Origin: Pseudomonas lalucatii
GTDB lineage: Bacteria; Pseudomonadota; Gammaproteobacteria; Pseudomonadales; Pseudomonadaceae
NCBI RefSeq assembly: GCF_018398425.1
Contig: NZ_JADPMV010000001.1
Span: 806,001 to 870,000, forward strand
DNA: 64,000 nucleotides
Reading direction: 5' to 3'
The translations under genes were made by a program, and so were the position numbers. Each line of letters starts with the position of its first letter. Position 1 is the first letter of the stretch. Shown piece by piece: positions 1-64,000 of this stretch. The notes beneath the pieces were generated by a model. That model saw nothing but the letters and a program-made list of their open reading frames with translations. It was not told where the DNA came from and did not search any database.

Positions 1-151
1 TCGGAAATTGTTATGGGGCGAAACACTGCGAAAGCCGGACGCACCATCGATCTGGATGAACCACACAGCAGCGTGCAACCGCACTGCCCGAGACAACGCG
101 CGGATATCCGCGCAACGGCGCTTCGCAATTGACGACGCCGGCCTCGTCGAC

Positions 152-1095
152 TCAGTCGGCGTCCTGCTCCACAACGGGGATCATCAGCGTCACCATGGCC
201 TCCCCCATCTGTCCGGCGTACTCGCAGAGCACCTCGCAGGCGAGTGAGACTATGTCTTCGCTGAGCTCAAGGCCGGCGCCGGTGCGCCACGTGGCAACCA
301 TGCCCAGAGGGGTAGGCTGCGGCACATCATCGAGGATGGTCAGCACCCCCTGTTTCAACTCTTCGCTAACCAAGGCCGCCGGGAGGGCGCCTATGCCGAA
401 ACCGTCGCGAACCAGACGCGTCATCGCCGCCACGGAGTTCACGCAACTGATCCGTGGCGCACTGACATTGCCGGCGTGCAGCAGGTTGAGGATGTCCTGA
501 TGCGGACGGGAATTCTTCGAGAAGGTGATGATGCGCTCCTTGGCCAACTCGTCCATGGATGCATAGCCGCGGTGGTACAGCGAGCCGGTCGGCACTATCC
601 ATTGCACCGGGAAGTTCGCCAGTTCCAGATTGCGCACGCTGTCGCCGTGGACCATCTCGGTCTGCAAGATGATATCCAGATAGCCCTTGTGCAACTGATC
701 GCAGAGATTACGCGCGGTATCGGCGGTCAACTCGATTTCCACCGCCGGGTAGCGCTCCATGATCCTGGTGACGAAGGGACTCAGCCAGGTGTGGATCACC
801 GTGTCCATCGCCCCCACCCGGATACGCCCCTGGACCTTTCCGCTATCGCCGATGGATTGCTTCAGCGCCTGCATGGTGTCGATCATGCGTTCGGCGTACT
901 CGAGCACCTTCTGCCCTTCCGGCGTCAGCGAAACCCCCTTCGAGTCGCGCAGAAACAGGCGCACCCCAACTCGTCCTCCAGCGCGGCAATTCGACTCGAG
1001 ACAGAGGCCTGGGTGCTGAACAACTTTTCCGCAGTGAGACGAAAGCTCTTCAGTCGCGCCACCCATACGAAGGTCTCGAGAAATCTCAGGTTCAT
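152..1095 (-). pseudogene. LysR-family transcriptional regulator, frameshifted
   Basis: The N-terminal winged helix-turn-helix (MNLRFLETFVWVA onward, about 50 residues) reads in one frame from 1095. The rest of a typical LysR protein (LFLRDSKGVSLTPEGQ linker region, then a substrate-binding domain down to 152) reads in another. The frames join at a run of four C on the plus strand (964-967). Adding one base there restores the standard sequence DELGVRLFLRDSKG. The gene would then encode about 314 residues, normal for the family. It is divergent from the OprD porin and next to pxpABC, so it probably regulated one or both. The break is either a real inactivating mutation or a homopolymer sequencing error; the intact coding sense on both sides favours a recent or artefactual event. 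I chose the start at 1095 because the next ATG upstream (1128) adds residues not seen in the family. Confidence 0.8.
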
Positions 1096-1153
1096 GGCCG
1101 ACAGGACCCTCTTTGCAATGAAGTTCATCTACGGATAAAGCCAAACGCAATCA

Positions 1154-1166
1154 TGCACTTGGTGCA
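1154..1166. promoter_or_regulatory. candidate LysR operator (TGCAC-N3-GTGCA dyad)
   Basis: TGCAC TTG GTGCA is a perfect dyad that fits the T-N11-A pattern of LysR boxes. It lies between the divergent LysR gene and the OprD porin gene, where such a regulator usually binds. No binding evidence is available from sequence alone. Confidence 0.4.
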
Positions 1167-1243
1167 GTGCCACATGCCAGTTTCGCGCCATTCCCAAAAT
1201 GGCGTATCGAATTTTCTTATCGCCCGCCCCCTGCTTTTTCTCG

Positions 1244-1274
1244 TTGGACGCATGTGCCTTCGCCTCCCAAGAAT
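1244..1274 (+). promoter_or_regulatory. candidate promoter of the OprD porin gene
   Basis: TTGGAC (1244-1249) and AAGAAT (1269-1274) are spaced by 19 bases, upstream of the porin start at 1377. The same pair of hexamers with an 18-base spacer recurs upstream of pxpA, with GTGCC and a downstream GC also shared, which is why I list it. The 19-base spacer is long, so this could instead be a shared activator site. Confidence 0.35.
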
Positions 1275-1376
1275 GCCCCGGCGGTATCGCAAGCCCCAAT
1301 AAAAACAAGCATAGAACTGCGCCCTGCCCAGCAACCGCCGCCCAGCTGCGTGCATGGCGTCCAGGAGATACTCCGG

Positions 1377-2594
1377 ATGAGCCCGAACACTCGTATCGCC
1401 GTCCTGCTGCTAGCCGGCAGCCTCCCCGCGCTGGCCAACGCCGAGTTCGTCGGCGACAGCACAGGCAGCCTCGAGCTGCGCAACTTTTACTTCAACCGTG
1501 ACTTTCGCCAACCCGACGCACGCGACAAGGCGGAAGAATGGGCCCAGGGTTTTCTCCTGCGCCTGGAGTCGGGCTATACCGACGGCACTGTGGGTGTGGG
1601 CCTCGACGCCACCGGCCTGATGGGCCTGAAACTCGACTCGGGCGGCGGCACCGCGGGCAGCGGCCTGTTGCCGGCCGACCGTTCCGGCGGCTCGCAGGAG
1701 GAGTACTCCAAGCTCGACCCGACCGCGAAATTCAGAGTCTCCCGGAGCACCCTGCGGATTGGCTCCCTGGCCTTTCGCAGCCCGATCGTCTCGTCGAACG
1801 ACTCGCGCCTGCTGCCCGCATCGTTCCGCGGCGCACTGCTGAATGTGCAGGAAATCGACCGGCTCAGCCTGCAAGGCGGCAAGATCGATCGCATCAAGGC
1901 CAACAACTCCAGTGACTACACCGAGCTGAGCGCCAACCGTATCGGCGGCAACAGCGATTCGTTCACCTTCGCTGGCGGCGATTACAAACTAACGCCAGAG
2001 CTGAGCCTGGGCCTGCACTACGGCCGTTTGCAGGACATCTACCGGCAGCACTACGGCACCCTGGCCTACCTCAAGCCCCTGGGCGCAGGCCAGTCGCTGA
2101 AAGCCGACCTGCGCTTCGCCAAGAGCCAGGAAGACGGCAACTTCCGCGACATCGACAACCAGGCCTTCGGCGCCATGTTCACCTACACCCTGGGCGGCCA
2201 CGCCTTCGGCGCCGGCTACCAGCGCATGAGCGGCGACGATCCATTCCCGTACATCGCCAGCAGCGACCCCTACCTGGTCAACTTCGTCCAGATCAACGAC
2301 TTCGCCAACATCGACGAACGCTCCTGGCAGGCCCGCTACGACTACAACTTCGCCGCCATCGGCATACCCGGCCTGACCTTCATGAGCCGCTACGTCTCCG
2401 GCGACAACGTACAGCTTGGCGCCAGCAACGCCGGCAAGGAGTGGGAGCGCAACACCGACATCGCCTACGTCGTGCAACGAGGCGCTCTGAAAAATCTCGG
2501 GGTGAAATGGCGTAATGCGACCGTGCGCTCGAACTTCGGTAACGACCTGAACGAGAACCGCCTGATTCTCAGCTACAGCCTGGCGCTCTGGTAA
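1377..2594 (+). CDS. OprD-family outer-membrane porin
   Basis: The product is a 405-residue outer-membrane channel for small, usually carboxylate-bearing, solutes. Residues 1-21 form a signal peptide ending ALANA before EFVGDS. The mature part has the OprD hallmarks: LELRNFYFNRDFR near the start, EWAQGFLLRLESGYT, repeated beta strands, and a C-terminal aromatic residue (LALW) used for barrel assembly. The start at 1377 has AGGAGA 9 bases upstream; an in-frame extension to 1167 would put 70 residues before the signal peptide and is unlikely. Its place between a LysR gene and pxpABC suggests that it takes up 5-oxoproline or a similar acid. That substrate is an inference; the family assignment is firm. 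Confidence 0.9.
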   Translation: MSPNTRIAVLLLAGSLPALANAEFVGDSTGSLELRNFYFNRDFRQPDARDKAEEWAQGFLLRLESGYTDGTVGVGLDATGLMGLKLDSGGGTAGSGLLPADRSGGSQEEYSKLDPTAKFRVSRSTLRIGSLAFRSPIVSSNDSRLLPASFRGALLNVQEIDRLSLQGGKIDRIKANNSSDYTELSANRIGGNSDSFTFAGGDYKLTPELSLGLHYGRLQDIYRQHYGTLAYLKPLGAGQSLKADLRFAKSQEDGNFRDIDNQAFGAMFTYTLGGHAFGAGYQRMSGDDPFPYIASSDPYLVNFVQINDFANIDERSWQARYDYNFAAIGIPGLTFMSRYVSGDNVQLGASNAGKEWERNTDIAYVVQRGALKNLGVKWRNATVRSNFGNDLNENRLILSYSLALW

Positions 2595-2809
2595 CGCGCT
2601 GCACGGCCGCCGGTCAGGCACCGTCGGCCCTTGGCCCTGCCCTTTTCAGCCGTTACCCGCAACCACCTGCAAGCCACAAGCTAAAAGGTGCGGCCTGTAC
2701 CCATTGGCCACTCAATCGTTACCGCAACACCGCGTGCGCGAGCCTACGGGGCAGTCGACGGGCCATGCCCCCATCGACTTTTCCTATCTCCGGTGCACGT
2801 TTTTATTAG

Positions 2810-2839
2810 TTGGACGTGCCCAGTACGCCGTTCAAGAAT
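2810..2839 (+). promoter_or_regulatory. candidate promoter of pxpABC
   Basis: TTGGAC (2810-2815) and AAGAAT (2834-2839) with an 18-base spacer lie 110 bases before pxpA. The arrangement GTTGGAC..GTGCC..CAAGAATGC is nearly the same as in front of the OprD gene at 1243. It is the only clear signal in the 355-base gap 2595-2949. The gap otherwise holds nothing I can name. Confidence 0.35.
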
Positions 2840-2949
2840 GCTGCACGGCCCATTTTCCATGAACAAGCCCGTGCAGTGGCCACTCAACAGCCGTCGTAGC
2901 CTGCGTCTGACAGACCAGAGCATGACGCTCCGCCCAGAGGAACACTTCC

Positions 2950-3702
2950 GTGAATAGCCTGCTTCTCAACTGCGATATCGGCGAAAGCTTTGGCCCCTGG
3001 AAAATGGGCATGGACGCCGAGGTCATGCCCTATATCGACTGTGCCAACATCGCCTGCGGCTTCCACGCCTCGGACCCCAGCACCATGCGCAAGACCGTGG
3101 CCCTGGCCGTCAGCCATGGCGTGCGCATCGGCGCCCACCCGGGCTATCAAGACCTGGTCGGCTTCGGCCGTCGCTCGATGGACTGCTCGACGCAGGAGGT
3201 CGAGGACCTGCTGCTCTACCAGATCGGTGCCCTCGAAGCCCTCTGCCGCAGCCAGGGCACCCGCGTCAGCTACGTCAAACCGCACGGCGCGCTGTACCAG
3301 GACATGATGCGCAAGCCGGACATCCTGCGCGCGGTCATGCGCGCCGTGGCCAGCTACGACAAGAGCCTGCCGGTGATGCTGATGAGCACCCGCGACAATC
3401 GCCAGGCGCAAGCCATCGGCGACGAATTCGGCATCACCCTGTGGTTCGAGGCCTTCGCCGACCGGGCCTATGACGCGGCCGGCTTTCTGGTCGCGCGCAG
3501 CCAGCCCGGCGCGGTGCACCACGACAGCGACGTCATAGTCAACCAGGCCACCACACTGGCCAAAGGCGCTGCGCTGGTCGCCAGCGATGGCAGCGCCCTG
3601 ACGCTGACGGCGCACACCCTCTGCGTGCATGGCGACAACGCCGGCTCGATCGCCGCGGTGCGGCGCATCCGCCAGGCCTTCGACGGGCTGGTCCAGGCAT
3701 GA
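2950..3702 (+). CDS. pxpA: 5-oxoprolinase subunit PxpA (LamB/YcsF family)
   Basis: PxpA is one of three subunits of the prokaryotic ATP-dependent 5-oxoprolinase, which opens 5-oxoproline (pyroglutamate) to glutamate in the cytoplasm. The 250-residue product begins [12 protein letters not shown], contains [16 protein letters not shown] and YVKPHGALY, and matches the family over its full length. The start is GTG at 2950, preceded by AGAGGA about 9 bases upstream. The stop overlaps the pxpB start (ATGA), so the three genes are translationally coupled. The order pxpA-pxpB-pxpC behind a porin is a coherent scavenging unit. Confidence 0.93.
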
Positions 3703-4418
3703 CAGCCCGCGCGCCCGTGCTGCGGCTCGAAGTGGCCGGCATCGACAGCCTGATCCTGCGCCTGTTCGACCGCATCGAAGAAAGCAACATGCCCTGGCTG
3801 CTCGCCGCCAGCCAGCGCCTGCGCGACGTTTTCGGCGCCGCCCTGATCGACCTGGTGCCGTCCTACACCACTCTGCTGCTGCACTACGACCTGGAACGCG
3901 TCTGCGCGTCCCAGGCCCGCGAGCTGATCACTCAGGCATTCGCCGACCTGCAACCGGCCGATACCACTGGTGGCCGCTGCCACGTCTTGCCGACCTGGTA
4001 CGACCGTAGCGTCGGGCCGGAGCTGGCGTTGCTGGCGCGTCGCAGTGGCCTCAGCGAAACCGAGGTCATCCGCCGCCACAGCAGCCACGAGTACAAGGTC
4101 TTCGCCCTCGGCTTCGCCCCCGGATTCGCCTTCATGGGACTGGTCGAGGAAGCCCTGGCCACGCCCCGCCTGAGCACTCCGCGCAAACGCATCGCACCCG
4201 GCAGCGTCGGCATTGCCGAACGCCAGACCGCAGTCTATCCGGTGGTCTCGCCGGGCGGCTGGAACCTGCTCGGACGCAGTCCAGCCGTGCTCTTCGGCCA
4301 GGCCATCGACGGCTACAGCCTGCTGCAACCGGGCGACCGGGTACGTTTCGAACCCATCGACCGGGCCGAGTTCATCCGTCTCGGCGGCGACGACAGCCCA
4401 CTGGAGACGACCCCATGA
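3699..4418 (+). CDS. pxpB: 5-oxoprolinase subunit PxpB
   Basis: The 239-residue product is the PxpB (KipI-like, allophanate hydrolase subunit 1 fold) partner of PxpC. Visible family motifs include [29 protein letters not shown] and the conserved tail block [14 protein letters not shown] followed by GGWNLLGR. It probably handles the ATP-activated intermediate in 5-oxoproline opening. It overlaps pxpA by four bases at its start and pxpC by four bases at its end, so the subunits are likely made in fixed ratio. Length is normal and nothing looks damaged. Confidence 0.93.
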
Positions 4419-5356
4419 GCCCTTCCACCACGAGTGGCGGACTGCGCGTCGAACGCAGCACGCCCTTTGTCCAGCTGCAGGATGCCGGCCGCTACGGTGT
4501 GCGCCACCTGGGTGTGACCCAGAGCGGCGCCCTGGACTGGATATCCATGTACTGGGCCAACTGGCTGCTGGGCAACGCGCTCGGTGCCGCGGTGCTGGAG
4601 ATCACCCTGGGCAACCTCGAGCTGCTCTGCGACCAGGACGGCTGCCTGGCCCTGGCCGGCGCCGACCTCGGCGCCAGCCTCGATGGTCAGCCCCTGGCGC
4701 CCTGGCGCAGCTTCAGGGTGCGCCGGGGTCAGCAGCTCAGGTTCGCCCAGCCCCGTCATGGCGCCCGCGCCTACCTGGCCGCTCCCGGCGGCTTCGCCGC
4801 CCCGCACGTGCTCGGCAGCTGCGCCTGCATCGCCCGCGAGCAGCTGGGCGGCCTGCAGGGCAACGGTAAGCCGCTTTCGGCCGGTGAGCGGTTGACCTGG
4901 TCCTCGGCCGAGCCTCGGCAGCGCACGATGGATGAACGCCTGATTCCTGAATTCAGTCCTGCGCCGCGCCTGCAACTGGTCATGGGCGCGCAGATCGGCG
5001 ATTTCAGCGGACAGAGCCTGTTCGATGCATTCAACACCAGTTGGAAGATCGACTCGCGCTCCGATCGCATGGGCATGCGCCTGCTCGGCCCCAGGCTGCA
5101 ATGCCGACGCACCAGCATGGTTTCCGAAGGGATTCCACTGGGCGCCGTGCAGGTGCCGCCGGATGGCCAGCCGATCGCCCTGCTCAACGATCGCCAGACC
5201 ATCGGCGGCTACCCGCGGCTCGGCGCCCTCAGCCCTCAAGCGGTGGCACGCCTGGCGCAGTGCCTGCCCGGGGAGGAGCTGCGCCTGGCGCCCGTGCCGC
5301 AGGAGTCGGCGCAGGAGGCGCACCTGCGCCTGCTCGACCAGTGGCGTCGGGGCTGA
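4415..5356 (+). CDS. pxpC: 5-oxoprolinase subunit PxpC (biotin-dependent carboxyltransferase-like fold)
   Basis: PxpC (KipA-like, allophanate hydrolase subunit 2 fold) completes the 5-oxoprolinase complex. The 313-residue protein shows VQLQDAGRYGVRHLGVTQSGA near its start, SDRMGMRLLGP in the middle, EGIPLGAVQVPPDGQPI, and NDRQTIGGYPRLG toward the C-terminus, all standard for the family. It is the last gene of the pxp unit. A 174-base gap without a clear terminator follows, then an independent chemoreceptor gene with its own strong ribosome binding site. Confidence 0.92.
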   Translation: MSPSTTSGGLRVERSTPFVQLQDAGRYGVRHLGVTQSGALDWISMYWANWLLGNALGAAVLEITLGNLELLCDQDGCLALAGADLGASLDGQPLAPWRSFRVRRGQQLRFAQPRHGARAYLAAPGGFAAPHVLGSCACIAREQLGGLQGNGKPLSAGERLTWSSAEPRQRTMDERLIPEFSPAPRLQLVMGAQIGDFSGQSLFDAFNTSWKIDSRSDRMGMRLLGPRLQCRRTSMVSEGIPLGAVQVPPDGQPIALLNDRQTIGGYPRLGALSPQAVARLAQCLPGEELRLAPVPQESAQEAHLRLLDQWRRG

Positions 5357-5530
5357 CCCCGACTCGCCCACTCGTTTGGTATACCTCGCCTCGACGCGCC
5401 AGCCAGATTACTATCCGTGCGCGATTTCCGCGCCGCGCCGGATTCAGGCGCGGGCGGCGCAGACAGCACTCAAGTTGTCAGATGACCGGCCGATGTCAGC
5501 AGCAGATGCCCGAAGGAGGTGAGGAGTACC

Positions 5531-7414
5531 ATGCAGTTCTTCCTGTCCTGGAAACAGAAGTTTCGCTTGCTTATCGTGATTATGCTGCTCAGCCTGGCGC
5601 TGATGGCAGCCTCATCATTCTGGGCGAGCCAGCGCCTGAGCAACGCACTGCAGGCCCGCGAGAATGCCACCGCCTACGCCGGCGCCTCCTTCGCGCTGAT
5701 GAACGATTGGCTGAAGCTGACCCCGCAGCGCCAGGCACTCACTCCCGAAACCAAGGATATCTTCCCCCAGCGCCTGAGCGCCCTCGACCAACGCACCGGA
5801 CAGTTCGTCGCCCAGGCGCAGGCGCTGGGACACGGCGAGATCGCCGAGCGCGCCCTGCAAATCGAGCAGTTGCTGCGCAGCGACACTGAGTTGCAGCGGC
5901 AATGGCTGGCGCTGAGCGAACAACTCGGACTGAGCCCGCTCGAAGGCAAGCGCCTCGCCCTGGCGAGCGCCGCGGAGAAGCTCGAGTCGATCAACATCAG
6001 TCTGATCCGCCCTTTCATTGCCACCGCGCTCAACAACCAGCGCGACTACCTGGCCACCTTCGACAACAGCTACGCAGCCAAGACCGAGACGGCCATCGAC
6101 GAGCTGCAGGCCGAGATTGACGAGCTGGACTGGCGCGATAACCAGATCGGCCAGTCCGTCGCCAGCTTCGCTGAGGCCTTCGCCCAGGCGCATGCGCTGA
6201 TCCAGGAGATCAGCGATATAGGCACGCAACTGACCAGCCTGGGCTGGCAGATCGAACAGCAGGTCGAGGAGCAGAACCTCGAGCTGCAGGATGGCCTGCT
6301 CGCCAGCACGTCCCTCAAGGCGCAGCAGGTGCGCCGCTCCTCACACTGGATCATGGGCCTGAGCTTCGCCGGCGTCGCGCTGTTCCTGCTGCTGACCCTG
6401 AGCCAGGCCTCGCGCGCCCTGATGGCGCAGCTGAACGGCGTCACCCGCCTGCTCAGCCAGGTCGCTTCCGGCAACCTCACCGGCGCCCTGCCGGTCGGGC
6501 GCAACCCCAAGGATGAGTTCAACCAGCTGGGCGAGGCCTGCAACCGGATGATCCAGGGCATCGGTCAGATCGTCCGCCAGGTGATCGAGGCCAATCGCGA
6601 ACTGGCGCAACTGCACAGCTACCTCAGCGAGGCCATGCGCCACCTGGGCGAGAACAGCAGCCAGGTGGAAGCACAGACCGAGCAGGCCGCCTCGGCCTCC
6701 CAGCAAATCTCGGCGACCGTCAACGAGATGGCGCAGCGCAGCTCGGACGTCGGCGGTGCCACCCAGGCTGCCTACGAATCGGCGCGCCAGGGCAGCCAAA
6801 TCATCGGCGCCAGCGTCGCCAGCATGGGTCGGTTGTCGCAGCTGATCCAGGCGACCCACGCCCAGGTCGTCCAGCTCACCCAGTCCAGCGGCAAGGTGAC
6901 CAGCATCATCGACGTGATCAACAGCCTGGCCGACCAAACCAACCTGCTCGCCCTGAACGCCGCCATCGAGGCCGCCCGCGCCGGCGACGCCGGCCGCGGC
7001 TTCTCGGTGGTGGCTGACGAGGTACGCTCGCTGGCGCAGAAGACCGTGGCGGCGACCACCGATATCGCGCGCATCGTCGACGAATTCAAGCAGCAGACCC
7101 AGAGCATGGACGAGCTGATGACCCGCGGGCTGTCCCTGGCCGCGGAGAGCGAGGGGCATGCCGGTCAGGTGGCCGGGGCCATCGAGAAGATCACCCAGTC
7201 GATGGAGCGGCTGACCGGCGAGATGAACCAGGTGGTGGTGGCCATCGAGGAGGTTTCCGCCACCACCGAGGACATCGCCGACAAGATGGAGGAGATCAAC
7301 GTCCACACCGGTCAGACCAAGGGCCTGCGCCTGACACTGGCGCAGCACACCCAGGGCCTGTCCACCCAGGTCGACACGCTGAGTCGTAGCGCCCAACAGT
7401 TCCAGGTCGGCTGA
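5531..7414 (+). CDS. methyl-accepting chemotaxis protein
   Basis: This is a 627-residue membrane chemoreceptor. A first transmembrane helix spans about residues 8-28. A long all-helical periplasmic sensor follows (about 30-270), resembling the helical bimodular type. A second transmembrane helix (about 273-293) leads to a HAMP linker and the cytoplasmic signalling domain with the hairpin tip [28 protein letters not shown] at 5513-5520 fixes the start at ATG 5531; a GTG inside this site is not the start. There is no C-terminal CheR-binding pentapeptide. The ligand is unknown; the neighbouring pxp genes make an amino-acid-like compound conceivable, but this is only context. The following gap 7415-7586 has a GC hairpin (7472-7486) without a T-run. 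Confidence 0.92.
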
Positions 7415-7586
7415 GCGCATTCGCCGCGGACGCGCTCGCACGCTGGCGACGGCGGCGGTGCTGCCTGAATCCCCGCCCATGGCGGGCGGGTGGCGGGGCG
7501 CATAGCCGGCGCCTCGGCAAATGCATTAAAGTCTAGGCCGTCGCTGCGCCCGGCACGACGCGCCCCCTCCAGCAAAGAGCCCGACG

Positions 7587-8546
<960 letters not shown>

Positions 8547-8551
8547 GTCCC

Positions 8552-9493
8552 ATGCAGGTCCTGCCGACGCAACCCGGGGTGCGGGTCAATCTCGCCGAGC
8601 TGATCGAGATGCGCCACCGCGTGCGCGAGGTCCAGCTGTTCTCCACCCCGGCGCGGCGCAGCCCGCTGATCGGCCTGCACCACTCGAAGCTGCGCGGCCG
8701 CGGCGTGGACTTCGACCAGGTGCGTGTCTACCAGTCCGGCGACGACGTGCGCAGCATCGACTGGCGGGTCACCGCGCGCACCCAGGAGCCGCACACCAAG
8801 CTGTTCCACGAGGAGCGCGAACGCCCCATCTATATTCTGGTGGAACAGAGCCCGCGGCTGTTCTTCGGCTCCGCGCTGGTGTTCAAGTCGGTGCTCGCCG
8901 CCCAGGCCGCCAGCCTGATCGGCTGGGCCGCGCTGGCCAACAACGACCGCATCGGCGGCCTGGTGTTCGGCAATCACGAACAGCACGAAATCAAGCCGCG
9001 GCGCAGCAAGCAGAGCCTGCTGCAACTGCTCAACCGCCTGGCGCGGGCCAACCAGGCGCTGCACGGCGATCAGCTGCCGCGCCGCGATGACCTCGCCCTG
9101 GCCCTGCGCCGTGCCCGTGAGGTGCTGCGCCCCGGCAGCCTGGTGGCGCTGCTGTGCGACGAGCGCAGCCTGAACGACAGCGGCGAGCAACAGCTGCAGC
9201 TGCTGGCCCGGCACACCGACCTGCTGCTGCTGCCGCTGTCCGACCCCCTCGACCACGCCCTGCCGGCCGCCGGTCTGCTGCGTTTCGCCGCGCAGGATGC
9301 GCAACTGGAACTCGACACCCACGACGCCGAGCTGCGCCAGAGCTATCGCGCCCTGGGCGAAGCCCGCCAGGCGCGCTGGCAGCGCCTGGCGCAGAAGCTC
9401 GGCGTGCCCCTGTTGCCGCTCAGCACCCAGAGCGAGCTGATCGAACAGCTGCGCCACCTGCTCAATGTGCACCAGCCGAGGAAGCAGCCTTGA
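8552..9493 (+). CDS. DUF58 domain-containing protein
   Basis: The 313-residue protein carries the DUF58 core, seen as SKLRGRGVDFDQVRVYQSGDD and then RSIDWRVTARTQEPHTKLF, a VWA-like fold usually encoded directly after moxR. The start at 8552 lies five bases after the moxR stop. The stop overlaps the next gene's TTG start. The role is unknown beyond membership of the MoxR-VWA system. Length and motifs are normal for the family. Confidence 0.88.
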   Translation: MQVLPTQPGVRVNLAELIEMRHRVREVQLFSTPARRSPLIGLHHSKLRGRGVDFDQVRVYQSGDDVRSIDWRVTARTQEPHTKLFHEERERPIYILVEQSPRLFFGSALVFKSVLAAQAASLIGWAALANNDRIGGLVFGNHEQHEIKPRRSKQSLLQLLNRLARANQALHGDQLPRRDDLALALRRAREVLRPGSLVALLCDERSLNDSGEQQLQLLARHTDLLLLPLSDPLDHALPAAGLLRFAAQDAQLELDTHDAELRQSYRALGEARQARWQRLAQKLGVPLLPLSTQSELIEQLRHLLNVHQPRKQP

Positions 9494-9981
9494 ACCCGCT
9501 GGACCAGCTCGAGCCGCTGATCGCCCCGGCCCCGGTCGGCTGGTGGCCGCCGGCCCCCGGCTGGTGGCTGCTCGCCCTGCTCCTGCCGCTGTTGCTCTGG
9601 GGCCTGGCGCGCCTGCTCAAACGCCTTGCACGCAACGGCGGCGCGCCGCGCACGGAGCAGCTCGACCCGCTGCGCCAGGCCGCCCTGGCCGAGCTGGAAG
9701 GGTTAGCCAAGCCCTACTACGGCGCCGAGGCCGGCCCCTGGCTGCAGCAGCTCAACGCCCTGCTCAAACGCCTGTGCCGCCAGCGCTACCCGGACAGCCA
9801 CAGCCATACCCTGAGCAGCCGCGCCTGGCTGGCGTTTCTCGACAACCGTTGCCCGGCGGCCGGGCTGACCCGCTGGATGATCCTGGTCGAAGGCGCCTAC
9901 CGCCCCCACTGCCGCCTCGACGACAAGGCCATCGACGGCCTCAACCAGGCCGTCGCCACCTGGATTCGCAAGCATGTTTGA
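9490..9981 (+). CDS. DUF4381 domain-containing membrane protein, TTG start
   Basis: This 163-residue protein begins NPLDQLEPLIAPAPVGWWPPAPGWW, the usual opening of DUF4381 proteins of MoxR/Bat operons, and then has one transmembrane helix (about residues 26-44). The only start that gives this product is TTG at 9490, embedded in the stop of the preceding gene (TTGA), so translation is probably coupled. No ATG or GTG lies near. The C-terminal cytosolic part carries RMILVEG-like helices of unknown function. It overlaps the next gene by eight bases. Confidence 0.82.
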   Translation: MNPLDQLEPLIAPAPVGWWPPAPGWWLLALLLPLLLWGLARLLKRLARNGGAPRTEQLDPLRQAALAELEGLAKPYYGAEAGPWLQQLNALLKRLCRQRYPDSHSHTLSSRAWLAFLDNRCPAAGLTRWMILVEGAYRPHCRLDDKAIDGLNQAVATWIRKHV

Positions 9982-11005
9982 ATTCGCCTGGCCCTGGCTG
10001 TTCCTGCTTGCGCCGCTGCCCTGGCTGCTGCGCCTGGTGCTGCCGGCGGCCGACAGCGGTGAGGCGGCGCTCAAGGTCGGCTTTCTCGACGAACTCGAGG
10101 CCCTCGCCGGGCGCCGCGCCCGCGCACGCCTGCCGGCCTGGCGCCAGCAGGCGCCGTTCGCCCTGCTGTGGCTGCTCCTGCTCGGCGCCGCGGCCCGCCC
10201 GGAATGGGTCGGCGAGCCGCTGCCATTGCCGGCCAGCGGTCGCGACCTGCTGCTGGCGGTGGATGTGTCGGGGTCGATGGACTACGCCGACATGCGCTGG
10301 GAAGACCAGGAGGTCAGTCGCCTGACCCTGGTCAAGCAGTTGCTCGGCGATTTCATCGAAGGCCGCCGCGGCGACCGGGTCGGCCTGATCCTGTTCGGCA
10401 GCCAGGCCTACCTGCACGCCCCGCTGACCTTCGACCGCCGCACCGTGCGCATCTGGCTGGAGGAGGCGGTGATCGGCATCGCCGGCAAGAACACCGCCAT
10501 CGGCGATGCCATCGGCCTGGCCGTCAAGCGCCTGCGCCAGCGCCCGGCCGACAGCCGCGTGCTGGTGCTGATCACCGACGGCGCCAATACCGGCGGCGAG
10601 ATCGAGCCGATGACCGCCGCACGCCTGGCCGCCGAGGAAGGGGTGCGGATCTACCCCATCGGCATCGGTGCCGACCCGCAGCAAGGCGGCGTGCTCGGCC
10701 TGTTCGGCTTCAATCCGGGCCTGGACCTGGACGAGCCGACCCTGCACGCCATAGCCGAGGTCAGCGGCGGTGAATATTTCCGCGCGCGCAGCGCCGACGA
10801 CCTGCGCCGCATCGAAGCCAGCCTCGACCGCCTCGAACCGGTCAGCCAGCAACCGACCCTGGCCCGTCCGGCACTGGCCCTGTACCCCTGGCCGCTGGGC
10901 GCTGCCCTGCTGTTCAGTCTGGCGTTGGTCATCGGCGAACAGGGCGCCGCCCTGGGCCGGCGGCTGCAATCACTGACGCCACGCCGCTGGCGGAAACAAC
11001 CATGA
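9974..11005 (+). CDS. VWA domain membrane protein (BatA-like)
   Basis: A 343-residue membrane-anchored VWA protein. Hydrophobic segments at about 5-24 and 60-74 and near the C-terminus (about 305-325) bracket the VWA domain. The metal-ion-dependent adhesion site is intact: D97-V-S99-G-S101, a downstream T, and ITDGANTGG. It overlaps its neighbours by eight and four bases. It is the BatA position of the aerotolerance-type operon, likely binding a partner in a metal-dependent way under control of the MoxR ATPase. Confidence 0.9.
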   Translation: MFEFAWPWLFLLAPLPWLLRLVLPAADSGEAALKVGFLDELEALAGRRARARLPAWRQQAPFALLWLLLLGAAARPEWVGEPLPLPASGRDLLLAVDVSGSMDYADMRWEDQEVSRLTLVKQLLGDFIEGRRGDRVGLILFGSQAYLHAPLTFDRRTVRIWLEEAVIGIAGKNTAIGDAIGLAVKRLRQRPADSRVLVLITDGANTGGEIEPMTAARLAAEEGVRIYPIGIGADPQQGGVLGLFGFNPGLDLDEPTLHAIAEVSGGEYFRARSADDLRRIEASLDRLEPVSQQPTLARPALALYPWPLGAALLFSLALVIGEQGAALGRRLQSLTPRRWRKQP

Positions 11006-12749
11006 TCGAACTGTCGCCCACCGCCCTGTGGCCGCACTGGCTGCGGCCCTTCTGGTTGCTGCTGGTACCCCTGCTGGCCTGGCTGCTCTGGCGGCTCTGG
11101 CACCGCGAGAAACGCGCCGGCCGCTGGCAGCTGCTGCTGCCGGCGGCCTTCCACGCCGCCCTGCTCAGTGGCGGCCAGAGCCGCGCCAGCCGCCTACCCT
11201 GGGTGGCCCTCGGCCTGGCCTGGCTGCTGGCCGTGCTGGCGCTGCTCGGGCCGAGCTGGCAGCGCCTGGAGCAGGACACGCTGAAGCCGGCCGACCCGCT
11301 GGTGGTGCTGCTGGAGCTGACGCCGGCGATGCTCGCCGGCGACGCCTCGCCCACTCGCCTGGAACAAGCCAGGCGCAAGATTCTCGACCTGCTCGAAGCC
11401 CGCCAGGATGCGCAGACCGCGCTCGTGGTCTACGCCGGCAGCGCCCACACCCTGGTGCCCCTGTCCGACGACCTGGCCACCAGTCGCAACCTGCTGGAAG
11501 CGCTCAAGCCCTCGATCATGCCCGAACCGGGCCGGCGGGCCGACCTGGCCGTGGCGAAGGCCCTGACGCTGCTCGAGCAAGGCGGCCAGGGTCAGGGCCG
11601 CCTGCTGCTGATCGGCAGCGCCCTGGATGAGCGGGAGCGCCAGGGCATCGGCGAGGCACTCGAGGACCGCCGCGAGCGCTTGCACATACTCGGGGTCGGC
11701 ACACCCCAGGGTGCCCCCATCGTTCAGCAAGACGGCAGCTTCCTCAAGGATGCCCAGGGCGCCATCCTCATCCCGCGCCTGGACAGCGCCGCCTTCAGCC
11801 GCCTGGCCCGGGAGGTCGGCGGCGCCTACCGCAGGCTCCGCCTGGACGACGGCGACCTGCGCAGCCTCGGCCTGCTCGACGCCCCCCGGCAGTTGCGCGA
11901 CGATGGCGATTCGGTACCGCTGCAGGCCTGGGCCGACCAGGGACACTGGCTGCTGCTGCCGCTGCTGCTGCTGGCCGCCTGCGCCGGACGGCGCGGCTGG
12001 CTGTTCTGCTTGCCGCTGTTGCTGCTGGCAGTGCCCCAGAGCGGCCTGGCGGCGCCCCTGGACGACCTCTGGCTGCGTCCCGACCAGCAGGGCCGGCGCC
12101 TGCTCGAGGCCCAGCGCCCGGCCGAGGCCGCCCAGCGTTTCGACGACCCGCAGTGGCAGGGCCTGGCCCTGTACCAGGCCGGCGACTACGCCGCCGCCGC
12201 CGAGCGCTTCGCCCAGGGCGATAGCGCCGCCGCCCATTACAATCGCGGCAACGCCCTGGCCCGCAGCAACGAACTGGAAGCCGCGCTGGACGCCTACGAG
12301 CGGGCCCTGGAGCTACAGCCGGAACTGCCCCAGGCGCAGAAGAACAAGGCGCTGGTCGAGCAACTGCTGTCCCAGGGACAAGAGCCGGCGCGCGCCGAAG
12401 AGCCGGACAACTCCGCGCCCCAGGACGAGCAGGACGCGACCGCGCCCTCCGGGGCCACCCCGCCCGAGGAGCGCCCCGGCAACCCGTCCCCCGGACAAGC
12501 ACCCCCGGCGCTCCCCAGGAGCCCGCGGGCGAGGAACGGCCCGGCCCCGGAGACGACGGCGCGCCGCCCCCGGAGCCACCCGCCGCGCCGGGCGCCGACG
12601 AGCAGCTGATCGCCGCCGAGCAGGCCCTCGACGGCGAGCGCCGCCAGGCCCTGGAACAATGGCTGCGGCAGATTCCCGACGACCCGGCGGAACTGCTCAA
12701 GCGTAAATTCTGGTATCAACAGCAACAGCGTCAGGAACAGATCCGATGA
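11002..12749 (+). CDS. VWA-TPR protein (BatB/BatC fusion), frameshifted near the C-terminus
   Basis: Two N-terminal hydrophobic segments (about residues 13-31 and 70-87), a VWA domain, two more hydrophobic segments (about 313-350) and TPR repeats (about 385-455) occur in order, then a Pro/Glu-rich tail. In the first frame the reading stops at 12609 after an aberrant Arg/Pro-rich end. In the next frame the expected family tail continues, with QALDGERRQALEQWLRQ and KFWYQQQQ, to a stop at 12747-12749 overlapping batD (ATGA). The switch fits loss of one C in the C5 tract at 12502-12506. The VWA adhesion site is degenerate (ELTPAM where DxSxS is expected), unlike the preceding gene. The truncation removes only the last, poorly folded part, so function may survive; a sequencing error is equally possible. 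Confidence 0.82.
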
Positions 12750-14389
12750 CCCGCCTGCTCTGCACCCTGCTCCTCGCCCTGCTCGCCCTCCAGGCCCGCG
12801 CCGAGGGCCTGAGCGCCAGCGTCGACCGCACCCGCCTGAGTGCCGGCGAGAGCGTCGAGCTGACCCTGGAATCGAGCGACGTGACCCAGTTCGGCAAGCC
12901 CGAGCTGGCGCCGCTCGAGGAGCTCTTCGAGGTCCTCGGCACCCGCCAGTTCAACCGCTTGAGCACCCTGGACGGCGAGTCGCGGGCGACCACCCGCTGG
13001 GTCATCACCCTGCAGCCCAAGCGCAGCGGTTACGTGGTGGTGCCGCCTCTGCGCCTGGGCGAGATGCGCAGCCAGCCGATCACCCTGCACGTGCAGGAAC
13101 CCGCTGCCGACACGGGCGGCAGCCAGATGGCGCCGGTGTTCATCGACGCCAGCCTGGACCAGGAAAGCGTCTATGTGCAGGCCCAGAGCGTGCTGACCCT
13201 GCGCATCTACCATTCCGTGTCGCTGTACGACGACAGCAGCCTGACCCCGCTGGAAATGGCCGAGGCCCGGGTCGAAGCCCTGGGCAAGCCGCAGACCTAC
13301 GAGAAGGACATCAACGGCATCCGCCATGGCGTGATCGAATTGCGCTACGCGATCTTCCCGCAGCGTAGCGGCGAGCTCAGCATTCCCTCGCAGGTGTTCA
13401 CCGCCACCCTGGTCGACCGCTCGCGCAGCGGCGACTACCAGCCGTTCGGCCCGCGCCCGGGCAAGGTGACGCGGGTGCGGTCGCCGCAGATCCCCCTGCA
13501 GGTCAAGGCCAAACCGGCCGGCTATCCGAGCGATGCGCCCTGGCTGCCCGCCCGGGCGCTGAGCCTTCGCGAGGCATGGAGCCCCGAGCCGCAAGGCGCC
13601 AAGAGCGGCGACTCGCTGACCCGCAGCCTGACGCTCAAGGTCGATGGCCTGTCCAGCGCCCAGCTGCCGCCCCTGCCGGCCACCAGTGTCGAGGGCCTGC
13701 GGCGCTACCCGGATCAACCCCAGCTGGACAATAAGGCCAGCGAACGCGGCCTGCTCGGCAGCCGCGAAGAGCGCGAAGCATTGGTCCCCAGTCGCAGCGG
13801 GCAGTTCGCCCTGCCCGCGGTGGAGGTGGTCTGGTGGAACACCCAGGAGGACCGCCTGGAACGCAGCAGCCTGCCGCCCCGTACCCTGGAGATCGCCAAG
13901 GACCCCGGCCTGGAGGTCGAACCGCTGCCCTCCGAGGTAGCGGCCCAGCCCCTGGAAGACGGCGCCGCGCTCTGGCCCTGGCAGCTGAGCAGCGCGCTGC
14001 TCGGCCTGACCACCCTGCTCGGCTTCGCGCTGTGGTGGCACGCCCGGCGCCAGCCCGCGGTGCTGCGCGGCAGCCAGGCCGGCCCCAGCCCCCGCACCCT
14101 GCTCGACGACCTCAAGCGTGCCTGCCTGGCCAACGACCCCCACGCCAGCCGCCATGCCCTCGACGCCTGGGCGCGCCAGCAACCCGAGACCCTGGCCGAG
14201 ATGACCGCCCGCTTCGTGCCGCTGTCCGATGCCCTGGACGGCCTGAACAGCGCGCTGTACAGCGAAGCCGGCGAGCATTGGCAGGGCGAGGGGCTCTGGC
14301 AGGCCATCGGCAGCCTGCCCACGCCGCCGGGCAATGGCGGCCCGGCGGCGGCGGAAGCCGGTCCCCTGCCGCCGCTGTACCCGCGCTAG
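12746..14389 (+). CDS. BatD-family protein
   Basis: The 547-residue product has a signal peptide (about 1-19, ending ARA), a large extracytoplasmic beta-rich region with BatD features (EVLGTRQFNR, SGYVVVPPLRLG, LRYAIFPQRSGEL), and one transmembrane helix near residues 410-430, followed by a cytoplasmic tail. It is the last gene of the MoxR/Bat operon. BatD-type proteins are placed in the periplasm next to BatA/BatB; the exact role is not known. The following gap 14390-14577 contains the minus-strand terminator of the next operon. Confidence 0.87.
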   Translation: MTRLLCTLLLALLALQARAEGLSASVDRTRLSAGESVELTLESSDVTQFGKPELAPLEELFEVLGTRQFNRLSTLDGESRATTRWVITLQPKRSGYVVVPPLRLGEMRSQPITLHVQEPAADTGGSQMAPVFIDASLDQESVYVQAQSVLTLRIYHSVSLYDDSSLTPLEMAEARVEALGKPQTYEKDINGIRHGVIELRYAIFPQRSGELSIPSQVFTATLVDRSRSGDYQPFGPRPGKVTRVRSPQIPLQVKAKPAGYPSDAPWLPARALSLREAWSPEPQGAKSGDSLTRSLTLKVDGLSSAQLPPLPATSVEGLRRYPDQPQLDNKASERGLLGSREEREALVPSRSGQFALPAVEVVWWNTQEDRLERSSLPPRTLEIAKDPGLEVEPLPSEVAAQPLEDGAALWPWQLSSALLGLTTLLGFALWWHARRQPAVLRGSQAGPSPRTLLDDLKRACLANDPHASRHALDAWARQQPETLAEMTARFVPLSDALDGLNSALYSEAGEHWQGEGLWQAIGSLPTPPGNGGPAAAEAGPLPPLYPR

Positions 14390-14531
14390 CCGAACGAGGG
14401 CGTCTGGGCGAACGCCCACGCACGCCACGCAGTCGCCCACCGCCCAGCAACCGCCAGTGCACGTGGCCCCTCCAGCGGCAGCAACGGCAGCCTGGCTCCG
14501 AAACACGCCAGCGGACCGACACTTACCAGGC

Positions 14532-14557
14532 AAAAAAAACGCGGCCCGTGGGCCGCG
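14532..14557 (-). terminator. intrinsic terminator of the RND/YCF48 operon
   Basis: CGCGGCCC GT GGGCCGCG (14540-14557) forms an 8-bp stem. On the minus strand it is followed by eight T (A-run at 14532-14539), 20 bases after the RND transporter stop. Confidence 0.85.
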
Positions 14558-14577
14558 TCTCGCTCTGCTTGCCGGGA

Positions 14578-16950
14578 TCAGGCCGGGGCCACTGCCAGTG
14601 CCTTGGCCCGCAGCTTCTCCGGGTTGATCAGGAAGCGTGCCAGGGCCGGCAGCAGCCAGACCGCACCGAGCATGTTCCAGAGGAACATGAAGGTCAGCAT
14701 CAGGCCCATGTCGGCCTGGAACTTGATCGCCGAGAAGATCCAGGTGGCCACGCCGATCGCCAGGCACACGCCGGTGAACAGCACCGCCTTGCCGGTCGAC
14801 TTGAGGGTCTCGTAGTAGGCTTCCTGCAGCGACATGCCCTGGCGCAGGTAGGCCTCCAGGCGGCTGTAGATGTAGATGCCGTAGTCGACCCCGATACCCA
14901 CGCCGAGGGCGATCACCGGCAGCGTGGCGACCTTCACGCCGATGTCCATGTAGGCCATCAGCGCGTTGCCCAGCACCGAGGTCAGCACCAGCGGCAGGAT
15001 CACGCAGAGGGTGGCGGCGATGGAGCGGAAGGTCAGCAGGCACATGAAACTCACCGCCGCGTACACCGCGACCAGCATGGTGGTCTCGGAGGCGGCGATC
15101 ACCTCGTTGGTGGCCGCCTCGATGCCGGCGTTGCCGGCGGCGAGCACGAACTGCAGGTTATCCGAGCTGTTCTCCTTGGCGAACGCCTCGGCCACCTTGA
15201 CCACCCGCTCCAGGGTTTCGGCCTTGTGGTCGTTGAGGAACACCAGTACCGGCGCCACCGAGCAGTCGGCGTTGTACAGGCCTTCGGCCCGGGCGATGGA
15301 GTTGTTCAGCACGTCCTGGTTGCGCGACAGGGTTTCCCATTTCAGGTTGCCCTCGTTCATGCCCTTGATCACCTGGCGCGACACCGTGACCATGGAAATC
15401 GCCGACTGCACGCCCTCGGTGTTCTCCATCTGCCACATCAACTCGTCCATGGCGGCCATGGCCGGGTAGGTCGAGCAGCGCTCCGTGGCGGTCTTGGCCA
15501 TCACCACCAGCACGTCGGAGCTGGTCGAGTAGTTGCGGATGACGAAGTCGTTGTCCAGGTTGTAGCGCGAGTCCGGGTGCAACTCCGGGGCGCCCTGGTC
15601 GAGGTCGCCGATCTTCAGGTTCTGGCCGTACCAGATGCCGCCGCCGAAGGCGCCGAGGGCGATGACCACGGAGATCGGCGCGACCATCGGGTGGGCGAAG
15701 TTGGAGATCAGGCGCCACAGAGGGTGATCCTTGGCGGCCTCCTCGCGACTCTTCTTCACCGCGCGCTGGCCGATGCCGACATAGGAGATCAGCACCGGCA
15801 GCAGGATCAGGTTGGTCAGGATGATCACCGCCACGCCCATGGACGCGCCGATGGCCAGCTCGCGGATCACGCCGATGTCGATCAGCAGCAGGGTGACGAA
15901 GCCCACGGCGTCGGACAGCAGCGCCACCAGCCCGGGAATGAACAGTTGGCGGAAGGCCATGCGCGCCGCCGACAGGGCATCGGTCGCCTCGCCCGAGGCC
16001 ATGGCGATGCCGTTGATCTTCTGCACCCCGTGGGAGATGCCGATGGCGAACACCAGGAAGGGCACCAGCATCGAATAGGGGTCCAGGCCGAAGCCCAGGG
16101 TGTGCAGCAGGCCGAGCTGCCAGATCACCGCGACCAGGGTGGTCACCACCACCGCCAGGGTGCTCTTCACGCAGTGGGTGAACCACAGCAGCAGGACGAA
16201 GGTGATGCCGATGGCCACGGCGAAGAACAGCGCCACGCCGATCAGGCCATCGATCAGGTCGCCGACCTTCTTGGCGAAGCCGATGATGTGCACCTTGACG
16301 TCGGGGTTCTGCGCCTGGAACTTCTCGCGGATCTTTTCCTCCAGTTCATGGGAGAACTGCTGGTAGTCCAGGCGCACCAGACGGCTCTGGTCTTCGGGGT
16401 CCGGATAGGACTCGAGCAGCGGCACGTCGACGATGCTCGACTTGAAGTTGTTCGCCACCAGGCGGCCGATCTGCCCGGACTTGAGGATGTTGCTGCGCAG
16501 CTCCTCCAGGCTCTCGCCGGAGCCATCGTAGGTCTGCGGAATCACCTCGCCGCCGGCGAAACCTTCCTCGGTGACCTCGGTCCAGCGCACGCTGGGGCTC
16601 CACAGCGACTTCAGGCCGGAGCGGTCGACCCCGGGGATGTAGAAGACCTCGTCATGGATCTGCCGCAGGGTCTCCATGTACTCCTTGCTGAAGATGTCGC
16701 CCTCGACCGCTTCCACCGAGATGCGCACGGTGTTGCCCAGGTTGGCCAGGTCGTTGCGGTGCTCGAGCATCTTCTGGATGTAGGGATGGCCCAGCGGGAT
16801 CATCTTCTCGAAGCTGGTCTGCGGACGCACCTGCGCCGCCTGGTAGAACAGGAACAGGCTGATCAACAGGCACAGCAGAATCACCGCCGGGCGGTTGTTG
16901 AAGATCAGGCGTTCGAGGAGCGACGCAGGTTGGTGTTGATGCTTACTCAT
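14578..16950 (-). CDS. RND-superfamily (MMPL-type) transporter
   Basis: A 790-residue inner-membrane protein with the two-fold repeat of RND/MMPL exporters: one helix (about 23-41), a periplasmic loop (to about 225), five helices, a second pair helix/loop and five more helices. The second half carries the proton-relay-like motif GVGIGVDYGIYIYSRLEAYL; the first half has AIGISHGVQKINGIA in the same place, without the Asp. Such proteins of the hopanoid/lipid exporter branch move hydrophobic molecules. The gene follows a YCF48-like gene by 15 bases and ends at a strong terminator. DUF1302/DUF1329 genes upstream make up the usual partnership. Substrate unknown. Confidence 0.88.
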   Translation of the reverse strand: MSKHQHQPASLLERLIFNNRPAVILLCLLISLFLFYQAAQVRPQTSFEKMIPLGHPYIQKMLEHRNDLANLGNTVRISVEAVEGDIFSKEYMETLRQIHDEVFYIPGVDRSGLKSLWSPSVRWTEVTEEGFAGGEVIPQTYDGSGESLEELRSNILKSGQIGRLVANNFKSSIVDVPLLESYPDPEDQSRLVRLDYQQFSHELEEKIREKFQAQNPDVKVHIIGFAKKVGDLIDGLIGVALFFAVAIGITFVLLLWFTHCVKSTLAVVVTTLVAVIWQLGLLHTLGFGLDPYSMLVPFLVFAIGISHGVQKINGIAMASGEATDALSAARMAFRQLFIPGLVALLSDAVGFVTLLLIDIGVIRELAIGASMGVAVIILTNLILLPVLISYVGIGQRAVKKSREEAAKDHPLWRLISNFAHPMVAPISVVIALGAFGGGIWYGQNLKIGDLDQGAPELHPDSRYNLDNDFVIRNYSTSSDVLVVMAKTATERCSTYPAMAAMDELMWQMENTEGVQSAISMVTVSRQVIKGMNEGNLKWETLSRNQDVLNNSIARAEGLYNADCSVAPVLVFLNDHKAETLERVVKVAEAFAKENSSDNLQFVLAAGNAGIEAATNEVIAASETTMLVAVYAAVSFMCLLTFRSIAATLCVILPLVLTSVLGNALMAYMDIGVKVATLPVIALGVGIGVDYGIYIYSRLEAYLRQGMSLQEAYYETLKSTGKAVLFTGVCLAIGVATWIFSAIKFQADMGLMLTFMFLWNMLGAVWLLPALARFLINPEKLRAKALAVAPA

Positions 16951-16965
16951 GCGGAGGCTCCCGGC

Positions 16966-18057
16966 TTATTGTTGTGGACCCAGTTCGGCACCGGTCGGCG
17001 TGGCGGCATGCACGCCGCCCTGCCCCACCAGCACCAGATTGCCGTTGTCCAGTGCGGTGACCCCGGCCAGGGACAAGCGGTCGGGGCGGTTGGTCAGGCT
17101 GAAACTGCGGCCGCTGTCGCTGCTCTTGAGCACGGTGCCGCCATGCCCGACCACCACGATCGAGCCGTCGGCCAGGCGGCCGCCGTCGGCCAGGCCGAAT
17201 TCCAGCGGACCGTTGTTCGGAGTGTCGATTTCGATCTGCTGCCAGCTGTCGCCGAAGTCGACGGAGCGGAACAGGTGACCGCGCAGGCCGTAGACCAGCA
17301 GGCCGCCCGCCTCGCCGGTGTCCAGGGCGCCGAACAGCGAACCCTCGTACGGCCCCTGCAGGGTCTCCCAGCTCTGCCCCCCGTCGCGCGAGCGGAACAT
17401 CGCGCCCAGCTCGCCGACGATGAACAGGCCGGAATCCTTGACCTCGACGATGGCGTTGAGGTGATAGCCGTCCTCGTTGTCCATGCGCTCGCTGACGTCC
17501 TCCCAGCTCGCTCCGCCATCGCGGGTTTCCAGCAGCGCGCCGTAGGCGCCGATGGCCAGCCCCTGGTTGCGGTCCTTGAACCAGAGGTCGAGCAGCGGCG
17601 CCTCGCGCTCGCGGTCCTCGAACTGCTTGACCCAGGTCGCACCGCCATCGCGGCTGGCGAGGATCAGGGCGTCGTGGCCGACGGCCCAGCCGTTCTGCTC
17701 ATCGACGAAGAACACCGCGGTGAGCATCTGCCGCGTCGGCACCTTGGCCTGGACCCAGCTGCTCGCATTGTCATCGGAATAGAGGATGTGGCCGCGGTCA
17801 CCCACCGCGACCAGGCGCTTGCCGGCCCGGACCACATCCAGCAGCAGGCGCTGCGCGGCCTTCGCCGACTCGATGGCGTAGCGGGTAGCGGGTTCGGCGG
17901 CCTGCGCCGGCGCAGGCAAGGTGGAAAGCGTCAGAATGGACAGCACACTGCACAGCGAGAGCACTCTGGCCAGCGGCGAGTGGACGCGCAGCGCCGACAT
18001 AGACGACAGCCGCGCAACATGTCCGGTGTGGGTGCGCCGCATGACGGGCTCACTCAT
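16966..18057 (-). CDS. YCF48-like / BNR-repeat beta-propeller protein
   Basis: The 363-residue protein has a hydrophobic export signal after a long N-terminal stretch (hydrophobic core about 31-50, cleavage near AQAA). It then has propeller repeats of the type WAVGHDALILASRDGGATW, repeated about five times with S/T-x-DGG-x-SW turns. This is the photosystem II assembly factor YCF48/BNR fold, found in non-photosynthetic proteobacteria next to RND transporters and DUF1302/DUF1329 genes. It probably works in the periplasm with the adjacent transporter. A shorter start at MSALRV is possible and would give a more normal signal peptide. Confidence 0.85.
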   Translation of the reverse strand: MSEPVMRRTHTGHVARLSSMSALRVHSPLARVLSLCSVLSILTLSTLPAPAQAAEPATRYAIESAKAAQRLLLDVVRAGKRLVAVGDRGHILYSDDNASSWVQAKVPTRQMLTAVFFVDEQNGWAVGHDALILASRDGGATWVKQFEDREREAPLLDLWFKDRNQGLAIGAYGALLETRDGGASWEDVSERMDNEDGYHLNAIVEVKDSGLFIVGELGAMFRSRDGGQSWETLQGPYEGSLFGALDTGEAGGLLVYGLRGHLFRSVDFGDSWQQIEIDTPNNGPLEFGLADGGRLADGSIVVVGHGGTVLKSSDSGRSFSLTNRPDRLSLAGVTALDNGNLVLVGQGGVHAATPTGAELGPQQ

Positions 18058-18069
18058 AAACCTTCCCCC

Positions 18070-18077
18070 TTGTTGTT
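18070..18077 (-). promoter_or_regulatory. A-rich AACAACAA motif before the YCF48-like gene (Crc/Hfq-type)
   Basis: In the mRNA sense this reads TATAACAACAAGGGGG, 12 bases upstream of the start and overlapping the ribosome binding site. AAnAANAA is the pattern recognised by Hfq with Crc in pseudomonads. Confidence 0.45.
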
Positions 18078-18204
18078 ATAGGTGGTCCTGCCTGTTGGCA
18101 GGCGCCTATGCTACTGAGCTTTGGAAAGGCCTGACAATCGGCGCGTCGTTATGTTTTGTTAAGGGAAACCCCCGTGATTGACGGCCCACTCGACCCGCTG
18201 ATGC

Positions 18205-18231
18205 AAAAAGGCCGCTACTTTTGTAGCGGCC
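18205..18231 (-). terminator. intrinsic terminator of the DUF1302-DUF1329 operon
   Basis: GGCCGCTAC TTTT GTAGCGGCC (18210-18231) is a 9-bp stem followed on the minus strand by five T (18205-18209). It lies 21 bases after the DUF1329 stop and separates this operon from the YCF48-RND pair. Confidence 0.85.
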
Positions 18232-18252
18232 TTCGCCTGACACTACGGGAGA

Positions 18253-19623
18253 TTAGCGGGTACCGCGCCGACGCAGGGCGGCCGGCTTGAAGTAGCCGTC
18301 GTCCGGAATCGGCTGGCTGAAGTCGATGGTGCTCGACTCCTCGTTGTCCAGGTTCTGCACGTGGTAACGACGCGCCTGCAGGTCATGGAACACATCCAGC
18401 GCGGACCAGGTGGTCGGCAGGTCGTAGTAGTTCTTCAGGTAGGCCAGCGATACGCGCCACAGCTCGCCGCGACCGTCGTACTGGTCGACCACGGCGGCCT
18501 GCCAGCTGTCCTCGTCGAGGTACAGGGTGCGCTTGGAGTAGATGTGCCGCGCGCCGGACTTGAGCGTACCCTCGACCACCCAGACGCGGTGCAGTTCGTT
18601 GCGGGTCAGCGCCGGATTGAGGTGGCCCACCTGCAGCAGGTCGGCGTACTTCACGTCCGGGCTGGTGACGGTGTAGTTGTTGTAGGGGATGTAGATTTCC
18701 TTCTTGCCCACCAGCTTCCAGTCGTAGCGGTCCGGCGCACCGTTGAACATGTCGGTGTCGTCGGCGGTGCGCAGGCCATCGGCGGCGGCGATCGGCGTGT
18801 CATAGGCCAGGTTCGGGGCACGGCGCACGCGGCGCTGACCGGCGTTGTAGCCCCAGGCCTGGCGCGGCTCCTTGACCTGGTCCAGGGTCTCGTGCACCAG
18901 CACCGCGCCACCGGCCAGGCGCGCCGGGCTCTTGGTGAAGGACAGGTAGTAGAACATGATGTTGTTCAGGTCGGCGTACGAACCCTGGGGGGCGTAGAAC
19001 TTGAACATGGCCTCCTGCTGCGAGGTCACCAGGGAGTAGCTGCCGTTGCGCTGCACCGCCACTTCCGAGGCACGACGCACGATGTAGCTGCCACGGTAGC
19101 GGGCGATATGGTTCCACAGCGCCTCGACGCCATTCTGCGGAATCGGGAAGGGGATGCCGCCGTAGGCATCGGAGAAACCGTTGCCGCCGTCCAGCAGCTT
19201 GGCGCTGGCGGCGTTCTTGATGCTGTTGTCGTACACCCACTGCGGCGCGGAGCCGGAGCGACGGCTCTGGTACACCGGCATCTGGTAGCTGCTCGGGTAG
19301 GCGTTGAACAGGGCGATCTGACCCGGGGTCAGGTTGTCCTTGTACTGTTCCAGGTTGGACTTGCTGATGGTGAACAGCGGCTTGTCGCCGGCGAAGGGGT
19401 CGACATGGTGCTGGCCCGGCTTGCTGTAGCCGGCCGGGGCCTGGGTGATCCCGCCGGTCCACTCGGGAATGGTGCCGGCGGCATTGCCCGCCTTCTCGGC
19501 GCCGAAAGGCGTCAGGCTGGCGCCCAGCTTGGCCGCCTCCTGCGGCGCCACTGCCGCCAGCGCGCTGCCGGCGGACAGCGCCAGGACAACGGCGGCGCCC
19601 ATCAAGGTGTGCTTGTTCAGCAT
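18253..19623 (-). CDS. DUF1329 protein (outer-membrane lipoprotein-sorting-like fold)
   Basis: A 456-residue secreted protein with a clear signal peptide (1-23, SALA cleavage). It shows DUF1329 sequence features throughout: LGASLTPFGAEKAGN, GTIPEWTGGI, QMPVYQSRRS, the DRYDWKLVGKKEIYIPYNNY block, HRVWVVEGTLKSGARHIYSKR and DEDSWQAAVVDQYD. The fold is LolA/LolB-like, so a lipid or other hydrophobic ligand is plausible. It follows DUF1302 by 64 bases in one operon that ends in a terminator. The pair is commonly found with RND transporters, as here. Confidence 0.9.
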   Translation of the reverse strand: MLNKHTLMGAAVVLALSAGSALAAVAPQEAAKLGASLTPFGAEKAGNAAGTIPEWTGGITQAPAGYSKPGQHHVDPFAGDKPLFTISKSNLEQYKDNLTPGQIALFNAYPSSYQMPVYQSRRSGSAPQWVYDNSIKNAASAKLLDGGNGFSDAYGGIPFPIPQNGVEALWNHIARYRGSYIVRRASEVAVQRNGSYSLVTSQQEAMFKFYAPQGSYADLNNIMFYYLSFTKSPARLAGGAVLVHETLDQVKEPRQAWGYNAGQRRVRRAPNLAYDTPIAAADGLRTADDTDMFNGAPDRYDWKLVGKKEIYIPYNNYTVTSPDVKYADLLQVGHLNPALTRNELHRVWVVEGTLKSGARHIYSKRTLYLDEDSWQAAVVDQYDGRGELWRVSLAYLKNYYDLPTTWSALDVFHDLQARRYHVQNLDNEESSTIDFSQPIPDDGYFKPAALRRRGTR

Positions 19624-19687
19624 CGTATTTCTCCGTAATCAGATTGCGCCGGGCACCTGGCGGCACCCGTAAAATTTCTCGTTAGGC

Positions 19688-21724
19688 CTAGAAGGAGTAC
19701 TTGACGTTGACGCCGATGTTGTCGCGGTCGCGCGTCGAGTTGTTCTGCCCGGCGCCATAGAACTCGGTGTACTGCAGCTCGGCCTCCAGGCTGTTGAGGT
19801 AGCTGGCGCGCAGGCCGAGGGTGTAGGCCTTGCGCCCCTCGATGAAGTTGCCGGTCTGGTGCGAGTTGCCCTCGAAGTCGTGCTTGTACACGGCGAATGG
19901 CGACAGGTTGACCCCGGCGTAGACGTCGTTCCAGGTGCCCGACAGCATCAGGGTGTAGCCATAGGCGTTCTTGTTGACCTGGTCGTCGCGGTCGAAGCCC
20001 GAGACATAGGCGCTGTTGGGGCGGCCGGAGTAGTAGCGGGTGCCGTTGCGCGAGTTGTACTGCAGGTCGCTGCCGCGCAGGTGCTCGGAGGCCAGCTCGG
20101 CGACGCCGAACAGCGAGTCGAAGCCCAGGGTCGGGCCGAAGTTGTAGATGCTGCCCAGGGAGGCGTTGAAGGCCTCGACGCGCTCGGCGTTGCTGATGGT
20201 GTCAGTCAGCACCACGCTCTGCCCGCCGATGTTCACCGTCTGCCCGGCCGCCATGAAGGCCGCCTGGCTCAGCAGGTCGCCGAGCAGGTCGTTGGTGGTG
20301 GCGATGCCCACCGGCAGGTTCGGCCGGTAGGACAGCTCGCCGAACACCGAGGCCTCGCCGACCGTGGTGTTGAAGCTCATGCCATACATGCGGATGTCTT
20401 CGGCGTATTCCCGACGGCCGATGACGTTGTTGGCCAGATCGACCGCGGCAGCGCCGCCCACCGCGCTGTTCACCGCGCCGCTCAGGGCGCCGGCATAGGC
20501 GGCGGCCAGCGCGGGGTTGAGTGCGGGGTTGGCGATCACCGCCTGCAGGGTGGCCAGCGGCACGCCGGCCTGGGCGGCGACCGCCTGCTGGACCTGCGGC
20601 GTCAGCGCCGGTGTCACCGCGGCACCGATCGCCGCCGGATTCAGGCCGGCGAAGCTGTCGTCCACCTCGGCGAAGATGGTCGGCTCCTTGGCGTGGTAGT
20701 TGACGAAATAGAACCCGAACTCGGTGGAGTTCAGCTCCTCGGCGATATAGCGGAAGGCCACGCCGAACTGGCCGTCGTTGCGCGCGTTGATGTCGCCGCC
20801 GATGCTGGCCACCTTAAAGGTGCCGTTGCTGTCGAAGAACTCCGTGCCGCCCAGACCGCCGACGTTGCCCGCTACCAGCCCCTGGTACAGCGGCTGCAGC
20901 GAAGCCAGCGCGGGCTGCTCGGTGTAGGCGGTATTGCCGCCATCGGCGAACAGGTCGGTCTCGGAGAAGTAGGTGCCCACCGGATCGATGGCCGATTCCT
21001 TCCAGTTGAACTGGTAGAAGGTCTCCATCGACAGGTTGTCGGTCAGGCCGATGTTGAAGTTCAGCGCCTCCACCGGCACCAGCACTTCCTTCAGTTCCGA
21101 GCCCGGCAGGCGGAACTTGGCGGCGTCCACCGGGTTGGTGGTGTTGATGCCGCCGCGGTAGAAGATGCCTTCGCCCCAGTTGAACACCTGACGGCCCAGG
21201 CGCGCGGTCAACGGCATCTCGCCGATATCCCAGTTGCCGTACACGTAGGCGTCGAGGATCTGCGCGTCGCGACCGGCCTTGTGACGGGTCGCGGAGGTGA
21301 AGTGATCGTCGTGCGGGAAGCTCTGGCTCGGCTGCACCGGATCGTTGGCGCCGAGATAGTCGTTGCGCTTGTCCATGATCTGGGTGTCATAGAACGCGCT
21401 GCCGCGGATGAAGGCCCCGTAGTTCTGGTAGGTCACTTCCAGGTCCGAGGTGATCTTGAACACCTCGGAGACCAGGCCGGTGTCGAAGTTGCGATTGCCG
21501 TCGTTGGTGTTGATGTCGTTGTTGCTCTTGTCCTGCCCTTGCACGCGCCAGAGCTGGCCATAGGAGACGGTGGTATCGATGGAGCCGGCGATCTCGTTGT
21601 CGGCGAAGCTGAACTCCACCGCCTGGGCCTGGGCGGCGACCAGCAGCGGCAGGATGCCGGCAAAGGCGAAGCCGGCCTTGGCCGGCGCAAAACGCAACAG
21701 GGGCTTGCGGGCATTGATTTCCAT
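19688..21724 (-). CDS. DUF1302 outer-membrane protein
   Basis: The 678-residue product has an N-terminal signal (about 1-36, ending AQAVEF), then the DUF1302 start FADNEIAGSIDTTVSYG and many amphipathic strands, and ends in a C-terminal YSF typical of outer-membrane barrels. Motifs such as GRQVFNWGEGIFYRGGINT are conserved in the family. It has an Ala-rich insert of about 80 residues (about 355-435) that is not barrel-like. With the downstream DUF1329 protein and the RND transporter it may form an envelope route for hydrophobic compounds. Export of the barrel is a firm inference, the substrate is not known. Confidence 0.88.
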   Translation of the reverse strand: MEINARKPLLRFAPAKAGFAFAGILPLLVAAQAQAVEFSFADNEIAGSIDTTVSYGQLWRVQGQDKSNNDINTNDGNRNFDTGLVSEVFKITSDLEVTYQNYGAFIRGSAFYDTQIMDKRNDYLGANDPVQPSQSFPHDDHFTSATRHKAGRDAQILDAYVYGNWDIGEMPLTARLGRQVFNWGEGIFYRGGINTTNPVDAAKFRLPGSELKEVLVPVEALNFNIGLTDNLSMETFYQFNWKESAIDPVGTYFSETDLFADGGNTAYTEQPALASLQPLYQGLVAGNVGGLGGTEFFDSNGTFKVASIGGDINARNDGQFGVAFRYIAEELNSTEFGFYFVNYHAKEPTIFAEVDDSFAGLNPAAIGAAVTPALTPQVQQAVAAQAGVPLATLQAVIANPALNPALAAAYAGALSGAVNSAVGGAAAVDLANNVIGRREYAEDIRMYGMSFNTTVGEASVFGELSYRPNLPVGIATTNDLLGDLLSQAAFMAAGQTVNIGGQSVVLTDTISNAERVEAFNASLGSIYNFGPTLGFDSLFGVAELASEHLRGSDLQYNSRNGTRYYSGRPNSAYVSGFDRDDQVNKNAYGYTLMLSGTWNDVYAGVNLSPFAVYKHDFEGNSHQTGNFIEGRKAYTLGLRASYLNSLEAELQYTEFYGAGQNNSTRDRDNIGVNVKYSF

Positions 21725-21750
21725 CGAGACTTCACTCCGTGGGCAGATCG

Positions 21751-21758
21751 TTGTTCTT
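21751..21758 (-). promoter_or_regulatory. AAGAACAA motif before DUF1302 (Crc/Hfq-type)
   Basis: In the mRNA sense AAAAGAACAACG lies 27 bases before the DUF1302 start. It matches AAnAANAA. The rest of the 457-base gap 21725-22181 shows nothing else I can name. Confidence 0.35.
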
Positions 21759-22166
21759 TTCGCACCCCTTCAGCGGGGCACGGCACGGCCGTACTGACGA
21801 CGGCCTCGGTCGGTTGGCAGGAAACTCCCCCGCGCGCTCACGCGCTGCCCAGCGCACGACATGCACCAATACGGGGGCAAAACCTCGGCGGTTATTGCAA
21901 CCATGGTGCCAAATCAAACGGTCGTATAAAGATCAGGAAGCACCCCGCACACGATCCGCGCGAGCCACTTTGTGACTGGTCAGCCACTGATCGATGACAA
22001 TGAGTCTCATCGAGAAACGCGCGATCCTGTCCTACGATCCGACAGCATCTGTCACTCCTTCTTGCGATAGACAGGCGCCATGCACCCGCCCTTGCGGGCA
22101 GAGTCAAGGCCCCCTGCGCTATCTAAAGTGAGAAAGCGCATAAGAAAGGCGGTTTAAATTTCTACA

Positions 22167-22208
22167 GGTAACAAAAAAGTGTTACCCGCCTGGACAGGTA
22201 ACACTTTT
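22167..22208. repeat. cluster of three GGTAAC half-sites with a 12-bp perfect inverted repeat
   Basis: AAAAGTGTTACC (22175-22186) and GGTAACACTTTT (22197-22208) are perfect inverted copies around a 10-base loop. A further GGTAACA copy at 22167-22173 can pair with the same middle arm, so two alternative hairpins are possible. ACAGGTAACA also recurs directly at 22164-22173 and 22194-22203. It lies at the 3' end of a broken integrase gene. It could be a bidirectional terminator or a relic of recombination arm sites. Confidence 0.6.
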
Positions 22209-22760
22209 AGGGTGGCGCTGTAGTAGTCGAGCCTCTGGGGCCCTCTCAAACGCTGCAAATACCAGATTCAGCTCATTCAGTGCCGGTCGGCGTTCGCGTT
22301 CGCGTTCGCGACTCTTCAGCCTGTAACCCAACTTGGTCAGCACTTTCCGTGCATCCGCCATCGCATGCGGGTCGATCTCGCCCCCCAAGCAGGACGGGTT
22401 ACGGATAGCACAGCGCCAAGATGAGCCAGGTCGTTGCCTGCAGTCCGAGGCCGGACGCCACCACCCTCGTCACTCATACGCCATAGGGCATAGTCCACCA
22501 GCACCTGAGCGCTCACCCGGCGATCCTCGCACTCGCCCAGATAGGTCTTGGCGATAGCCTCGAGAGTCGCCTTCTTGGTCTTGCCGATAGGCCTGGCTTT
22601 GCCTCACGATCATAGAGGCCACAGTGGTGCCCGAGCGATTCGCCCGCTCGATAGCACCTGGCGCGTCTCGGTCGCGCGACGCCTGGCCCAGGCTTGCGCG
22701 GCCTGCTTGCGGGCGAAAGTCCGCGCTCTTTCGGGCTCGAATGGTTGCCACAGTGGTACG
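22182..22760 (-). pseudogene. tyrosine recombinase (phage-type integrase) remnant
   Basis: Pieces of one integrase N-terminal half appear in order but in different frames: RTFARKQAAQAWARRR, then PGAIERANRSGTTVASMI, then RPIGKTKKATLEAIAKTY through LVDYALWRMSDEGGG and NDLAHLGAVLSV, then EIDPHAMADARKVLTKLGY and NELNLVFAAFERAPE. This is the arm-binding and core-binding part of a tyrosine integrase. At least three frameshifts break it, and the catalytic C-terminal domain with the Arg-His-Arg-Tyr residues is absent. A six-base tandem repeat (GTTCGC, three copies near 22292-22309) makes an Arg-Glu repeat inside it. The gene is dead; it marks an old insertion between the DUF1302 and sox regions. Nothing else recognisable lies in 22761-23099. 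Confidence 0.8.
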
Positions 22761-23099
22761 CCCTCCTGGCCGGTGGCACAAGCGATCCTAGCGGTGGTAT
22801 CGCCGGCTCGAGAAAAACGTTATGCCCCCCCCCGAAAACACGGCGGAAACGCGACCAGCCCAATGCCTCTAGAATCAGCCTCAACACCAGAAACCACGCG
22901 CCCTTCCCTGTCTCGCCGCTTCTCCGTAGCGCCGATGATGGACTGGAAGGATCAAAGCCTCTAAGGGCTGGAAATACTGGGCTGCAGGCTTATCCTCTGC
23001 CGGCCTCGTACCACCCTTGTACCACCGAGCTGAGATTCCCGCCCTTTACCGCTATTGGCTCCAGCGAAGTATCACTACAGTTACACTGCCTATAGATGT

Positions 23100-23139
23100 G
23101 CTAACCCGCCCCCCGAGGCCGAGCGAGGGACGAGTTAGC
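23100..23139 (-). terminator. hairpin after soxG, possible terminator
   Basis: GCTAAC (23100-23105) and GTTAGC (23134-23139) enclose further pairing between CG-rich blocks. It begins seven bases after the soxG stop. No T-run follows, so factor-dependent ending or an RNA-stability role is possible. Confidence 0.4.
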
Positions 23140-23145
23140 GACATG

Positions 23146-23775
23146 TCAGGCCTTAATCGCCAGTCCGAACTCGGCGCACGCATCCTGCAGCCACAACCAG
23201 ATGTAATCGGCGAAGCTGCGGCGCACCAAGAGCTCCCAGGTGTCCTCGCCGGTTCGGCGGATCACCAGCTGGGACTTGGCAAAGACAGTACCGACGGCCT
23301 TGCCCACCGGGAAGTTGCGCGGGTGCACGTCGTAGGAGCTGGACTTCATCAGCACTTCGCGAGCCTTGGGGCCGCTCAGCTCGACAATGGTCTGGCCGCC
23401 ACTGACGTTGACCACCTGGTGATGGTGCCCTGCCAGGCCAGCACGCAGCTTGCTCTCCACTTCGAACTCGGAGCCGCCGGGCACGATCAGCAGCCACTCG
23501 TCCGGGCCCAGCCATTGCAGCGAGGTCTCGCCGTCGGCCACCAGGGTCAGCGCGCTCGGCAGCTCCAGGCCCAGGGCCTTGTGCACGGCAGCGGAGAACG
23601 TGGAATCGTGGCCGTCGCCACGCAGGATCAGGTGGCCGAGCAGTTTCTTCTCGCGCAGGATCACCCCGGCGCTGCTCTTGCCCTTGCGTGCCAGCTCGTC
23701 GAGACCGGCGTGGAACAGCGGGGACTCGGCCTTGCCGGCATCGGGGCGCTGCTTGTAGACGTTGATCGCGGTCAT
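23146..23775 (-). CDS. soxG: sarcosine oxidase gamma subunit
   Basis: The 209-residue gamma subunit of heterotetrameric sarcosine oxidase. The family features are SPLFHAGL, a central LQWLGPDEWLLI block, the NVSGGQTIVELSGPKAREVL segment and RRTGEDTWELLVRRSFADYIW. The complex oxidises sarcosine to glycine, hydrogen peroxide and 5,10-methylene-tetrahydrofolate. It is the last gene of glyA-soxBDAG, 75 bases after soxA. In P. aeruginosa, as I recall, a purU homologue follows; here it is replaced by the hairpin and the integrase scar. Confidence 0.93.
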   Translation of the reverse strand: MTAINVYKQRPDAGKAESPLFHAGLDELARKGKSSAGVILREKKLLGHLILRGDGHDSTFSAAVHKALGLELPSALTLVADGETSLQWLGPDEWLLIVPGGSEFEVESKLRAGLAGHHHQVVNVSGGQTIVELSGPKAREVLMKSSSYDVHPRNFPVGKAVGTVFAKSQLVIRRTGEDTWELLVRRSFADYIWLWLQDACAEFGLAIKA

Positions 23776-23850
23776 GTTGTTAACCTGTCGCTAATGTCTG
23801 TTGACCTGGAGGAGCCGGTTGCCCGGCTCCTCGGGTTGGGTGCCGAAGGC

Positions 23851-26800
23851 TCAGATGTTCTGACGATCGCCTTTCGGGTCGTAGAACACCGGGCTGCAGA
23901 TCTCCGCCTCGATCACGCTGCCATCGACCAGCGGTGCGTAGACCTTCTCGCCCATGCGCTTGAGACCGCCCTTGACCAGGGCCATGGCGAAGGAGTAGCC
24001 CATCGCCGCGCTCATGTAGCTGGAGGTCACGTGACCGACCATGGTCATGGGGATCGCCTGCTTCGGATCGAACACCAGCTGCGCGCCTTCCGGCAGCACC
24101 TTGTTCGGATCGACCGGCTTGAGGCCGACCAGCTGCTTGCGGTCTTCGCGCAGGCAGTCCTCGCGGTTCATGCCGCGCCAGCCGATCCAGGAGAACGGCT
24201 TGGTGCGACCGACGCACCAGCCCATGCCCAGATCGTCCGGGGTCACCGAACCGTCGGTGTCCTGGCCGACGATGATGAAGCCCTTCTCGGCGCGCAGCAC
24301 GTGCATGGTCTCGGTGCCGTAGGGGGTCAGGTTGTACTTCTTGCCCGCCTCGGCGATCTGCTCCAGCACGCCCATGGCGTAGTCGGCCTGGACGTTGACC
24401 TCGTAGCTCAGCTCGCCGGTGAAGGAGATGCGGAACACCCGGGCCGGCACGCCGCCGACCTTGCCTTCCTTCCAGGTCATGAACGGGAAGGCGTCCTTGT
24501 CCAGGTCGATGTCGGTGACCTCGGCCAGCAGCTTGCGGCTGTTGGGGCCGGACAGGGTCAGGGTCGCCCAGTGGTCGGTGACCGAGGTGAAGTACACCTT
24601 CAGCTCCGGCCATTCGGTCTGGTGGTAGATCTCCAGCCATTCCATCACCCGACCGGCGCCACCGGTGGTGGTGGTCATGACGAAATGGTTGTCGGCCAGG
24701 CAGGCGGTCACACCGTCGTCGAAGACCATGCCGTCTTCCTTGCACATCAGGCCGTAGCGCGCCTTGCCAACATCCAGCTTGGTCCAGGCGTTGCTGTACA
24801 CACGGTTGAGGAACTCGCGCGCATCCGGGCCCTGGATGTCGATCTTGCCCAGGGTCGAGGCATCGAGGATGCCGACGCTGTCGCGCACGGCCTTGCACTC
24901 GCGGGCCACGGCGGCGTGCAGGTCCTCGCCGTTCTTCGGGAAGTACCAGGGACGCTTCCACTGGCCGACGTCCTCGAACTCGGCGCCGTGCTTCAGGTGC
25001 CAGGCATGCAGCGCGGTGTAGCGCTTGGCGTCGAACAGCTCGCCGCAGTTGCGCCCGGCCACGGCACCGAAGGTCACCGGGGTGTAGTTCGGGCGGAACA
25101 TGGTGGTGCCCATCTGCGGGATGCTGATGCCCATGGAACGGGCGGCGATGGCCAGACCGTTGATGTTGCCCAGCTTGCCCTGGTCGGTGCCGAAGCCCAG
25201 CGCGGTGTAGCGCTTGACGTGCTCGACCGACTCGAAGCCCTCGCGGGTGGCCAGTTCGATGCCGGCCGCGGTGACGTCGTTCTGCAGGTCGACGAACTGC
25301 TTCGGCGCCCGCGCGGTGGACTTGTCGTGGGGCACCTGGAACAGCGCGACGGCCGGCTCCTCGGTGCGCTTCTCGGTCTTCGGCAGGCTGCCGCTGACGG
25401 CCTTGAAGCCCGCTTCGGCGGCGGCCGAGGCGCCGGCCTCGAAGCCGTCGGCCAGGGCGTCGCCGAGGGCGAATACGCCGTTGACGGCGCCGGCGCACAG
25501 GCGCTTCTGGAAACCTTCACCCGGGACGAAGGCGAGGATGTCTTCGCGCCAGGTCGGCTTGCCGCCCAGGTGCGAGGCCAGGTGCACCACCGGGCTGTAG
25601 CCGCCGGAGCTGACGATCAGGTCGCAGTCCAGCACCTCACCGGGGCTGGTGACCTTGTGCTTGTTCAGGTCGATGGCGCAGATGCGCGCACCGGTCACCC
25701 GCTTGCTGCCGCGGGCCTCGACCACGGCACTGCCGGTGAGGATACGCACGCCACGCTTGCGCGCTTCCTCGACCCAGGCACCGCGCGGGTTGGGCCGCGC
25801 ATCGGCGACGGCGACCACCTGCTGGCCGGCGTCCAGCCAGTCGAGCACCACGCGGTAGGCGTAGTCGTTGTTGGTCGACAGCACCAGCTGGCGGCCCGGC
25901 GCCACGCCGTAACGGCGCACGTAGGTGGACACCGCGTCGGCCAGCATGTTGCCCGGCACGTCGTTGTTGGCGTACACCAGCGGGCGCTCGTGGGCGCCGG
26001 TAGCCAGCACCACGCGCTTGGCCCGCACGCGGTGCATGCGCTGACGCACCTGGCCCATGGGGGCGATCTCGCCGAGGTGGTCGGTGAGGCGCTGGTGGAT
26101 GGTGAGGAAGTTGTGGTCGTGGTAACCGTTGACCGTGGCCCGCGGCAGCAGGGTGACTTCGCTCATGCCCTGCAGCTCGGCGATGGCCGCGGCGGCCCAG
26201 TCGGCGGCCGGCTTGCCGTCGAGGGTCTCGCGGGTGGCCAGCAGGCTGCCGCCGAACTCTTCCTGCTCGTCGGCGAGGATCACCCGGGCGCCGCTGCGCC
26301 CGGCGGCCAGGGCCGCGGCCAGGCCGGCGGGGCCGGAGCCGACCACCAGCACGTCGCAGTGCTGGTTCATGTAGTCGTAGCTGTCCGGGTCGTTCTCCCG
26401 CGGCGCACGGCCCAGGCCGGCGGCCTTGCGGATGTACTTCTCGTAGGTCAGCCAGAGGTTCTGCGGGTACATGAAGGTCTTGTAGTAGAACCCCGGCGGC
26501 ATCATCTTGCCGCCGACCTTGCCGAGAATCCCCATCAGGTCGTTGTTGACGTTCGGCCAGCCGTTGGTGCTGGTCGCCACCAGGCCGCTGTACAGCGCCT
26601 GCTGGGTGGCGCGCACGTTGGGGATCTGCGCCGCCTCGGTGGAGCCGATCTGCAGCACGGCGTTGGGCTCTTCGGCGCCGGCGGCGACGATGCCGCGCGG
26701 ACGCGAGTACTTGAAGCTGCGGCCGACGATGTCGACGCCGTTGGCCAGCAGCGCGGCGGCCAGGGTGTCGCCGGCGAAGCCCTGGTAGCTCTGGCCGTTG

Positions 26801-26868
26801 AACGTGAAGGTCAAAGGCTGGCTGCGATCGACGCGCCCGCCCTGGGAGAGACGATTGACCTGGCTCAT
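23851..26868 (-). CDS. soxA: sarcosine oxidase alpha subunit
   Basis: A 1005-residue alpha subunit. The N-terminal part has a ferredoxin-like fold (GQSYQGFAGDTLAAALLANG). A dinucleotide-binding motif VVGSGPAG lies at residues 175-182, and a second oxidoreductase part follows. From about residue 600 the protein resembles the T-protein of glycine cleavage (aminomethyltransferase), which accepts the methylene group on tetrahydrofolate. The gene overlaps soxD by four bases, so the subunits are coupled. Length agrees with the family and no damage is visible. Confidence 0.95.
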   Translation of the reverse strand: MSQVNRLSQGGRVDRSQPLTFTFNGQSYQGFAGDTLAAALLANGVDIVGRSFKYSRPRGIVAAGAEEPNAVLQIGSTEAAQIPNVRATQQALYSGLVATSTNGWPNVNNDLMGILGKVGGKMMPPGFYYKTFMYPQNLWLTYEKYIRKAAGLGRAPRENDPDSYDYMNQHCDVLVVGSGPAGLAAALAAGRSGARVILADEQEEFGGSLLATRETLDGKPAADWAAAAIAELQGMSEVTLLPRATVNGYHDHNFLTIHQRLTDHLGEIAPMGQVRQRMHRVRAKRVVLATGAHERPLVYANNDVPGNMLADAVSTYVRRYGVAPGRQLVLSTNNDYAYRVVLDWLDAGQQVVAVADARPNPRGAWVEEARKRGVRILTGSAVVEARGSKRVTGARICAIDLNKHKVTSPGEVLDCDLIVSSGGYSPVVHLASHLGGKPTWREDILAFVPGEGFQKRLCAGAVNGVFALGDALADGFEAGASAAAEAGFKAVSGSLPKTEKRTEEPAVALFQVPHDKSTARAPKQFVDLQNDVTAAGIELATREGFESVEHVKRYTALGFGTDQGKLGNINGLAIAARSMGISIPQMGTTMFRPNYTPVTFGAVAGRNCGELFDAKRYTALHAWHLKHGAEFEDVGQWKRPWYFPKNGEDLHAAVARECKAVRDSVGILDASTLGKIDIQGPDAREFLNRVYSNAWTKLDVGKARYGLMCKEDGMVFDDGVTACLADNHFVMTTTTGGAGRVMEWLEIYHQTEWPELKVYFTSVTDHWATLTLSGPNSRKLLAEVTDIDLDKDAFPFMTWKEGKVGGVPARVFRISFTGELSYEVNVQADYAMGVLEQIAEAGKKYNLTPYGTETMHVLRAEKGFIIVGQDTDGSVTPDDLGMGWCVGRTKPFSWIGWRGMNREDCLREDRKQLVGLKPVDPNKVLPEGAQLVFDPKQAIPMTMVGHVTSSYMSAAMGYSFAMALVKGGLKRMGEKVYAPLVDGSVIEAEICSPVFYDPKGDRQNI

Positions 26869-27191
26869 ACGGTTGCTCCTTGGCCGGCAGTCTTCTTCGC
26901 GGCGACGCTGGCCTCAGTCACGCTGGGGCGCTCGCCGATCTTGTAGGTCTCGAGGATTTCGTAGCTCACCGTGTGGCGAGTGACGTTGAAGTACTTGCGG
27001 CAGCCGGCGGCGTGCACCCACAGCTCGTGGTGGATGCCGCGCGGGTTGTCGCGGAAGAACAGGTACTCGCCCCACTCCTCGTCGGTGCAGGCATTGGGGT
27101 CCAACGGGCGCGCGATGTGCGCCTGGCCGCCGGCGTGATATTCCTCTTCGGAACGCAGCTCGCCACAGTGGGGGCAGAAGATATGCAGCAT
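26865..27191 (-). CDS. soxD: sarcosine oxidase delta subunit
   Basis: The 108-residue delta subunit binds zinc in known sarcosine oxidases. Here the ligand set is visible: CPHCGELR near the N-terminus and the HAAGCRKYFNVTRH stretch. The C-terminal tail (from about residue 88) is longer and Ala/Lys-rich. It lies between soxB and soxA and overlaps soxA. A hairpin repeat precedes it (27218-27238). Confidence 0.93.
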   Translation of the reverse strand: MLHIFCPHCGELRSEEEYHAGGQAHIARPLDPNACTDEEWGEYLFFRDNPRGIHHELWVHAAGCRKYFNVTRHTVSYEILETYKIGERPSVTEASVAAKKTAGQGATV

Positions 27192-27217
27192 GGTCGGTAC
27201 CTCCAGAAAACATTCCT

Positions 27218-27238
27218 CCCTCTCCCACCGGGAGAGGG
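27218..27238. repeat. palindromic REP-like hairpin between soxB and soxD
   Basis: CCCTCTCCC ACC GGGAGAGGG is a perfect 9-bp stem with a three-base loop in the 55-base gap. It resembles the short palindromic intergenic repeats of pseudomonads and may affect mRNA stability between the subunits. Confidence 0.6.
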
Positions 27239-27246
27239 GGCCAATA

Positions 27247-28497
27247 TCAGTGCGCCACCCCGGCCGCGCCGTGTTCGTCGATCAGCGCGCCATTGTGGAA
27301 GCGCTCGATGGCGAACGGCTTGGCCAGCGGGTGCATCTCGCCCTTGGCCAGGCTCGCGGCGAACACGTGGCCCGAGCCCGGCGTCGCCTTGAAGCCGCCG
27401 GTGCCCCAACCGCAGTTGAAGAACAGGTTCGGCACCGGGGTCTTGGCGATGATCGGGCAGGCGTCCGGCGTGGTGTCGACGATGCCGCCCCACTGGCGGT
27501 TCATGCGCACCCGCGAGAGGATCGGGAACAGCTCGACGATGGCCTGCAGGGTGTGCTCGATGGTCGGGTAGGAACCGCGCTGGCCGTAGCCGTTGTAGCC
27601 GTCGATGCCGGCGCCGATGACCAGGTCGCCCTTGTCCGACTGGCTGATGTAGCCGTGCACGGCGTTGGACATGATCACGCTGTCGATGATCGGCTTGATC
27701 GGCTCGGACACCAGCGCCTGCAGCGGGTGGGATTCGAGCGGCAGGCGGAAGCCGGCCAGCTTGGCCATGTGCCCGGAGTTACCGGCGGTGACCACGCCGA
27801 CGCGCTTGCCGCCGATGAAGCCGCGGCTGGTCTCGACGCCGATGCACACACCGTTTTCCTTGCGGAAGCCGATCACTTCGGTCTGCTGGATCAGGTCCAC
27901 GCCCAGGGCGTCGGCGGCGCGGGCATAGCCCCAGGCCACCGCATCGTGACGGGCGACGCCGCCGCGACGCTGCAGCGAGGCGCCCATCACCGGGTAACGG
28001 GTGTTCTTGCTGCAGTCCATGAAGGGAATCAGTTCCTCGACCTGCTTGGCGTTGAGCACCTCGCCGTCGATGCCGTTGAGGCGGTTGGCGCTGACCCGGC
28101 GCTCGATGTCGCGCATGTCCTGCAGGGTGTGGCCGAGGTTGAAGACGCCGCGCTGGGAGAACATGACGTTGTAGTTGAGGTCCTGGGACAGGCCTTCCCA
28201 CAGCTTCATGGCATGCTCGTACAGCTGCGCCGACTCGTCCCACAGGTAGTTGGAGCGCACGATGGTGGTGTTGCGCGCGGTGTTGCCGCCGCCCAGCCAG
28301 CCCTTCTCGATGACCGCGACGTTCTTCACGCCGAACTCTTTGGCCAGGTAGTAGGCGGTGGCCAGGCCGTGGCCGCCACCGCCGACGATGATCACGTCGT
28401 AGACCGGCTTGGGCGTCGGGTTGCGCCACATGCGCTGCCAGTTCTCGTGGTGGCTGAAGGAATGCTTGAGCAGGCCGAAGCCGGAATAACGTTGCAT
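27247..28497 (-). CDS. soxB: sarcosine oxidase beta subunit
   Basis: The 416-residue beta subunit oxidises sarcosine. The nucleotide-binding motif VGGGGHG lies at residues 38-44. The segment [13 protein letters not shown] (His184) corresponds to the place where FMN is covalently bound in characterised tetrameric enzymes, from memory of the family. The start at 28497 is preceded by CAGGAG. It follows glyA with a 143-base gap that holds a hairpin repeat. The operon order is glyA-soxB-soxD-soxA-soxG. Confidence 0.95.
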
Positions 28498-28525
28498 AGG
28501 GATGCTCCTGAAATCTGTTCCCCGG

Positions 28526-28543
28526 GCCCTCCGCGAGGAGGGC
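28526..28543. repeat. REP-like hairpin between glyA and soxB
   Basis: GCCCTCC GCGA GGAGGGC is a perfect 7-bp stem with a GCGA tetraloop in the 143-base gap, followed by TAGGGTTGAGGGAAC, a pattern common in pseudomonad intergenic repeats. It may separate expression levels of glyA and sox. Confidence 0.55.
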
Positions 28544-28640
28544 TAGGGTTGAGGGAACGCTTGCGGGCCTTGGCGTGGCTGCTGCCCGCCGCCTCCCTCA
28601 TCCGCCCGGCGGACTCGGCGCCCGCCGGGAAAGGGAAAAC

Positions 28641-29894
<1,254 letters not shown>

Positions 29895-30048
29895 CGCTGA
29901 TCTCCTGCGACAGAGTGAAGTCGCTCTTGTTGGTATAGGGCCGCCCTGCGCCCGCACGGATTAACTCCCGTCCCCTGCCCCGACGCCCAAGGTGCCTTAT
30001 AGGGCGCGGCTAGGCGGGGAGCTGGATGGCTAGGACTTGCTGCGATGG

Positions 30049-30105
30049 ATTGTGCGAAATGGCCCGGGGCGCCGTTTGTTCATTTCCGACGCGAAAATGT
30101 TCGGC
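30049..30105 (-). promoter_or_regulatory. glyA-sox promoter with shared operator (copy A)
   Basis: The operator core TTTCCGACGCGAAAATGTTCGGC (plus sense) cannot be given in one run here; its key parts are CCGACG at 30086-30091 and TGTTCGG at 30098-30104, an inverted CCGA/TCGG pair. On the minus strand AACAAACGGC follows and CACAAT (30054-30049) is the -10-like hexamer. The 29-base offset between operator edge and hexamer is the same as at four other promoters in this region. Confidence 0.65.
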
Positions 30106-30239
30106 TTGCCCGGCCGATGCGTGCACCACCGATTGCCGAAACAGCCGCTGCAGACGGCTCAAAGTAGCGCCTTGGGAATGATCGATAGGCGCTGGAATGA
30201 GTGTAAAATCGACCGCTGGCTGGCCGTTTCAGGCAGCCC

Positions 30240-30250
30240 AAGAACAACAA
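30240..30250 (+). promoter_or_regulatory. AAGAACAACAA motif in the leader of the GlxA-type regulator
   Basis: It matches AAnAANAA twice. It lies 76 bases before the proposed GTG start, further away than in other genes here, so a Crc/Hfq effect is less certain. Confidence 0.3.
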
Positions 30251-30325
30251 GAGCCTCAGTAGACTCCCTTGCGCCTGCGTGCATTGCGCGAAAGGGCGAC
30301 AGCTACTGCAGTGGAGGTTTTTCAA

Positions 30326-31342
30326 GTGGCGCAAACGTCAAATACATTGAAGCCGGTCGAAAGCCCGCTCAGGGGGGCGCCGGAACCTCGAGTGAAAACC
30401 TTTGGCTTCCTGCTTACCCCCAACTTCACCACCATCGGCTTCGCCTGTGCGATAGAGACCCTGCGCATGGCCAACCTGGCCGCCCGACGCACCCTCTACC
30501 GATCGCTGCTGATCGCCACTGACCACGAACTGGTGCGCGCCAGCAACGGCATGTGCGTGGTACCCGATCACTCGATCGCCGATGCGCCGGAATTGGACGC
30601 ACTGTTCGTGGTGGGCTCCAACCCGATTCCGAGCAAGCACGACCGCAACCTGCTCAACTGGCTGCGCAAGCTGGCCCACCAGGACGTGCCGCTGGGCGGC
30701 ATCTGCACCGGCAGTCACCTGCTGGCCAGCGCCGACCTGCTGAAGGGCCACCGCTGCACCATTCACTGGGAAGACATCGAGCAGCTCAAGGAGAAGTTTC
30801 CCGGGATCATCATCTCCAACCAGCTGTTCGAGTTGGACCGCAACCGCTACACCTGCTCCGGCGGCACCGCCTCCATGGACATGACCCTGCAGCTGATCGC
30901 CCGCGAACCCGGTGGCGCGGAGATTGCCGAGCATGCTGCGGAGCTGCTGCTGTGCGATCGCATGCGTGGCTCCCGCGAGCAGCAGCGGGTGCCGCTGCGG
31001 CAAAAACTCGGACACGCCCAGCCCAAGCTCAGTCAGATAGTCGCGATCATGGAGGCCAACCTGGAAGAGCCTCTGGAGCTGGAAGAGCTCGCCCAGCTCA
31101 ACGAGGTGTCGGTGCGCCAACTGGAGCGACTGTTCCACAAGTACCTGGAGCGCAAGCCCAGCCAGTACTACCTGGAGCTACGCCTGAACCGCGCCCGTGA
31201 TCTGCTGCTGCGCACTGACGCTCAGGTGCGCGACATCTCCCTGTCCTGTGGCTTCGCTTCACCGGCGCACTTCTCCAAGTGCTACAGCCGCCTGTTTGGC
31301 CATTCTCCGCGTGACGAACGCAAACAGAGCGCACTGGGATAG
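30326..31342 (+). CDS. GlxA-family AraC-type regulator beside the sox operon
   Basis: A 338-residue regulator with a DJ-1/PfpI-like sensor domain (about 20-195, with the elbow GGICTGSHLLA) and a C-terminal AraC DNA-binding domain with two helix-turn-helix units (VSVRQLERLFHKYL and ASPAHFSKCYSRLF). The start is GTG at 30326, chosen because GGAGG lies eight bases upstream; an earlier TTG at 30269 lacks such a site. It is divergent from glyA-soxBDAG and shares the gap with operator copy A. The family includes the glycine betaine and sarcosine regulators GbdR and SouR, so control of creatine/sarcosine use is likely. Which inducer it senses cannot be read from sequence. Confidence 0.88.
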   Translation: MAQTSNTLKPVESPLRGAPEPRVKTFGFLLTPNFTTIGFACAIETLRMANLAARRTLYRSLLIATDHELVRASNGMCVVPDHSIADAPELDALFVVGSNPIPSKHDRNLLNWLRKLAHQDVPLGGICTGSHLLASADLLKGHRCTIHWEDIEQLKEKFPGIIISNQLFELDRNRYTCSGGTASMDMTLQLIAREPGGAEIAEHAAELLLCDRMRGSREQQRVPLRQKLGHAQPKLSQIVAIMEANLEEPLELEELAQLNEVSVRQLERLFHKYLERKPSQYYLELRLNRARDLLLRTDAQVRDISLSCGFASPAHFSKCYSRLFGHSPRDERKQSALG

Positions 31343-31450
31343 CTCTTGAGGCAGCGGATAGCGCCGAGTCATATCTCGCTCACCAAACCTAATTCCTCGC
31401 CCCAACCTCGCCTTCATGGCCGGCGCCCTTGCGCAGAGACCGCAAAACGC

Positions 31451-31483
31451 AAAAGGGCCACTGACTGCGCCGAGTCAGTGGCC
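31451..31483 (-). terminator. intrinsic terminator of the symporter gene
   Basis: GGCCACTGACT (31456-31466) and AGTCAGTGGCC (31473-31483) form an 11-bp stem. On the minus strand CCTTTTGCGTTTTG follows. It lies 18 bases after the symporter stop and may also serve the regulator on the plus strand. Confidence 0.8.
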
Positions 31484-31501
31484 ACTCCTGGAACTGATGG
31501 T

Positions 31502-32959
31502 TTATCGCGCCCGTTGCGGTAGCGACACCCGAGTCCGGGTCAACATGGAGACGGCGACATAGATGATGGATGAGGCCAGGCAGCCGATCAGCGGCCCCTC
31601 GACCCAACCGATATCGGTGCTCAGCAGCAGGCCACCGCTGGTGAAGAAGCCCACCAGCATCGCCACCAGGGCGCCGGCCACGTTGCCCTGCCAAAAGGTG
31701 GAGATGAACACCGGGCCGATCATCGCCGCCAGCAGGGTGCCGGAGCCGAGAATACCCAGCCAGGACAGCATGAACGGCGGCGCATACATCATCATCAGCA
31801 GCCCCAGCAGCCCGAGCGCCACGACGGCCACACGGTTGACGGTCAGGGCATGGGGCGAGTCCACCTCGGCGTGCTTGTTCAGCGCCAGGCGCAGGTCATG
31901 GGAGGTTGCCGACGCCACGGTGTGTAGCATCGAGTTGGCGGTGGACTTCATGGCGAAGATGATGAACAGGGTGATGATCCCCTGCAGAGCCGGATGCATG
32001 AACGTCTGCAGGTACATCGGCATGGCGCTGTCCGGGTCGGCCAGTTGCGGACCGAAGGCGCGCATGTACAGGCCAACCAGCGGGATCAGGCTGAGCAGCG
32101 CGCCGAGAATCGCCACGTAGATGCCGACCTTGTGCATCTTCACGTTCGGCTTGAAGGCGAGGAAACGGATCGCCATGTACGGCAGCACCGCGGCAAACAG
32201 GAAGGCATAGGGCAGAACCAGGAATACCGAACCCTTGCTGGTCCCATAGGGCGCCGCAGTCTCCGGATTGAGCAGGTTGGGATTGATGGTGTTGAGGTTG
32301 GCCTGCCACTGGCCCAGGTCGACGCTGGTGAACATCTGGACCATGATCACGATCGCCGCCAACGCCATGCCGCAGACCATCACGGTATCGGTCCAGGCCA
32401 CGGCGGCCAGGCCGCCGAGCATGGTGTAAAGGATGATCACCGAGATCATCAACCAGGCGCTGCTGGTCATCTCGATATTCAACCAGGACGCGCCGAGCAT
32501 GCCGACCGCCTTGATCTGGCTGACCAGAAACACCATCAGCAGGATGATGGTCATGAACGCCGCCACGCCCTGCAGCAGGCGCCCACCGGCACCGCCGCCG
32601 TGAATCTGGCCGATGTACTCGGGGATGGTATTGCTGCCCATGTGGATGGCGCGATTCTGCATGTGATTGGCGAAGAACAGCACCGCGATCATGATCGCAG
32701 GGGCGAAGAAGAAGTTGCCCAGCAACTCGATGGCACCGAACTCGTAAGCCACCGCCGGCGACCCCATGAAACCCCAGCCGCTGAAGCCGGTGGCCACTAT
32801 GGTGCTCGCACCGACAAAAGCGCCGAGACTCCTGCCCGCAAGCAGGAAGCCACCCTCGTCGCTGTCCTTGACCTTGCGCGAGGAGAGGAAGCCGATCCCG
32901 ATCATCACCGCGAAGGTGAGGATCAGCAGGCCCCAGTTGAACAGTTCATAGAAGTCCAT
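31502..32959 (-). CDS. sodium:solute symporter (SSS family)
   Basis: A 485-residue inner-membrane protein with about 13 hydrophobic helices. Family marks include FLLAGRSLGAFVGASTIVATGFSG, the conserved GGLAAVAWTDTV after helix 5, and a long C-terminal helix set. It starts at 32959 (MDFYELFNW), five bases after a 37-codon membrane gene, and ends at a strong terminator. It lies downstream of creatinase copy 1 on the same strand, so creatine, creatinine or sarcosine uptake is the likely job. The real substrate is unproven. Confidence 0.9.
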   Translation of the reverse strand: MDFYELFNWGLLILTFAVMIGIGFLSSRKVKDSDEGGFLLAGRSLGAFVGASTIVATGFSGWGFMGSPAVAYEFGAIELLGNFFFAPAIMIAVLFFANHMQNRAIHMGSNTIPEYIGQIHGGGAGGRLLQGVAAFMTIILLMVFLVSQIKAVGMLGASWLNIEMTSSAWLMISVIILYTMLGGLAAVAWTDTVMVCGMALAAIVIMVQMFTSVDLGQWQANLNTINPNLLNPETAAPYGTSKGSVFLVLPYAFLFAAVLPYMAIRFLAFKPNVKMHKVGIYVAILGALLSLIPLVGLYMRAFGPQLADPDSAMPMYLQTFMHPALQGIITLFIIFAMKSTANSMLHTVASATSHDLRLALNKHAEVDSPHALTVNRVAVVALGLLGLLMMMYAPPFMLSWLGILGSGTLLAAMIGPVFISTFWQGNVAGALVAMLVGFFTSGGLLLSTDIGWVEGPLIGCLASSIIYVAVSMLTRTRVSLPQRAR

Positions 32960-32964
32960 CGCGC

Positions 32965-33078
32965 TCACCCTCGCTGCCTGGCTTGTTTTTTGGCAGAGCG
33001 GCACAGATAGGTTCCGGCCGCAATCAGGAACATGAGAATGTTGAGCGCTACGAAGAGCGTAATTACCCAGGAATTCAT
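32965..33078 (-). CDS. 37-residue membrane protein, probable symporter accessory subunit
   Basis: The predicted peptide starts MNSWVITLFVALNILM, has one transmembrane helix (about residues 4-27) and a basic tail (CRSAKKQARQRG). It ends five bases before the symporter start. TGAGGC lies about 10 bases upstream of the ATG. Tiny one-helix proteins are known partners of some SSS and NSS transporters; position and topology support the same here. It is too short for homology to be certain. Confidence 0.6.
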   Translation of the reverse strand: MNSWVITLFVALNILMFLIAAGTYLCRSAKKQARQRG

Positions 33079-33286
33079 AACAAATGCCTCATTATTGTAT
33101 TTGTAATAACTGCTGAAGCAGCAACGAAACAACGCAGCGCACTTAACTCGGCCAATGCGTTTCATCACAACTTCACACACTGAGCGCCGTCCGGATGGAC
33201 GCGATAAAGCCTTCCCTTCGAATTCGTCCTTAAGACTGCTGATCGGCGCCGTATCGAGGCGCTGGTTGAGTCAACTCAGCCGTGGC

Positions 33287-33318
33287 GCAGCCGTGCCCCG
33301 CGTGGAGGGCACGGCTGC
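33287..33318 (-). terminator. strong hairpin after creatinase copy 1
   Basis: GCAGCCGTGCCC (33287-33298) and GGGCACGGCTGC (33307-33318) form a perfect 12-bp stem with an eight-base loop, nine bases after the creatinase stop. There is no T-run on either side. It may attenuate transcription into the symporter genes rather than end it. The gap 33079-33327 holds nothing else named. Confidence 0.45.
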
Positions 33319-33327
33319 GACCGAGCA

Positions 33328-34539
33328 TCACTTGCGAATGATGTTTTTCTCCGGCCCGTACGGGAATTTGGTGATGTTCTCCGCGCCTTGCTCGTTGACG
33401 ATCAGGATGTCGTGCTCGCGGTAGCCACCGGCACCCGGACGGCCTTCCGGCAGCATGATCATCGGCTCCATGGACACCACCATGCCCGGCTCCAGCACCG
33501 TGTCGATGTCCTCGCGCAGTTCCAGCCCGGCCTCGCGGCCGTAGTAGTGGCTGAGGGTGCCGAAGGAGTGGCCGTAGCCGAAGGTGCGGTACTGCAGCAG
33601 GTCGTGCTTGAGGAAGATCTCGTTCAGCTCGCGGGCGATATCGCTGCAACGCATGCCCGGCTTGATCAGCTTGAGCCCGGCCTCGTGCACCTCGACGTTG
33701 GCCAGCCACAGGCGCAGATGGTCGTCGGAGCAGTGGTCGAGGAACAGGGTGCGCTCCAGCGCGGTGTAGTAGCCGGCGATCATCGGAAAGCAGTTCAGGC
33801 TGAGGATGTCGCCCTTGTTCACCTTGCGCGTGGTGACCGGGTTGTGCGCGCCGTCGGTGTTGATGCCGGACTGGAACCAGGTCCAGGTGTCCATCAGCTC
33901 GACGTCCGGGAAGGTGCGGGCAATCTCGCGCACCATGGCCTGGGTGGCGTGCAGGGCCACTTCGTATTCCGGCACCTGGTCACGCAGCGCCTCGACCACC
34001 GCGGCGCCACCGATGTCGGCGATGCGCGCGCCATGGCGGATCATCTCGTGCTCTTCGGCGGACTTGATCATGCGCATGCCCATGCACGGCGCGGCGATGT
34101 CGACCAGCTCGGCGTCCGGGTAGCGGGCGGCCAGCTTGGCGCGGTTCTGCAGGTTGATATGGTCGTACTCGATGCCGATGCGGCGCGCCTTCGGCAGCGC
34201 CTGCTGGATGGCAACGAAGTAGTTGTCGCGCTGCCAGTCGGTGTAGACGATGTTGTCGGTACCGGCGGTGCGACGCCACGGCTGGCCACCGTCGATGTTG
34301 GCGCTGATGCTGACCACGTCGTCCTGGGTCACCACCAGGGCATAGGGACGACCGAACGAGCAGAACAGGAAGTCGCTGTAGTAGTTGATGTTGTGGTACG
34401 AGGTGAAGACTGCGGCGTCGATGTCCTGGGCGGCCATATGGGCGCGCAGCTTGGCCTGGCGGTTGACATACTCCTGGGCGGAGAAAGTGGATTTGACCTT
34501 TTCGCCGTTCTGAATCCGGATCGTCTGGGGCATCTGCAT
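33328..34539 (-). CDS. creatinase (creatine amidinohydrolase), copy 1
   Basis: Creatinase splits creatine into sarcosine and urea in the cytoplasm. The 403-residue protein matches Pseudomonas creatinase over its whole length. The known catalytic residues are in place: His232 (in TDGAHNPV), Glu262, Arg335 and Glu358. The start MQMPQT at 34539 is preceded by AAGGA. It differs from copy 2 (37991) by eight amino acids (positions 5, 13, 16, 25, 74, 134, 138, 367). Its promoter contains shared operator copy B. It is followed by the symporter genes, which suggests a uptake-plus-hydrolysis unit. Confidence 0.96.
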   Translation of the reverse strand: MQMPQTIRIQNGEKVKSTFSAQEYVNRQAKLRAHMAAQDIDAAVFTSYHNINYYSDFLFCSFGRPYALVVTQDDVVSISANIDGGQPWRRTAGTDNIVYTDWQRDNYFVAIQQALPKARRIGIEYDHINLQNRAKLAARYPDAELVDIAAPCMGMRMIKSAEEHEMIRHGARIADIGGAAVVEALRDQVPEYEVALHATQAMVREIARTFPDVELMDTWTWFQSGINTDGAHNPVTTRKVNKGDILSLNCFPMIAGYYTALERTLFLDHCSDDHLRLWLANVEVHEAGLKLIKPGMRCSDIARELNEIFLKHDLLQYRTFGYGHSFGTLSHYYGREAGLELREDIDTVLEPGMVVSMEPMIMLPEGRPGAGGYREHDILIVNEQGAENITKFPYGPEKNIIRK

Positions 34540-34550
34540 GGCGTGAATCC

Positions 34551-34558
34551 TTTTTGTT
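34551..34558 (-). promoter_or_regulatory. AACAAAAA motif before creatinase copy 1 (Crc/Hfq-type)
   Basis: In the mRNA sense GGAAAACAAAAAGGATTC precedes the start by 11 bases and includes the AAGGA ribosome site. It fits AAnAANAA and is identical in front of copy 2. Confidence 0.45.
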
Positions 34559-34601
34559 TTCCAGTGACTCGACCCGCCGGTTTGGCGAGCCGTTGGAAAG
34601 C

Positions 34602-34658
34602 ATTGCACCAGATGCCCCCATGCCTTTTTTGTACATTCCCGACCCGAAATTGGTCAGA
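34602..34658 (-). promoter_or_regulatory. creatinase copy 1 promoter with shared operator (copy B)
   Basis: Operator core CCGACCCGAAATTGGTCA (plus sense) at 34639-34656 has the dyad GACC-N7-GGTC. On the minus strand GTACAAAAAAGGC follows, and TGCAAT (34607-34602) is the -10-like hexamer, 29 bases from the operator edge. There is no good -35, as expected for an activator-dependent promoter. Confidence 0.7.
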
Positions 34659-34780
34659 TCCGCTTCCCTTCTCTGGGCATTTCCAGGCCTGAGCGTTCCT
34701 TGGCCTGTCGCGCCTGTCCTGACGCCCTGCCATCAGCCCACACGGTCTCTGTTGCCACAACAAGAAGCACAGACAGCACA

Positions 34781-34810
34781 AAGCCACGGACTTCTCCAGG
34801 TCCGTGGCTT
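34781..34810 (-). terminator. intrinsic terminator of the creatininase-BCCT operon
   Basis: AAGCCACGGA (34781-34790) and TCCGTGGCTT (34801-34810) form a 10-bp stem about 70 bases after the BCCT stop. The U-rich side is weak on the minus strand (CTTTGTGCTG), better on the plus strand (CTTTGTTCTT). Confidence 0.7.
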
Positions 34811-34877
34811 TGTTCTTATGGGCGTTTCACTTTCGGTACCCGAGTGGGTGCCAGTATGGGCACCGTCCTTTTCTGAC

Positions 34878-36518
34878 TCAGTCCTTGGCGATGCTCTCTT
34901 GCCGCAATGCCCGCACCAAACTCAGGCACATCAGCAGCATGATCACAGAGAACGGCAGCGCACTGGCGATGGCGGCAGTCTGCAGGGTCGCCAACGAAGC
35001 CGCGCCTCCCGCCACCAGCAGCACGCCCGCTACCACGCCCTGCTGCACGCCCCAGAACACACGATGGCGGGTGGCGGTATGCACAGCACCATGGGACATG
35101 ATGGTGGTCATCACCAGGGTTGCCGAGTCCGAAGAGGTGATGAAGTAGGTGGCAACCAGTACCGCGCCCAACCAGAGTGCCATGGTGCCCAGGCCGCCCA
35201 GCGACATGGAGTCGACAGTGGCGAAGAAGGCATTGGCCACATCCTTGGAAACCGCGGCACTGATGCCCCCGTCGGCGAAAAGTTCATTGCTCACCGCGGT
35301 GCCACCAAAGGCGACGACCCAGACGAAGGTCAACAGAGAGGACACGCCTATTACGCCGAGAATGAACTCGCGGATGGTGCGGCCACGGGAAACGCGGGCG
35401 ATGAACACGCCAACAAAAGGCGCCCAGGACAACCACCAGCCCCAATAGAACACCGTCCACCAACCCTGCCAGCTCGATTTCCAGCCTTCCCACTTGGCCG
35501 GGTCCTGATGGCTGGCGTCGGTCCAGAAACTCATTTCGATGAAGCTTGCCAGATAATCGCCAGTGGCATCGACCAGCGACATGATCAGGTAACGCGACGG
35601 TCCCCAGATGAAGAAGAACAACACGAGCGCCACGGTCAGCCAGATGTTCAGCTCGCTGAGGCGTTTGACTCCTCGATCCACGCCAGACACCGCGGAGACC
35701 ATCGCCACCAGGGTGATCACGGCGATTATCGCCAGTTGCACCACTACCGAACTGTCCAGCCCGACCAGGCGGCTCAGACCCGCGTTGATCTGCTGCGCAC
35801 CAAGGCCCAGAGAAGTTGCGACGCCGAAGATGGTGGCAAGAATGGCCATGATGTCCACGGTATGGCCGAGGGCACCATCCATGCGTTTGCCGAACAGTGG
35901 CCGCAGCGTGGAGCGGATGGTCAGCGGCAATCCCTTTCTGTATGCGGCATAGGCCAGGGCCAACGCCACGATGCAGTAGATCGACCAGGCATGCAGCCCC
36001 CAGTGGAAAAAGGTGATACGCATGGCACTTTCCGCCGCCTCTGCGCTCATGCCCTCGGCCGCAAACGGGTTGCTCTGCAAGTGAAAGATGGGCTCGGCGA
36101 TGCTCCAGAAGATCAGCCCGATGCCCTGGCCGGCGGAAAACACCATGGCGAACCAGGAGAAATAGCCATATTGCGGTCTCTCGTCGACGCCCCCGAGGCG
36201 GATGCTGCCGAAGCGGCTGAACGCCAGCCACCCATTAAAGAACAGGAACAAGGCGGCGATCAGCACGTAGTACCAGGTGAAGTAGTAGGTGATGCCGCTG
36301 CGCACCCGGTCGAAGAACGCCGCGGCCTCCTCCTGAAAGCCCAGTACCGCGAAAATCACGCCGACGATAATCGCCAGTGAGCCAAGGGTGACGACTGGGT
36401 TCAGGCCCTTGAGCCAGGGACTCTGCGAGATCGCTACACTGGCCTCGTGCAAGTCACTCTTGAAGTCGTGACTCAACAGCCTGGGCGCGGCCTCGACCGC
36501 GCATTCTTCTGGTTTCAT
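34878..36518 (-). CDS. BCCT-family transporter (betaine/carnitine/choline type)
   Basis: A 546-residue inner-membrane transporter with about 12 helices. The family signature is clear: GQGIGLIFWSIAEP and the Trp-rich helix WTVFYWGWWLSWAPFVGVFIARVSRG. BCCT proteins move quaternary or methylated amines. The gene follows creatininase by 56 bases in the same operon, so creatinine or creatine is the likely cargo, although the substrate cannot be read from sequence. It is the second uptake system of the island. Confidence 0.92.
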   Translation of the reverse strand: MKPEECAVEAAPRLLSHDFKSDLHEASVAISQSPWLKGLNPVVTLGSLAIIVGVIFAVLGFQEEAAAFFDRVRSGITYYFTWYYVLIAALFLFFNGWLAFSRFGSIRLGGVDERPQYGYFSWFAMVFSAGQGIGLIFWSIAEPIFHLQSNPFAAEGMSAEAAESAMRITFFHWGLHAWSIYCIVALALAYAAYRKGLPLTIRSTLRPLFGKRMDGALGHTVDIMAILATIFGVATSLGLGAQQINAGLSRLVGLDSSVVVQLAIIAVITLVAMVSAVSGVDRGVKRLSELNIWLTVALVLFFFIWGPSRYLIMSLVDATGDYLASFIEMSFWTDASHQDPAKWEGWKSSWQGWWTVFYWGWWLSWAPFVGVFIARVSRGRTIREFILGVIGVSSLLTFVWVVAFGGTAVSNELFADGGISAAVSKDVANAFFATVDSMSLGGLGTMALWLGAVLVATYFITSSDSATLVMTTIMSHGAVHTATRHRVFWGVQQGVVAGVLLVAGGAASLATLQTAAIASALPFSVIMLLMCLSLVRALRQESIAKD

Positions 36519-36533
36519 CTTTCAGCCCTCTGA

Positions 36534-36541
36534 TTGTTGTT
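36534..36541 (-). promoter_or_regulatory. AACAACAA motif before the BCCT gene (Crc/Hfq-type)
   Basis: In the mRNA sense CACAACAACAATCAGAGGG places the motif 15 bases upstream of the start and just before the ribosome site. It suggests translational control of this second cistron by Crc/Hfq. Confidence 0.5.
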
Positions 36542-36574
36542 GTGGGTGCTGGTCAAACGTATGCGGCGGCCGAA

Positions 36575-37360
36575 TCAGGGAATCGGTTCGAATGCCTCCT
36601 GCAGCGCGGCGGCGATTCCCGCGACGCAGACCTCAAGGATCAGTTCCCCCTTTTCCCGGCTGGCGCCGCGCGCGGAGGACAGGGTGCCGGACGCAGGCGT
36701 TCGCTGCGGCACAATGGGGAAGACGTCATAGGGGGGGAAACTTGCAGGGGGATGATCGACGACACGGGTCATGTCGACGAGCTCGGGGTACAACGCCAAC
36801 ATCAGCGAGGTCTCGAATACACCGCCATGCTCGATGTCCCAGCCGAGGAAGCCCTCAGGGTAGAGCTGGGCGATAACCTGCGGATCGTTCACGAAGTCCC
36901 AGTAGGAGAGCAGTACCACTTTGAAATCGTCGATGCCCGCGTAACGCAGTTCGCGCAGGGCTAGGTCGATACCCTCAACCACGAACATCGAGTTCTCATA
37001 GTGCCCGTTCATCAGCACCAGCCTGCGCGCACCATGGCGTGCGAGCTCACGGATGATGTCCTGCACCGTGCCGGTGAGGGTGGCGCCATCCAGGCTGGTA
37101 GTGCCTGGAAAGTGATTTCCGCCTCCGGACTTCTGTTGTGACTTGTATCCGTACTGCAGCCCCGGCAGGACCAACGCACCAATACGCTCGGCGACCCGCT
37201 GGCATACGGCAGTAGGCAGCAGCACATCGACGTTCATGCACATATGGTGACCGTGCTGCTCCAATGCACCTACCGGCAACATCAGCACGCAATCGCCTCG
37301 ACTGACCCTGGATTCGTATTCCTTCCAGGTCAGTTCGCCTACAAAAACGCTTCTAGTCAT
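36575..37360 (-). CDS. crnA: creatininase (creatinine amidohydrolase)
   Basis: The enzyme opens creatinine to creatine. The 261-residue product matches Pseudomonas creatininase along its full length. Metal ligands known from the P. putida enzyme are in place: Glu34, His36 and Asp45 in ALEQHGHHMCMNVD, then the NGHYENS motif. The start at 37360 has AGGAGA upstream; an open extension to 37660 crosses the promoter and is not coding. It forms an operon with the BCCT transporter under operator copy C. Confidence 0.96.
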   Translation of the reverse strand: MTRSVFVGELTWKEYESRVSRGDCVLMLPVGALEQHGHHMCMNVDVLLPTAVCQRVAERIGALVLPGLQYGYKSQQKSGGGNHFPGTTSLDGATLTGTVQDIIRELARHGARRLVLMNGHYENSMFVVEGIDLALRELRYAGIDDFKVVLLSYWDFVNDPQVIAQLYPEGFLGWDIEHGGVFETSLMLALYPELVDMTRVVDHPPASFPPYDVFPIVPQRTPASGTLSSARGASREKGELILEVCVAGIAAALQEAFEPIP

Positions 37361-37409
37361 CGATTCATCTCCTGAGAGTGCAGGCACAGATGGCCTCTCA
37401 CTGCCTGGC

Positions 37410-37466
37410 ATTGCAGCAGAAGCAGCAGTGCCGTTTTTGTACATATCCGACCCTAAGTTGGTCACA
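37410..37466 (-). promoter_or_regulatory. creatininase promoter with shared operator (copy C)
   Basis: Operator TATCCGACCCTAAGTTGG plus TCACA (plus sense, 37444-37466) keeps the GACC-N7-GGTC dyad. On the minus strand ATGTACAAAAACGGC follows and TGCAAT (37415-37410) is the -10-like hexamer, with the same 29-base offset as the other copies. Confidence 0.7.
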
Positions 37467-37990
37467 CTCGCCAGGATGCGGGTCAGCGCGCGCCTATGTG
37501 CCGCCTCGTTGATCATCCGCCCGCCCTCCACGGCGCGGCAGCGGCGGCCAGCACCTCCAGCTAATGCCCGTGCTTTAGCTGCCTGTGCGAACAACCGAGT
37601 GGCGGCGATGGGGGTAGAACCGCCAACCATTGAGTTGGCAGTACTGACGTAGGCGGCCAAGATGCGGGATCAGGATCAGGCTCCCGCTGCCCGGTTTGCC
37701 CCAGACTCACTGCAACCTAACTCGGGATACTGATGAGTCTTACGCCGCCACGACTTCATCGCGGAGTAATTGGGTAGATTGAGAGCGAACCTCTTCATGA
37801 ACCGATAATAGGATTCGCAGCGCCCTGCATCAGACAGTATTTTTTCCGGGGTGACGCCCAAAATGAATCATGCGCCCCTTGCGCGCACAACACCTGAAAC
37901 GGGCAAGAAGGCACGGAGGTCTTGGCTCCTCCGCACCTTGTGAGCCAGGAACATCGTAATCAGGCAGCGTTGCACCGCCTGTGACGAACG
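37467..37990. other. gene-free gap upstream of the creatininase promoter
   Basis: I see no supportable gene. A 61-codon minus-strand frame (37676-37861) has no ribosome site and no family resemblance. A short CGGAGG/CCTCCG hairpin (37914-37933) lies 58 bases after the stop of creatinase copy 2 and could end its transcript. Base composition is less GC-rich than in the flanking genes. Confidence 0.5.
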
Positions 37991-39202
37991 TTACTTGCGA
38001 ATGATGTTTTTCTCCGGCCCGTACGGGAATTTGGTGATGTTCTCCGCGCCCTGCTCGTTGACGATCAGGATGTCGTGCTCGCGGTAGCCACCGGCACCCG
38101 GCAGACCTTCCGGCAGCATGATCATCGGCTCCATGGACACCACCATGCCCGGCTCGAGCACCGTGTCGATGTCCTCGCGCAGCTCCAGCCCGGCTTCGCG
38201 GCCGTAGTAGTGGCTGAGGGTGCCGAAGGAGTGGCCGTAGCCGAAGGTGCGGTACTGCAGCAGGTCGTGCTTGAGGAAGATCTCGTTCAGCTCACGGGCG
38301 ATATCGCTGCAGCGCATGCCCGGCTTGATCAGCTTGAGACCCGCCTCGTGCACTTCGACGTTGGCCAGCCACAGACGCAGGTGGTCGTCGGAGCAGTGGT
38401 CGAGGAACAGGGTGCGCTCCAGCGCGGTGTAGTAGCCGGCGATCATCGGGAAGCAGTTCAGGCTGAGGATGTCGCCCTTGTTCACCTTGCGGGTGGTGAC
38501 CGGGTTGTGCGCGCCGTCGGTGTTGATGCCGGACTGGAACCAGGTCCAGGTGTCCATCAGCTCGACGTCCGGGAAGGTGCGGGCGATCTCGCGCACCATG
38601 GCCTGGGTGGCATGCAGGGCCACTTCGTACTCCGGCACCTGGTCACGCAGCGCCTCGACCACCGCGGCGCCGCCGATGTCGGCGATACGCGCACCGTGAC
38701 GGATCATCTCGTGCTCTTCGGCGGACTTGATCATGCGCATGCCCATGCACGGGGCGGCGATGTCGACCAGCTCGGCATCCGGGTAGCGGTCGGCCAGCTT
38801 GACGCGGTTCTGCAGGTTGATGTGGTCGTATTCGATGCCGATGCGGCGCGCCTTCGGCAGCGCCTGCTGGATGGCGACGAAGTAGTTGTCGCGCTGCCAG
38901 TCGGTGTAGACGATGTTGTCGGTGCCGGCGGTGCGGCGCCACGGCTGGCCACCGTCGATGTTGGCGCTGATGCTGACCACCGCGTCCTGGGTCACCACCA
39001 GGGCGTAGGGACGACCGAAGGAGCAGAACAGGAAGTCGCTGTAGTAGTTGATGTTGTGGTACGAGGTGAAGACCGCGGCGTCGATGTCCTGGGCGGCCAT
39101 GTGGGCGCGCAGTTTGGCCTGGCGGTTGGCATACTCCTGGGCGGAGAAGGTGGAGTTGACCTTGTCGCCGTTCTGAATCCGGATCGTCTTGGGCATCTGC
39201 AT
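37991..39202 (-). CDS. creatinase (creatine amidinohydrolase), copy 2
   Basis: The 403-residue second creatinase is about 98 percent identical to copy 1. Catalytic His232, Glu262, Arg335 and Glu358 are kept. Of the two, copy 2 is nearer to the characterised P. putida enzyme at several differing places (MQMPK, NGDKV, EYANRQ, PEGLPG). The silent-site differences show that the duplication is not brand new. The 5' leader and promoter are duplicated as well, including operator copy D. It is a single-gene unit between a gene-free gap and the terminator of the serine dehydratase operon. Confidence 0.96.
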   Translation of the reverse strand: MQMPKTIRIQNGDKVNSTFSAQEYANRQAKLRAHMAAQDIDAAVFTSYHNINYYSDFLFCSFGRPYALVVTQDAVVSISANIDGGQPWRRTAGTDNIVYTDWQRDNYFVAIQQALPKARRIGIEYDHINLQNRVKLADRYPDAELVDIAAPCMGMRMIKSAEEHEMIRHGARIADIGGAAVVEALRDQVPEYEVALHATQAMVREIARTFPDVELMDTWTWFQSGINTDGAHNPVTTRKVNKGDILSLNCFPMIAGYYTALERTLFLDHCSDDHLRLWLANVEVHEAGLKLIKPGMRCSDIARELNEIFLKHDLLQYRTFGYGHSFGTLSHYYGREAGLELREDIDTVLEPGMVVSMEPMIMLPEGLPGAGGYREHDILIVNEQGAENITKFPYGPEKNIIRK

Positions 39203-39213
39203 GGCGTGAATCC

Positions 39214-39221
39214 TTTTTGTT
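39214..39221 (-). promoter_or_regulatory. AACAAAAA motif before creatinase copy 2 (Crc/Hfq-type)
   Basis: Same leader as copy 1: the motif overlaps the ribosome site 11 bases before the start. Confidence 0.45.
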
Positions 39222-39264
39222 TTCCAGTGACTCGATTCGCCGGTTTGGCGAGCCGTTGGAAAGC

Positions 39265-39321
39265 ATTGCACCAGATGCACTTCTGCCATTTTTGTACGTT
39301 TCCGACCCGAAATTGGTCAGA
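39265..39321 (-). promoter_or_regulatory. creatinase copy 2 promoter with shared operator (copy D)
   Basis: Operator core CCGACCCGAAATTGGTCA at 39302-39319 is identical to copy B. TGCAAT (39270-39265) is the -10-like hexamer, again 29 bases from the operator edge. The stretch between operator and start codon is almost the same as for copy 1. Confidence 0.7.
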
Positions 39322-39499
39322 TCCGCTGCGCCTGCCTGGCTCGGTTTATTTGTGCAAGGCGCTCCCAAGCCCGGCCTTGGCGATCAGGGCGCTGGCGAGC
39401 TTCTCAGCTCGTCCACGCCACTTCCGGGCTCTGTTTAGGCGCCAGCAGGAAAGCCAAGGGCCACAGGTTTCCACTCCCCTTCCCGATTTCCACACGCGC

Positions 39500-39533
39500 A
39501 AAAAAAACCCGTCCTGAGCTGGGACAGGACGGG
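39500..39533 (-). terminator. intrinsic terminator of the serine dehydratase-regulator operon
   Basis: CCCGTCCTG (39508-39516) and CAGGACGGG (39525-39533) form a 9-bp stem, followed on the minus strand by eight T (39507-39500). It lies 25 bases after the regulator stop. Confidence 0.88.
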
Positions 39534-39558
39534 CAAAAAGGATCGGTTGTCGAGTAGC

Positions 39559-40566
39559 TCAGTGCACGACCGCGCGCAAGCGTTGCGCACGACCTTGGCG
39601 CTCAATGCTGGGAGCTGACCCGAAGTGCTCGCGATAGCACTTGGAAAAATGCTGCGCCGAAACGAAGCCACAACTGGAGGCGATGTCCAGGATCGAAAGG
39701 GTCGTCTGCTTCAGCAGCTGGCGTGCCTGCAGCAGTCGCAACTTCAGGTAGTAACGAGACGGCGAACACTGCACGTGCTGGCAGAAGATGCGCTCGAGCT
39801 GTCGCCTGGACAGGCCGACAAAGCTGGCCAGCTTTACCAGCTCGATGGGCTCCTCGAGATTCGCTTCCATCAGCCCGATCGCCTCCTGCAACTTCGGTTG
39901 GGAGCTGCCCATGGTCTGCCGCAGCGTCAGTCTTTGTGGCACTTGCTCACTGCGAATGCGCTCCAGCACCAGCGTATCGCTGATCGCCTCGGCCAAGACA
40001 GGACCATGACTGCGCATGATCAGCTGCAGCATCATGTCTGCCCCGTCGCTGCCGTTCCCCGCGGTGTAGCGGTCACGATCCAGTACGAAATGCCGGGTAC
40101 TGAGTACGATGCCGGGAAAGGCTTCCTGCATATCGACCCGGTACTCCCAGCTGGTGCAGCATTCATAGCCATCCAGCAGACCGGCGTTGGCCAGAAGCCA
40201 ACTGCCAGACCCCAGGCTACCCAGGTGGGTGCCTTGATCGGCGTGCCGCTGCAGCAGGCGAATCTGTTCTGGATCGCAGCAGCGCTGGATGTTCTCCGCG
40301 CCACAGATGATCAACGCATCCAGATCGTCCTCGGACGTGGCGGCGCCATCCGGCGATACCAGCATGCCGCTGTTGGCGCGCACCGGTCGGCCATCCATCG
40401 TCAGGGTTCGCCAGCGATACAGGTCGCTGCCGGAAAACTGATTGGCCCGGCGCAACGGTTCCAGCACCGCGGCCAGCGTGATGAGGCTGAAATTGTCGGT
40501 GAGCAAGAAGCCGATCGACTGGATCGCAACCTCTGCCGGCTGCTTCAGCGCCTGGTAAGCGGACAT
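39559..40566 (-). CDS. GlxA-family AraC-type regulator in the serine dehydratase operon
   Basis: A 335-residue regulator with a DJ-1/PfpI-like domain (about 18-190) and an AraC-type DNA-binding domain (LSRRQLERIFCQHV and VSAQHFSKCYREHF). The sensor elbow reads GSLGSGSW, without the Cys seen in the regulator at 30326. The second recognition helix shares HFSKCY with that regulator, so both may read related sites. The start at 40566 has GAGGAGA upstream. It is 70 bases downstream of serine dehydratase and under operator copy E, which suggests autoregulation. GbdR-like function (glycine betaine to sarcosine catabolism) is a reasonable guess. Confidence 0.87.
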   Translation of the reverse strand: MSAYQALKQPAEVAIQSIGFLLTDNFSLITLAAVLEPLRRANQFSGSDLYRWRTLTMDGRPVRANSGMLVSPDGAATSEDDLDALIICGAENIQRCCDPEQIRLLQRHADQGTHLGSLGSGSWLLANAGLLDGYECCTSWEYRVDMQEAFPGIVLSTRHFVLDRDRYTAGNGSDGADMMLQLIMRSHGPVLAEAISDTLVLERIRSEQVPQRLTLRQTMGSSQPKLQEAIGLMEANLEEPIELVKLASFVGLSRRQLERIFCQHVQCSPSRYYLKLRLLQARQLLKQTTLSILDIASSCGFVSAQHFSKCYREHFGSAPSIERQGRAQRLRAVVH

Positions 40567-40636
40567 GGGGAAATCTCCTCGGCAACGGCCTGGCAATGGA
40601 GCGTCAATCGGCTCACTAACGAATGAATAGCGGGGC

Positions 40637-42016
40637 TCAGCACTCGACCGCGCTGACCGCCAGGCCACCGCGCGAGGTTTCCTTGTACTTGTCGTGCATG
40701 TCGGCACCGGTATCGCGCATGGTGCGGATCACCCGGTCGAGGGAGATAAAGTGCTCGCCATCGCCGCGCAGGGCCATCTGCGCCGCGTTGATCGCCTTCA
40801 CCGCGGCGATCGCGTTGCGCTCGATGCACGGCACCTGGACCAGGCCGCCGACCGGGTCGCAGGTCAGTCCGAGGTTGTGCTCCAGGCCGATCTCGGCGGC
40901 GTTTTCCAGCTGCTCCGGGGTGGCGCCGAGGATCTCGGCCAGGCCCGCGGCAGCCATCGCACAGGCCGACCCGACCTCGCCCTGGCAGCCCACTTCGGCA
41001 CCGGAGATCGAGGCGTTCTTCTTGCACAGGATGCCCACGGCGGCGGCCGCCAGCAGGTAGTCGACCACGTCGGCCTCGCTCACCGCCGGGCTGAAGCGCA
41101 CGTAGTAGTGCAGCACCGCCGGGATGATGCCGGCCGCGCCGTTGGTCGGCGCCGTCACCATGCGCCCGCCGGCGGCGTTCTCCTCGTTCACCGCCAGGGC
41201 GAACAGGTTGACCCACTCCATGCCGCTCAGGGTCGAGCCGATCACGTTGGGCTTGCTCATCTCCTGCAGGCTGCGGTGCAGCTTGGCGGCGCGGCGCTTG
41301 ACGTTGAGGCCGCCGGGCAGGATGCCTTCGTGCTTGAGGCCGTTGTCCACGCAGTCGCGCATGGCCTGCCACAGGCGCATCAGGCCGGCGCGGATCTCCG
41401 CCTCGCTGCGCCAGGCCTTCTCGTTCTCCATCATCAGCTGGGACACGCGCAGGCCGTGCTGCTTGCACAGGCGCAGCAGCTCGGCGGCGCTGGAGAAGTC
41501 ATAGGGCAGGCGCGTGCCGTCCTGGTCCAGCTGGCCGGCGGCGGCCTGCTCGGCGTCGACCACGAAGCCGCCACCGATCGAGTAGTAGGTGTCGCCGTGC
41601 AGTTCGCGGCCTTCGCCGCAGAACGCGGTCAGGGTCATGGCGTTGGGGTGATAGGGCAGGTTCTCCTCCAGCAGCAGCATGTCGCGCTGCCAGTCGAACG
41701 CCACGGCCAGGCGGCCGTCCAGCTGCAGCTGACCGCTGGCGCGCAGCGCCTCGATGCGCGGGGCGATCTGGCTCGGGTCGATGCTGTCCGGCCATTCGCC
41801 CATCAGCCCCATGATCACCGCGGTGTCGCTGCAATGGCCGACGCCGGTGGCCGACAGCGAGCCGTACAGCCGTACCTCGACACGCGCGACCCGCTCGAGC
41901 AGGCGGCGCTCGCGCAGGGCACCGACGAACAGGGCGGCGGCGCGCATGGGGCCAACGGTATGGGAGCTGGACGGCCCGATACCGATCTTGAACAGGTCGA
42001 ACACACTAATGGCCAA
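40637..42016 (-). CDS. sdaB: L-serine ammonia-lyase (serine dehydratase), TTG start
   Basis: The enzyme converts serine to pyruvate and ammonia with an iron-sulfur cluster. The 459-residue single-chain form starts ISVFDLFKIGIGPSSSHTVGPMRAA and shows TAPTNGAAGIIPAVLHYY and GSACAMAAAG, with conserved cysteines in the second half. Family proteins begin right before ISVFDLF; the codon there is TTG at 42016 with AGAGGA eight bases upstream, and no ATG is near. It takes the serine made by GlyA to pyruvate, completing the creatine route. The promoter has operator copy E. Confidence 0.92.
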   Translation of the reverse strand: MAISVFDLFKIGIGPSSSHTVGPMRAAALFVGALRERRLLERVARVEVRLYGSLSATGVGHCSDTAVIMGLMGEWPDSIDPSQIAPRIEALRASGQLQLDGRLAVAFDWQRDMLLLEENLPYHPNAMTLTAFCGEGRELHGDTYYSIGGGFVVDAEQAAAGQLDQDGTRLPYDFSSAAELLRLCKQHGLRVSQLMMENEKAWRSEAEIRAGLMRLWQAMRDCVDNGLKHEGILPGGLNVKRRAAKLHRSLQEMSKPNVIGSTLSGMEWVNLFALAVNEENAAGGRMVTAPTNGAAGIIPAVLHYYVRFSPAVSEADVVDYLLAAAAVGILCKKNASISGAEVGCQGEVGSACAMAAAGLAEILGATPEQLENAAEIGLEHNLGLTCDPVGGLVQVPCIERNAIAAVKAINAAQMALRGDGEHFISLDRVIRTMRDTGADMHDKYKETSRGGLAVSAVEC

Positions 42017-42066
42017 AGCCGAATCCTCTGCCGCTTGCACACCCTCAGGTGCGTGTAGTGCGGAAG

Positions 42067-42123
42067 ATTGTTGACTGTGGCAGGGAAGCAAAACTGTCTA
42101 GCCTCGACCCGAAATTGTTCGAA
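42067..42123 (-). promoter_or_regulatory. serine dehydratase promoter with shared operator (copy E)
   Basis: The operator (42101-42123, plus sense) reads CTCGACCCGAAATTGTTCGA in its core. AACAAT (42072-42067) is the -10-like hexamer at the same 29-base offset. The flanking GTACAAA stretch of the other copies is absent. The gap 42017-42298 holds nothing else I can name. Confidence 0.6.
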
Positions 42124-42298
42124 GTCGTCGCCTCTCACTAGAATCCAGAGCCATGCCAAGCCACCCGCTCGTTTCTATAGCTTTGACTGTCTCGAGCACC
42201 CCGCGGCGGCCATTTCCCGCACTACAGACGCAGCTCTCCTGCAGACGCCAGCAAGTACCGACGCGCCGTCCACAGATTCGATAGTGCGAACAGCGTCA

Positions 42299-44650
42299 TC
42301 AGCGGCGCGGTATTCCTGTGCCAGTACGTCTGTTATTGGCGTTCCTCAGCAGGGCCAGTGCTTTGGGTAAACCTGGGCTTACCGCCAAAATCCGGTCAGC
42401 GTAGCCGGCTGCCGCGTCAGGACGACCTTGCGCCAGGCTATAGACGCCTGCCAACCATAGAAGGTCGAGGTCTTGCGGGTTTTTGCCCAAAGCCTCCTCG
42501 ACAGTCGAGAGTGCTCGCTCTGGAAAGCGTGACTGGAGGGCCAAGGCTAGGGCAAAAGCATAGCGTGGGTCGTCGGGCGCCAAAATATTCGCGTGCCGTA
42601 AGTGTTTGAGCGCTTCTTTGCTGCGCTGCTGCCGCACCAGACCAAGGCCCAGCGAGTAATGCAGCAGCGCCCCCTGCGGACGCATCGCAAGTCCCTGGCG
42701 GAGCACGGCCTCGGCCTGCGATTCGCGCCCTGCGCTACGGTGCAGATCGGCAATCTCTAGGTATGCAGGCTGATACAGGGCGTCGAGGCGAATGGCTGCC
42801 TCGAGCTGTTCGACGGCCTCCTCCTCACGACCCTGCCGACGACGCAAGCGGGCAAGTTCGCTGCGTGCCTCTGCACGATCGGCGTTCAACCGCAGCTGTG
42901 CTTCGTATTCGCCCAGTGCGCGCTCAAAGGTCTTCTTTTGAGCTTGCGGCAGAGGCACGTCCGCGAGCAGGCGCGCCGCCTCGCTGCGCACGCTGCGCAC
43001 CGGGTCGCTAAGTAACGGCGCCAGCCACTCGCCACGCTCGCCGGCCGGCAACCATTCGAGGGAGCTAATGACCGCCCGGCGAACCAACGGGCTTGAATCG
43101 CCAAGACTCTCGCGCAGAGCTAGCCTGTCTACATGGCGGGCCTGAGCGCCCAGGCGCGCGGCTGAGCTGGCGCGCACCAAGGCAGGTTGCGCCGGATCGG
43201 TCAGAAGCCTTGCCAGTGCGGCAGCGGCCCCCGGCACGTTTTTCTCGGCCGCCGACCAGGCGACTGCGAAGCGCTGGTTGCCTTCGGCCGGCTGTGGATG
43301 GTGCCTGCGTATTGCCTGCGCGGCCCACTCGGCCGAGCGTTCCTTGTGGCAGTCGTTGCAGGCATTGGGCGTCCCCAAGCTGACGCTCAGGTCAGGGCGT
43401 GGGATACGCAGGCTGTGGTCGCGCCGCGGGTCGATGACCATGTAGGTAGTCTGCGGCATGTGGCAGTCGACACACTGCACGCCGGCCGAGCCGGCCGGAT
43501 GGAAGTGGTGAGCAGCGCTGTCGAAATAGTCAGGCGAATGGCACTGCCCGCATAAGGCGTTACCCTGCACGCGCAGTTTTTGCCCATGGGGCTCGTGGCA
43601 GTCGGAGCAGGTCACCCCAGCCGCGTGCATCCGGCTCTGTTCGAAGGAAGCAGAGATGAACACCTCTTCGCGCTGCTGGCCGTCGACATGATAAAGGCCT
43701 GACTCCAAAAGCGCTGGGCTGTAGTGATCGAGCAGCTGTTTGCCGGCATGATAGCCCTCGGCGAGCTGGCTTCGCCGCGAGTGGCATTGCGCGCAGACCT
43801 GCTGCTCCTTGCTCTCCCGTAGAGGCGTGTCGCGGCTGGCGGTGAGCTGCTCGATGGTTCTGCGCCAACCGACGCCTCGGCGTTCGTCGAGCAGCAGCGC
43901 CAGACCTTTGTGCGTAGTTTCACCCTCCCCGCGCGCCCATTGCAGGTGATTCGACCCAGGACCATGGCAGGCCTCGCAGCCGACACTGATCTCCGACCAG
44001 CTGCTGGCGAAGCGGTCCGCCTCGGCCTCGTAGCCCTTCCGCAGGTTGGTCGAATGGCAGTCGGCGCACATGAAATTCCAGTTCTGCGCCGGCCGGGTCC
44101 AGTGCAGCTCGTCCCGATAGCCGACCTGCTCATCCGGATAGAGGTGAAACCAGCGTTGCCCGCCCGCGCTGGCCGGCCGGCCGTCCCAGGCGATGGACAG
44201 CGCCTGCAGACGACCGTCGGGGAACTCCACCAGATACTGCTGCAGCGGCTCTACACCGAAGGTGTACCGGATCTCGAACTCGTCCAGCCGACCGTCAGGA
44301 CCGTCGGTGTGCACGAAGAATTTCCCGTCTCGGCGGTAGAAGCGCGACTCGACTCCGGCATAGCTGAAGGTCGCGCCGGTGAAATCCCCGAGCACCGTCT
44401 CGGTCGTGGCGTGCTGCATGGCGCGCGCATGCTGCGAGCCCTGCCAGGCCTGGAACTGCTCCCGATGGCAGCCAGCGCAAGCCTGGCTGCCGACGAAGCC
44501 GGGCGTGTCGGCTGGCGGATCGTCGGCCATGGCAGAACGGGGCCCAGCGGCCAGCCCTCTACTCAGCGCCAGGACGGCAGCCAGCAGGAGCAGGCCCAAC
44601 AACTGTAGAGAGGCGTGTGACGGGCGTGGCGCATTCGGCATGGCAATCAT
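42299..44650 (-). CDS. octaheme c-type cytochrome with HEAT and TPR repeats
   Basis: A 783-residue exported multiheme protein. After a hydrophobic signal region (about 16-36) it has eight CxxCH heme-binding motifs at Cys 58, 195, 225, 286, 348, 367, 393 and 431, resembling the cytochrome c554/NrfA-like multiheme fold. Residues about 480-580 look like HEAT repeats (LVRRAVISSLEWLPAGE, VRSVRSEAARLLADV) and about 585-770 like TPR repeats. Starts at 44650 and 44641 differ by three residues; neither has a strong ribosome site. It is divergent from an OprD porin and near an arylsulfatase. The role is not known; periplasmic electron transfer or oxidoreduction of a small substrate is possible. Confidence 0.88.
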   Translation of the reverse strand: MIAMPNAPRPSHASLQLLGLLLLAAVLALSRGLAAGPRSAMADDPPADTPGFVGSQACAGCHREQFQAWQGSQHARAMQHATTETVLGDFTGATFSYAGVESRFYRRDGKFFVHTDGPDGRLDEFEIRYTFGVEPLQQYLVEFPDGRLQALSIAWDGRPASAGGQRWFHLYPDEQVGYRDELHWTRPAQNWNFMCADCHSTNLRKGYEAEADRFASSWSEISVGCEACHGPGSNHLQWARGEGETTHKGLALLLDERRGVGWRRTIEQLTASRDTPLRESKEQQVCAQCHSRRSQLAEGYHAGKQLLDHYSPALLESGLYHVDGQQREEVFISASFEQSRMHAAGVTCSDCHEPHGQKLRVQGNALCGQCHSPDYFDSAAHHFHPAGSAGVQCVDCHMPQTTYMVIDPRRDHSLRIPRPDLSVSLGTPNACNDCHKERSAEWAAQAIRRHHPQPAEGNQRFAVAWSAAEKNVPGAAAALARLLTDPAQPALVRASSAARLGAQARHVDRLALRESLGDSSPLVRRAVISSLEWLPAGERGEWLAPLLSDPVRSVRSEAARLLADVPLPQAQKKTFERALGEYEAQLRLNADRAEARSELARLRRRQGREEEAVEQLEAAIRLDALYQPAYLEIADLHRSAGRESQAEAVLRQGLAMRPQGALLHYSLGLGLVRQQRSKEALKHLRHANILAPDDPRYAFALALALQSRFPERALSTVEEALGKNPQDLDLLWLAGVYSLAQGRPDAAAGYADRILAVSPGLPKALALLRNANNRRTGTGIPRR

Positions 44651-44804
44651 CCAGGCGGGCCTGTCGAGGCAAATGACGCCGCTATGCTGCCGCCACGCCG
44701 AAGCAGCGAACAGACCTCACGATCAATAGCTGCGCTGTCACGATACGCATTGCGCGCAGCGGATAACGCCGTGCGTAACGGCTTGGAAATACTGGCCCTG
44801 GGGA

Positions 44805-44815
44805 AACAACAACAA
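44805..44815 (+). promoter_or_regulatory. AACAACAACAA motif before the second OprD gene (Crc/Hfq-type)
   Basis: The A-rich run lies 21 bases upstream of the start and just ahead of TAAGGAG. It fits AAnAANAA twice. Confidence 0.5.
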
Positions 44816-44836
44816 ACACCCCCTAAGGAGATTTCC

Positions 44837-46180
44837 ATGGCAGTTACTGTCACGACATCAGTCGCCACTGCACCTGTCGACGCCTCGCGTGCCGCCCCCC
44901 CGGCCGGGCTTCGCCGGGCGCAGCGCCCGGGGGCCCTGGCGCCCTGCATCCAGGCCGCCAGCCTATTCGTCTTACTCGCCCCTCTGGCCGCACACGCCGA
45001 TCTCATAGGCGACAGCCAGCTCAACCTGGGTCTGCGCAACTTCTATCTGGATCGCGACTTTCGCGGCGACGCCGCACCGATCTCCCGCGCGGGCAGCTGG
45101 AGCCAGGGCTTCGACCTGCGCTTTACCTCCGGCTATACCGAGGGGCCGCTGCAGTTCGGCCTGGATGCCTCGGCGCAGTATGCCTATCGTCTCGACGGCG
45201 GCGGTGGGCGCGGCCCGGACACCGTCCTGCCCTACGATCGCAGCGAAGGTGAACAGGTCCGGGATTACGGTCGCGCCGCGCTGACCGCCAAGGTCCGCCA
45301 TTCGAAAACCGAACTCACGGTCGGAGAGCATCGACCGATGCTGCCAGTCGCCTTCTTCGACGACAGCCGTCAGTTGGCCAGTACCTTCCACGGCATCCAG
45401 ATCACCTCCAAGGAGATCGACAGCCTGAGCCTGACGGCCGGGCGCTTCAACGAGATTGCCACGCGCGAATCTGCCGATCACGAGAAGCCCTATCTGTTCA
45501 CGCGCCCCTTCGGGCCGCGTCATCCCAGCGATGGGCTGAATTTCGCCGGGGGGACCTACACCTTCAGTCCGAAGCTGTCGGCCACCTATTTCTACGGCCA
45601 ACTGGAAGATATCTATCAGCAGCACTACCTGGGCCTGACCCACAACGCCTCGCTGGCTAACGGCTACAGCCTGAAGACTGACCTGCGTTACTACGACAAC
45701 AGCACCGATGGCGATGCGCTGTACGGCGAAATCGACAATCACACCTATGGACTCCTCAGCTCGCTCAAGAAGGGCGCACACACCTTCAGCCTGGGCTATC
45801 AACGCATGCTCGGCGATAGCGGCTTCCCAACCCTCAATGGCTTCACCCCACAACCCCATTTGGTCAACTGGTCGGCCCTGGCCTTCATCAGGCCGAACGA
45901 AAGCTCCTGGCAGCTGCGCTACGACTACGACTTTGCGGCGCAGGGCTTGCCGGGCTTGCGGCTCATGACCCGTTACCTGCGCGGCAGCGGCATCAAGCGT
46001 GCCGGGAACCTGAGCGACTCAAGCGAGAGCGAGCGCGACCTGTACCTGAGTTATGTCGTGCAGAGCGGCCCGCTGAAGGGGCTCGGCTTCGGCTGGCTCA
46101 ATATCGATGCCAAGGTCCAGCACGGCAGTGACTTCAACGAGAACCGGCTGATCACCACCTACACCTGGAAGCTCTGGTAG
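44837..46180 (+). CDS. OprD-family outer-membrane porin (second copy)
   Basis: The 447-residue porin has an unusual N-terminus: about 25 mostly polar residues, then a hydrophobic stretch (about 35-54) ending AAHA before DLIGDSQL. The mature part shows LNLGLRNFYLDRDFR, SQGFDLRFTSGYTEGP and C-terminal YTWKLW. The start at 44837 is set by TAAGGAG. It shares little beyond family features with the porin at 1377. It probably feeds the periplasmic sulfatase or cytochrome next to it; the substrate is unknown. Confidence 0.9.
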   Translation: MAVTVTTSVATAPVDASRAAPPAGLRRAQRPGALAPCIQAASLFVLLAPLAAHADLIGDSQLNLGLRNFYLDRDFRGDAAPISRAGSWSQGFDLRFTSGYTEGPLQFGLDASAQYAYRLDGGGGRGPDTVLPYDRSEGEQVRDYGRAALTAKVRHSKTELTVGEHRPMLPVAFFDDSRQLASTFHGIQITSKEIDSLSLTAGRFNEIATRESADHEKPYLFTRPFGPRHPSDGLNFAGGTYTFSPKLSATYFYGQLEDIYQQHYLGLTHNASLANGYSLKTDLRYYDNSTDGDALYGEIDNHTYGLLSSLKKGAHTFSLGYQRMLGDSGFPTLNGFTPQPHLVNWSALAFIRPNESSWQLRYDYDFAAQGLPGLRLMTRYLRGSGIKRAGNLSDSSESERDLYLSYVVQSGPLKGLGFGWLNIDAKVQHGSDFNENRLITTYTWKLW

Positions 46181-46268
46181 GGCGGACCACGATAGGCAAC
46201 CGGACACATCCGATAGACACCCGGAATTCCGCAGGAATCCGGACTATGACCAGGCCGCAATGGCCATC

Positions 46269-46279
46269 AATAACAACAA
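46269..46279 (+). promoter_or_regulatory. AATAACAACAA motif before the arylsulfatase (Crc/Hfq-type)
   Basis: The motif lies 13 bases before the start and directly ahead of GAGGGA. It fits AAnAANAA twice. Confidence 0.5.
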
Positions 46280-46292
46280 GAGGGACTTCACC

Positions 46293-47963
46293 ATGAACCT
46301 GAGGCAACTGAGCCTGGCGTTCTGCATTACCAGCCTTGTCAGCCTTTCCTGTCAGGCCGTCGAGAAACCAAACTTCCTGATCATAATCGCCGACGACCTG
46401 GGCTATAGCGACTTGGGCAGCTTCGGTGGCGAAATTCAAACACCCAACCTTGACTCCTTGGCACGCGAAGGCGTGCGCCTGACCAACTTCCAGGCCGCAC
46501 CGACCTGTTCGCCGACCCGCTCGATGCTGCTCAGTGGAACAGACAGCCACCAGGCAGGCCTCGGCAACATGGGGGAATTGCTACAAGAGGACCAGAAAGG
46601 CAAACCGGGTTACGAAGGCTACCTCAACCAGCGCGTTGCCAACTTGGCGGAAGTCATGCAAGAGGCCGGCTACAGCACCTATACAACCGGCAAGTGGCAT
46701 CTGGGCCGGACAGAGGAACTGAGTCCCAAGGCGCGCGGCTTTGACCGCTCGTACATCCTGGTACAGGGCGGCGCCAGCCACTTCGACGACCAGAAGGCGA
46801 TCATCAGCGTCGACCCCAAAGCCATCTACCGCGAAGACGGCAAGCAGGTGGAGGTCCCCGAGGGCTTCTTCTCCAGCGAGTTCTATACCGATCGTATGAT
46901 CCAGTACATCGAGGCCGACAAAGCCAAGGGCAAACCATTCCTCGGCGTACTCTCCTACACCGCGCCGCACTGGCCCCTGCATGCTCCGGATCAATGGATC
47001 GACAAGTACAAGGGCCGCTACGCCGAAGGCTACGAGGCACTGCGCCAGCAGCGACTGAAGCGTATGCAGGAGCAGGGTATTGTGCCTGCTGGAATCAGTG
47101 CCAATACCCCGATGGAAAGCGGGCTGCCGACCTGGGAACAGCTCACCGAGGAGCAACGCCAGCGCGAGGCACGCAGCATGGAGGTGTACGCCGCCATGGT
47201 CGACAACATGGATCACCATATCGGCCGCATGCTCGATTATCTGCGCCAGAGCGGCCAGCTGGACAATACCTTCGTGTTGTTCATGTCGGACAACGGCGCC
47301 GACGGCAACAGCCCGATCGACCTACCGGGCAACCGTGAATGGATGGCCTCAGACTTTGACAACAGCCTGGAAAACATGGGCCGCAAAGGCTCCTACATCG
47401 ACTACGGCGCCCAGTGGGCACAGGTAGGCGCTACCCCTTATCCGTTCTTCAAGGGCTTCACCAGTCAGGGCGGCACCACGGTTCCGGTCATCGTCAAGTA
47501 TCCGAGCCTGGAGAAGCAGGCCGGCCAGATCAACGGCGGTTTCTTCCATGTAATGGACGTTATGCCGACCATTCTTGAACTGGCCGGGATCAAGCACCCG
47601 GGCAACCGCTTCAAAGGACGCAGCGTTCAACCCATGCAAGGGCGCTCCATGCTACCCGGGCTGCTCGGCGAGGCCATGCCCGAGCGGGCTGTCGGCTGGG
47701 AGCTCTTTGGCCGCCGCGCCGTGCGCAAGGGTGACTGGAAGATGACCTGGATGACCGCGCCCTACGGGAGTGCAGCATGGAAACTGTACAACCTGGCGCA
47801 GGACCCGGTGGAAGCGAACGACCTGGCCGAACAGGAACCAGCCAAACTTGCAGAGCTCACCCAAGAATGGGATGACTATGTAAAGCGAAACAATGTGCTA
47901 CTGGGTCCCGTGAAGATCAAATATGGCTTCGAAACCTGCCTGTACGAGCACTGCTTCGAGTAG
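46293..47963 (+). CDS. type I arylsulfatase, exported
   Basis: A 556-residue sulfatase similar to Pseudomonas AtsA but with an N-terminal signal peptide (about 1-22, ending CQA). The formylglycine motif is C72-S-P-T-R; metal-site residues are seen in IIADDLGYSDLG and FMSDNGADG, and GKWHLG is conserved. It would need a formylglycine-generating enzyme, which is not in this window. The start at 46293 has GAGGGA upstream. It follows an OprD gene by 112 bases on the same strand, so porin and sulfatase may work together on sulfate esters. A cysteine at the signal end (C20) also allows a lipoprotein. Confidence 0.92.
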   Translation: MNLRQLSLAFCITSLVSLSCQAVEKPNFLIIIADDLGYSDLGSFGGEIQTPNLDSLAREGVRLTNFQAAPTCSPTRSMLLSGTDSHQAGLGNMGELLQEDQKGKPGYEGYLNQRVANLAEVMQEAGYSTYTTGKWHLGRTEELSPKARGFDRSYILVQGGASHFDDQKAIISVDPKAIYREDGKQVEVPEGFFSSEFYTDRMIQYIEADKAKGKPFLGVLSYTAPHWPLHAPDQWIDKYKGRYAEGYEALRQQRLKRMQEQGIVPAGISANTPMESGLPTWEQLTEEQRQREARSMEVYAAMVDNMDHHIGRMLDYLRQSGQLDNTFVLFMSDNGADGNSPIDLPGNREWMASDFDNSLENMGRKGSYIDYGAQWAQVGATPYPFFKGFTSQGGTTVPVIVKYPSLEKQAGQINGGFFHVMDVMPTILELAGIKHPGNRFKGRSVQPMQGRSMLPGLLGEAMPERAVGWELFGRRAVRKGDWKMTWMTAPYGSAAWKLYNLAQDPVEANDLAEQEPAKLAELTQEWDDYVKRNNVLLGPVKIKYGFETCLYEHCFE

Positions 47964-47977
47964 CACCAACAACCAAT

Positions 47978-48002
47978 AGCCCCGGAGGAAACTCTGGGGC
48001 TT
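47978..48002 (+). terminator. intrinsic terminator after the arylsulfatase
   Basis: AGCCCCGGAG and CTCTGGGGCTT pair (one mismatch) around GAAA and are followed by CTTTG. It lies 14 bases after the stop. Confidence 0.75.
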
Positions 48003-48090
48003 CTTTGTATCACTTAGTTCGTCCTCCCACGCCGAAAAGCCAAGTCATAGATCCACGAATCCGCAATGAGGTCGCGATATGTCTGGCCGT

Positions 48091-49113
48091 TTAGGACTGC
48101 CGTGACAAAGTATGGGACGGCAGTTCGCCGAAGGCCTTCTTATAGGCCGTAGTGAAATGGCTGGGCTGGGCGAAACCCCACCGGAAAGCCAGCTCGGACA
48201 GCTGCACCTCGCCCTGACGGTGATGCTGCAACAGTTCGCGTATGGCGCGCAGCCGACAATTCTGGATATAGCGTTGCGGGCTGATGCCCAGGTAACGCCG
48301 GAACGCCTGCTCCAGACTGCGTCTGCTGGCGCCACTCACACTCACCAACTGGCTGATACTCAGCGGCTGATCGAGGTGGGCCTGGATGAAGTCCACCACC
48401 CGTTTAACCGTACCCGGCAGCAGGCTGCGCTGCGGCAAAGCGCTGAGAGACGGGATGAGGTGCACCAGGTTCTCGCAAAACAGATACTGCATATGCACTT
48501 GACCGACAGGGCTGGTGAGCAATCCCGACGGGTTTCCCGTGTCGCTGTCCACCAGGCGCAGAAGGTTGCCGAGACTCACCACAGCAGGGTGCTGGCGACC
48601 CATGAGCTGGGCCTGGGCCGGCAAGCGCGTCACCTCGGTCTGATGGTGTTGCATGACATGATCGACTAGCAGCGAGGCATCCAGCGCGAGCACGATCGCC
48701 TGAGTCCCCTCATGCCACACAACGTCCACTTCATGCCCCGGCGTGAACATAAGTAGCTCTCCTGCACAGGCCCGTTGTCCGTCCGGGTGACTGCTCACAG
48801 CCCCGCGCAGCGGCAGTATGCCGTGCCAGCAGGCGAGCGGCGATGAACTGACACGCACCGCGCGACCGAAGCCGGCGCCGAATAACTTCAGCTGCGGCAG
48901 GGATTGCAGGGTGAAATGGATGTCCGTCTGGCCGCGCCCACAAGGCTGCAAGCGGCGCTCCTCGATATGGCTATTGAGCAGCCCTTCGGCCTCATCCAGA
49001 TCGTGGGAGCGTAACAGTGGAGACGCGGAAAACGGCAGCCGGATGCCCAATTTGGCACTCATTGGCAAAGCAGTCAGTCCGCCGACGGCGGGAATGGAAA
49101 GGGCGTTCAGCAT
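48091..49113 (-). CDS. AraC-family regulator
   Basis: A 340-residue regulator with an N-terminal cupin-like AraC-binding domain (about 40-215) and a C-terminal AraC DNA-binding domain (VSGASRRSLEQAFRRYLG and WGFAQPSHFTTAYKKAFGELP). AAGAGGCGG upstream supports the start MLNALS at 49113. It lies between the arylsulfatase (convergent) and the end of the dmp operon (same strand, 184-base gap). XylS/BenR-type regulators have this layout, but which pathway it serves is open. Confidence 0.87.
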   Translation of the reverse strand: MLNALSIPAVGGLTALPMSAKLGIRLPFSASPLLRSHDLDEAEGLLNSHIEERRLQPCGRGQTDIHFTLQSLPQLKLFGAGFGRAVRVSSSPLACWHGILPLRGAVSSHPDGQRACAGELLMFTPGHEVDVVWHEGTQAIVLALDASLLVDHVMQHHQTEVTRLPAQAQLMGRQHPAVVSLGNLLRLVDSDTGNPSGLLTSPVGQVHMQYLFCENLVHLIPSLSALPQRSLLPGTVKRVVDFIQAHLDQPLSISQLVSVSGASRRSLEQAFRRYLGISPQRYIQNCRLRAIRELLQHHRQGEVQLSELAFRWGFAQPSHFTTAYKKAFGELPSHTLSRQS

Positions 49114-49248
49114 CGGCCGCCTCTTATTGATAGGTTGATCCGTACCCTGCACTAGTCGAGGCTCGGCTGCGGGCTGCGGTCATCGGCGGCAGCAGCCAAG
49201 TTTACCAGCCTAAATATTGAAATGAGCGACGACTCGACAATGGCGAGG

Positions 49249-49267
49249 GGCGGCAAAAGACGCCGCC
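49249..49267 (-). terminator. GC hairpin after dmpI, possible end of the phenol operon
   Basis: GGCGGC (49249-49254) and GCCGCC (49262-49267) pair around a seven-base loop, about 30 bases after the dmpI stop. No T-run follows, so the evidence is weak. Confidence 0.35.
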
Positions 49268-49297
49268 AACATTCGAGAGTGACTGGGGGACAGGAAA

Positions 49298-49489
49298 TTA
49301 GCGCCGCATCTTGCTCGCCGGCTCACCGCCGATACCGAAATGGTTCTTCGGCATCTCGGTGATGATTACCCGCACCCGTTCGATCGGCGCGTCCAGCGAA
49401 CGTGACATGGCTTCACTGACTTCGCGGATCAGGGTTTCCTTCTGCTCGTCGCTGCGACCTTCGAGGATATACAGCTGGGCGATAGGCAT
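49298..49489 (-). CDS. dmpI: 4-oxalocrotonate tautomerase
   Basis: The 63-residue enzyme ketonises 4-oxalocrotonate in the meta-cleavage pathway. After removal of the initiator Met, Pro1 is the catalytic base, as in the family start [17 protein letters not shown]. Length and the C-terminal segment [15 protein letters not shown] are typical. It is the last gene of the dmp operon, 50 bases after dmpH. Confidence 0.95.
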
Positions 49490-49539
49490 GGACTAACTCC
49501 TACGATGAACGGCCGGCCCAGGGGCCGGCCGTATAAGGC

Positions 49540-50334
49540 TTAGATGAAGCGCGCAGACACCGAGCCGAGGCCCTGGTAGCGCACGGTGATGTTGTCGCCC
49601 GGCGCCACCGGCACGGCAGCGGTGATGCCGCCGGTCATGATGAAGGTGCCGGCCGGGATGTGTTCGCCGCGCTCGGCCAGCAGGTTGGCCAGCATCGCCA
49701 CGCTGGACAGGGGATGGCCGAGCACCGCCGCGCCGGCGCCGAGCTCCACCACTTCGCCGTTCTTCTCCATGACCACCCCGAGGGTGCGCAGGTCGACCTC
49801 CTCCAGGCTGGCCATGCGCCCGCCGCTGATGAAGCGGGTCGAGGAGGCGTTGTCGGCGACCACGCTGATCAGGTCAAACTTGAAGTTCTCGTAGCGTGAG
49901 TCGATCACCTCGACAGTGGGAATCACGTAGTCGATCGCCGCAATCACGTCGCCAAGATGGCAGCCCGGGCCGTGCAGCGGCGCCTTGGTCACTACCGATA
50001 TTTCTGCCTCGATCTTCGGGTGGATCAGCTTTGAGCAATCCACCACGCCGCCGTCCGGCACGCTGAAGTAGTCGGCGAGGAAGCCATAGATCGGCGTTTC
50101 CACCCCCATCTGCGCCATCTTCGCCCAAGAGGTCAGGCCCATCTTCAGGCCGACGATCTTGTTACCGCGAGCCTCCTTGCGCCTACGGATTTCCCACTGC
50201 ACGTCGTAGGCGTCGGCGAAGGTCATCTCCGGGTAGTCGTTGGTCACCTTGCCGATGTCGTAGGCCTGCAGCTCGGCACTTTCGATGTGCTCGGCCAGGG
50301 CCAGCACCTGTTCGTGGGTCAGGGTACGGTTCAT
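49540..50334 (-). CDS. dmpH: 4-oxalocrotonate decarboxylase
   Basis: The 264-residue decarboxylase makes 2-oxopent-4-enoate from the tautomerised oxalocrotonate. It belongs to the same family as DmpE (hydratase) and forms a complex with it in known systems. Visible features include [28 protein letters not shown] and [17 protein letters not shown]. Its start overlaps the dmpG stop by four bases. A longer open frame upstream lies within dmpG and is not coding. Confidence 0.94.
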
Positions 50335-51371
50335 GCGCTCACCTTCTGTTGCTGACGGGCCCGGGCCATATCCAGGGCGAGGTCTTCGATCATGTCTTCC
50401 TGGCCACCGACGGTGCCGCGCCGTCCCAGTTCGACCAGGATGTCGCGGGCCGACACACCGTATTGCTTCTCGGCGCGCTGGGCGAACAGCAGGAACGAGC
50501 TGTAGACCCCGGCATAGCCCAGGGTCAGGGCATCGCGGTCGACGCGAATCGGCTGATCCATCATCGGCACCACCAGGTCCTCGGCGACGTCCATGATCTG
50601 GTACAGGTCGATGCCGGTCTCCACGCCCATGCGTTTGCACACCGCGACGAACACCTCCAGCGGCGTGTTGCCGGCGCCGGCGCCGAGGCCAGCGACCGAG
50701 CCGTCGATGCGCACGGCACCGGCCTCGATGGCGGCCAGCGAGTTGGCGATGGCCATGCCCATGTTGTGGTGGCCGTGGAAGCCAACCTCGGTGGCCGGGT
50801 TCAGTTCGGCGCGCAGCAGACCGATCTTCTCGCCGACTTCATCGGGCAGCATGTAACCGGCCGAGTCGGTGCAGTAAATGCAGTTGGCCCCATAGCTTTC
50901 CATCAGCTTGGCCTGTTCGAGAATTTTCTCGGCGCTGAGCATGTGCGCCATCATCAGGAAGCCGACGGTATCGACCCCCAGCTTGCGCGCCATGCCGATG
51001 TGTTGTTCGGATACGTCGGCCTCTGTGCAGTGGGTGGCGACGCGGATGGTCGAGACGCCGCAGTCCAGGGCCATCTTCAGGTGGTCGACGGTACCGATGC
51101 CAGGCAGCAGCAGAGCCGAGACCTTGGCCTGCTTGAGCTGCGGGATCACCGCGCGCAGGTACTCCTCGTCGCTGTGCGCCGGGAAGCCGTAGTTGATCGA
51201 ACGACCACCGAGTCCGTCGCCGTGGGTGATTTCGATCAGCGGCATGCCGGCTCGATCGAGGCCGGTGGCGACCGCGACCATCTGGTCCAGGCTGATCTGG
51301 TGGCGCTTGGCGTGCATGCCGTCGCGCAGGCTCATGTCGTGCAGGATGACGTTCTTGCCGTGCAGGTTCAT
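50331..51371 (-). CDS. dmpG: 4-hydroxy-2-oxovalerate aldolase
   Basis: The 346-residue class II aldolase splits 4-hydroxy-2-oxovalerate to pyruvate and acetaldehyde and channels acetaldehyde to DmpF. The opening [14 protein letters not shown], the [14 protein letters not shown] metal-site segment and [12 protein letters not shown] are conserved. It starts 11 bases after dmpF. Confidence 0.96.
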
Positions 51372-51382
51372 GGTGCTACTCC

Positions 51383-52306
51383 TCAGGCCAGCGCTAGGTC
51401 GCGACGGGGCAGTTGAATGGTGCCGGCGGCGATTTCCTCGGCGAACATCTCGCCGGTGCGCAGCGCGGCGGCAGTCATGATGTCGAGGTTGCCGGCGTAC
51501 TTGGGCAGGTAGTCGCCCAGGCCTTCGACTTCCATGAAGATCGACACGCGGTTGCCGTCGAATACCGGACCGTTCTTCAGACGGTAGCCGGGCACGTACT
51601 TCTGCACCTCGGCGATCATCGCCTGGACCGAGGCAGTAATCGCGTCACGGTCCGGCTCGCCCTCGGTCAGGCAGTGAATGGTGTCGCGCATCATCAGCGG
51701 CGGCTCCGCCGGGTTGATGACGATGATCGCCTTGCCCTCCTTGGCCCCGCCAACCTGCTCGATGGCTCCGGCGGTGGTGCGGGTGAACTCGTCGATGTTC
51801 TTGCGGGTACCCGGGCCAACCGAGCGCGAGGAGACGGTGGCGACGATCTCGGCGTAGGCCACCGGCTGCACGCGGGATACCGCGGCCACCATGGGTATGG
51901 TGGCCTGGCCGCCGCAGGTGACCATGTTGACGTTCATCTCCAACTGACCAACGTGCTGCTTGAGATTGACCGGTGGCACGCAGTAGGGGCCGATAGCCGC
52001 CGGGGTCAGGTCGACCATCAACACGCCCAGCTCGTTGAGCTTGCGGCTGTTTTCGGCATGCACATAGGCCGAGGTGGCGTCGAAGGCGATGCGGATGTCG
52101 TCGTCCAGCACGTGGGGCAGCAGGCCGTCGACGCCTTCGGCTGTGGTTTTCATGCCGAATTCGCGGGCGCGCTTAAGGCCGTCGGAGGCAGGATCGATGC
52201 CGACCATCCACACCGGCTCGATCCACTCCGAGCGCAGCATCTTCATCACCAGATCGGTACCGATATTGCCGGGGCCGATAATGGCCGCCTTGAGTTTCTT
52301 GCTCAT
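51383..52306 (-). CDS. dmpF: acetaldehyde dehydrogenase (acylating)
   Basis: The 307-residue enzyme oxidises acetaldehyde to acetyl-CoA with NAD and coenzyme A. The NAD motif GPGNIG is at residues 11-16 and the acyl-accepting Cys131 lies in [11 protein letters not shown]. It is the DmpG partner in a bifunctional complex. Spacing to neighbours is 19 and 11 bases. Confidence 0.96.
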
Positions 52307-52325
52307 GGGTTCGTCCTCTGCTCGA

Positions 52326-53111
52326 TCAGATGAAGCGCACCGAGGCGCTGCCGATGCCGCCGATCTCGACGCGCATGAAATCGCCGGCCTTGACCGGCTC
52401 CAGGGGTACCAGCGAACCGGAGAGGATCACTTCGCCGGCCTTCAGCGGGATGCCGAAACGACCCAGGGTGTTGGCCAGCCAGGCCACGCAGTTGACCGGC
52501 GACCCCAGGGCCGCGGCGCCGGCGCCGGTGCTGAGCAGCTGGCCGTTCTTCTCCACCAGCATGCCGCAGGTGACCAGGTCGACCTGGCGTGGCGACACCG
52601 CCGTGTCACCGAGCACGAACAGGCCGCAGGAGGCGTTGTCCGCCACGGTGTCCTCGATCTTGATTTTCCAGTCGCGGATGCGCGAATCGACTATCTCGAA
52701 GCAGGGCATCACGCACTCGGTGGCGGCCAGCACGTCGGCGTTGGTCACCCCGGGGCCGATCAGGTCCTTCTTGAGGATGAAGGCTATCTCGCCCTCGGCC
52801 TTGGGCTGCATCAGCCGCTGGCTGATCGGCATGGCTTCGCCGCTGTTGAACACCATGGCGTCGGTCAAGTAACCGAAGTCCGGCTGGTGCACGCCCAGCA
52901 TGTTCTGCACCGCCTTGCTGGTGACGCCGATCTTCTTGCCGATGATCTTCTCGCCAGCGGCCAGCCGGCGTTCGAGCATGCGCAGGGAGATGTGGTAGGC
53001 GTCGTCGATGCCGATGGCGAAACCGCGTTCGGTCAGTGGCGCGACCGCCTCGCGGTTGAGCATCGCCTGGTACAGCTCGTCGCCGAGCTCGTTGATCAAT
53101 ATCTGGTCCAT
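52326..53111 (-). CDS. dmpE: 2-oxopent-4-enoate hydratase
   Basis: The 261-residue hydratase adds water to 2-oxopent-4-enoate, giving 4-hydroxy-2-oxovalerate. It shares its fold with DmpH and the family segments [20 protein letters not shown] and [15 protein letters not shown]. The start MDQILINEL at 53111 was chosen over an upstream frame because it fits the family and has a ribosome site (GAGAGAG). Confidence 0.95.
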
Positions 53112-53124
53112 GCGTGTCTCTCTC

Positions 53125-53994
53125 TCAGGAAAGGGTGGGCGCCTCGGCGAGGAAATCCTCAACCAGGCGGGCGAAGCGGCCGGCGTGTTCGATCTGGGTC
53201 CAGTGGCCGCAGTGGCCGTAGATGTGCAATTGGGCGTTGGGAATCCAGTGGGCCAGGGTCAGCGAAGTCTCCAGCGGGATGATCCGGTCTTCGCGGCCAT
53301 GCACCACCAGGGTCTGCTGGGACAATGCACGGATCGCCTGCTCGTCGCTACACAGCGCCTCGATCCAGCGCTGGCGCGGGGCCGGGAACATGGCGGCGAA
53401 GGACTCCTGGAACCCCGGGCGGATGCTCGCCTGGTAGCGCAGCTCGGCGAGGTCGTCGTTGACCAGGCCACGGTCACAGGCAAACAGGTCGAGCAGCGCA
53501 CGCATGTTGGCCAGCGTCGGCGTGTAACCCCAGGCCGCGTCCAGGCCCGGAGTCAGCTCGAAGGGCACGCCGACGCTGCCCATCAGCACCAGCCGGCGTA
53601 CCCGCTCTGGGTGCCGCACGGCCAGGGCCAGGGCAATGGCGCCGCCGAAGGAGTTGCCGACCAGATCGGCCTGGGCGATGCCCAGGGCATCCAGCACACC
53701 GAGGGCATGCAGCACCCAGGTGTCGAGGTTGTAGTGCGCATCCGCCGGGCGCTCGCTGTAGCCGAAGCCGAGCATGTCCGGCGCTAGCACCCGCCGCGTC
53801 TTGGCCAGCTCGGGCATGACCAGGCGCCAGTTGGCCCAGGCGGTGACGCCGGGGCCGGAGCCGTGGATCAGCAGCAGCGGAAAGCCACTGCCCTGCTCCA
53901 GCAGGTTGGTGCGCCAGCCGGCGGCGAGGATCTCGCGGCCCAGCTCGGGGCTAGGTTCCGGCGCCTGCGGGGGGGGCTTCAGGGATGCAGTCAT
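53125..53994 (-). CDS. dmpD: 2-hydroxymuconate-semialdehyde hydrolase
   Basis: An alpha/beta hydrolase of 289 residues that removes formate or acetate from the ring-cleavage product. The oxyanion motif LLIHGSGPGVTAWANW and the nucleophile elbow GNSFGG are present, followed by HGREDRIIP (Asp) and GHCGHW (His). The ATG at 53994 has TGAGG upstream; a GTG two codons earlier is possible. Confidence 0.95.
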   Translation of the reverse strand: MTASLKPPPQAPEPSPELGREILAAGWRTNLLEQGSGFPLLLIHGSGPGVTAWANWRLVMPELAKTRRVLAPDMLGFGYSERPADAHYNLDTWVLHALGVLDALGIAQADLVGNSFGGAIALALAVRHPERVRRLVLMGSVGVPFELTPGLDAAWGYTPTLANMRALLDLFACDRGLVNDDLAELRYQASIRPGFQESFAAMFPAPRQRWIEALCSDEQAIRALSQQTLVVHGREDRIIPLETSLTLAHWIPNAQLHIYGHCGHWTQIEHAGRFARLVEDFLAEAPTLS

Positions 53995-54001
53995 GGCCAC
54001 C

Positions 54002-55462
54002 TCAGAGTTTCACGCAGACGTTTTTCAGCTCGGTGTAGAACTCCAGCGAGTGCACACCCCCTTCACGGCCGATGCCCGACTGCTTGCTGCCGCCGAAGGC
54101 GGTGCGCAGGTCGCGCAGGAACCAGCTGTTGACCCAGACGATGCCGGCCTCGATCTGCCCGGCGACGCGGTGGGCGCGCGAGCCGTTCTCGGTCCAGATC
54201 GCCGATGCCAGGCCGTAGGGCAGGCTGTTGGCCAGTTCGATGGCCTCCTCTTCCGTGTCGAACGGGCGGATATGGCAGCAGGGCCCGAAGATCTCCTCGG
54301 TGACTACCGGCGAATCGTCGGCCAGTCCGGTCCAGATGGTCGGCTGCACCCAGGCGCCGCCGGCCAGGTGCGCCGGCATGTCCGGCACACCGCCGCCGGT
54401 GACGACAGTGGCGCCGTCATCGACTGCCTGCTGGTAATAGCTGAGGACTTTTTCGCGGTGCTTGAGGCTCACCAGCGGACCGAAGTTGCTGCTCGCATCG
54501 TCCGGCGGGCCGATCACCAGGCTCTCGGCGCCGGCCTTGAGTCGGGCGACGAACGCGTCGAAGATCGGCCGCTCGACAAACACCCGCTCGGTGCCCAGGC
54601 AGACCTGGCCGCAGTTGGCGAAGGCCGAGCGCAGGGTACCCTCGATGGCCTTGTCCAGATCGCAGTCGGCAAAGACGATGCCCGCGTTCTTGCCGCCCAG
54701 CTCCAGCGACACCTGACGCACGCCCTTGGCCGCGGCGCGCATGATCACCTCACCCGTGCCGGTCTCACCGGTGAAGGTGTAGGCGTCGACATCCGGATGC
54801 TCGGTGAGGAAGGCGCCGGCCGAGTCACCACCGAAGCCATGCACCACGTTGTACACGCCCGCCGGCACGCCAGCGGCCTGCATCACCTCGCCGAGCAGGG
54901 TGGCGGTCAGCGGGGTTTCCTCGGACGGCTTGACCACCACGGTATTGCCGCAGGCCAGGGCCGGGCCGACCTTCCAGGTCATCAGCAGCAGAGGCAGATT
55001 CCACGGGCTGATCACGCCGATCACCCCCTTGGGACGGCGCACCGCGTAGTTGAGCGCCCCAGCACCGTCCGGAGTGGCCATCTCGAAAGCTTCGTTGGCG
55101 ACATTCTTCAGCAGGTCGGCGAACACCTTGAAGTTGGCCGCACCGCGCGGAATGTCGATGTGGCTGGCCAGGGATTTGGGCTTGCCGGTGTCCAGGCATT
55201 CGGCCTGGAGAAATTCGTCGAAGCGCGCCGTGATGCCATCGGCCACACGGTGCAGGATCTCCGCGCGCTCGGCCACGTTCATCTTGCCCCAAGGACCCTT
55301 GAGCGCGGCGCGGGCAGCCTTGACCGCGGCGTCGACCTCGGCACGCCCGGCCTCGTGGACATGCCCGATCAGCTGGCCGTCGGCTGGGTTGACGTCCTCG
55401 AAGGTGCGGCCGCTGGCCGAACCGACGAAGGCACCGTTAATGAAATGCTTGATCTCTTTCAT
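54002..55462 (-). CDS. dmpC: 2-hydroxymuconic semialdehyde dehydrogenase
   Basis: The 486-residue NAD-dependent aldehyde dehydrogenase opens the 4-oxalocrotonate branch of meta cleavage. Motifs are FTGETGTGEVI, the glutamate segment VSLELGGKNAGIVF and the catalytic cysteine in NCGQVCLGTERVFV. It follows dmpB by 34 bases. The length is standard. Confidence 0.96.
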   Translation of the reverse strand: MKEIKHFINGAFVGSASGRTFEDVNPADGQLIGHVHEAGRAEVDAAVKAARAALKGPWGKMNVAERAEILHRVADGITARFDEFLQAECLDTGKPKSLASHIDIPRGAANFKVFADLLKNVANEAFEMATPDGAGALNYAVRRPKGVIGVISPWNLPLLLMTWKVGPALACGNTVVVKPSEETPLTATLLGEVMQAAGVPAGVYNVVHGFGGDSAGAFLTEHPDVDAYTFTGETGTGEVIMRAAAKGVRQVSLELGGKNAGIVFADCDLDKAIEGTLRSAFANCGQVCLGTERVFVERPIFDAFVARLKAGAESLVIGPPDDASSNFGPLVSLKHREKVLSYYQQAVDDGATVVTGGGVPDMPAHLAGGAWVQPTIWTGLADDSPVVTEEIFGPCCHIRPFDTEEEAIELANSLPYGLASAIWTENGSRAHRVAGQIEAGIVWVNSWFLRDLRTAFGGSKQSGIGREGGVHSLEFYTELKNVCVKL

Positions 55463-55496
55463 ATGCGCAATCTCTGCAATAAGTCGGGCCGGGCCT

Positions 55497-56420
55497 TCAG
55501 GTCAGCACGGTCAGGAAACGTTCGTTGAGTGCTCGGTCGTGGTAGAAAATGGCCTTGCCCAGGTCCTTGGCCAACCAGGTCACCGGCTTGTGATCGGAGT
55601 AGTTGTAATCACCACCGCAGAACACCTCGTTCCGGTTACCGGACGGGTCGAAGAAGTAGATGGTCTTGCCGTGGGTCAGGCCGTGACGGGTCGGCCCGAT
55701 ATCAATCGAGGTGTCGGTCATGGAGATCAGGTCGGCGGCACGCAGCACATCCTCCCAGGTCTCGAGGAAGAACGAGGCATGGTGGAACTTGCCCTTCTCG
55801 GCATGCTGGATGAAGGCCACGTCGTGGGCCTTGGTCGACAGGCTGAGAAACTGAGCGATCCGTGTGCCGTCGTCGTCGAGCACCTGCTCGGCCAGGTAGA
55901 AACCCAGCACCTCGGTGAACAGTTTGTAGGTCGCCTCCAGCTCGTCGCCGTACATCAGGCAGTGGTCGAAGCGCACCGCGCGCATGCCCTTGAGGTTACG
56001 TGGCCAAGCCTCGGGATTGACCTCCTCGATGCCCCACTTGCCGGTGTACTCCTTCTCGGCATAGAGCTCGAAGAAATGTCCGGACGGTGCCTGGAAGCGC
56101 ACCCGCCGACCACAGCCTTTGAGTTCGCCAGCGGCGATGTTCTCGACTAGACAGCCAAAGTTGAGCAGGTCCTCGGTGAGGCGATTCAGGCTGTCCTCGT
56201 CGACCACCTTGAAACCCATGAAATCCATACCCGGCTCGGCGGCCTCGCGCAGCACCACCGAGAACTTGTCGACCTCGGTCCAGGCCTTCAGGTAGATGCG
56301 GCCCTGCTCGTCGCGATCCATCTCGATCAGGCCGAGCAGATCGCGGTAGTGGGCCAATGCACTCTCCAGGTTGAGCACCCGCAGTTGCACGTGACCGGGG
56401 CGTAGTACGCCTTTGTTCAT
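55497..56420 (-). CDS. dmpB: catechol 2,3-dioxygenase
   Basis: The 307-residue extradiol dioxygenase cleaves catechol to 2-hydroxymuconic semialdehyde. Iron ligands known in the XylE/DmpB group are in place: His153 ([10 protein letters not shown]), His214 (KFHHASFF) and Glu265 ([10 protein letters not shown]). The ATG at 56420 overlaps the dmpQ stop by four bases. An A-rich motif upstream (56441) may subject it to Crc/Hfq control. Confidence 0.97.
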
Positions 56421-56755
56421 GACGACACCTCTTGCTGGTTCTTGTTGTTGTGGTCGCCGGCGCCAGTTTGGCGCAGGCACTCGATGTTCAAGTCGGACCG
56501 CGGAAACACCTGGCAGGCCAAGGCCACCCCCTGGCTCGCCGCTTCATCCGGCACGTGTTTGCAGCTCATCTGGCCGCGCTGGTAGCTACCGCTGAGCACG
56601 CGCACCTTGCACAGACCGCAACCGCCGCCACGGCACCCCACCGGCACACAGCGCTTGCCTTGCTGCTCCATGGCCTGCAGCACCGATTGGCCTTCGGCAC
56701 AGTGGAAGCGCTGGCCGCTGAACACTTCTTGCACCTCGTAGCTGGCGCTGTTCAT
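56417..56755 (-). CDS. dmpQ: plant-type [2Fe-2S] ferredoxin (DmpQ/XylT type)
   Basis: The 112-residue ferredoxin reactivates oxidised catechol 2,3-dioxygenase in related systems. Cluster ligands are Cys41, Cys46, Cys49 and Cys81 in [13 protein letters not shown] and ALACQVF. It lies between dmpP and dmpB, the usual place for dmpQ. Its last codons contain the A-rich motif before dmpB. Confidence 0.95.
56441..56452 (-). promoter_or_regulatory. ACAACAACAAG motif before dmpB (Crc/Hfq-type)
   Basis: In the mRNA sense the motif lies 21 bases before the dmpB start, inside the end of dmpQ, followed by CAAGAGGTG as ribosome site. Confidence 0.45.
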
Positions 56756-56763
56756 CGCTCACC

Positions 56764-57825
56764 TCAGATGCGCTTGAACAGCGCCGAGCGCTGGCTATCC
56801 GCGGCGCCGTCGGCCGCAGTGAGAAAGCGCTCCATGAAAATGTCGCGCTCGAACAGGCGGCCCTGCATCAAGGTGCTGATGGCCGCGTCGATCATCGGCG
56901 GCGGCCCGCACAGGTAGGCCTTGTGCCCGCCGAAACGGCCATCGAAATGAGCCTTGGCGGCGTCATGCACGAAGCCCTTGAAGCCGCGCCAGCTGGGCTC
57001 GTCGTTGGCCTGGCTGAGCGCCGGCACATAGGTGAAATTGGCGTGCTCGCGGGCCAGGCCCTCGAACAGTTCGCGGTTGTACAGTTCGGCGACGTTGCGC
57101 GCGCCCTGGAACAGGGTGATCTGGCGGCTGTCGCCTCGTTCGAGCAAGTCGAGGATCATCGACTGCGGGCTGGACAAGCCCGAGCCGCCGGCGATGAAAA
57201 TCAGGTCGCCCGGCTGCGAGCCGCGCACGAAGAACTGCCCATAGGGGCCGGACAGCTTCAGCCGCTCGCCGACCTTGAGCTGCTGATGGATATAGCCGGT
57301 GGCGGCTCCGCCCTCGACCAGGCGCACATGCAGTTCAACTTCGTCGGCTCGGCCCGGCGGGTTGGCCAGGGAGAAAGCCCGGCTGCCGTCGATGCCCGGC
57401 AGCTCGAGGTTGACGTATTGTCCGGACTGGAAGGCCATGGGCCGATCCAGGCGCAAATGCACGCCTTTGATGGTCGGCGACAGCTCGACGATGGCAGTGA
57501 CGGTGGCGTGGAAATCCGCCACCGGATGGCCAAGGAAGTCGGGGTCGACATCGATGTCGGCCTCGATGGTCACGTCGCTTTGCACGGTGGCGCAGCAGGC
57601 CAACACCTTGCCCTCCTCGCGCTCGATGTCCATCAGGGCGAAGGGCGACGCGGCGCCAACCTCGACGTCGCCGTCCAGTACCTGCACCTTGCAGGTGGCA
57701 CAGGTGCCATGGCCGCAGGCGAAGGGCAGCCACACGCCCTGACGCAGGGCAGCCTGAAGAATGGTCTGGCCCTCCTCCACTTCGATCACTTCGCCGGTCG
57801 GCTCGATGGTGACGTTGTAAGTCAT
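56764..57825 (-). CDS. dmpP: phenol hydroxylase reductase component
   Basis: The 353-residue P5 component passes electrons from NADH to the oxygenase. An N-terminal [2Fe-2S] domain has Cys37, Cys42, Cys45 and Cys77; then an FAD domain (RAFSLANPPG) and an NAD domain (LIFIAGGSGLSSPQSMI, AYLCGPPPMIDAAI). The start MTYNVTIEPTG at 57825 follows dmpO by 10 bases. Confidence 0.96.
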   Translation of the reverse strand: MTYNVTIEPTGEVIEVEEGQTILQAALRQGVWLPFACGHGTCATCKVQVLDGDVEVGAASPFALMDIEREEGKVLACCATVQSDVTIEADIDVDPDFLGHPVADFHATVTAIVELSPTIKGVHLRLDRPMAFQSGQYVNLELPGIDGSRAFSLANPPGRADEVELHVRLVEGGAATGYIHQQLKVGERLKLSGPYGQFFVRGSQPGDLIFIAGGSGLSSPQSMILDLLERGDSRQITLFQGARNVAELYNRELFEGLAREHANFTYVPALSQANDEPSWRGFKGFVHDAAKAHFDGRFGGHKAYLCGPPPMIDAAISTLMQGRLFERDIFMERFLTAADGAADSQRSALFKRI

Positions 57826-57835
57826 GGTGCTCACC

Positions 57836-58195
57836 TCAACTCGCGGAGTTGCCCAAGCCATTCAGGCCGGGTGTTTGCAGTCGCAGCATGTCCTTGTGGC
57901 GCAGGCCGTTGGCGTCCAGGCTCGCGGTGAAATCCGGCACCCAGGGCTCATCGTTGAGCAACCAGACGCTGGCCGTGAAATCGACCCGGGCGGTATCCGG
58001 GTGAGCGGCCAAGGCTGGCCGCAGCACTTGCTCGCAGAACTCGGCGAAGCCCATGGCCGGGTTCACCGCCATGGCGAGCGGCGAACAGAACATCAGGTGG
58101 CGATCCCAGCCCAGGTACAGCAGGCGGTTGCCGTGGAAGTTGGCTTCGCGGTCGAGCGGGGCAAATTCATAAGCCCCGATGGCATTCACAGTCAT
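57836..58195 (-). CDS. dmpO: phenol hydroxylase P4 subunit
   Basis: The 119-residue small oxygenase-associated subunit (gamma) of multicomponent phenol hydroxylase. It begins TVNAIGAYEFAPLDREANFHGNRLLY and ends near KDMLRLQTPGLNGLG, typical for DmpO. The gap to dmpN is 62 bases and contains an A-rich motif. Confidence 0.94.
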   Translation of the reverse strand: MTVNAIGAYEFAPLDREANFHGNRLLYLGWDRHLMFCSPLAMAVNPAMGFAEFCEQVLRPALAAHPDTARVDFTASVWLLNDEPWVPDFTASLDANGLRHKDMLRLQTPGLNGLGNSAS

Positions 58196-58207
58196 GTCAG
58201 GTTCCTC

Positions 58208-58215
58208 TTGTTCTT
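58208..58215 (-). promoter_or_regulatory. AAGAACAA motif before dmpO (Crc/Hfq-type)
   Basis: In the mRNA sense CAAGAACAAGAGGAACC puts the motif 12 bases before the start and against the ribosome site. Confidence 0.45.
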
Positions 58216-58257
58216 GGTATGGGAAAGCGCGGGACGGTGCGGCCGTCCCGCGCCGGC

Positions 58258-59796
58258 TCAGCTCGCCTTGGGCAGGGGGGAGACGGCCGGACTCAGACCC
58301 TTCCACTGCAGCCAGCGCTGGTGCTCAGGCGAGCCGAGGTACTCGAAGTTGTCCTCGCCGATGTTGATGTTGTAGTAGTCGCGTACCACCGACTCGACGT
58401 CGCTACCGCCGCAGTTGCCCTGGTAGATCTGGTGCACCGGCAGCCAGGCCTGGACATACTTCTGCGGCTGGTTCTTGAAGATGTCGCAGCAGCCATCCGA
58501 GCAGAAGTGGTAGCGCTCGCCCTCGTGCACATGGCTGCGATGGCTGAGCTTGGTGGCGTCATCCGGCTCGGTGAAGATGGCCGGGATCTGGCACACCTGA
58601 CACAGCTGCGGCAGGGTGTTGTTGTAGAAGCGCTCGCCCTTTTCCTGCTGCTCGCGCCAGAAGGTGAAACGCTCGCGGTAGTACCGGTCGAAGGTGTTCG
58701 GGTACTTGGCCGACAGCCAGTCCATCTCCTCGTCGCTGGGCATCCAGGTGTGGAAATTGGTGGCCTGGCTGTACTGGTAGAAGGTCGCCCAGGTCTGGTG
58801 GGAGACGTGCTCCTTGCCGATGGTCGTCTGCTCGACGTACTTCGGCGCGCGGATGCCGTAGCGCTCCAGGTCCTTGAACAGCGCGCCGCCCGCCTCCTCG
58901 AAGTAGACCTCCCAGGCTTCGGCCCAGGACATCACCTTGTTCGGCAGCATGTAGTCCATCATCATCCCGACCAGCGACAGCAGGCGGTTGCCACGCCAGA
59001 ACCACTTGTCGATCCAGCCCTGAATGATCGGCACGTTGTCCTCGTGCTGCTCGAGCATGAACTTGATCACTTCCAGGCCCAGGGTCATGTGCCGGGCCTC
59101 GTCGGACTGCGCCGAGAAGCCGAAGGTGACGGTGGCCATGTCGCCGTTGTAGGCCGCGCCGGACATGAAAGGCACGAACAGCAGGTTGGTCAGCACGTAC
59201 TCGAAGGAGAACGAGATGGCGGTTAGGAACTCGAACGGTCCGGCCGTGCGCGCATCGTCGAAGAACGACTTGGGCACCGAGTTGAACCACACGCGATCGT
59301 GCATGTGGGCAAAGTCATGCATGCCGTTGAAGTGCTTGTTGTAGTGACTCATCGCATGCACTTGCGTCTGCACGTGACGCAGCTCGTCGATCGCCTGCAT
59401 CTGGCAGGCGACCCGCGCTCCGGCGCCGCTGAAATCCCGACCAACCCGAGCGAAGCCCTGGAACGCCTGGTATTCGCAGGGGCTGATGCCACCGAGGAAG
59501 AGTTTCAGCGCATTGACGTAGCGGGCATCGGAGATGGTCTGCTGGCCGTTGTTCTGGGCGAAGGCGTCGAGAATGGCGTAGAGCTTCTTCTCCTTCTCGG
59601 CCTGGTACTTCCAGTAGGCATCCATGGTCAGGCGGAAGGGGTCCTCCCACTTGTCCCAGTCGGTGATCTTGATGCCCTCGAAATCCTCGTGGGGGAAGAT
59701 GTCCTTCTTGTCCTGGTAGCTAGGCTCCCAGTCGAGGTCGCGGGTGAGGTAGCGGTACTTTTCTTTGAGGCCGAGTTTTTTCTTGTTCGCGGTCAT
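58258..59796 (-). CDS. dmpN: phenol hydroxylase P3 subunit (large oxygenase subunit)
   Basis: The 512-residue alpha subunit carries the diiron centre that hydroxylates phenol to catechol. Two E-x-x-H motifs of the bacterial multicomponent monooxygenase family are visible: IDELRHVQTQ and SDEARHMTLG. A C-terminal region with cysteines (LCQVCQIP, FCSDGCCDIF) is family typical. The start MTANKKKLGLKEKYRYL at 59796 was preferred to 59838. It lies 10 bases after dmpM. Confidence 0.97.
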   Translation of the reverse strand: MTANKKKLGLKEKYRYLTRDLDWEPSYQDKKDIFPHEDFEGIKITDWDKWEDPFRLTMDAYWKYQAEKEKKLYAILDAFAQNNGQQTISDARYVNALKLFLGGISPCEYQAFQGFARVGRDFSGAGARVACQMQAIDELRHVQTQVHAMSHYNKHFNGMHDFAHMHDRVWFNSVPKSFFDDARTAGPFEFLTAISFSFEYVLTNLLFVPFMSGAAYNGDMATVTFGFSAQSDEARHMTLGLEVIKFMLEQHEDNVPIIQGWIDKWFWRGNRLLSLVGMMMDYMLPNKVMSWAEAWEVYFEEAGGALFKDLERYGIRAPKYVEQTTIGKEHVSHQTWATFYQYSQATNFHTWMPSDEEMDWLSAKYPNTFDRYYRERFTFWREQQEKGERFYNNTLPQLCQVCQIPAIFTEPDDATKLSHRSHVHEGERYHFCSDGCCDIFKNQPQKYVQAWLPVHQIYQGNCGGSDVESVVRDYYNINIGEDNFEYLGSPEHQRWLQWKGLSPAVSPLPKAS

Positions 59797-59806
59797 GGCT
59801 TGGCTC

Positions 59807-60076
59807 CTAGTTTTTCCACTCGAGAACGAAGGCGTCATCGTCCTCGTCGACGTTGCCGCCGATGGTGATCACGTCCAGCAGCATCTCCTGCACGTCCCAG
59901 GCGCGGCCGAGCCGCTCTTCCATGGTCTCGCGGCGGATCTGCAGACGGCCTTCTGCCTCGATGCGGATCATCGCCGGCTGGTGCTCGACCACCGCATGGG
60001 GGTTGTCATGGGTGATGCCATCCACCAGGTAGTGGGCGTTGTCGTTGTCCTGCAGGACGAGGTAAACGAGCGACAT
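59807..60076 (-). CDS. dmpM: phenol hydroxylase P2 regulatory (effector) protein
   Basis: The 89-residue cofactor-free effector protein couples electron transfer to hydroxylation, like MmoB and TmoD. It opens SLVYLVLQDNDNAHYLVDGI and ends in an acidic stretch (NVDEDDDAFVLEWKN). Spacing to dmpL and dmpN is 11 and 10 bases. Confidence 0.95.
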   Translation of the reverse strand: MSLVYLVLQDNDNAHYLVDGITHDNPHAVVEHQPAMIRIEAEGRLQIRRETMEERLGRAWDVQEMLLDVITIGGNVDEDDDAFVLEWKN

Positions 60077-60087
60077 GGTCTGGATCC

Positions 60088-61077
60088 TTATTGAATGTTC
60101 AGGCCGAGCTTGCTCAGCCGGGCGAGGAAGTCCTGATGCACGCTGGCAAGTGCCTCGCCGCCGGCGCTGATCTCGGCCAGCGGTGCCTGCGCCTCGAGGG
60201 CACGGGCCAGCCAGTGGCCGATCCAGGCCTCGATCTGCAGACGATTGTTCTCGCTCTCGGCGGCCACGGTCTTGACCATGGCATCGACCCAGCGGCTGCT
60301 CTCGGCGTGCCACTGGCGCATGAACTCGGTGAGCATGCCGACATCGCCGGCGCCTTCGGCGCTCAGGGTCTCGTCGAACTTCTGGTAAATCAGCGGAAAC
60401 AGCAGGCCATCGCTGACCAGGTTCTGGGCCAGGCTCAGCTCGAACCAGTCTTTGATCACGAAACTGTCCTCGACATAGCGGCGCAGGCCCTGCCAGACGG
60501 GATCGTCGAGCCATAGCTGTTTGCCCTGTTCCAGCGCCGCAGTGCCGCCGCCATCGAGTAACAGACCGATGCGCGACAGGTACTGGGCGATGCCCAGGCG
60601 GTCCATGGCGGTGTAGATATGCATCTGCACCACGGTGGTCGCGCAGCCGTCGGCGGCGATGCCGCTGTTATTCATGTTGGCGCCCAGCTCGGCATGGCGC
60701 AGCGGCACCAGCACCCGCAGGATGCGCGCCCGCTGTTCGTCGCTTAGGCGCGCCAGCAGCTCGCGCTTCTCGCAGAATGCATATTCGTGCTCGGTGGTTT
60801 CCTGCATGCGTGCGCGGGTCTGCACGTAACTGCCGTAGTAGTACTGGCGCGGATCGCTGACCGCATACCAGTCGCGCATCACCAGGCAGGTGCGGCTGAC
60901 ATCATTGAGCTGCTTGTCCGGCTGCCACTGCGGGCGGTAATGGAAGTTGCTGGTGGCGGCAATGTCGTAGCTGGCCTCCTGATAGCGGCTGGCCGGCTTG
61001 TCACCGAAGCGTCTGCGGATATGGCTGAACGTCTGGCGGATCGGTGCCACCGTGTTCGTTTTGATTTCTATGCTCAT
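60088..61077 (-). CDS. dmpL: phenol hydroxylase P1 subunit (beta oxygenase subunit)
   Basis: The 329-residue beta subunit supports the diiron subunit in the oxygenase dimer. It starts SIEIKTNTVAPIRQTFSHI and has the DPRQYYYGSYVQTRA block of this subunit family. It follows dmpK by 47 bases. An A-rich motif lies 13 bases upstream of its start. Confidence 0.95.
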   Translation of the reverse strand: MSIEIKTNTVAPIRQTFSHIRRRFGDKPASRYQEASYDIAATSNFHYRPQWQPDKQLNDVSRTCLVMRDWYAVSDPRQYYYGSYVQTRARMQETTEHEYAFCEKRELLARLSDEQRARILRVLVPLRHAELGANMNNSGIAADGCATTVVQMHIYTAMDRLGIAQYLSRIGLLLDGGGTAALEQGKQLWLDDPVWQGLRRYVEDSFVIKDWFELSLAQNLVSDGLLFPLIYQKFDETLSAEGAGDVGMLTEFMRQWHAESSRWVDAMVKTVAAESENNRLQIEAWIGHWLARALEAQAPLAEISAGGEALASVHQDFLARLSKLGLNIQ

Positions 61078-61089
61078 TTCGACCGTACC

Positions 61090-61101
61090 TGTTGTTGTTG
61101 T
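61090..61101 (-). promoter_or_regulatory. ACAACAACAACA motif before dmpL (Crc/Hfq-type)
   Basis: In the mRNA sense it lies about 13 bases before the dmpL start, just ahead of AGGTACGG. It fits AAnAANAA. Confidence 0.45.
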
Positions 61102-61124
61102 GTGTGGCTGCCGTGGGCAATGCC

Positions 61125-61394
61125 TTAGTCCTGTCGACTCGGCATGCGGCCGCCTGCCTCACCGAAACGCCACTTGACCATGTCGTCATCGACCGCTTGG
61201 GCCATCGCCTGGTCCATCACCACCACGCGGTTGTGCTGGCAGAACTGGGTGAACGCCGCTTGCGGCAGAACCAGCTCGACGAACAGATCTGGGCAACCGA
61301 TGGCGAAGTCGAACTCGACGAAGCGCGCACCTGGCTCGCTGCGCACCCGGATGTAACGCGTCATGTCTTCAAAGCGGGGTTCAAGCGTGTTCAT
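61125..61394 (-). CDS. dmpK: phenol hydroxylase P0 assembly protein
   Basis: The 89-residue first gene of the operon. DmpK-type proteins help load iron into the oxygenase. The product reads YIRVRSEPGARFVEFDFAIGCPDLFVEL, typical of the family. The ATG at 61394 has AAGGGAGAT upstream. A -24/-12 promoter lies 39 bases before it. Confidence 0.93.
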   Translation of the reverse strand: MNTLEPRFEDMTRYIRVRSEPGARFVEFDFAIGCPDLFVELVLPQAAFTQFCQHNRVVVMDQAMAQAVDDDMVKWRFGEAGGRMPSRQD

Positions 61395-61432
61395 GTTCGG
61401 GCCATCTCCCTTGGTGGCGGGTGACAGGCCTA

Positions 61433-61449
61433 TCGCAACGGCTGTGCCA
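61433..61449 (-). promoter_or_regulatory. sigma54 promoter of the dmp operon
   Basis: On the minus strand TGGCAC-AGCCG-TTGCGA gives the invariant GG (-24) and GC (-12) with exact spacing. Transcription should start near 61421, giving a short leader with the dmpK ribosome site. Confidence 0.9.
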
Positions 61450-61558
61450 AGTCCTCCATAAAAATTACAAGCTATTGTTTTATAAGACTTTATTCTTAAA
61501 TACAGGCAATGAAAGGCGCACGCCAGAGAGGGTGATGGCCAAGCCGACGAGGGATCTA

Positions 61559-61574
61559 TTGATGATTTGATCAA
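61559..61574 (-). promoter_or_regulatory. DmpR upstream activating site 1
   Basis: TTGATGATTTGATCAA is an inverted repeat two mismatches away from the ideal dyad TTGATCAATTGATCAA recognised by XylR/DmpR-type activators. Its centre is about 145 bases upstream of the expected dmpK transcript start. Confidence 0.75.
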
Positions 61575-61589
61575 ACGCCACGGGCCGGC

Positions 61590-61605
61590 TTGAGCAAATG
61601 CTCAG
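61590..61605 (-). promoter_or_regulatory. DmpR upstream activating site 2
   Basis: TTGAGCAAATGCTCAG contains the perfect dyad TGAGCA-AA-TGCTCA. Its centre is 31 bases (three helical turns) from site 1, the usual arrangement for a multimeric sigma54 activator. Confidence 0.75.
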
Positions 61606-61863
61606 GCACCCGACAGGAGACAATGGGGAGCGGGCCAGGCGAGGCCCATTTCATCAATTGGTGACTTCCACCAGCGCCAGGATCTGGCTATGGTGACTGT
61701 CGAGTCGAGCCACGAGGCGCTGGCCTAGAGCCCGCCCGCCAACCATCCAGGCCTTTGCATCGCAGAAGGATGCAGGGGTACGCAGCTTGCTAACCGGCAA
61801 CCTCAACCCCGTCAGAAATTGGATGGAAACCTGGTCACCGCTTCGACGTGGTTCTCCCCATAC

Positions 61864-61871
61864 AAAAACAA
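61864..61871 (+). promoter_or_regulatory. AAAAACAA motif before dmpR (Crc/Hfq-type)
   Basis: It lies 16 bases before the dmpR start, ahead of AGGGGCC, and fits AAnAANAA. Activator mRNAs are known Crc/Hfq targets in aromatic pathways. Confidence 0.45.
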
Positions 61872-61887
61872 TCAGGGGCCTTTGGCC

Positions 61888-63573
61888 ATGGCAATCAGCT
61901 ACAAGCCACAACTGCAACAATCGGACTTTCAGGACCTGAGCAAACAGATCCGCTTTCAAAGCATGGAAGGCAAGATCTGGCTCGGCGAGCAGCGCATGTT
62001 GCTGCTACAGGTCTCGGCCATGGCCGGCTTTCGCCGCGAGCTGGTAAGCATCCTCGGCGTCGAGCGGGCCAAGGGTTTCTTCCTGCGCCTGGGTTACCAG
62101 TCTGGCCTGCGCGATGCCGAGCTGGCGCGCAAGCTGCGACCGCATTGCAGCGAGCTGGATATCTTTCTCGCTGGCCCACAGCTGCATTCGCTCAAGGGCA
62201 TGGTCAAGGCGGTCCCCACCGAGGTGGATGTCGATATCGAGGCCGGACGCTTCCACGTCGAGGTGGAGTGGGTCGACTCCTTCGAGGTGGAAATTTGCCA
62301 GAACGAACTGGGAACTATGGACGGTCCGGTGTGCTGGACCCTGCTCGGCTATGCCTGCAGCTACTCGTCCTCGTTCATGGGGCGCGAGGTGATCTTCAAG
62401 GAGATCACCTGCCGTGGTTGTGGCCACGACAAGTGCCGGATCGTCGGTAAGCTGGCCGAAGATTGGGACGACGCCGAGACGTTCAAGCAGTATTTCAAGA
62501 GCGATCCGATCATCGAGGAACTCTACGAGCTGCAGTCGCAACTGGCCTCGCTGCGCACCAGCCTGCAGCGCCAGGAAGGCCAGTACTACGGCATCGGCCA
62601 GTCCCTGGCCTACACCAAGGTCTGCCAGATGATCGACAAGGCCGCCCAAGGCAAGGTCTCGGTGCTGTTACTCGGCGAAAGCGGTGTCGGCAAGGAGGTG
62701 ATTGCGCGCAGCGTGCACCTGCGCAGCGCCCGCGCCGAGCAGCCGTTCGTCGCAGTCAACTGTGCCGCCATTGCACCGGACCTGATCGAGGCCGAGCTGT
62801 TCGGCGTCGAGAAAGGCGCCTTTACCGGTGCACTGCAGTCGCGCATGGGCCGTTTCGAACGGGCCAACCAGGGCACCATCTTCCTCGACGAAGTGATCGA
62901 GCTGAGTGCGCGGGCCCAGGCCACCCTGCTGCGCGTGCTGCAGGAGGGCGAGCTGGAGCGGGTCGGCGACAACCGCACGCGCAAGGTCGACGTACGGGTA
63001 ATCGCCGCCACCAACGAAAGCCTCAGCGAAGCGGTCAAGGCGGGCAAGTTCCGCGCCGACCTGTACTACCGGCTCAATGTGTTCCCGGTGAGTATCCCGC
63101 CCCTGCGCGAACGCCTGGAGGATATCCCGCTGCTGGTGGAGCATTTCCTCAAGCGCTTCCACAGCGAATACAGCAAGAAGACCCTGGGACTTTCCGATAA
63201 AGCCATGGAGGCCTGCATGCACTACCCCTGGCCGGGAAATATCCGCGAACTGGAGAACGTCATAGAGCGCGGCATCATCCTCACCGAAAGCAACGAGAGC
63301 ATCGGCCTCGAGGCACTGTTTCCGCAGTTGCAGCTGGAAGAATTGATGGAGAGCCGACTTGCGAGCGACGGCACCTTGCTGCAACCGGCGGCCGAACAGA
63401 GCTGGATCGAGCAGGTGTTGGGTTCGGGCCTGAGCCTGGACGCCATTGAAGAGCAGTTGATGCGCGAAGCCATGCAGCGTTCGGGCAACAATGTTTCCGG
63501 CGCGGCGCGCACACTCGGACTGACCCGCCCTGCCCTGGCTTACCGATTGAAGAAGATCGGCATCGAGGCCTGA
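61888..63573 (+). CDS. dmpR: phenol-responsive sigma54 activator DmpR
   Basis: The 561-residue activator binds phenol and switches on the dmp operon. The N-terminal V4R sensor keeps zinc ligands Cys149, Glu172, Cys175 and Cys183 and phenol-contact positions His100 and Trp128 (by alignment with MopR/DmpR from memory). The AAA+ domain has Walker A GESGVGKE (263-270), GAFTGA (310-315) for sigma54 contact and FLDEV. The C-terminus has a Fis-type helix-turn-helix ([24 protein letters not shown]). It is divergent from dmpK across a 493-base gap with the promoter and two binding sites. Confidence 0.96.
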
Positions 63574-63635
63574 GACGCGGGGAAAGACTCGCGGCAACCG
63601 CGCCAATCACGGCTACCGCCAGGCGCCTCGACGCC

Positions 63636-64000
63636 TCAATCCTTCAGCTTTTCCAGACGATAGGCCAACTGAGCGCGGCTCAGGCCAAGGAGCCGCGCAG
63701 CTTTCGAGACGTTACCCGAGGTTTTGCTTATCGCCGTACGCAGCAACCTGATCTCAAATTGTTCGAGATCGAAATCCTCACTGAGTAGCGCTTCGCATAA
63801 AGCATCCGAGTCGTTCTCCGGGCTCGTCGAGACTGGTTTCAAGTGACCCGTCGGGTCGATCCGCTCCAGCGGCTGGCCGGCCTCTGCCAGCGACGGGAAC
63901 AGCGCCGGTAGATCGATCAACTGGTTGTTGTCGGTGAGGATGACGCCGCGCTCGACCATGTTCTCCAGCTCGCGGATATTACCCGGCCAGTTGTATTCCA
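63636..64000 (-). CDS. sigma54-dependent activator, C-terminal part (cut by window edge)
   Basis: The visible 121 codons begin inside the AAA+ domain ([18 protein letters not shown]) and end in a Fis-type helix-turn-helix (SGNVSKAARLLGLSRAQLAYRLEKLKD). The linker (about 45 residues) differs from that of DmpR, but the DNA-binding helix is close in sequence. It is convergent with dmpR, 62 bases apart. It may be another aromatic-responsive activator of the XylR/DmpR group; the sensor domain lies outside the window. Confidence 0.85.
   Translation of the reverse strand, partial: EYNWPGNIRELENMVERGVILTDNNQLIDLPALFPSLAEAGQPLERIDPTGHLKPVSTSPENDSDALCEALLSEDFDLEQFEIRLLRTAISKTSGNVSKAARLLGLSRAQLAYRLEKLKD

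Follow-up and report, generated by a model that had tools for sequence, protein, structure and literature searches.

Five promoters of the creatinine-to-pyruvate genes of Pseudomonas lalucatii share a 37-bp tandem direct repeat with a 21-bp period, placed at a fixed distance from a CAAT motif. From the letters and geometry of these sites, their conservation, their co-occurrence with regulator genes and the phylogeny of the regulators, we consider it likely that each is an operator for a GATR, i.e. an AraC-family protein with an N-terminal GATase-1-like sensor domain, and that the sites fall into classes served by related regulators. Each candidate operator consists of two 16-bp half-sites, roughly of the form nGnCG-N8-CA(A), repeated directly 21 bp (two helical turns) apart, and a GATR would occupy both of them upstream of an activator-dependent promoter whose CAAT begins 39 bases from the first base of the proximal half-site. 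The genes concerned, in the 64,000-nucleotide stretch of DNA that was analysed (the window), are as follows.

23146..23775, minus strand: soxG, sarcosine oxidase gamma (TIGR01375)
23851..26868, minus strand: soxA, sarcosine oxidase alpha (TIGR01372)
27247..28497, minus strand: soxB, sarcosine oxidase beta (TIGR01373)
28641..29957, minus strand: ORF of glyA, serine hydroxymethyltransferase, start probably near 29895 by eye (NF000586, 652 bits)
30269..31342, plus strand: regA, GATR/AraC regulator, likely CahR orthologue, start probably 30326 (NF052371, 385 bits, cut-off 480)
31502..33004, minus strand: sodium:solute symporter between creatinase 1 and regA (TIGR00813, below cut-off)
33328..34608, minus strand: ORF of creatinase 1, with an MQMPQT start about 23 codons inside (NCBIfam M24-peptidase-type matches, all below cut-offs)
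34878..36518, minus strand: BCCT transporter downstream of creatininase (TIGR00842, 489 bits, cut-off 408)
36575..37660, minus strand: ORF of creatininase, conserved domain from residue 109 (TIGR04448, 378 bits, cut-off 235)
37991..39289, minus strand: creatinase 2, MQMPQT start likewise inside the ORF (NCBIfam M24-peptidase-type matches below cut-offs)
39559..40707, minus strand: regB, GATR/AraC regulator, GbdR paralogue with Gly at the GATase elbow (NF052371, 428 bits, cut-off 480)
40637..42091, minus strand: ORF of L-serine dehydratase (sda), translation probably starting inside (TIGR00720, 705 bits)

The two creatinases, 98% identical to each other, are presumed to be such from sequence and context.

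A direct repeat at a fixed distance from CAAT

The sites and their hexamers are located as follows.

30076..30112, minus strand: operator 1 (glyA-sox), two 16-bp half-sites with 21-bp period, glyA class
30049..30054, minus strand: -10-like hexamer CACAAT of glyA-sox
34629..34665, minus strand: operator 2 (creatinase 1), cre class, within a duplication
34602..34607, minus strand: -10-like hexamer TGCAAT of creatinase 1
37437..37473, minus strand: operator 3 (creatininase-BCCT), crn class
37410..37415, minus strand: -10-like hexamer TGCAAT of creatininase-BCCT
39292..39328, minus strand: operator 4 (creatinase 2), cre class, duplicate of operator 2
39265..39270, minus strand: -10-like hexamer TGCAAT of creatinase 2
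42094..42130, minus strand: operator 5 (serine dehydratase-39559 regulator), sda class
42067..42072, minus strand: -10-like hexamer AACAAT of the sda-regulator operon

On the minus strand the proximal box (GGTCGG, CGTCGG or GGTCGA) has its first base at 30091, 34644, 37452, 39307 and 42109, and CAAT starts at +39 from this base in all five promoters. A preliminary description of this DNA had placed the hexamers exactly 29 bases from the near edge of the operator; its edges equal the proximal base minus 8, and the hexamers do lie 29 bases onward. The neighbouring element that it gave as (G/A)ACAAA..GGC is common to the sites, but the letters are (A/T)ACAAA, and in the glyA copy GGC is shifted by 2 bases (by eye).

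The recognition element itself had been read as a dyad, GACC-N7-GGTC, and here the direct repeat takes its place. Self-matching over the five sites is highest at a lag of 21 (40 of 80 bases; next-best lag between 10 and 39, 29 bases). Forty operators of four classes, hand-chosen following a profile scan, average 7.8 matches of 16 at this lag, and no other lag from 8 to 40 exceeds 5.4. Pairs of NGTC(C/G) 21 bases apart are found in 18 of 38 non-Pseudomonas creatinase upstream regions (a count without loci L103 and L110), every other spacing in 4 or fewer. The exact dyad is present in three of the five sites and is the junction between two half-sites. Its five matches in the window are little above chance (shuffle mean 1.62; 4 of 100 shuffles reach five), and we reject it as the operator. 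It is also missing from the glyA and sda class consensus and from the Caballeronia creatinase sites examined (L114 and L124 among them), which read as TGTCGA/CGTCGA direct repeats. That the element is a true palindrome for an unrelated dimeric regulator, its resemblance to GATR sites being coincidental, is therefore hardly credible.

In the 40 hand-chosen operators the proximal GTCG is invariant; the distal box is degenerate, so that GTCG is found in one half-site only. Positions +40 to +42 of the same set are A in 38, A in 39 and T in 38, and two creatininase operators (L065, L068) have TATCTG and TATCAG in place of the CAAT hexamer. The -35 region is poor: 34 of the 40 promoters have at most 2 of 6 matches to TTGACA at any spacing of 15-19, versus 46% of random places. 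Since the proximal half-site extends to the -35 position, the layout may be that of a class II activator; such placement fits class II AraC-type activation, in which the GATR would contact RNA polymerase. Site type and geometry both favour the original suggestion of a GlxA/AraC (GATR)-type activator at a fixed distance from the -10 hexamer.

Rarity and conservation of the sites

If 3 mismatches at most are allowed, the 18-mer core has four matches in the window versus 0.01 expected; the glyA copy has 4 mismatches (by eye) and hence lies outside this list. A profile built from 35 operators of relatives, none from the P. lalucatii genome, scores 36.8 bits at glyA, 46.4 at creatinase 1, 37.7 at creatininase, 49.9 at creatinase 2 and 30.7 at sda. 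The background maximum is 14.3 bits over 798,560 positions in 20 sampled 20-kb stretches of the same genome (400 kb, about 9% of it), where none of 58 matches above 4 bits has CAAT or GAAT at +39. A scan of the whole 4.58-Mb genome, a check proposed earlier, finds only these five sites at E<=3.9e-4 and a sixth at E 0.22, using a model of 40 operators that includes the five and scoring 150 of 1,799 first-look candidates.

The five sites had been thought hard to obtain by chance. Their scores, far above background, bear this out, but they amount to four independent sites rather than five, because the creatinase 1 and creatinase 2 upstream regions belong to one duplication, 95.5% identical over 1,357 columns and including operator and promoter.

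33309..34664, unstranded: duplicated segment copy 1 (creatinase 1 with promoter and operator), 95.5% identical to 37972-39327
37972..39327, unstranded: duplicated segment copy 2, 95.5% identical to 33309-34664

Among relatives, all 39 close Pseudomonadaceae creatinase loci (L064-L102) keep the geometry, with a best match to the five-site profile of at least 14.5 bits, a hexamer at +39 ending in CAAT (23) or GAAT (16), and, in 37 of the 39, regA inside the fetched stretch. A profile scan of the creatinases of the family genomes found the operator at all 17 close creatinases of 17 other genomes and at neither of the two that are of the 68% type. No profile match was obtained in P. protegens (L103), though GGTCGG with CAAT at +39 lies upstream (by eye), and regA was not seen within its 21-kb locus. 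Across 40 creatinase loci (39 from other taxa plus P. protegens, with L103 and L110 both included), the 21-bp pair is present in 16 of 24 with a nearby GATR and in 3 of 16 without one, an association that is significant (Fisher p=0.004) if not tight. Named loci and family genomes overlap (e.g., L065 and G085), so these counts are not independent, and the many-genome searches scored part of the candidates (regA, 14 per genome; glyA and sda operators, 35), so that absences mean "not found".

Models and consensus sequences of the individual classes were made from 35 operators of 18 loci, hand-picked from the found set to balance the four classes. With the sda-class model, 19 of 148 genomes yield 21 sites: 14 adjoin sda, 3 lie at regB without an intact sda, 1 is at glyA, 1 is beside a glyA and an sda piece, and 2 are without a query gene. 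Only 5 of the 21 score above 40 bits, the rest 17.6-29.1. As a positive control, a candidate GbdR site (L173:19626) flanked by the GbdR-linked serine dehydratase gene and one for a choline/betaine transporter was scored with the glyA profile. At 12.8 it is uninformative, because other places in the same 40 kb reach 14.9, and CAAT is missing at +39 (by eye).

Sister regulators and operator classes

GATase-1-like plus AraC architecture (PF01965, PF12833, PF00165) is seen in nearly all of the best 120 relatives listed, and the GbdR model NF052371 covers residues 41-354 of regA. Both window regulators stay below the cut-off of this model, which is reached by the true GbdR encoded on contig 2 (656 bits). 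A search of PDB sequences with regA returned domain relatives only. The regA gene was found in 18 of 148 family genomes (cut-offs 1e-80 and 1e-100), and these are the creatinase genomes, bar one with a 68%-type creatinase; the creatinase operator tracks regA. Its product falls in a 40-row Pseudomonas creatinase-linked clade (SH-aLRT 100) together with regulators of P. putida and relatives, and is likely an orthologue of CahR, the creatine regulator of P. putida KT2440 (Hinkel et al. 2022, doi 10.1099/mic.0.001145). This assignment is based on the P. putida creatinase-linked clade and gene order. In P. putida NBRC 14671 (L094), too, the regulator faces creatinase, about 1.6 kb downstream. Unlike the CahR system, P. 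lalucatii adds creatininase, the BCCT transporter, a second creatinase, the serine dehydratase-regB pair and an operator for each promoter.

The regB protein groups beside GbdR, the glycine betaine regulator of P. aeruginosa (SH-aLRT 95). GbdRs of this genome and of relatives are 53-58% identical to it, have a similar AraC domain and share its gene partner, serine dehydratase; a separate serine dehydratase-GbdR pair is present on contig 2. It differs from GbdR in its model score, in its position with creatinase and in the GATase elbow, where Cys is replaced by Gly (12 of 13 clade members examined). We regard regB as a GbdR paralogue and as a candidate activator of operator 5, with regA as the candidate for operators 2-4. 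The recognition helices of regA and of GbdR and regB differ little, and the motif HFSKCY, once taken to mark out the two window regulators, does not single them out because GbdR has it as well.

The sites sort into four classes (glyA, cre, crn, sda), each with its own conserved letters, and these related classes are probably controlled by two or three sister regulators, not by one. The preliminary description had joined all five sites into one regulon under one activator. A related operator code does extend over ring opening, creatine hydrolysis, sarcosine oxidation/serine synthesis and serine deamination, and, as proposed, over the regulator itself, an operator lying in front of the putative operon that encodes regB; the single activator is the part that we would give up. 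In favour of one protein (regA, or regA and regB interchangeably) reading every site are the common architecture, the exact geometry, the position of regA next to glyA and its operator at 18 of 26 loci that the glyA-class model detects, and the fact that held-out profiles of one class pair find most sites of the other. A profile of glyA and sda sites of relatives gives 25.3-28.7 bits at the creatinase and creatininase sites (background maximum 17.4), and one of cre and crn sites gives 20.6 at the glyA site (background maximum 12.9); because profiles of some classes still recognise others, one protein could read all sites. The cre and crn profile does not, however, pick out the sda site, whose 8.9 bits are equalled or exceeded by six background places. 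The glyA operator is also kept, at 41.6-67.1 bits, in six genomes (G009, G011, G028, G052, G101, G140) in which same-genome searches found neither creatinase nor regA, and in five of these six the only match to regB at E<=1e-85 groups with GbdR. We therefore think a single activator unlikely. Still less probable is that GbdR reads all five sites and leaves regA and regB a minor part. GbdR is present, its AraC domain is nearly that of regB, and the glyA operator persists where it is the only one of the three regulators found, but genomes without creatinase also have GbdR, whereas the co-occurrence of regA and creatinase is almost one to one, and creatine use in P. putida KT2440 is reported to be under CahR (doi 10.1099/mic.0.001145).

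Under the preferred reading of classes with sister regulators, regA (30326) is the most likely regulator of the creatinase and creatininase operators, probably with creatine as inducer. For the serine dehydratase-regB operator the most likely regulator is regB (39559), its sister GbdR or both, so that autoregulation of regB is probable. The glyA-sox operator would be older and under GbdR, a SouR-type regulator or both, perhaps with a part for regA or regB too. More tentatively, and with somewhat less than even confidence, three sister GATRs (CahR type, GbdR and the Gly-elbow copy of GbdR) might use one geometry over the complete creatinine-to-pyruvate route and be kept apart by half-site letters only. 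The regB-sda pair would then be a copy of the ancestral sda-GbdR pair, taken into the pathway at its end, its ligand being new or absent, and the whole would form a graded, partly cross-reading regulon.

Published GATR sites and significance

Comparison with published sites, also proposed at the outset, places the 21-bp direct repeat among the type reported for the GATR regulators CdhR, GbdR, SouR and ArgR. In PMC5806209, CdhR binds direct repeats whose GGTCGC half-sites are separated by 15 bp (21-bp period), much as in the sites of GbdR, SouR and ArgR, and SouR is likewise said to have a site resembling that of CdhR. The CdhR site upstream of caiX is like those described here in its direct-repeat half-sites and period, about 34 bp being protected (PMC5806209). 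It is unlike them in that CdhR is termed a class I activator, binding further upstream, whereas here the proximal half-site extends to the -35 position. SouR of P. aeruginosa controls sarcosine catabolism together with GbdR, according to PMC5806209 and PMC8864220; no sequence named SouR was found among the best 120 of 1,485 and best 120 of 3,021 relatives. Among the matches listed in the open literature searched, we found no report of a GATR operator in creatinine genes.

These sites suggest a conserved rule for the operators of creatinine and creatine catabolism in Pseudomonas, a 21-bp direct repeat with CAAT 39 bases from the proximal box, which holds less strictly beyond that genus. Creatininase and creatinase are the enzymes of clinical creatinine assays, and their native control is for this reason of practical use. 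The paralogous activators, alike in their recognition helices and with sites that differ slightly, would moreover provide a natural set for studying how sister regulators of the AraC family escape cross-talk or exploit it.

Gene content and the five operators

The genome of P. lalucatii comprises 4.58 Mb in 2 contigs, and the window is on contig C1 (C1:806001-870000). The cluster contains glyA-sox, a symporter of the sodium:solute type, two creatinases, creatininase-BCCT, regB and serine dehydratase (sda); regA is transcribed divergently from glyA. NCBIfam provides a direct name for glyA, sox, creatininase and serine dehydratase; the two M24-type genes are presumably creatinases, a name taken from sequence resemblance and gene context because NCBIfam gives only M24-peptidase-type matches, all under their cut-offs. 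Creatinine is degraded via creatine, sarcosine, glycine and serine to pyruvate, and together the enzymes of the cluster could cover this route from end to end. The closest named relative of the regulator RegA is from Pseudomonas benzenivorans (96%; best 120 of 1,485 matches), and that of RegB from P. lalucatii (93%; best 120 of 3,021 matches). Beside the sda operator lies a large ORF (42299-44650) with weak multiheme cytochrome and TPR matches, under cut-offs. The window also holds an arylsulfatase-like protein (46260-47963; scores under family cut-offs) and an inverted repeat of ~70 bp (63228-63297 / 63921-63990; 86% identical).

Operators, by start of the proximal box, with score against the held-out profile
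30091, minus strand: glyA-sox, 36.8 bits
34644, minus strand: creatinase 1, 46.4 bits
37452, minus strand: creatininase-BCCT, 37.7 bits
39307, minus strand: creatinase 2, 49.9 bits
42109, minus strand: sda-regB, 30.7 bits

The preliminary description held that five promoters share an element at a fixed distance from CAAT, and this is borne out: CAAT begins at +39 from the first base of the proximal box in 5/5. The held-out profile was built on 35 operators taken from relatives, the P. lalucatii genome contributing none, and the background (400 kb sampled from the same genome, both strands, 798,560 places) reached a maximum of 14.3 bits. With its own class left out of the profile, each site still exceeded the background (creatinases 40.6 and 42.9, creatininase 36.5, glyA 31.6, sda 17.9 bits), and 0/798,560 background places were as high in any test. 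When the whole genome was searched with a model to which the five had contributed (best 150 of 1,799 candidates scored), they had E-values of 2.3e-8 to 3.9e-4, and the next-best place 0.22. All five sites are thus present, but they are not all independent. The creatinases are a direct duplication (33309-34664 / 37972-39327; 1.36 kb, 1,357 columns, 95.5% identical, promoter included) whose boundary is the outer edge of the operator, so their two operators count as one. Several creatinase copies are also found in P. borbori (L072). The operator-promoter module, correctly spotted at the outset, is real, conserved, well defined and of a known kind.

Operator structure and promoter geometry

When each operator is compared with itself, the best match is at lag 21 (8, 8, 9, 8 and 7 of 16 bases, or 40/80), and the best other lag within 10-39 gives 29/80; at the glyA site alone, lags 21 and 24 tie with 8 each. 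From this strongest self-match, the layout is a distal half-site of 16 bases, 5 bases, and a proximal half-site of 16. Tandem half-sites replace the dyad GACC-N7-GGTC originally described, which spans their junction, joining the distal end (GACCAA) to the proximal start (GGTCGG); the ACAAA noted next to the dyad closes the proximal half-site. Over 40 operators of four classes the mean self-match is 7.8/16 at lag 21, followed by 5.4 at lag 22. Outside Pseudomonas, NGTC(C/G) pairs 21 bases apart occur in 18/38 creatinase upstream regions (L103 and L110 excluded), and any other spacing <45 in at most 4/38. According to PMC5806209, the footprint of P. aeruginosa CdhR covers direct repeats, GGTCGC half-sites separated by a 15-bp spacer, and the site resembles those of GbdR, SouR and ArgR; the 21-bp period is the same as in the window operators.

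The conserved letters vary by gene.

Class consensus, simplified from majority letters (distal half-site, proximal half-site, hexamer)
Creatinase/creatininase: GCGGATCTGACCAA - GGTCGGATACGTACAA - TGCAAT
glyA: GGTCAGTTTGAGCAT - CGTCGCAAACAGGCAA - CACAAT
sda: CGGCGACTTTGAACAC - GGTCGAAGTTAGACAG - GACAAT

Among 79 creatinase loci from named genomes, the operator is present in 39/39 of the close Pseudomonadaceae (L064-L102), with CAAT at +39 in 23 and GAAT in 16. Across 40 operator-promoters the final three positions of the hexamer read A, A and T in 38, 39 and 38 cases; two creatininase promoters (L065, L068) deviate. The -35 of these 40 is poor (2 of 6 matches in 33, 1 in one, 3 in four, 4 in one, 5 in one) by comparison with random places, 54% of which reach at least 3/6. 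The proximal half-site extends to the -35 position, a layout suggestive of class II activation. In P. protegens (L103) the profile gave no match; by eye, the sequence has GGTCGG with CAAT at +39. Three fluorescens-group loci (L080, L083, L084) carry two opposed operators near creatininase, at about 16.6-16.8 kb, a divergent promoter pair with CAAT or GAAT at +39 of each.

Regulators and operator classes

RegB adjoins a serine dehydratase, and its clade sits beside GbdR (SH-aLRT 95; support 92 and 85 for the split in a smaller tree with some long branches). The true GbdR of P. lalucatii (656 bits) adjoins its own serine dehydratase; in the GbdR group the enzyme is within the fetched stretch at 13/19 loci, some of the other 6 being cut by contig ends. 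The simplest account is that regB-sda was copied from a GbdR-serine dehydratase pair. The residue at the GATase nucleophile elbow is Gly in 12/13 RegB-clade members examined (RegB and 11/12 others) and Cys in GbdR and RegA; Gly alone is no proof of lost function, because the column is non-Cys in many other regulators. In the AraC domain RegB closely resembles GbdR in both helix regions and RegA differs at a few positions, differences that appear to agree with the operator classes, a weak argument. A candidate GbdR site tried as positive control (C2:1529626; L173:19626) scored within the background of its region; this putative direct repeat of 21 bp is flanked by a gene for a choline/betaine ABC transporter and by the serine dehydratase linked to GbdR. 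P. putida KT2440 reportedly uses creatine under CahR, by the title of Hinkel 2022. This conflicts with PMC8864220, where KT2440 is said to be without creatine degradation genes.

Among 148 genomes of the family, P. lalucatii included, creatinase is found in 19 and regA (best 14 candidates per genome scored) in 18, all within those 19. The remaining creatinase genome (G110) has only a 68%-identical creatinase type, itself without the operator. In the named set regA lies inside the fetched stretch at 37/39 loci, the two without it (L090, L099) being short contigs. Outside close Pseudomonas the association of GATR regulators (AraC-family proteins with a GATase-1-like sensor domain) with the operator is partial: the 21-bp pair occurs at 16/24 loci with a nearby GATR versus 3/16 without (p=0.004, related species not being independent). 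Some loci without the pair look like variants by eye (TGGCCA pairs in Paraburkholderia; Acinetobacter).

At E<=0.001 the glyA-class model (best 35 candidates per genome scored) matched in 26/148 genomes, with scores >40 bits in 24. Searches for creatinase and regA gave no match in six of these 24 (G009, G011, G028, G052, G101, G140), yet glyA adjoins the site. A regB query, run on 17 genomes, gave a single match at E<=1e-85 in each of the last five, grouping with GbdR; there the glyA operator has thus persisted in the absence of both regA and regB, presumably maintained through GbdR or a different GATR. The sda-class model, scored likewise on the best 35 candidates per genome, gave 21 sites in 19/148 genomes (5 >40 bits, the others 17.6-29.1): 14 adjoin sda or part of it, 3 lie at regB where no intact sda is present, 1 is at glyA, 1 adjoins both a glyA and an sda fragment, and 2 lack a query gene. 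The sda-class site of G009 lies next to an sda fragment where a contig ends, with regB on a separate contig and no creatinase match.

The single activator proposed in the preliminary description is to be replaced, given the glyA operator kept in genomes where neither regA nor a regB-clade regulator was found. One reader could serve all classes, since a glyA+sda profile also recognises the creatinase and creatininase sites; most likely, two or three sister regulators read the operators.
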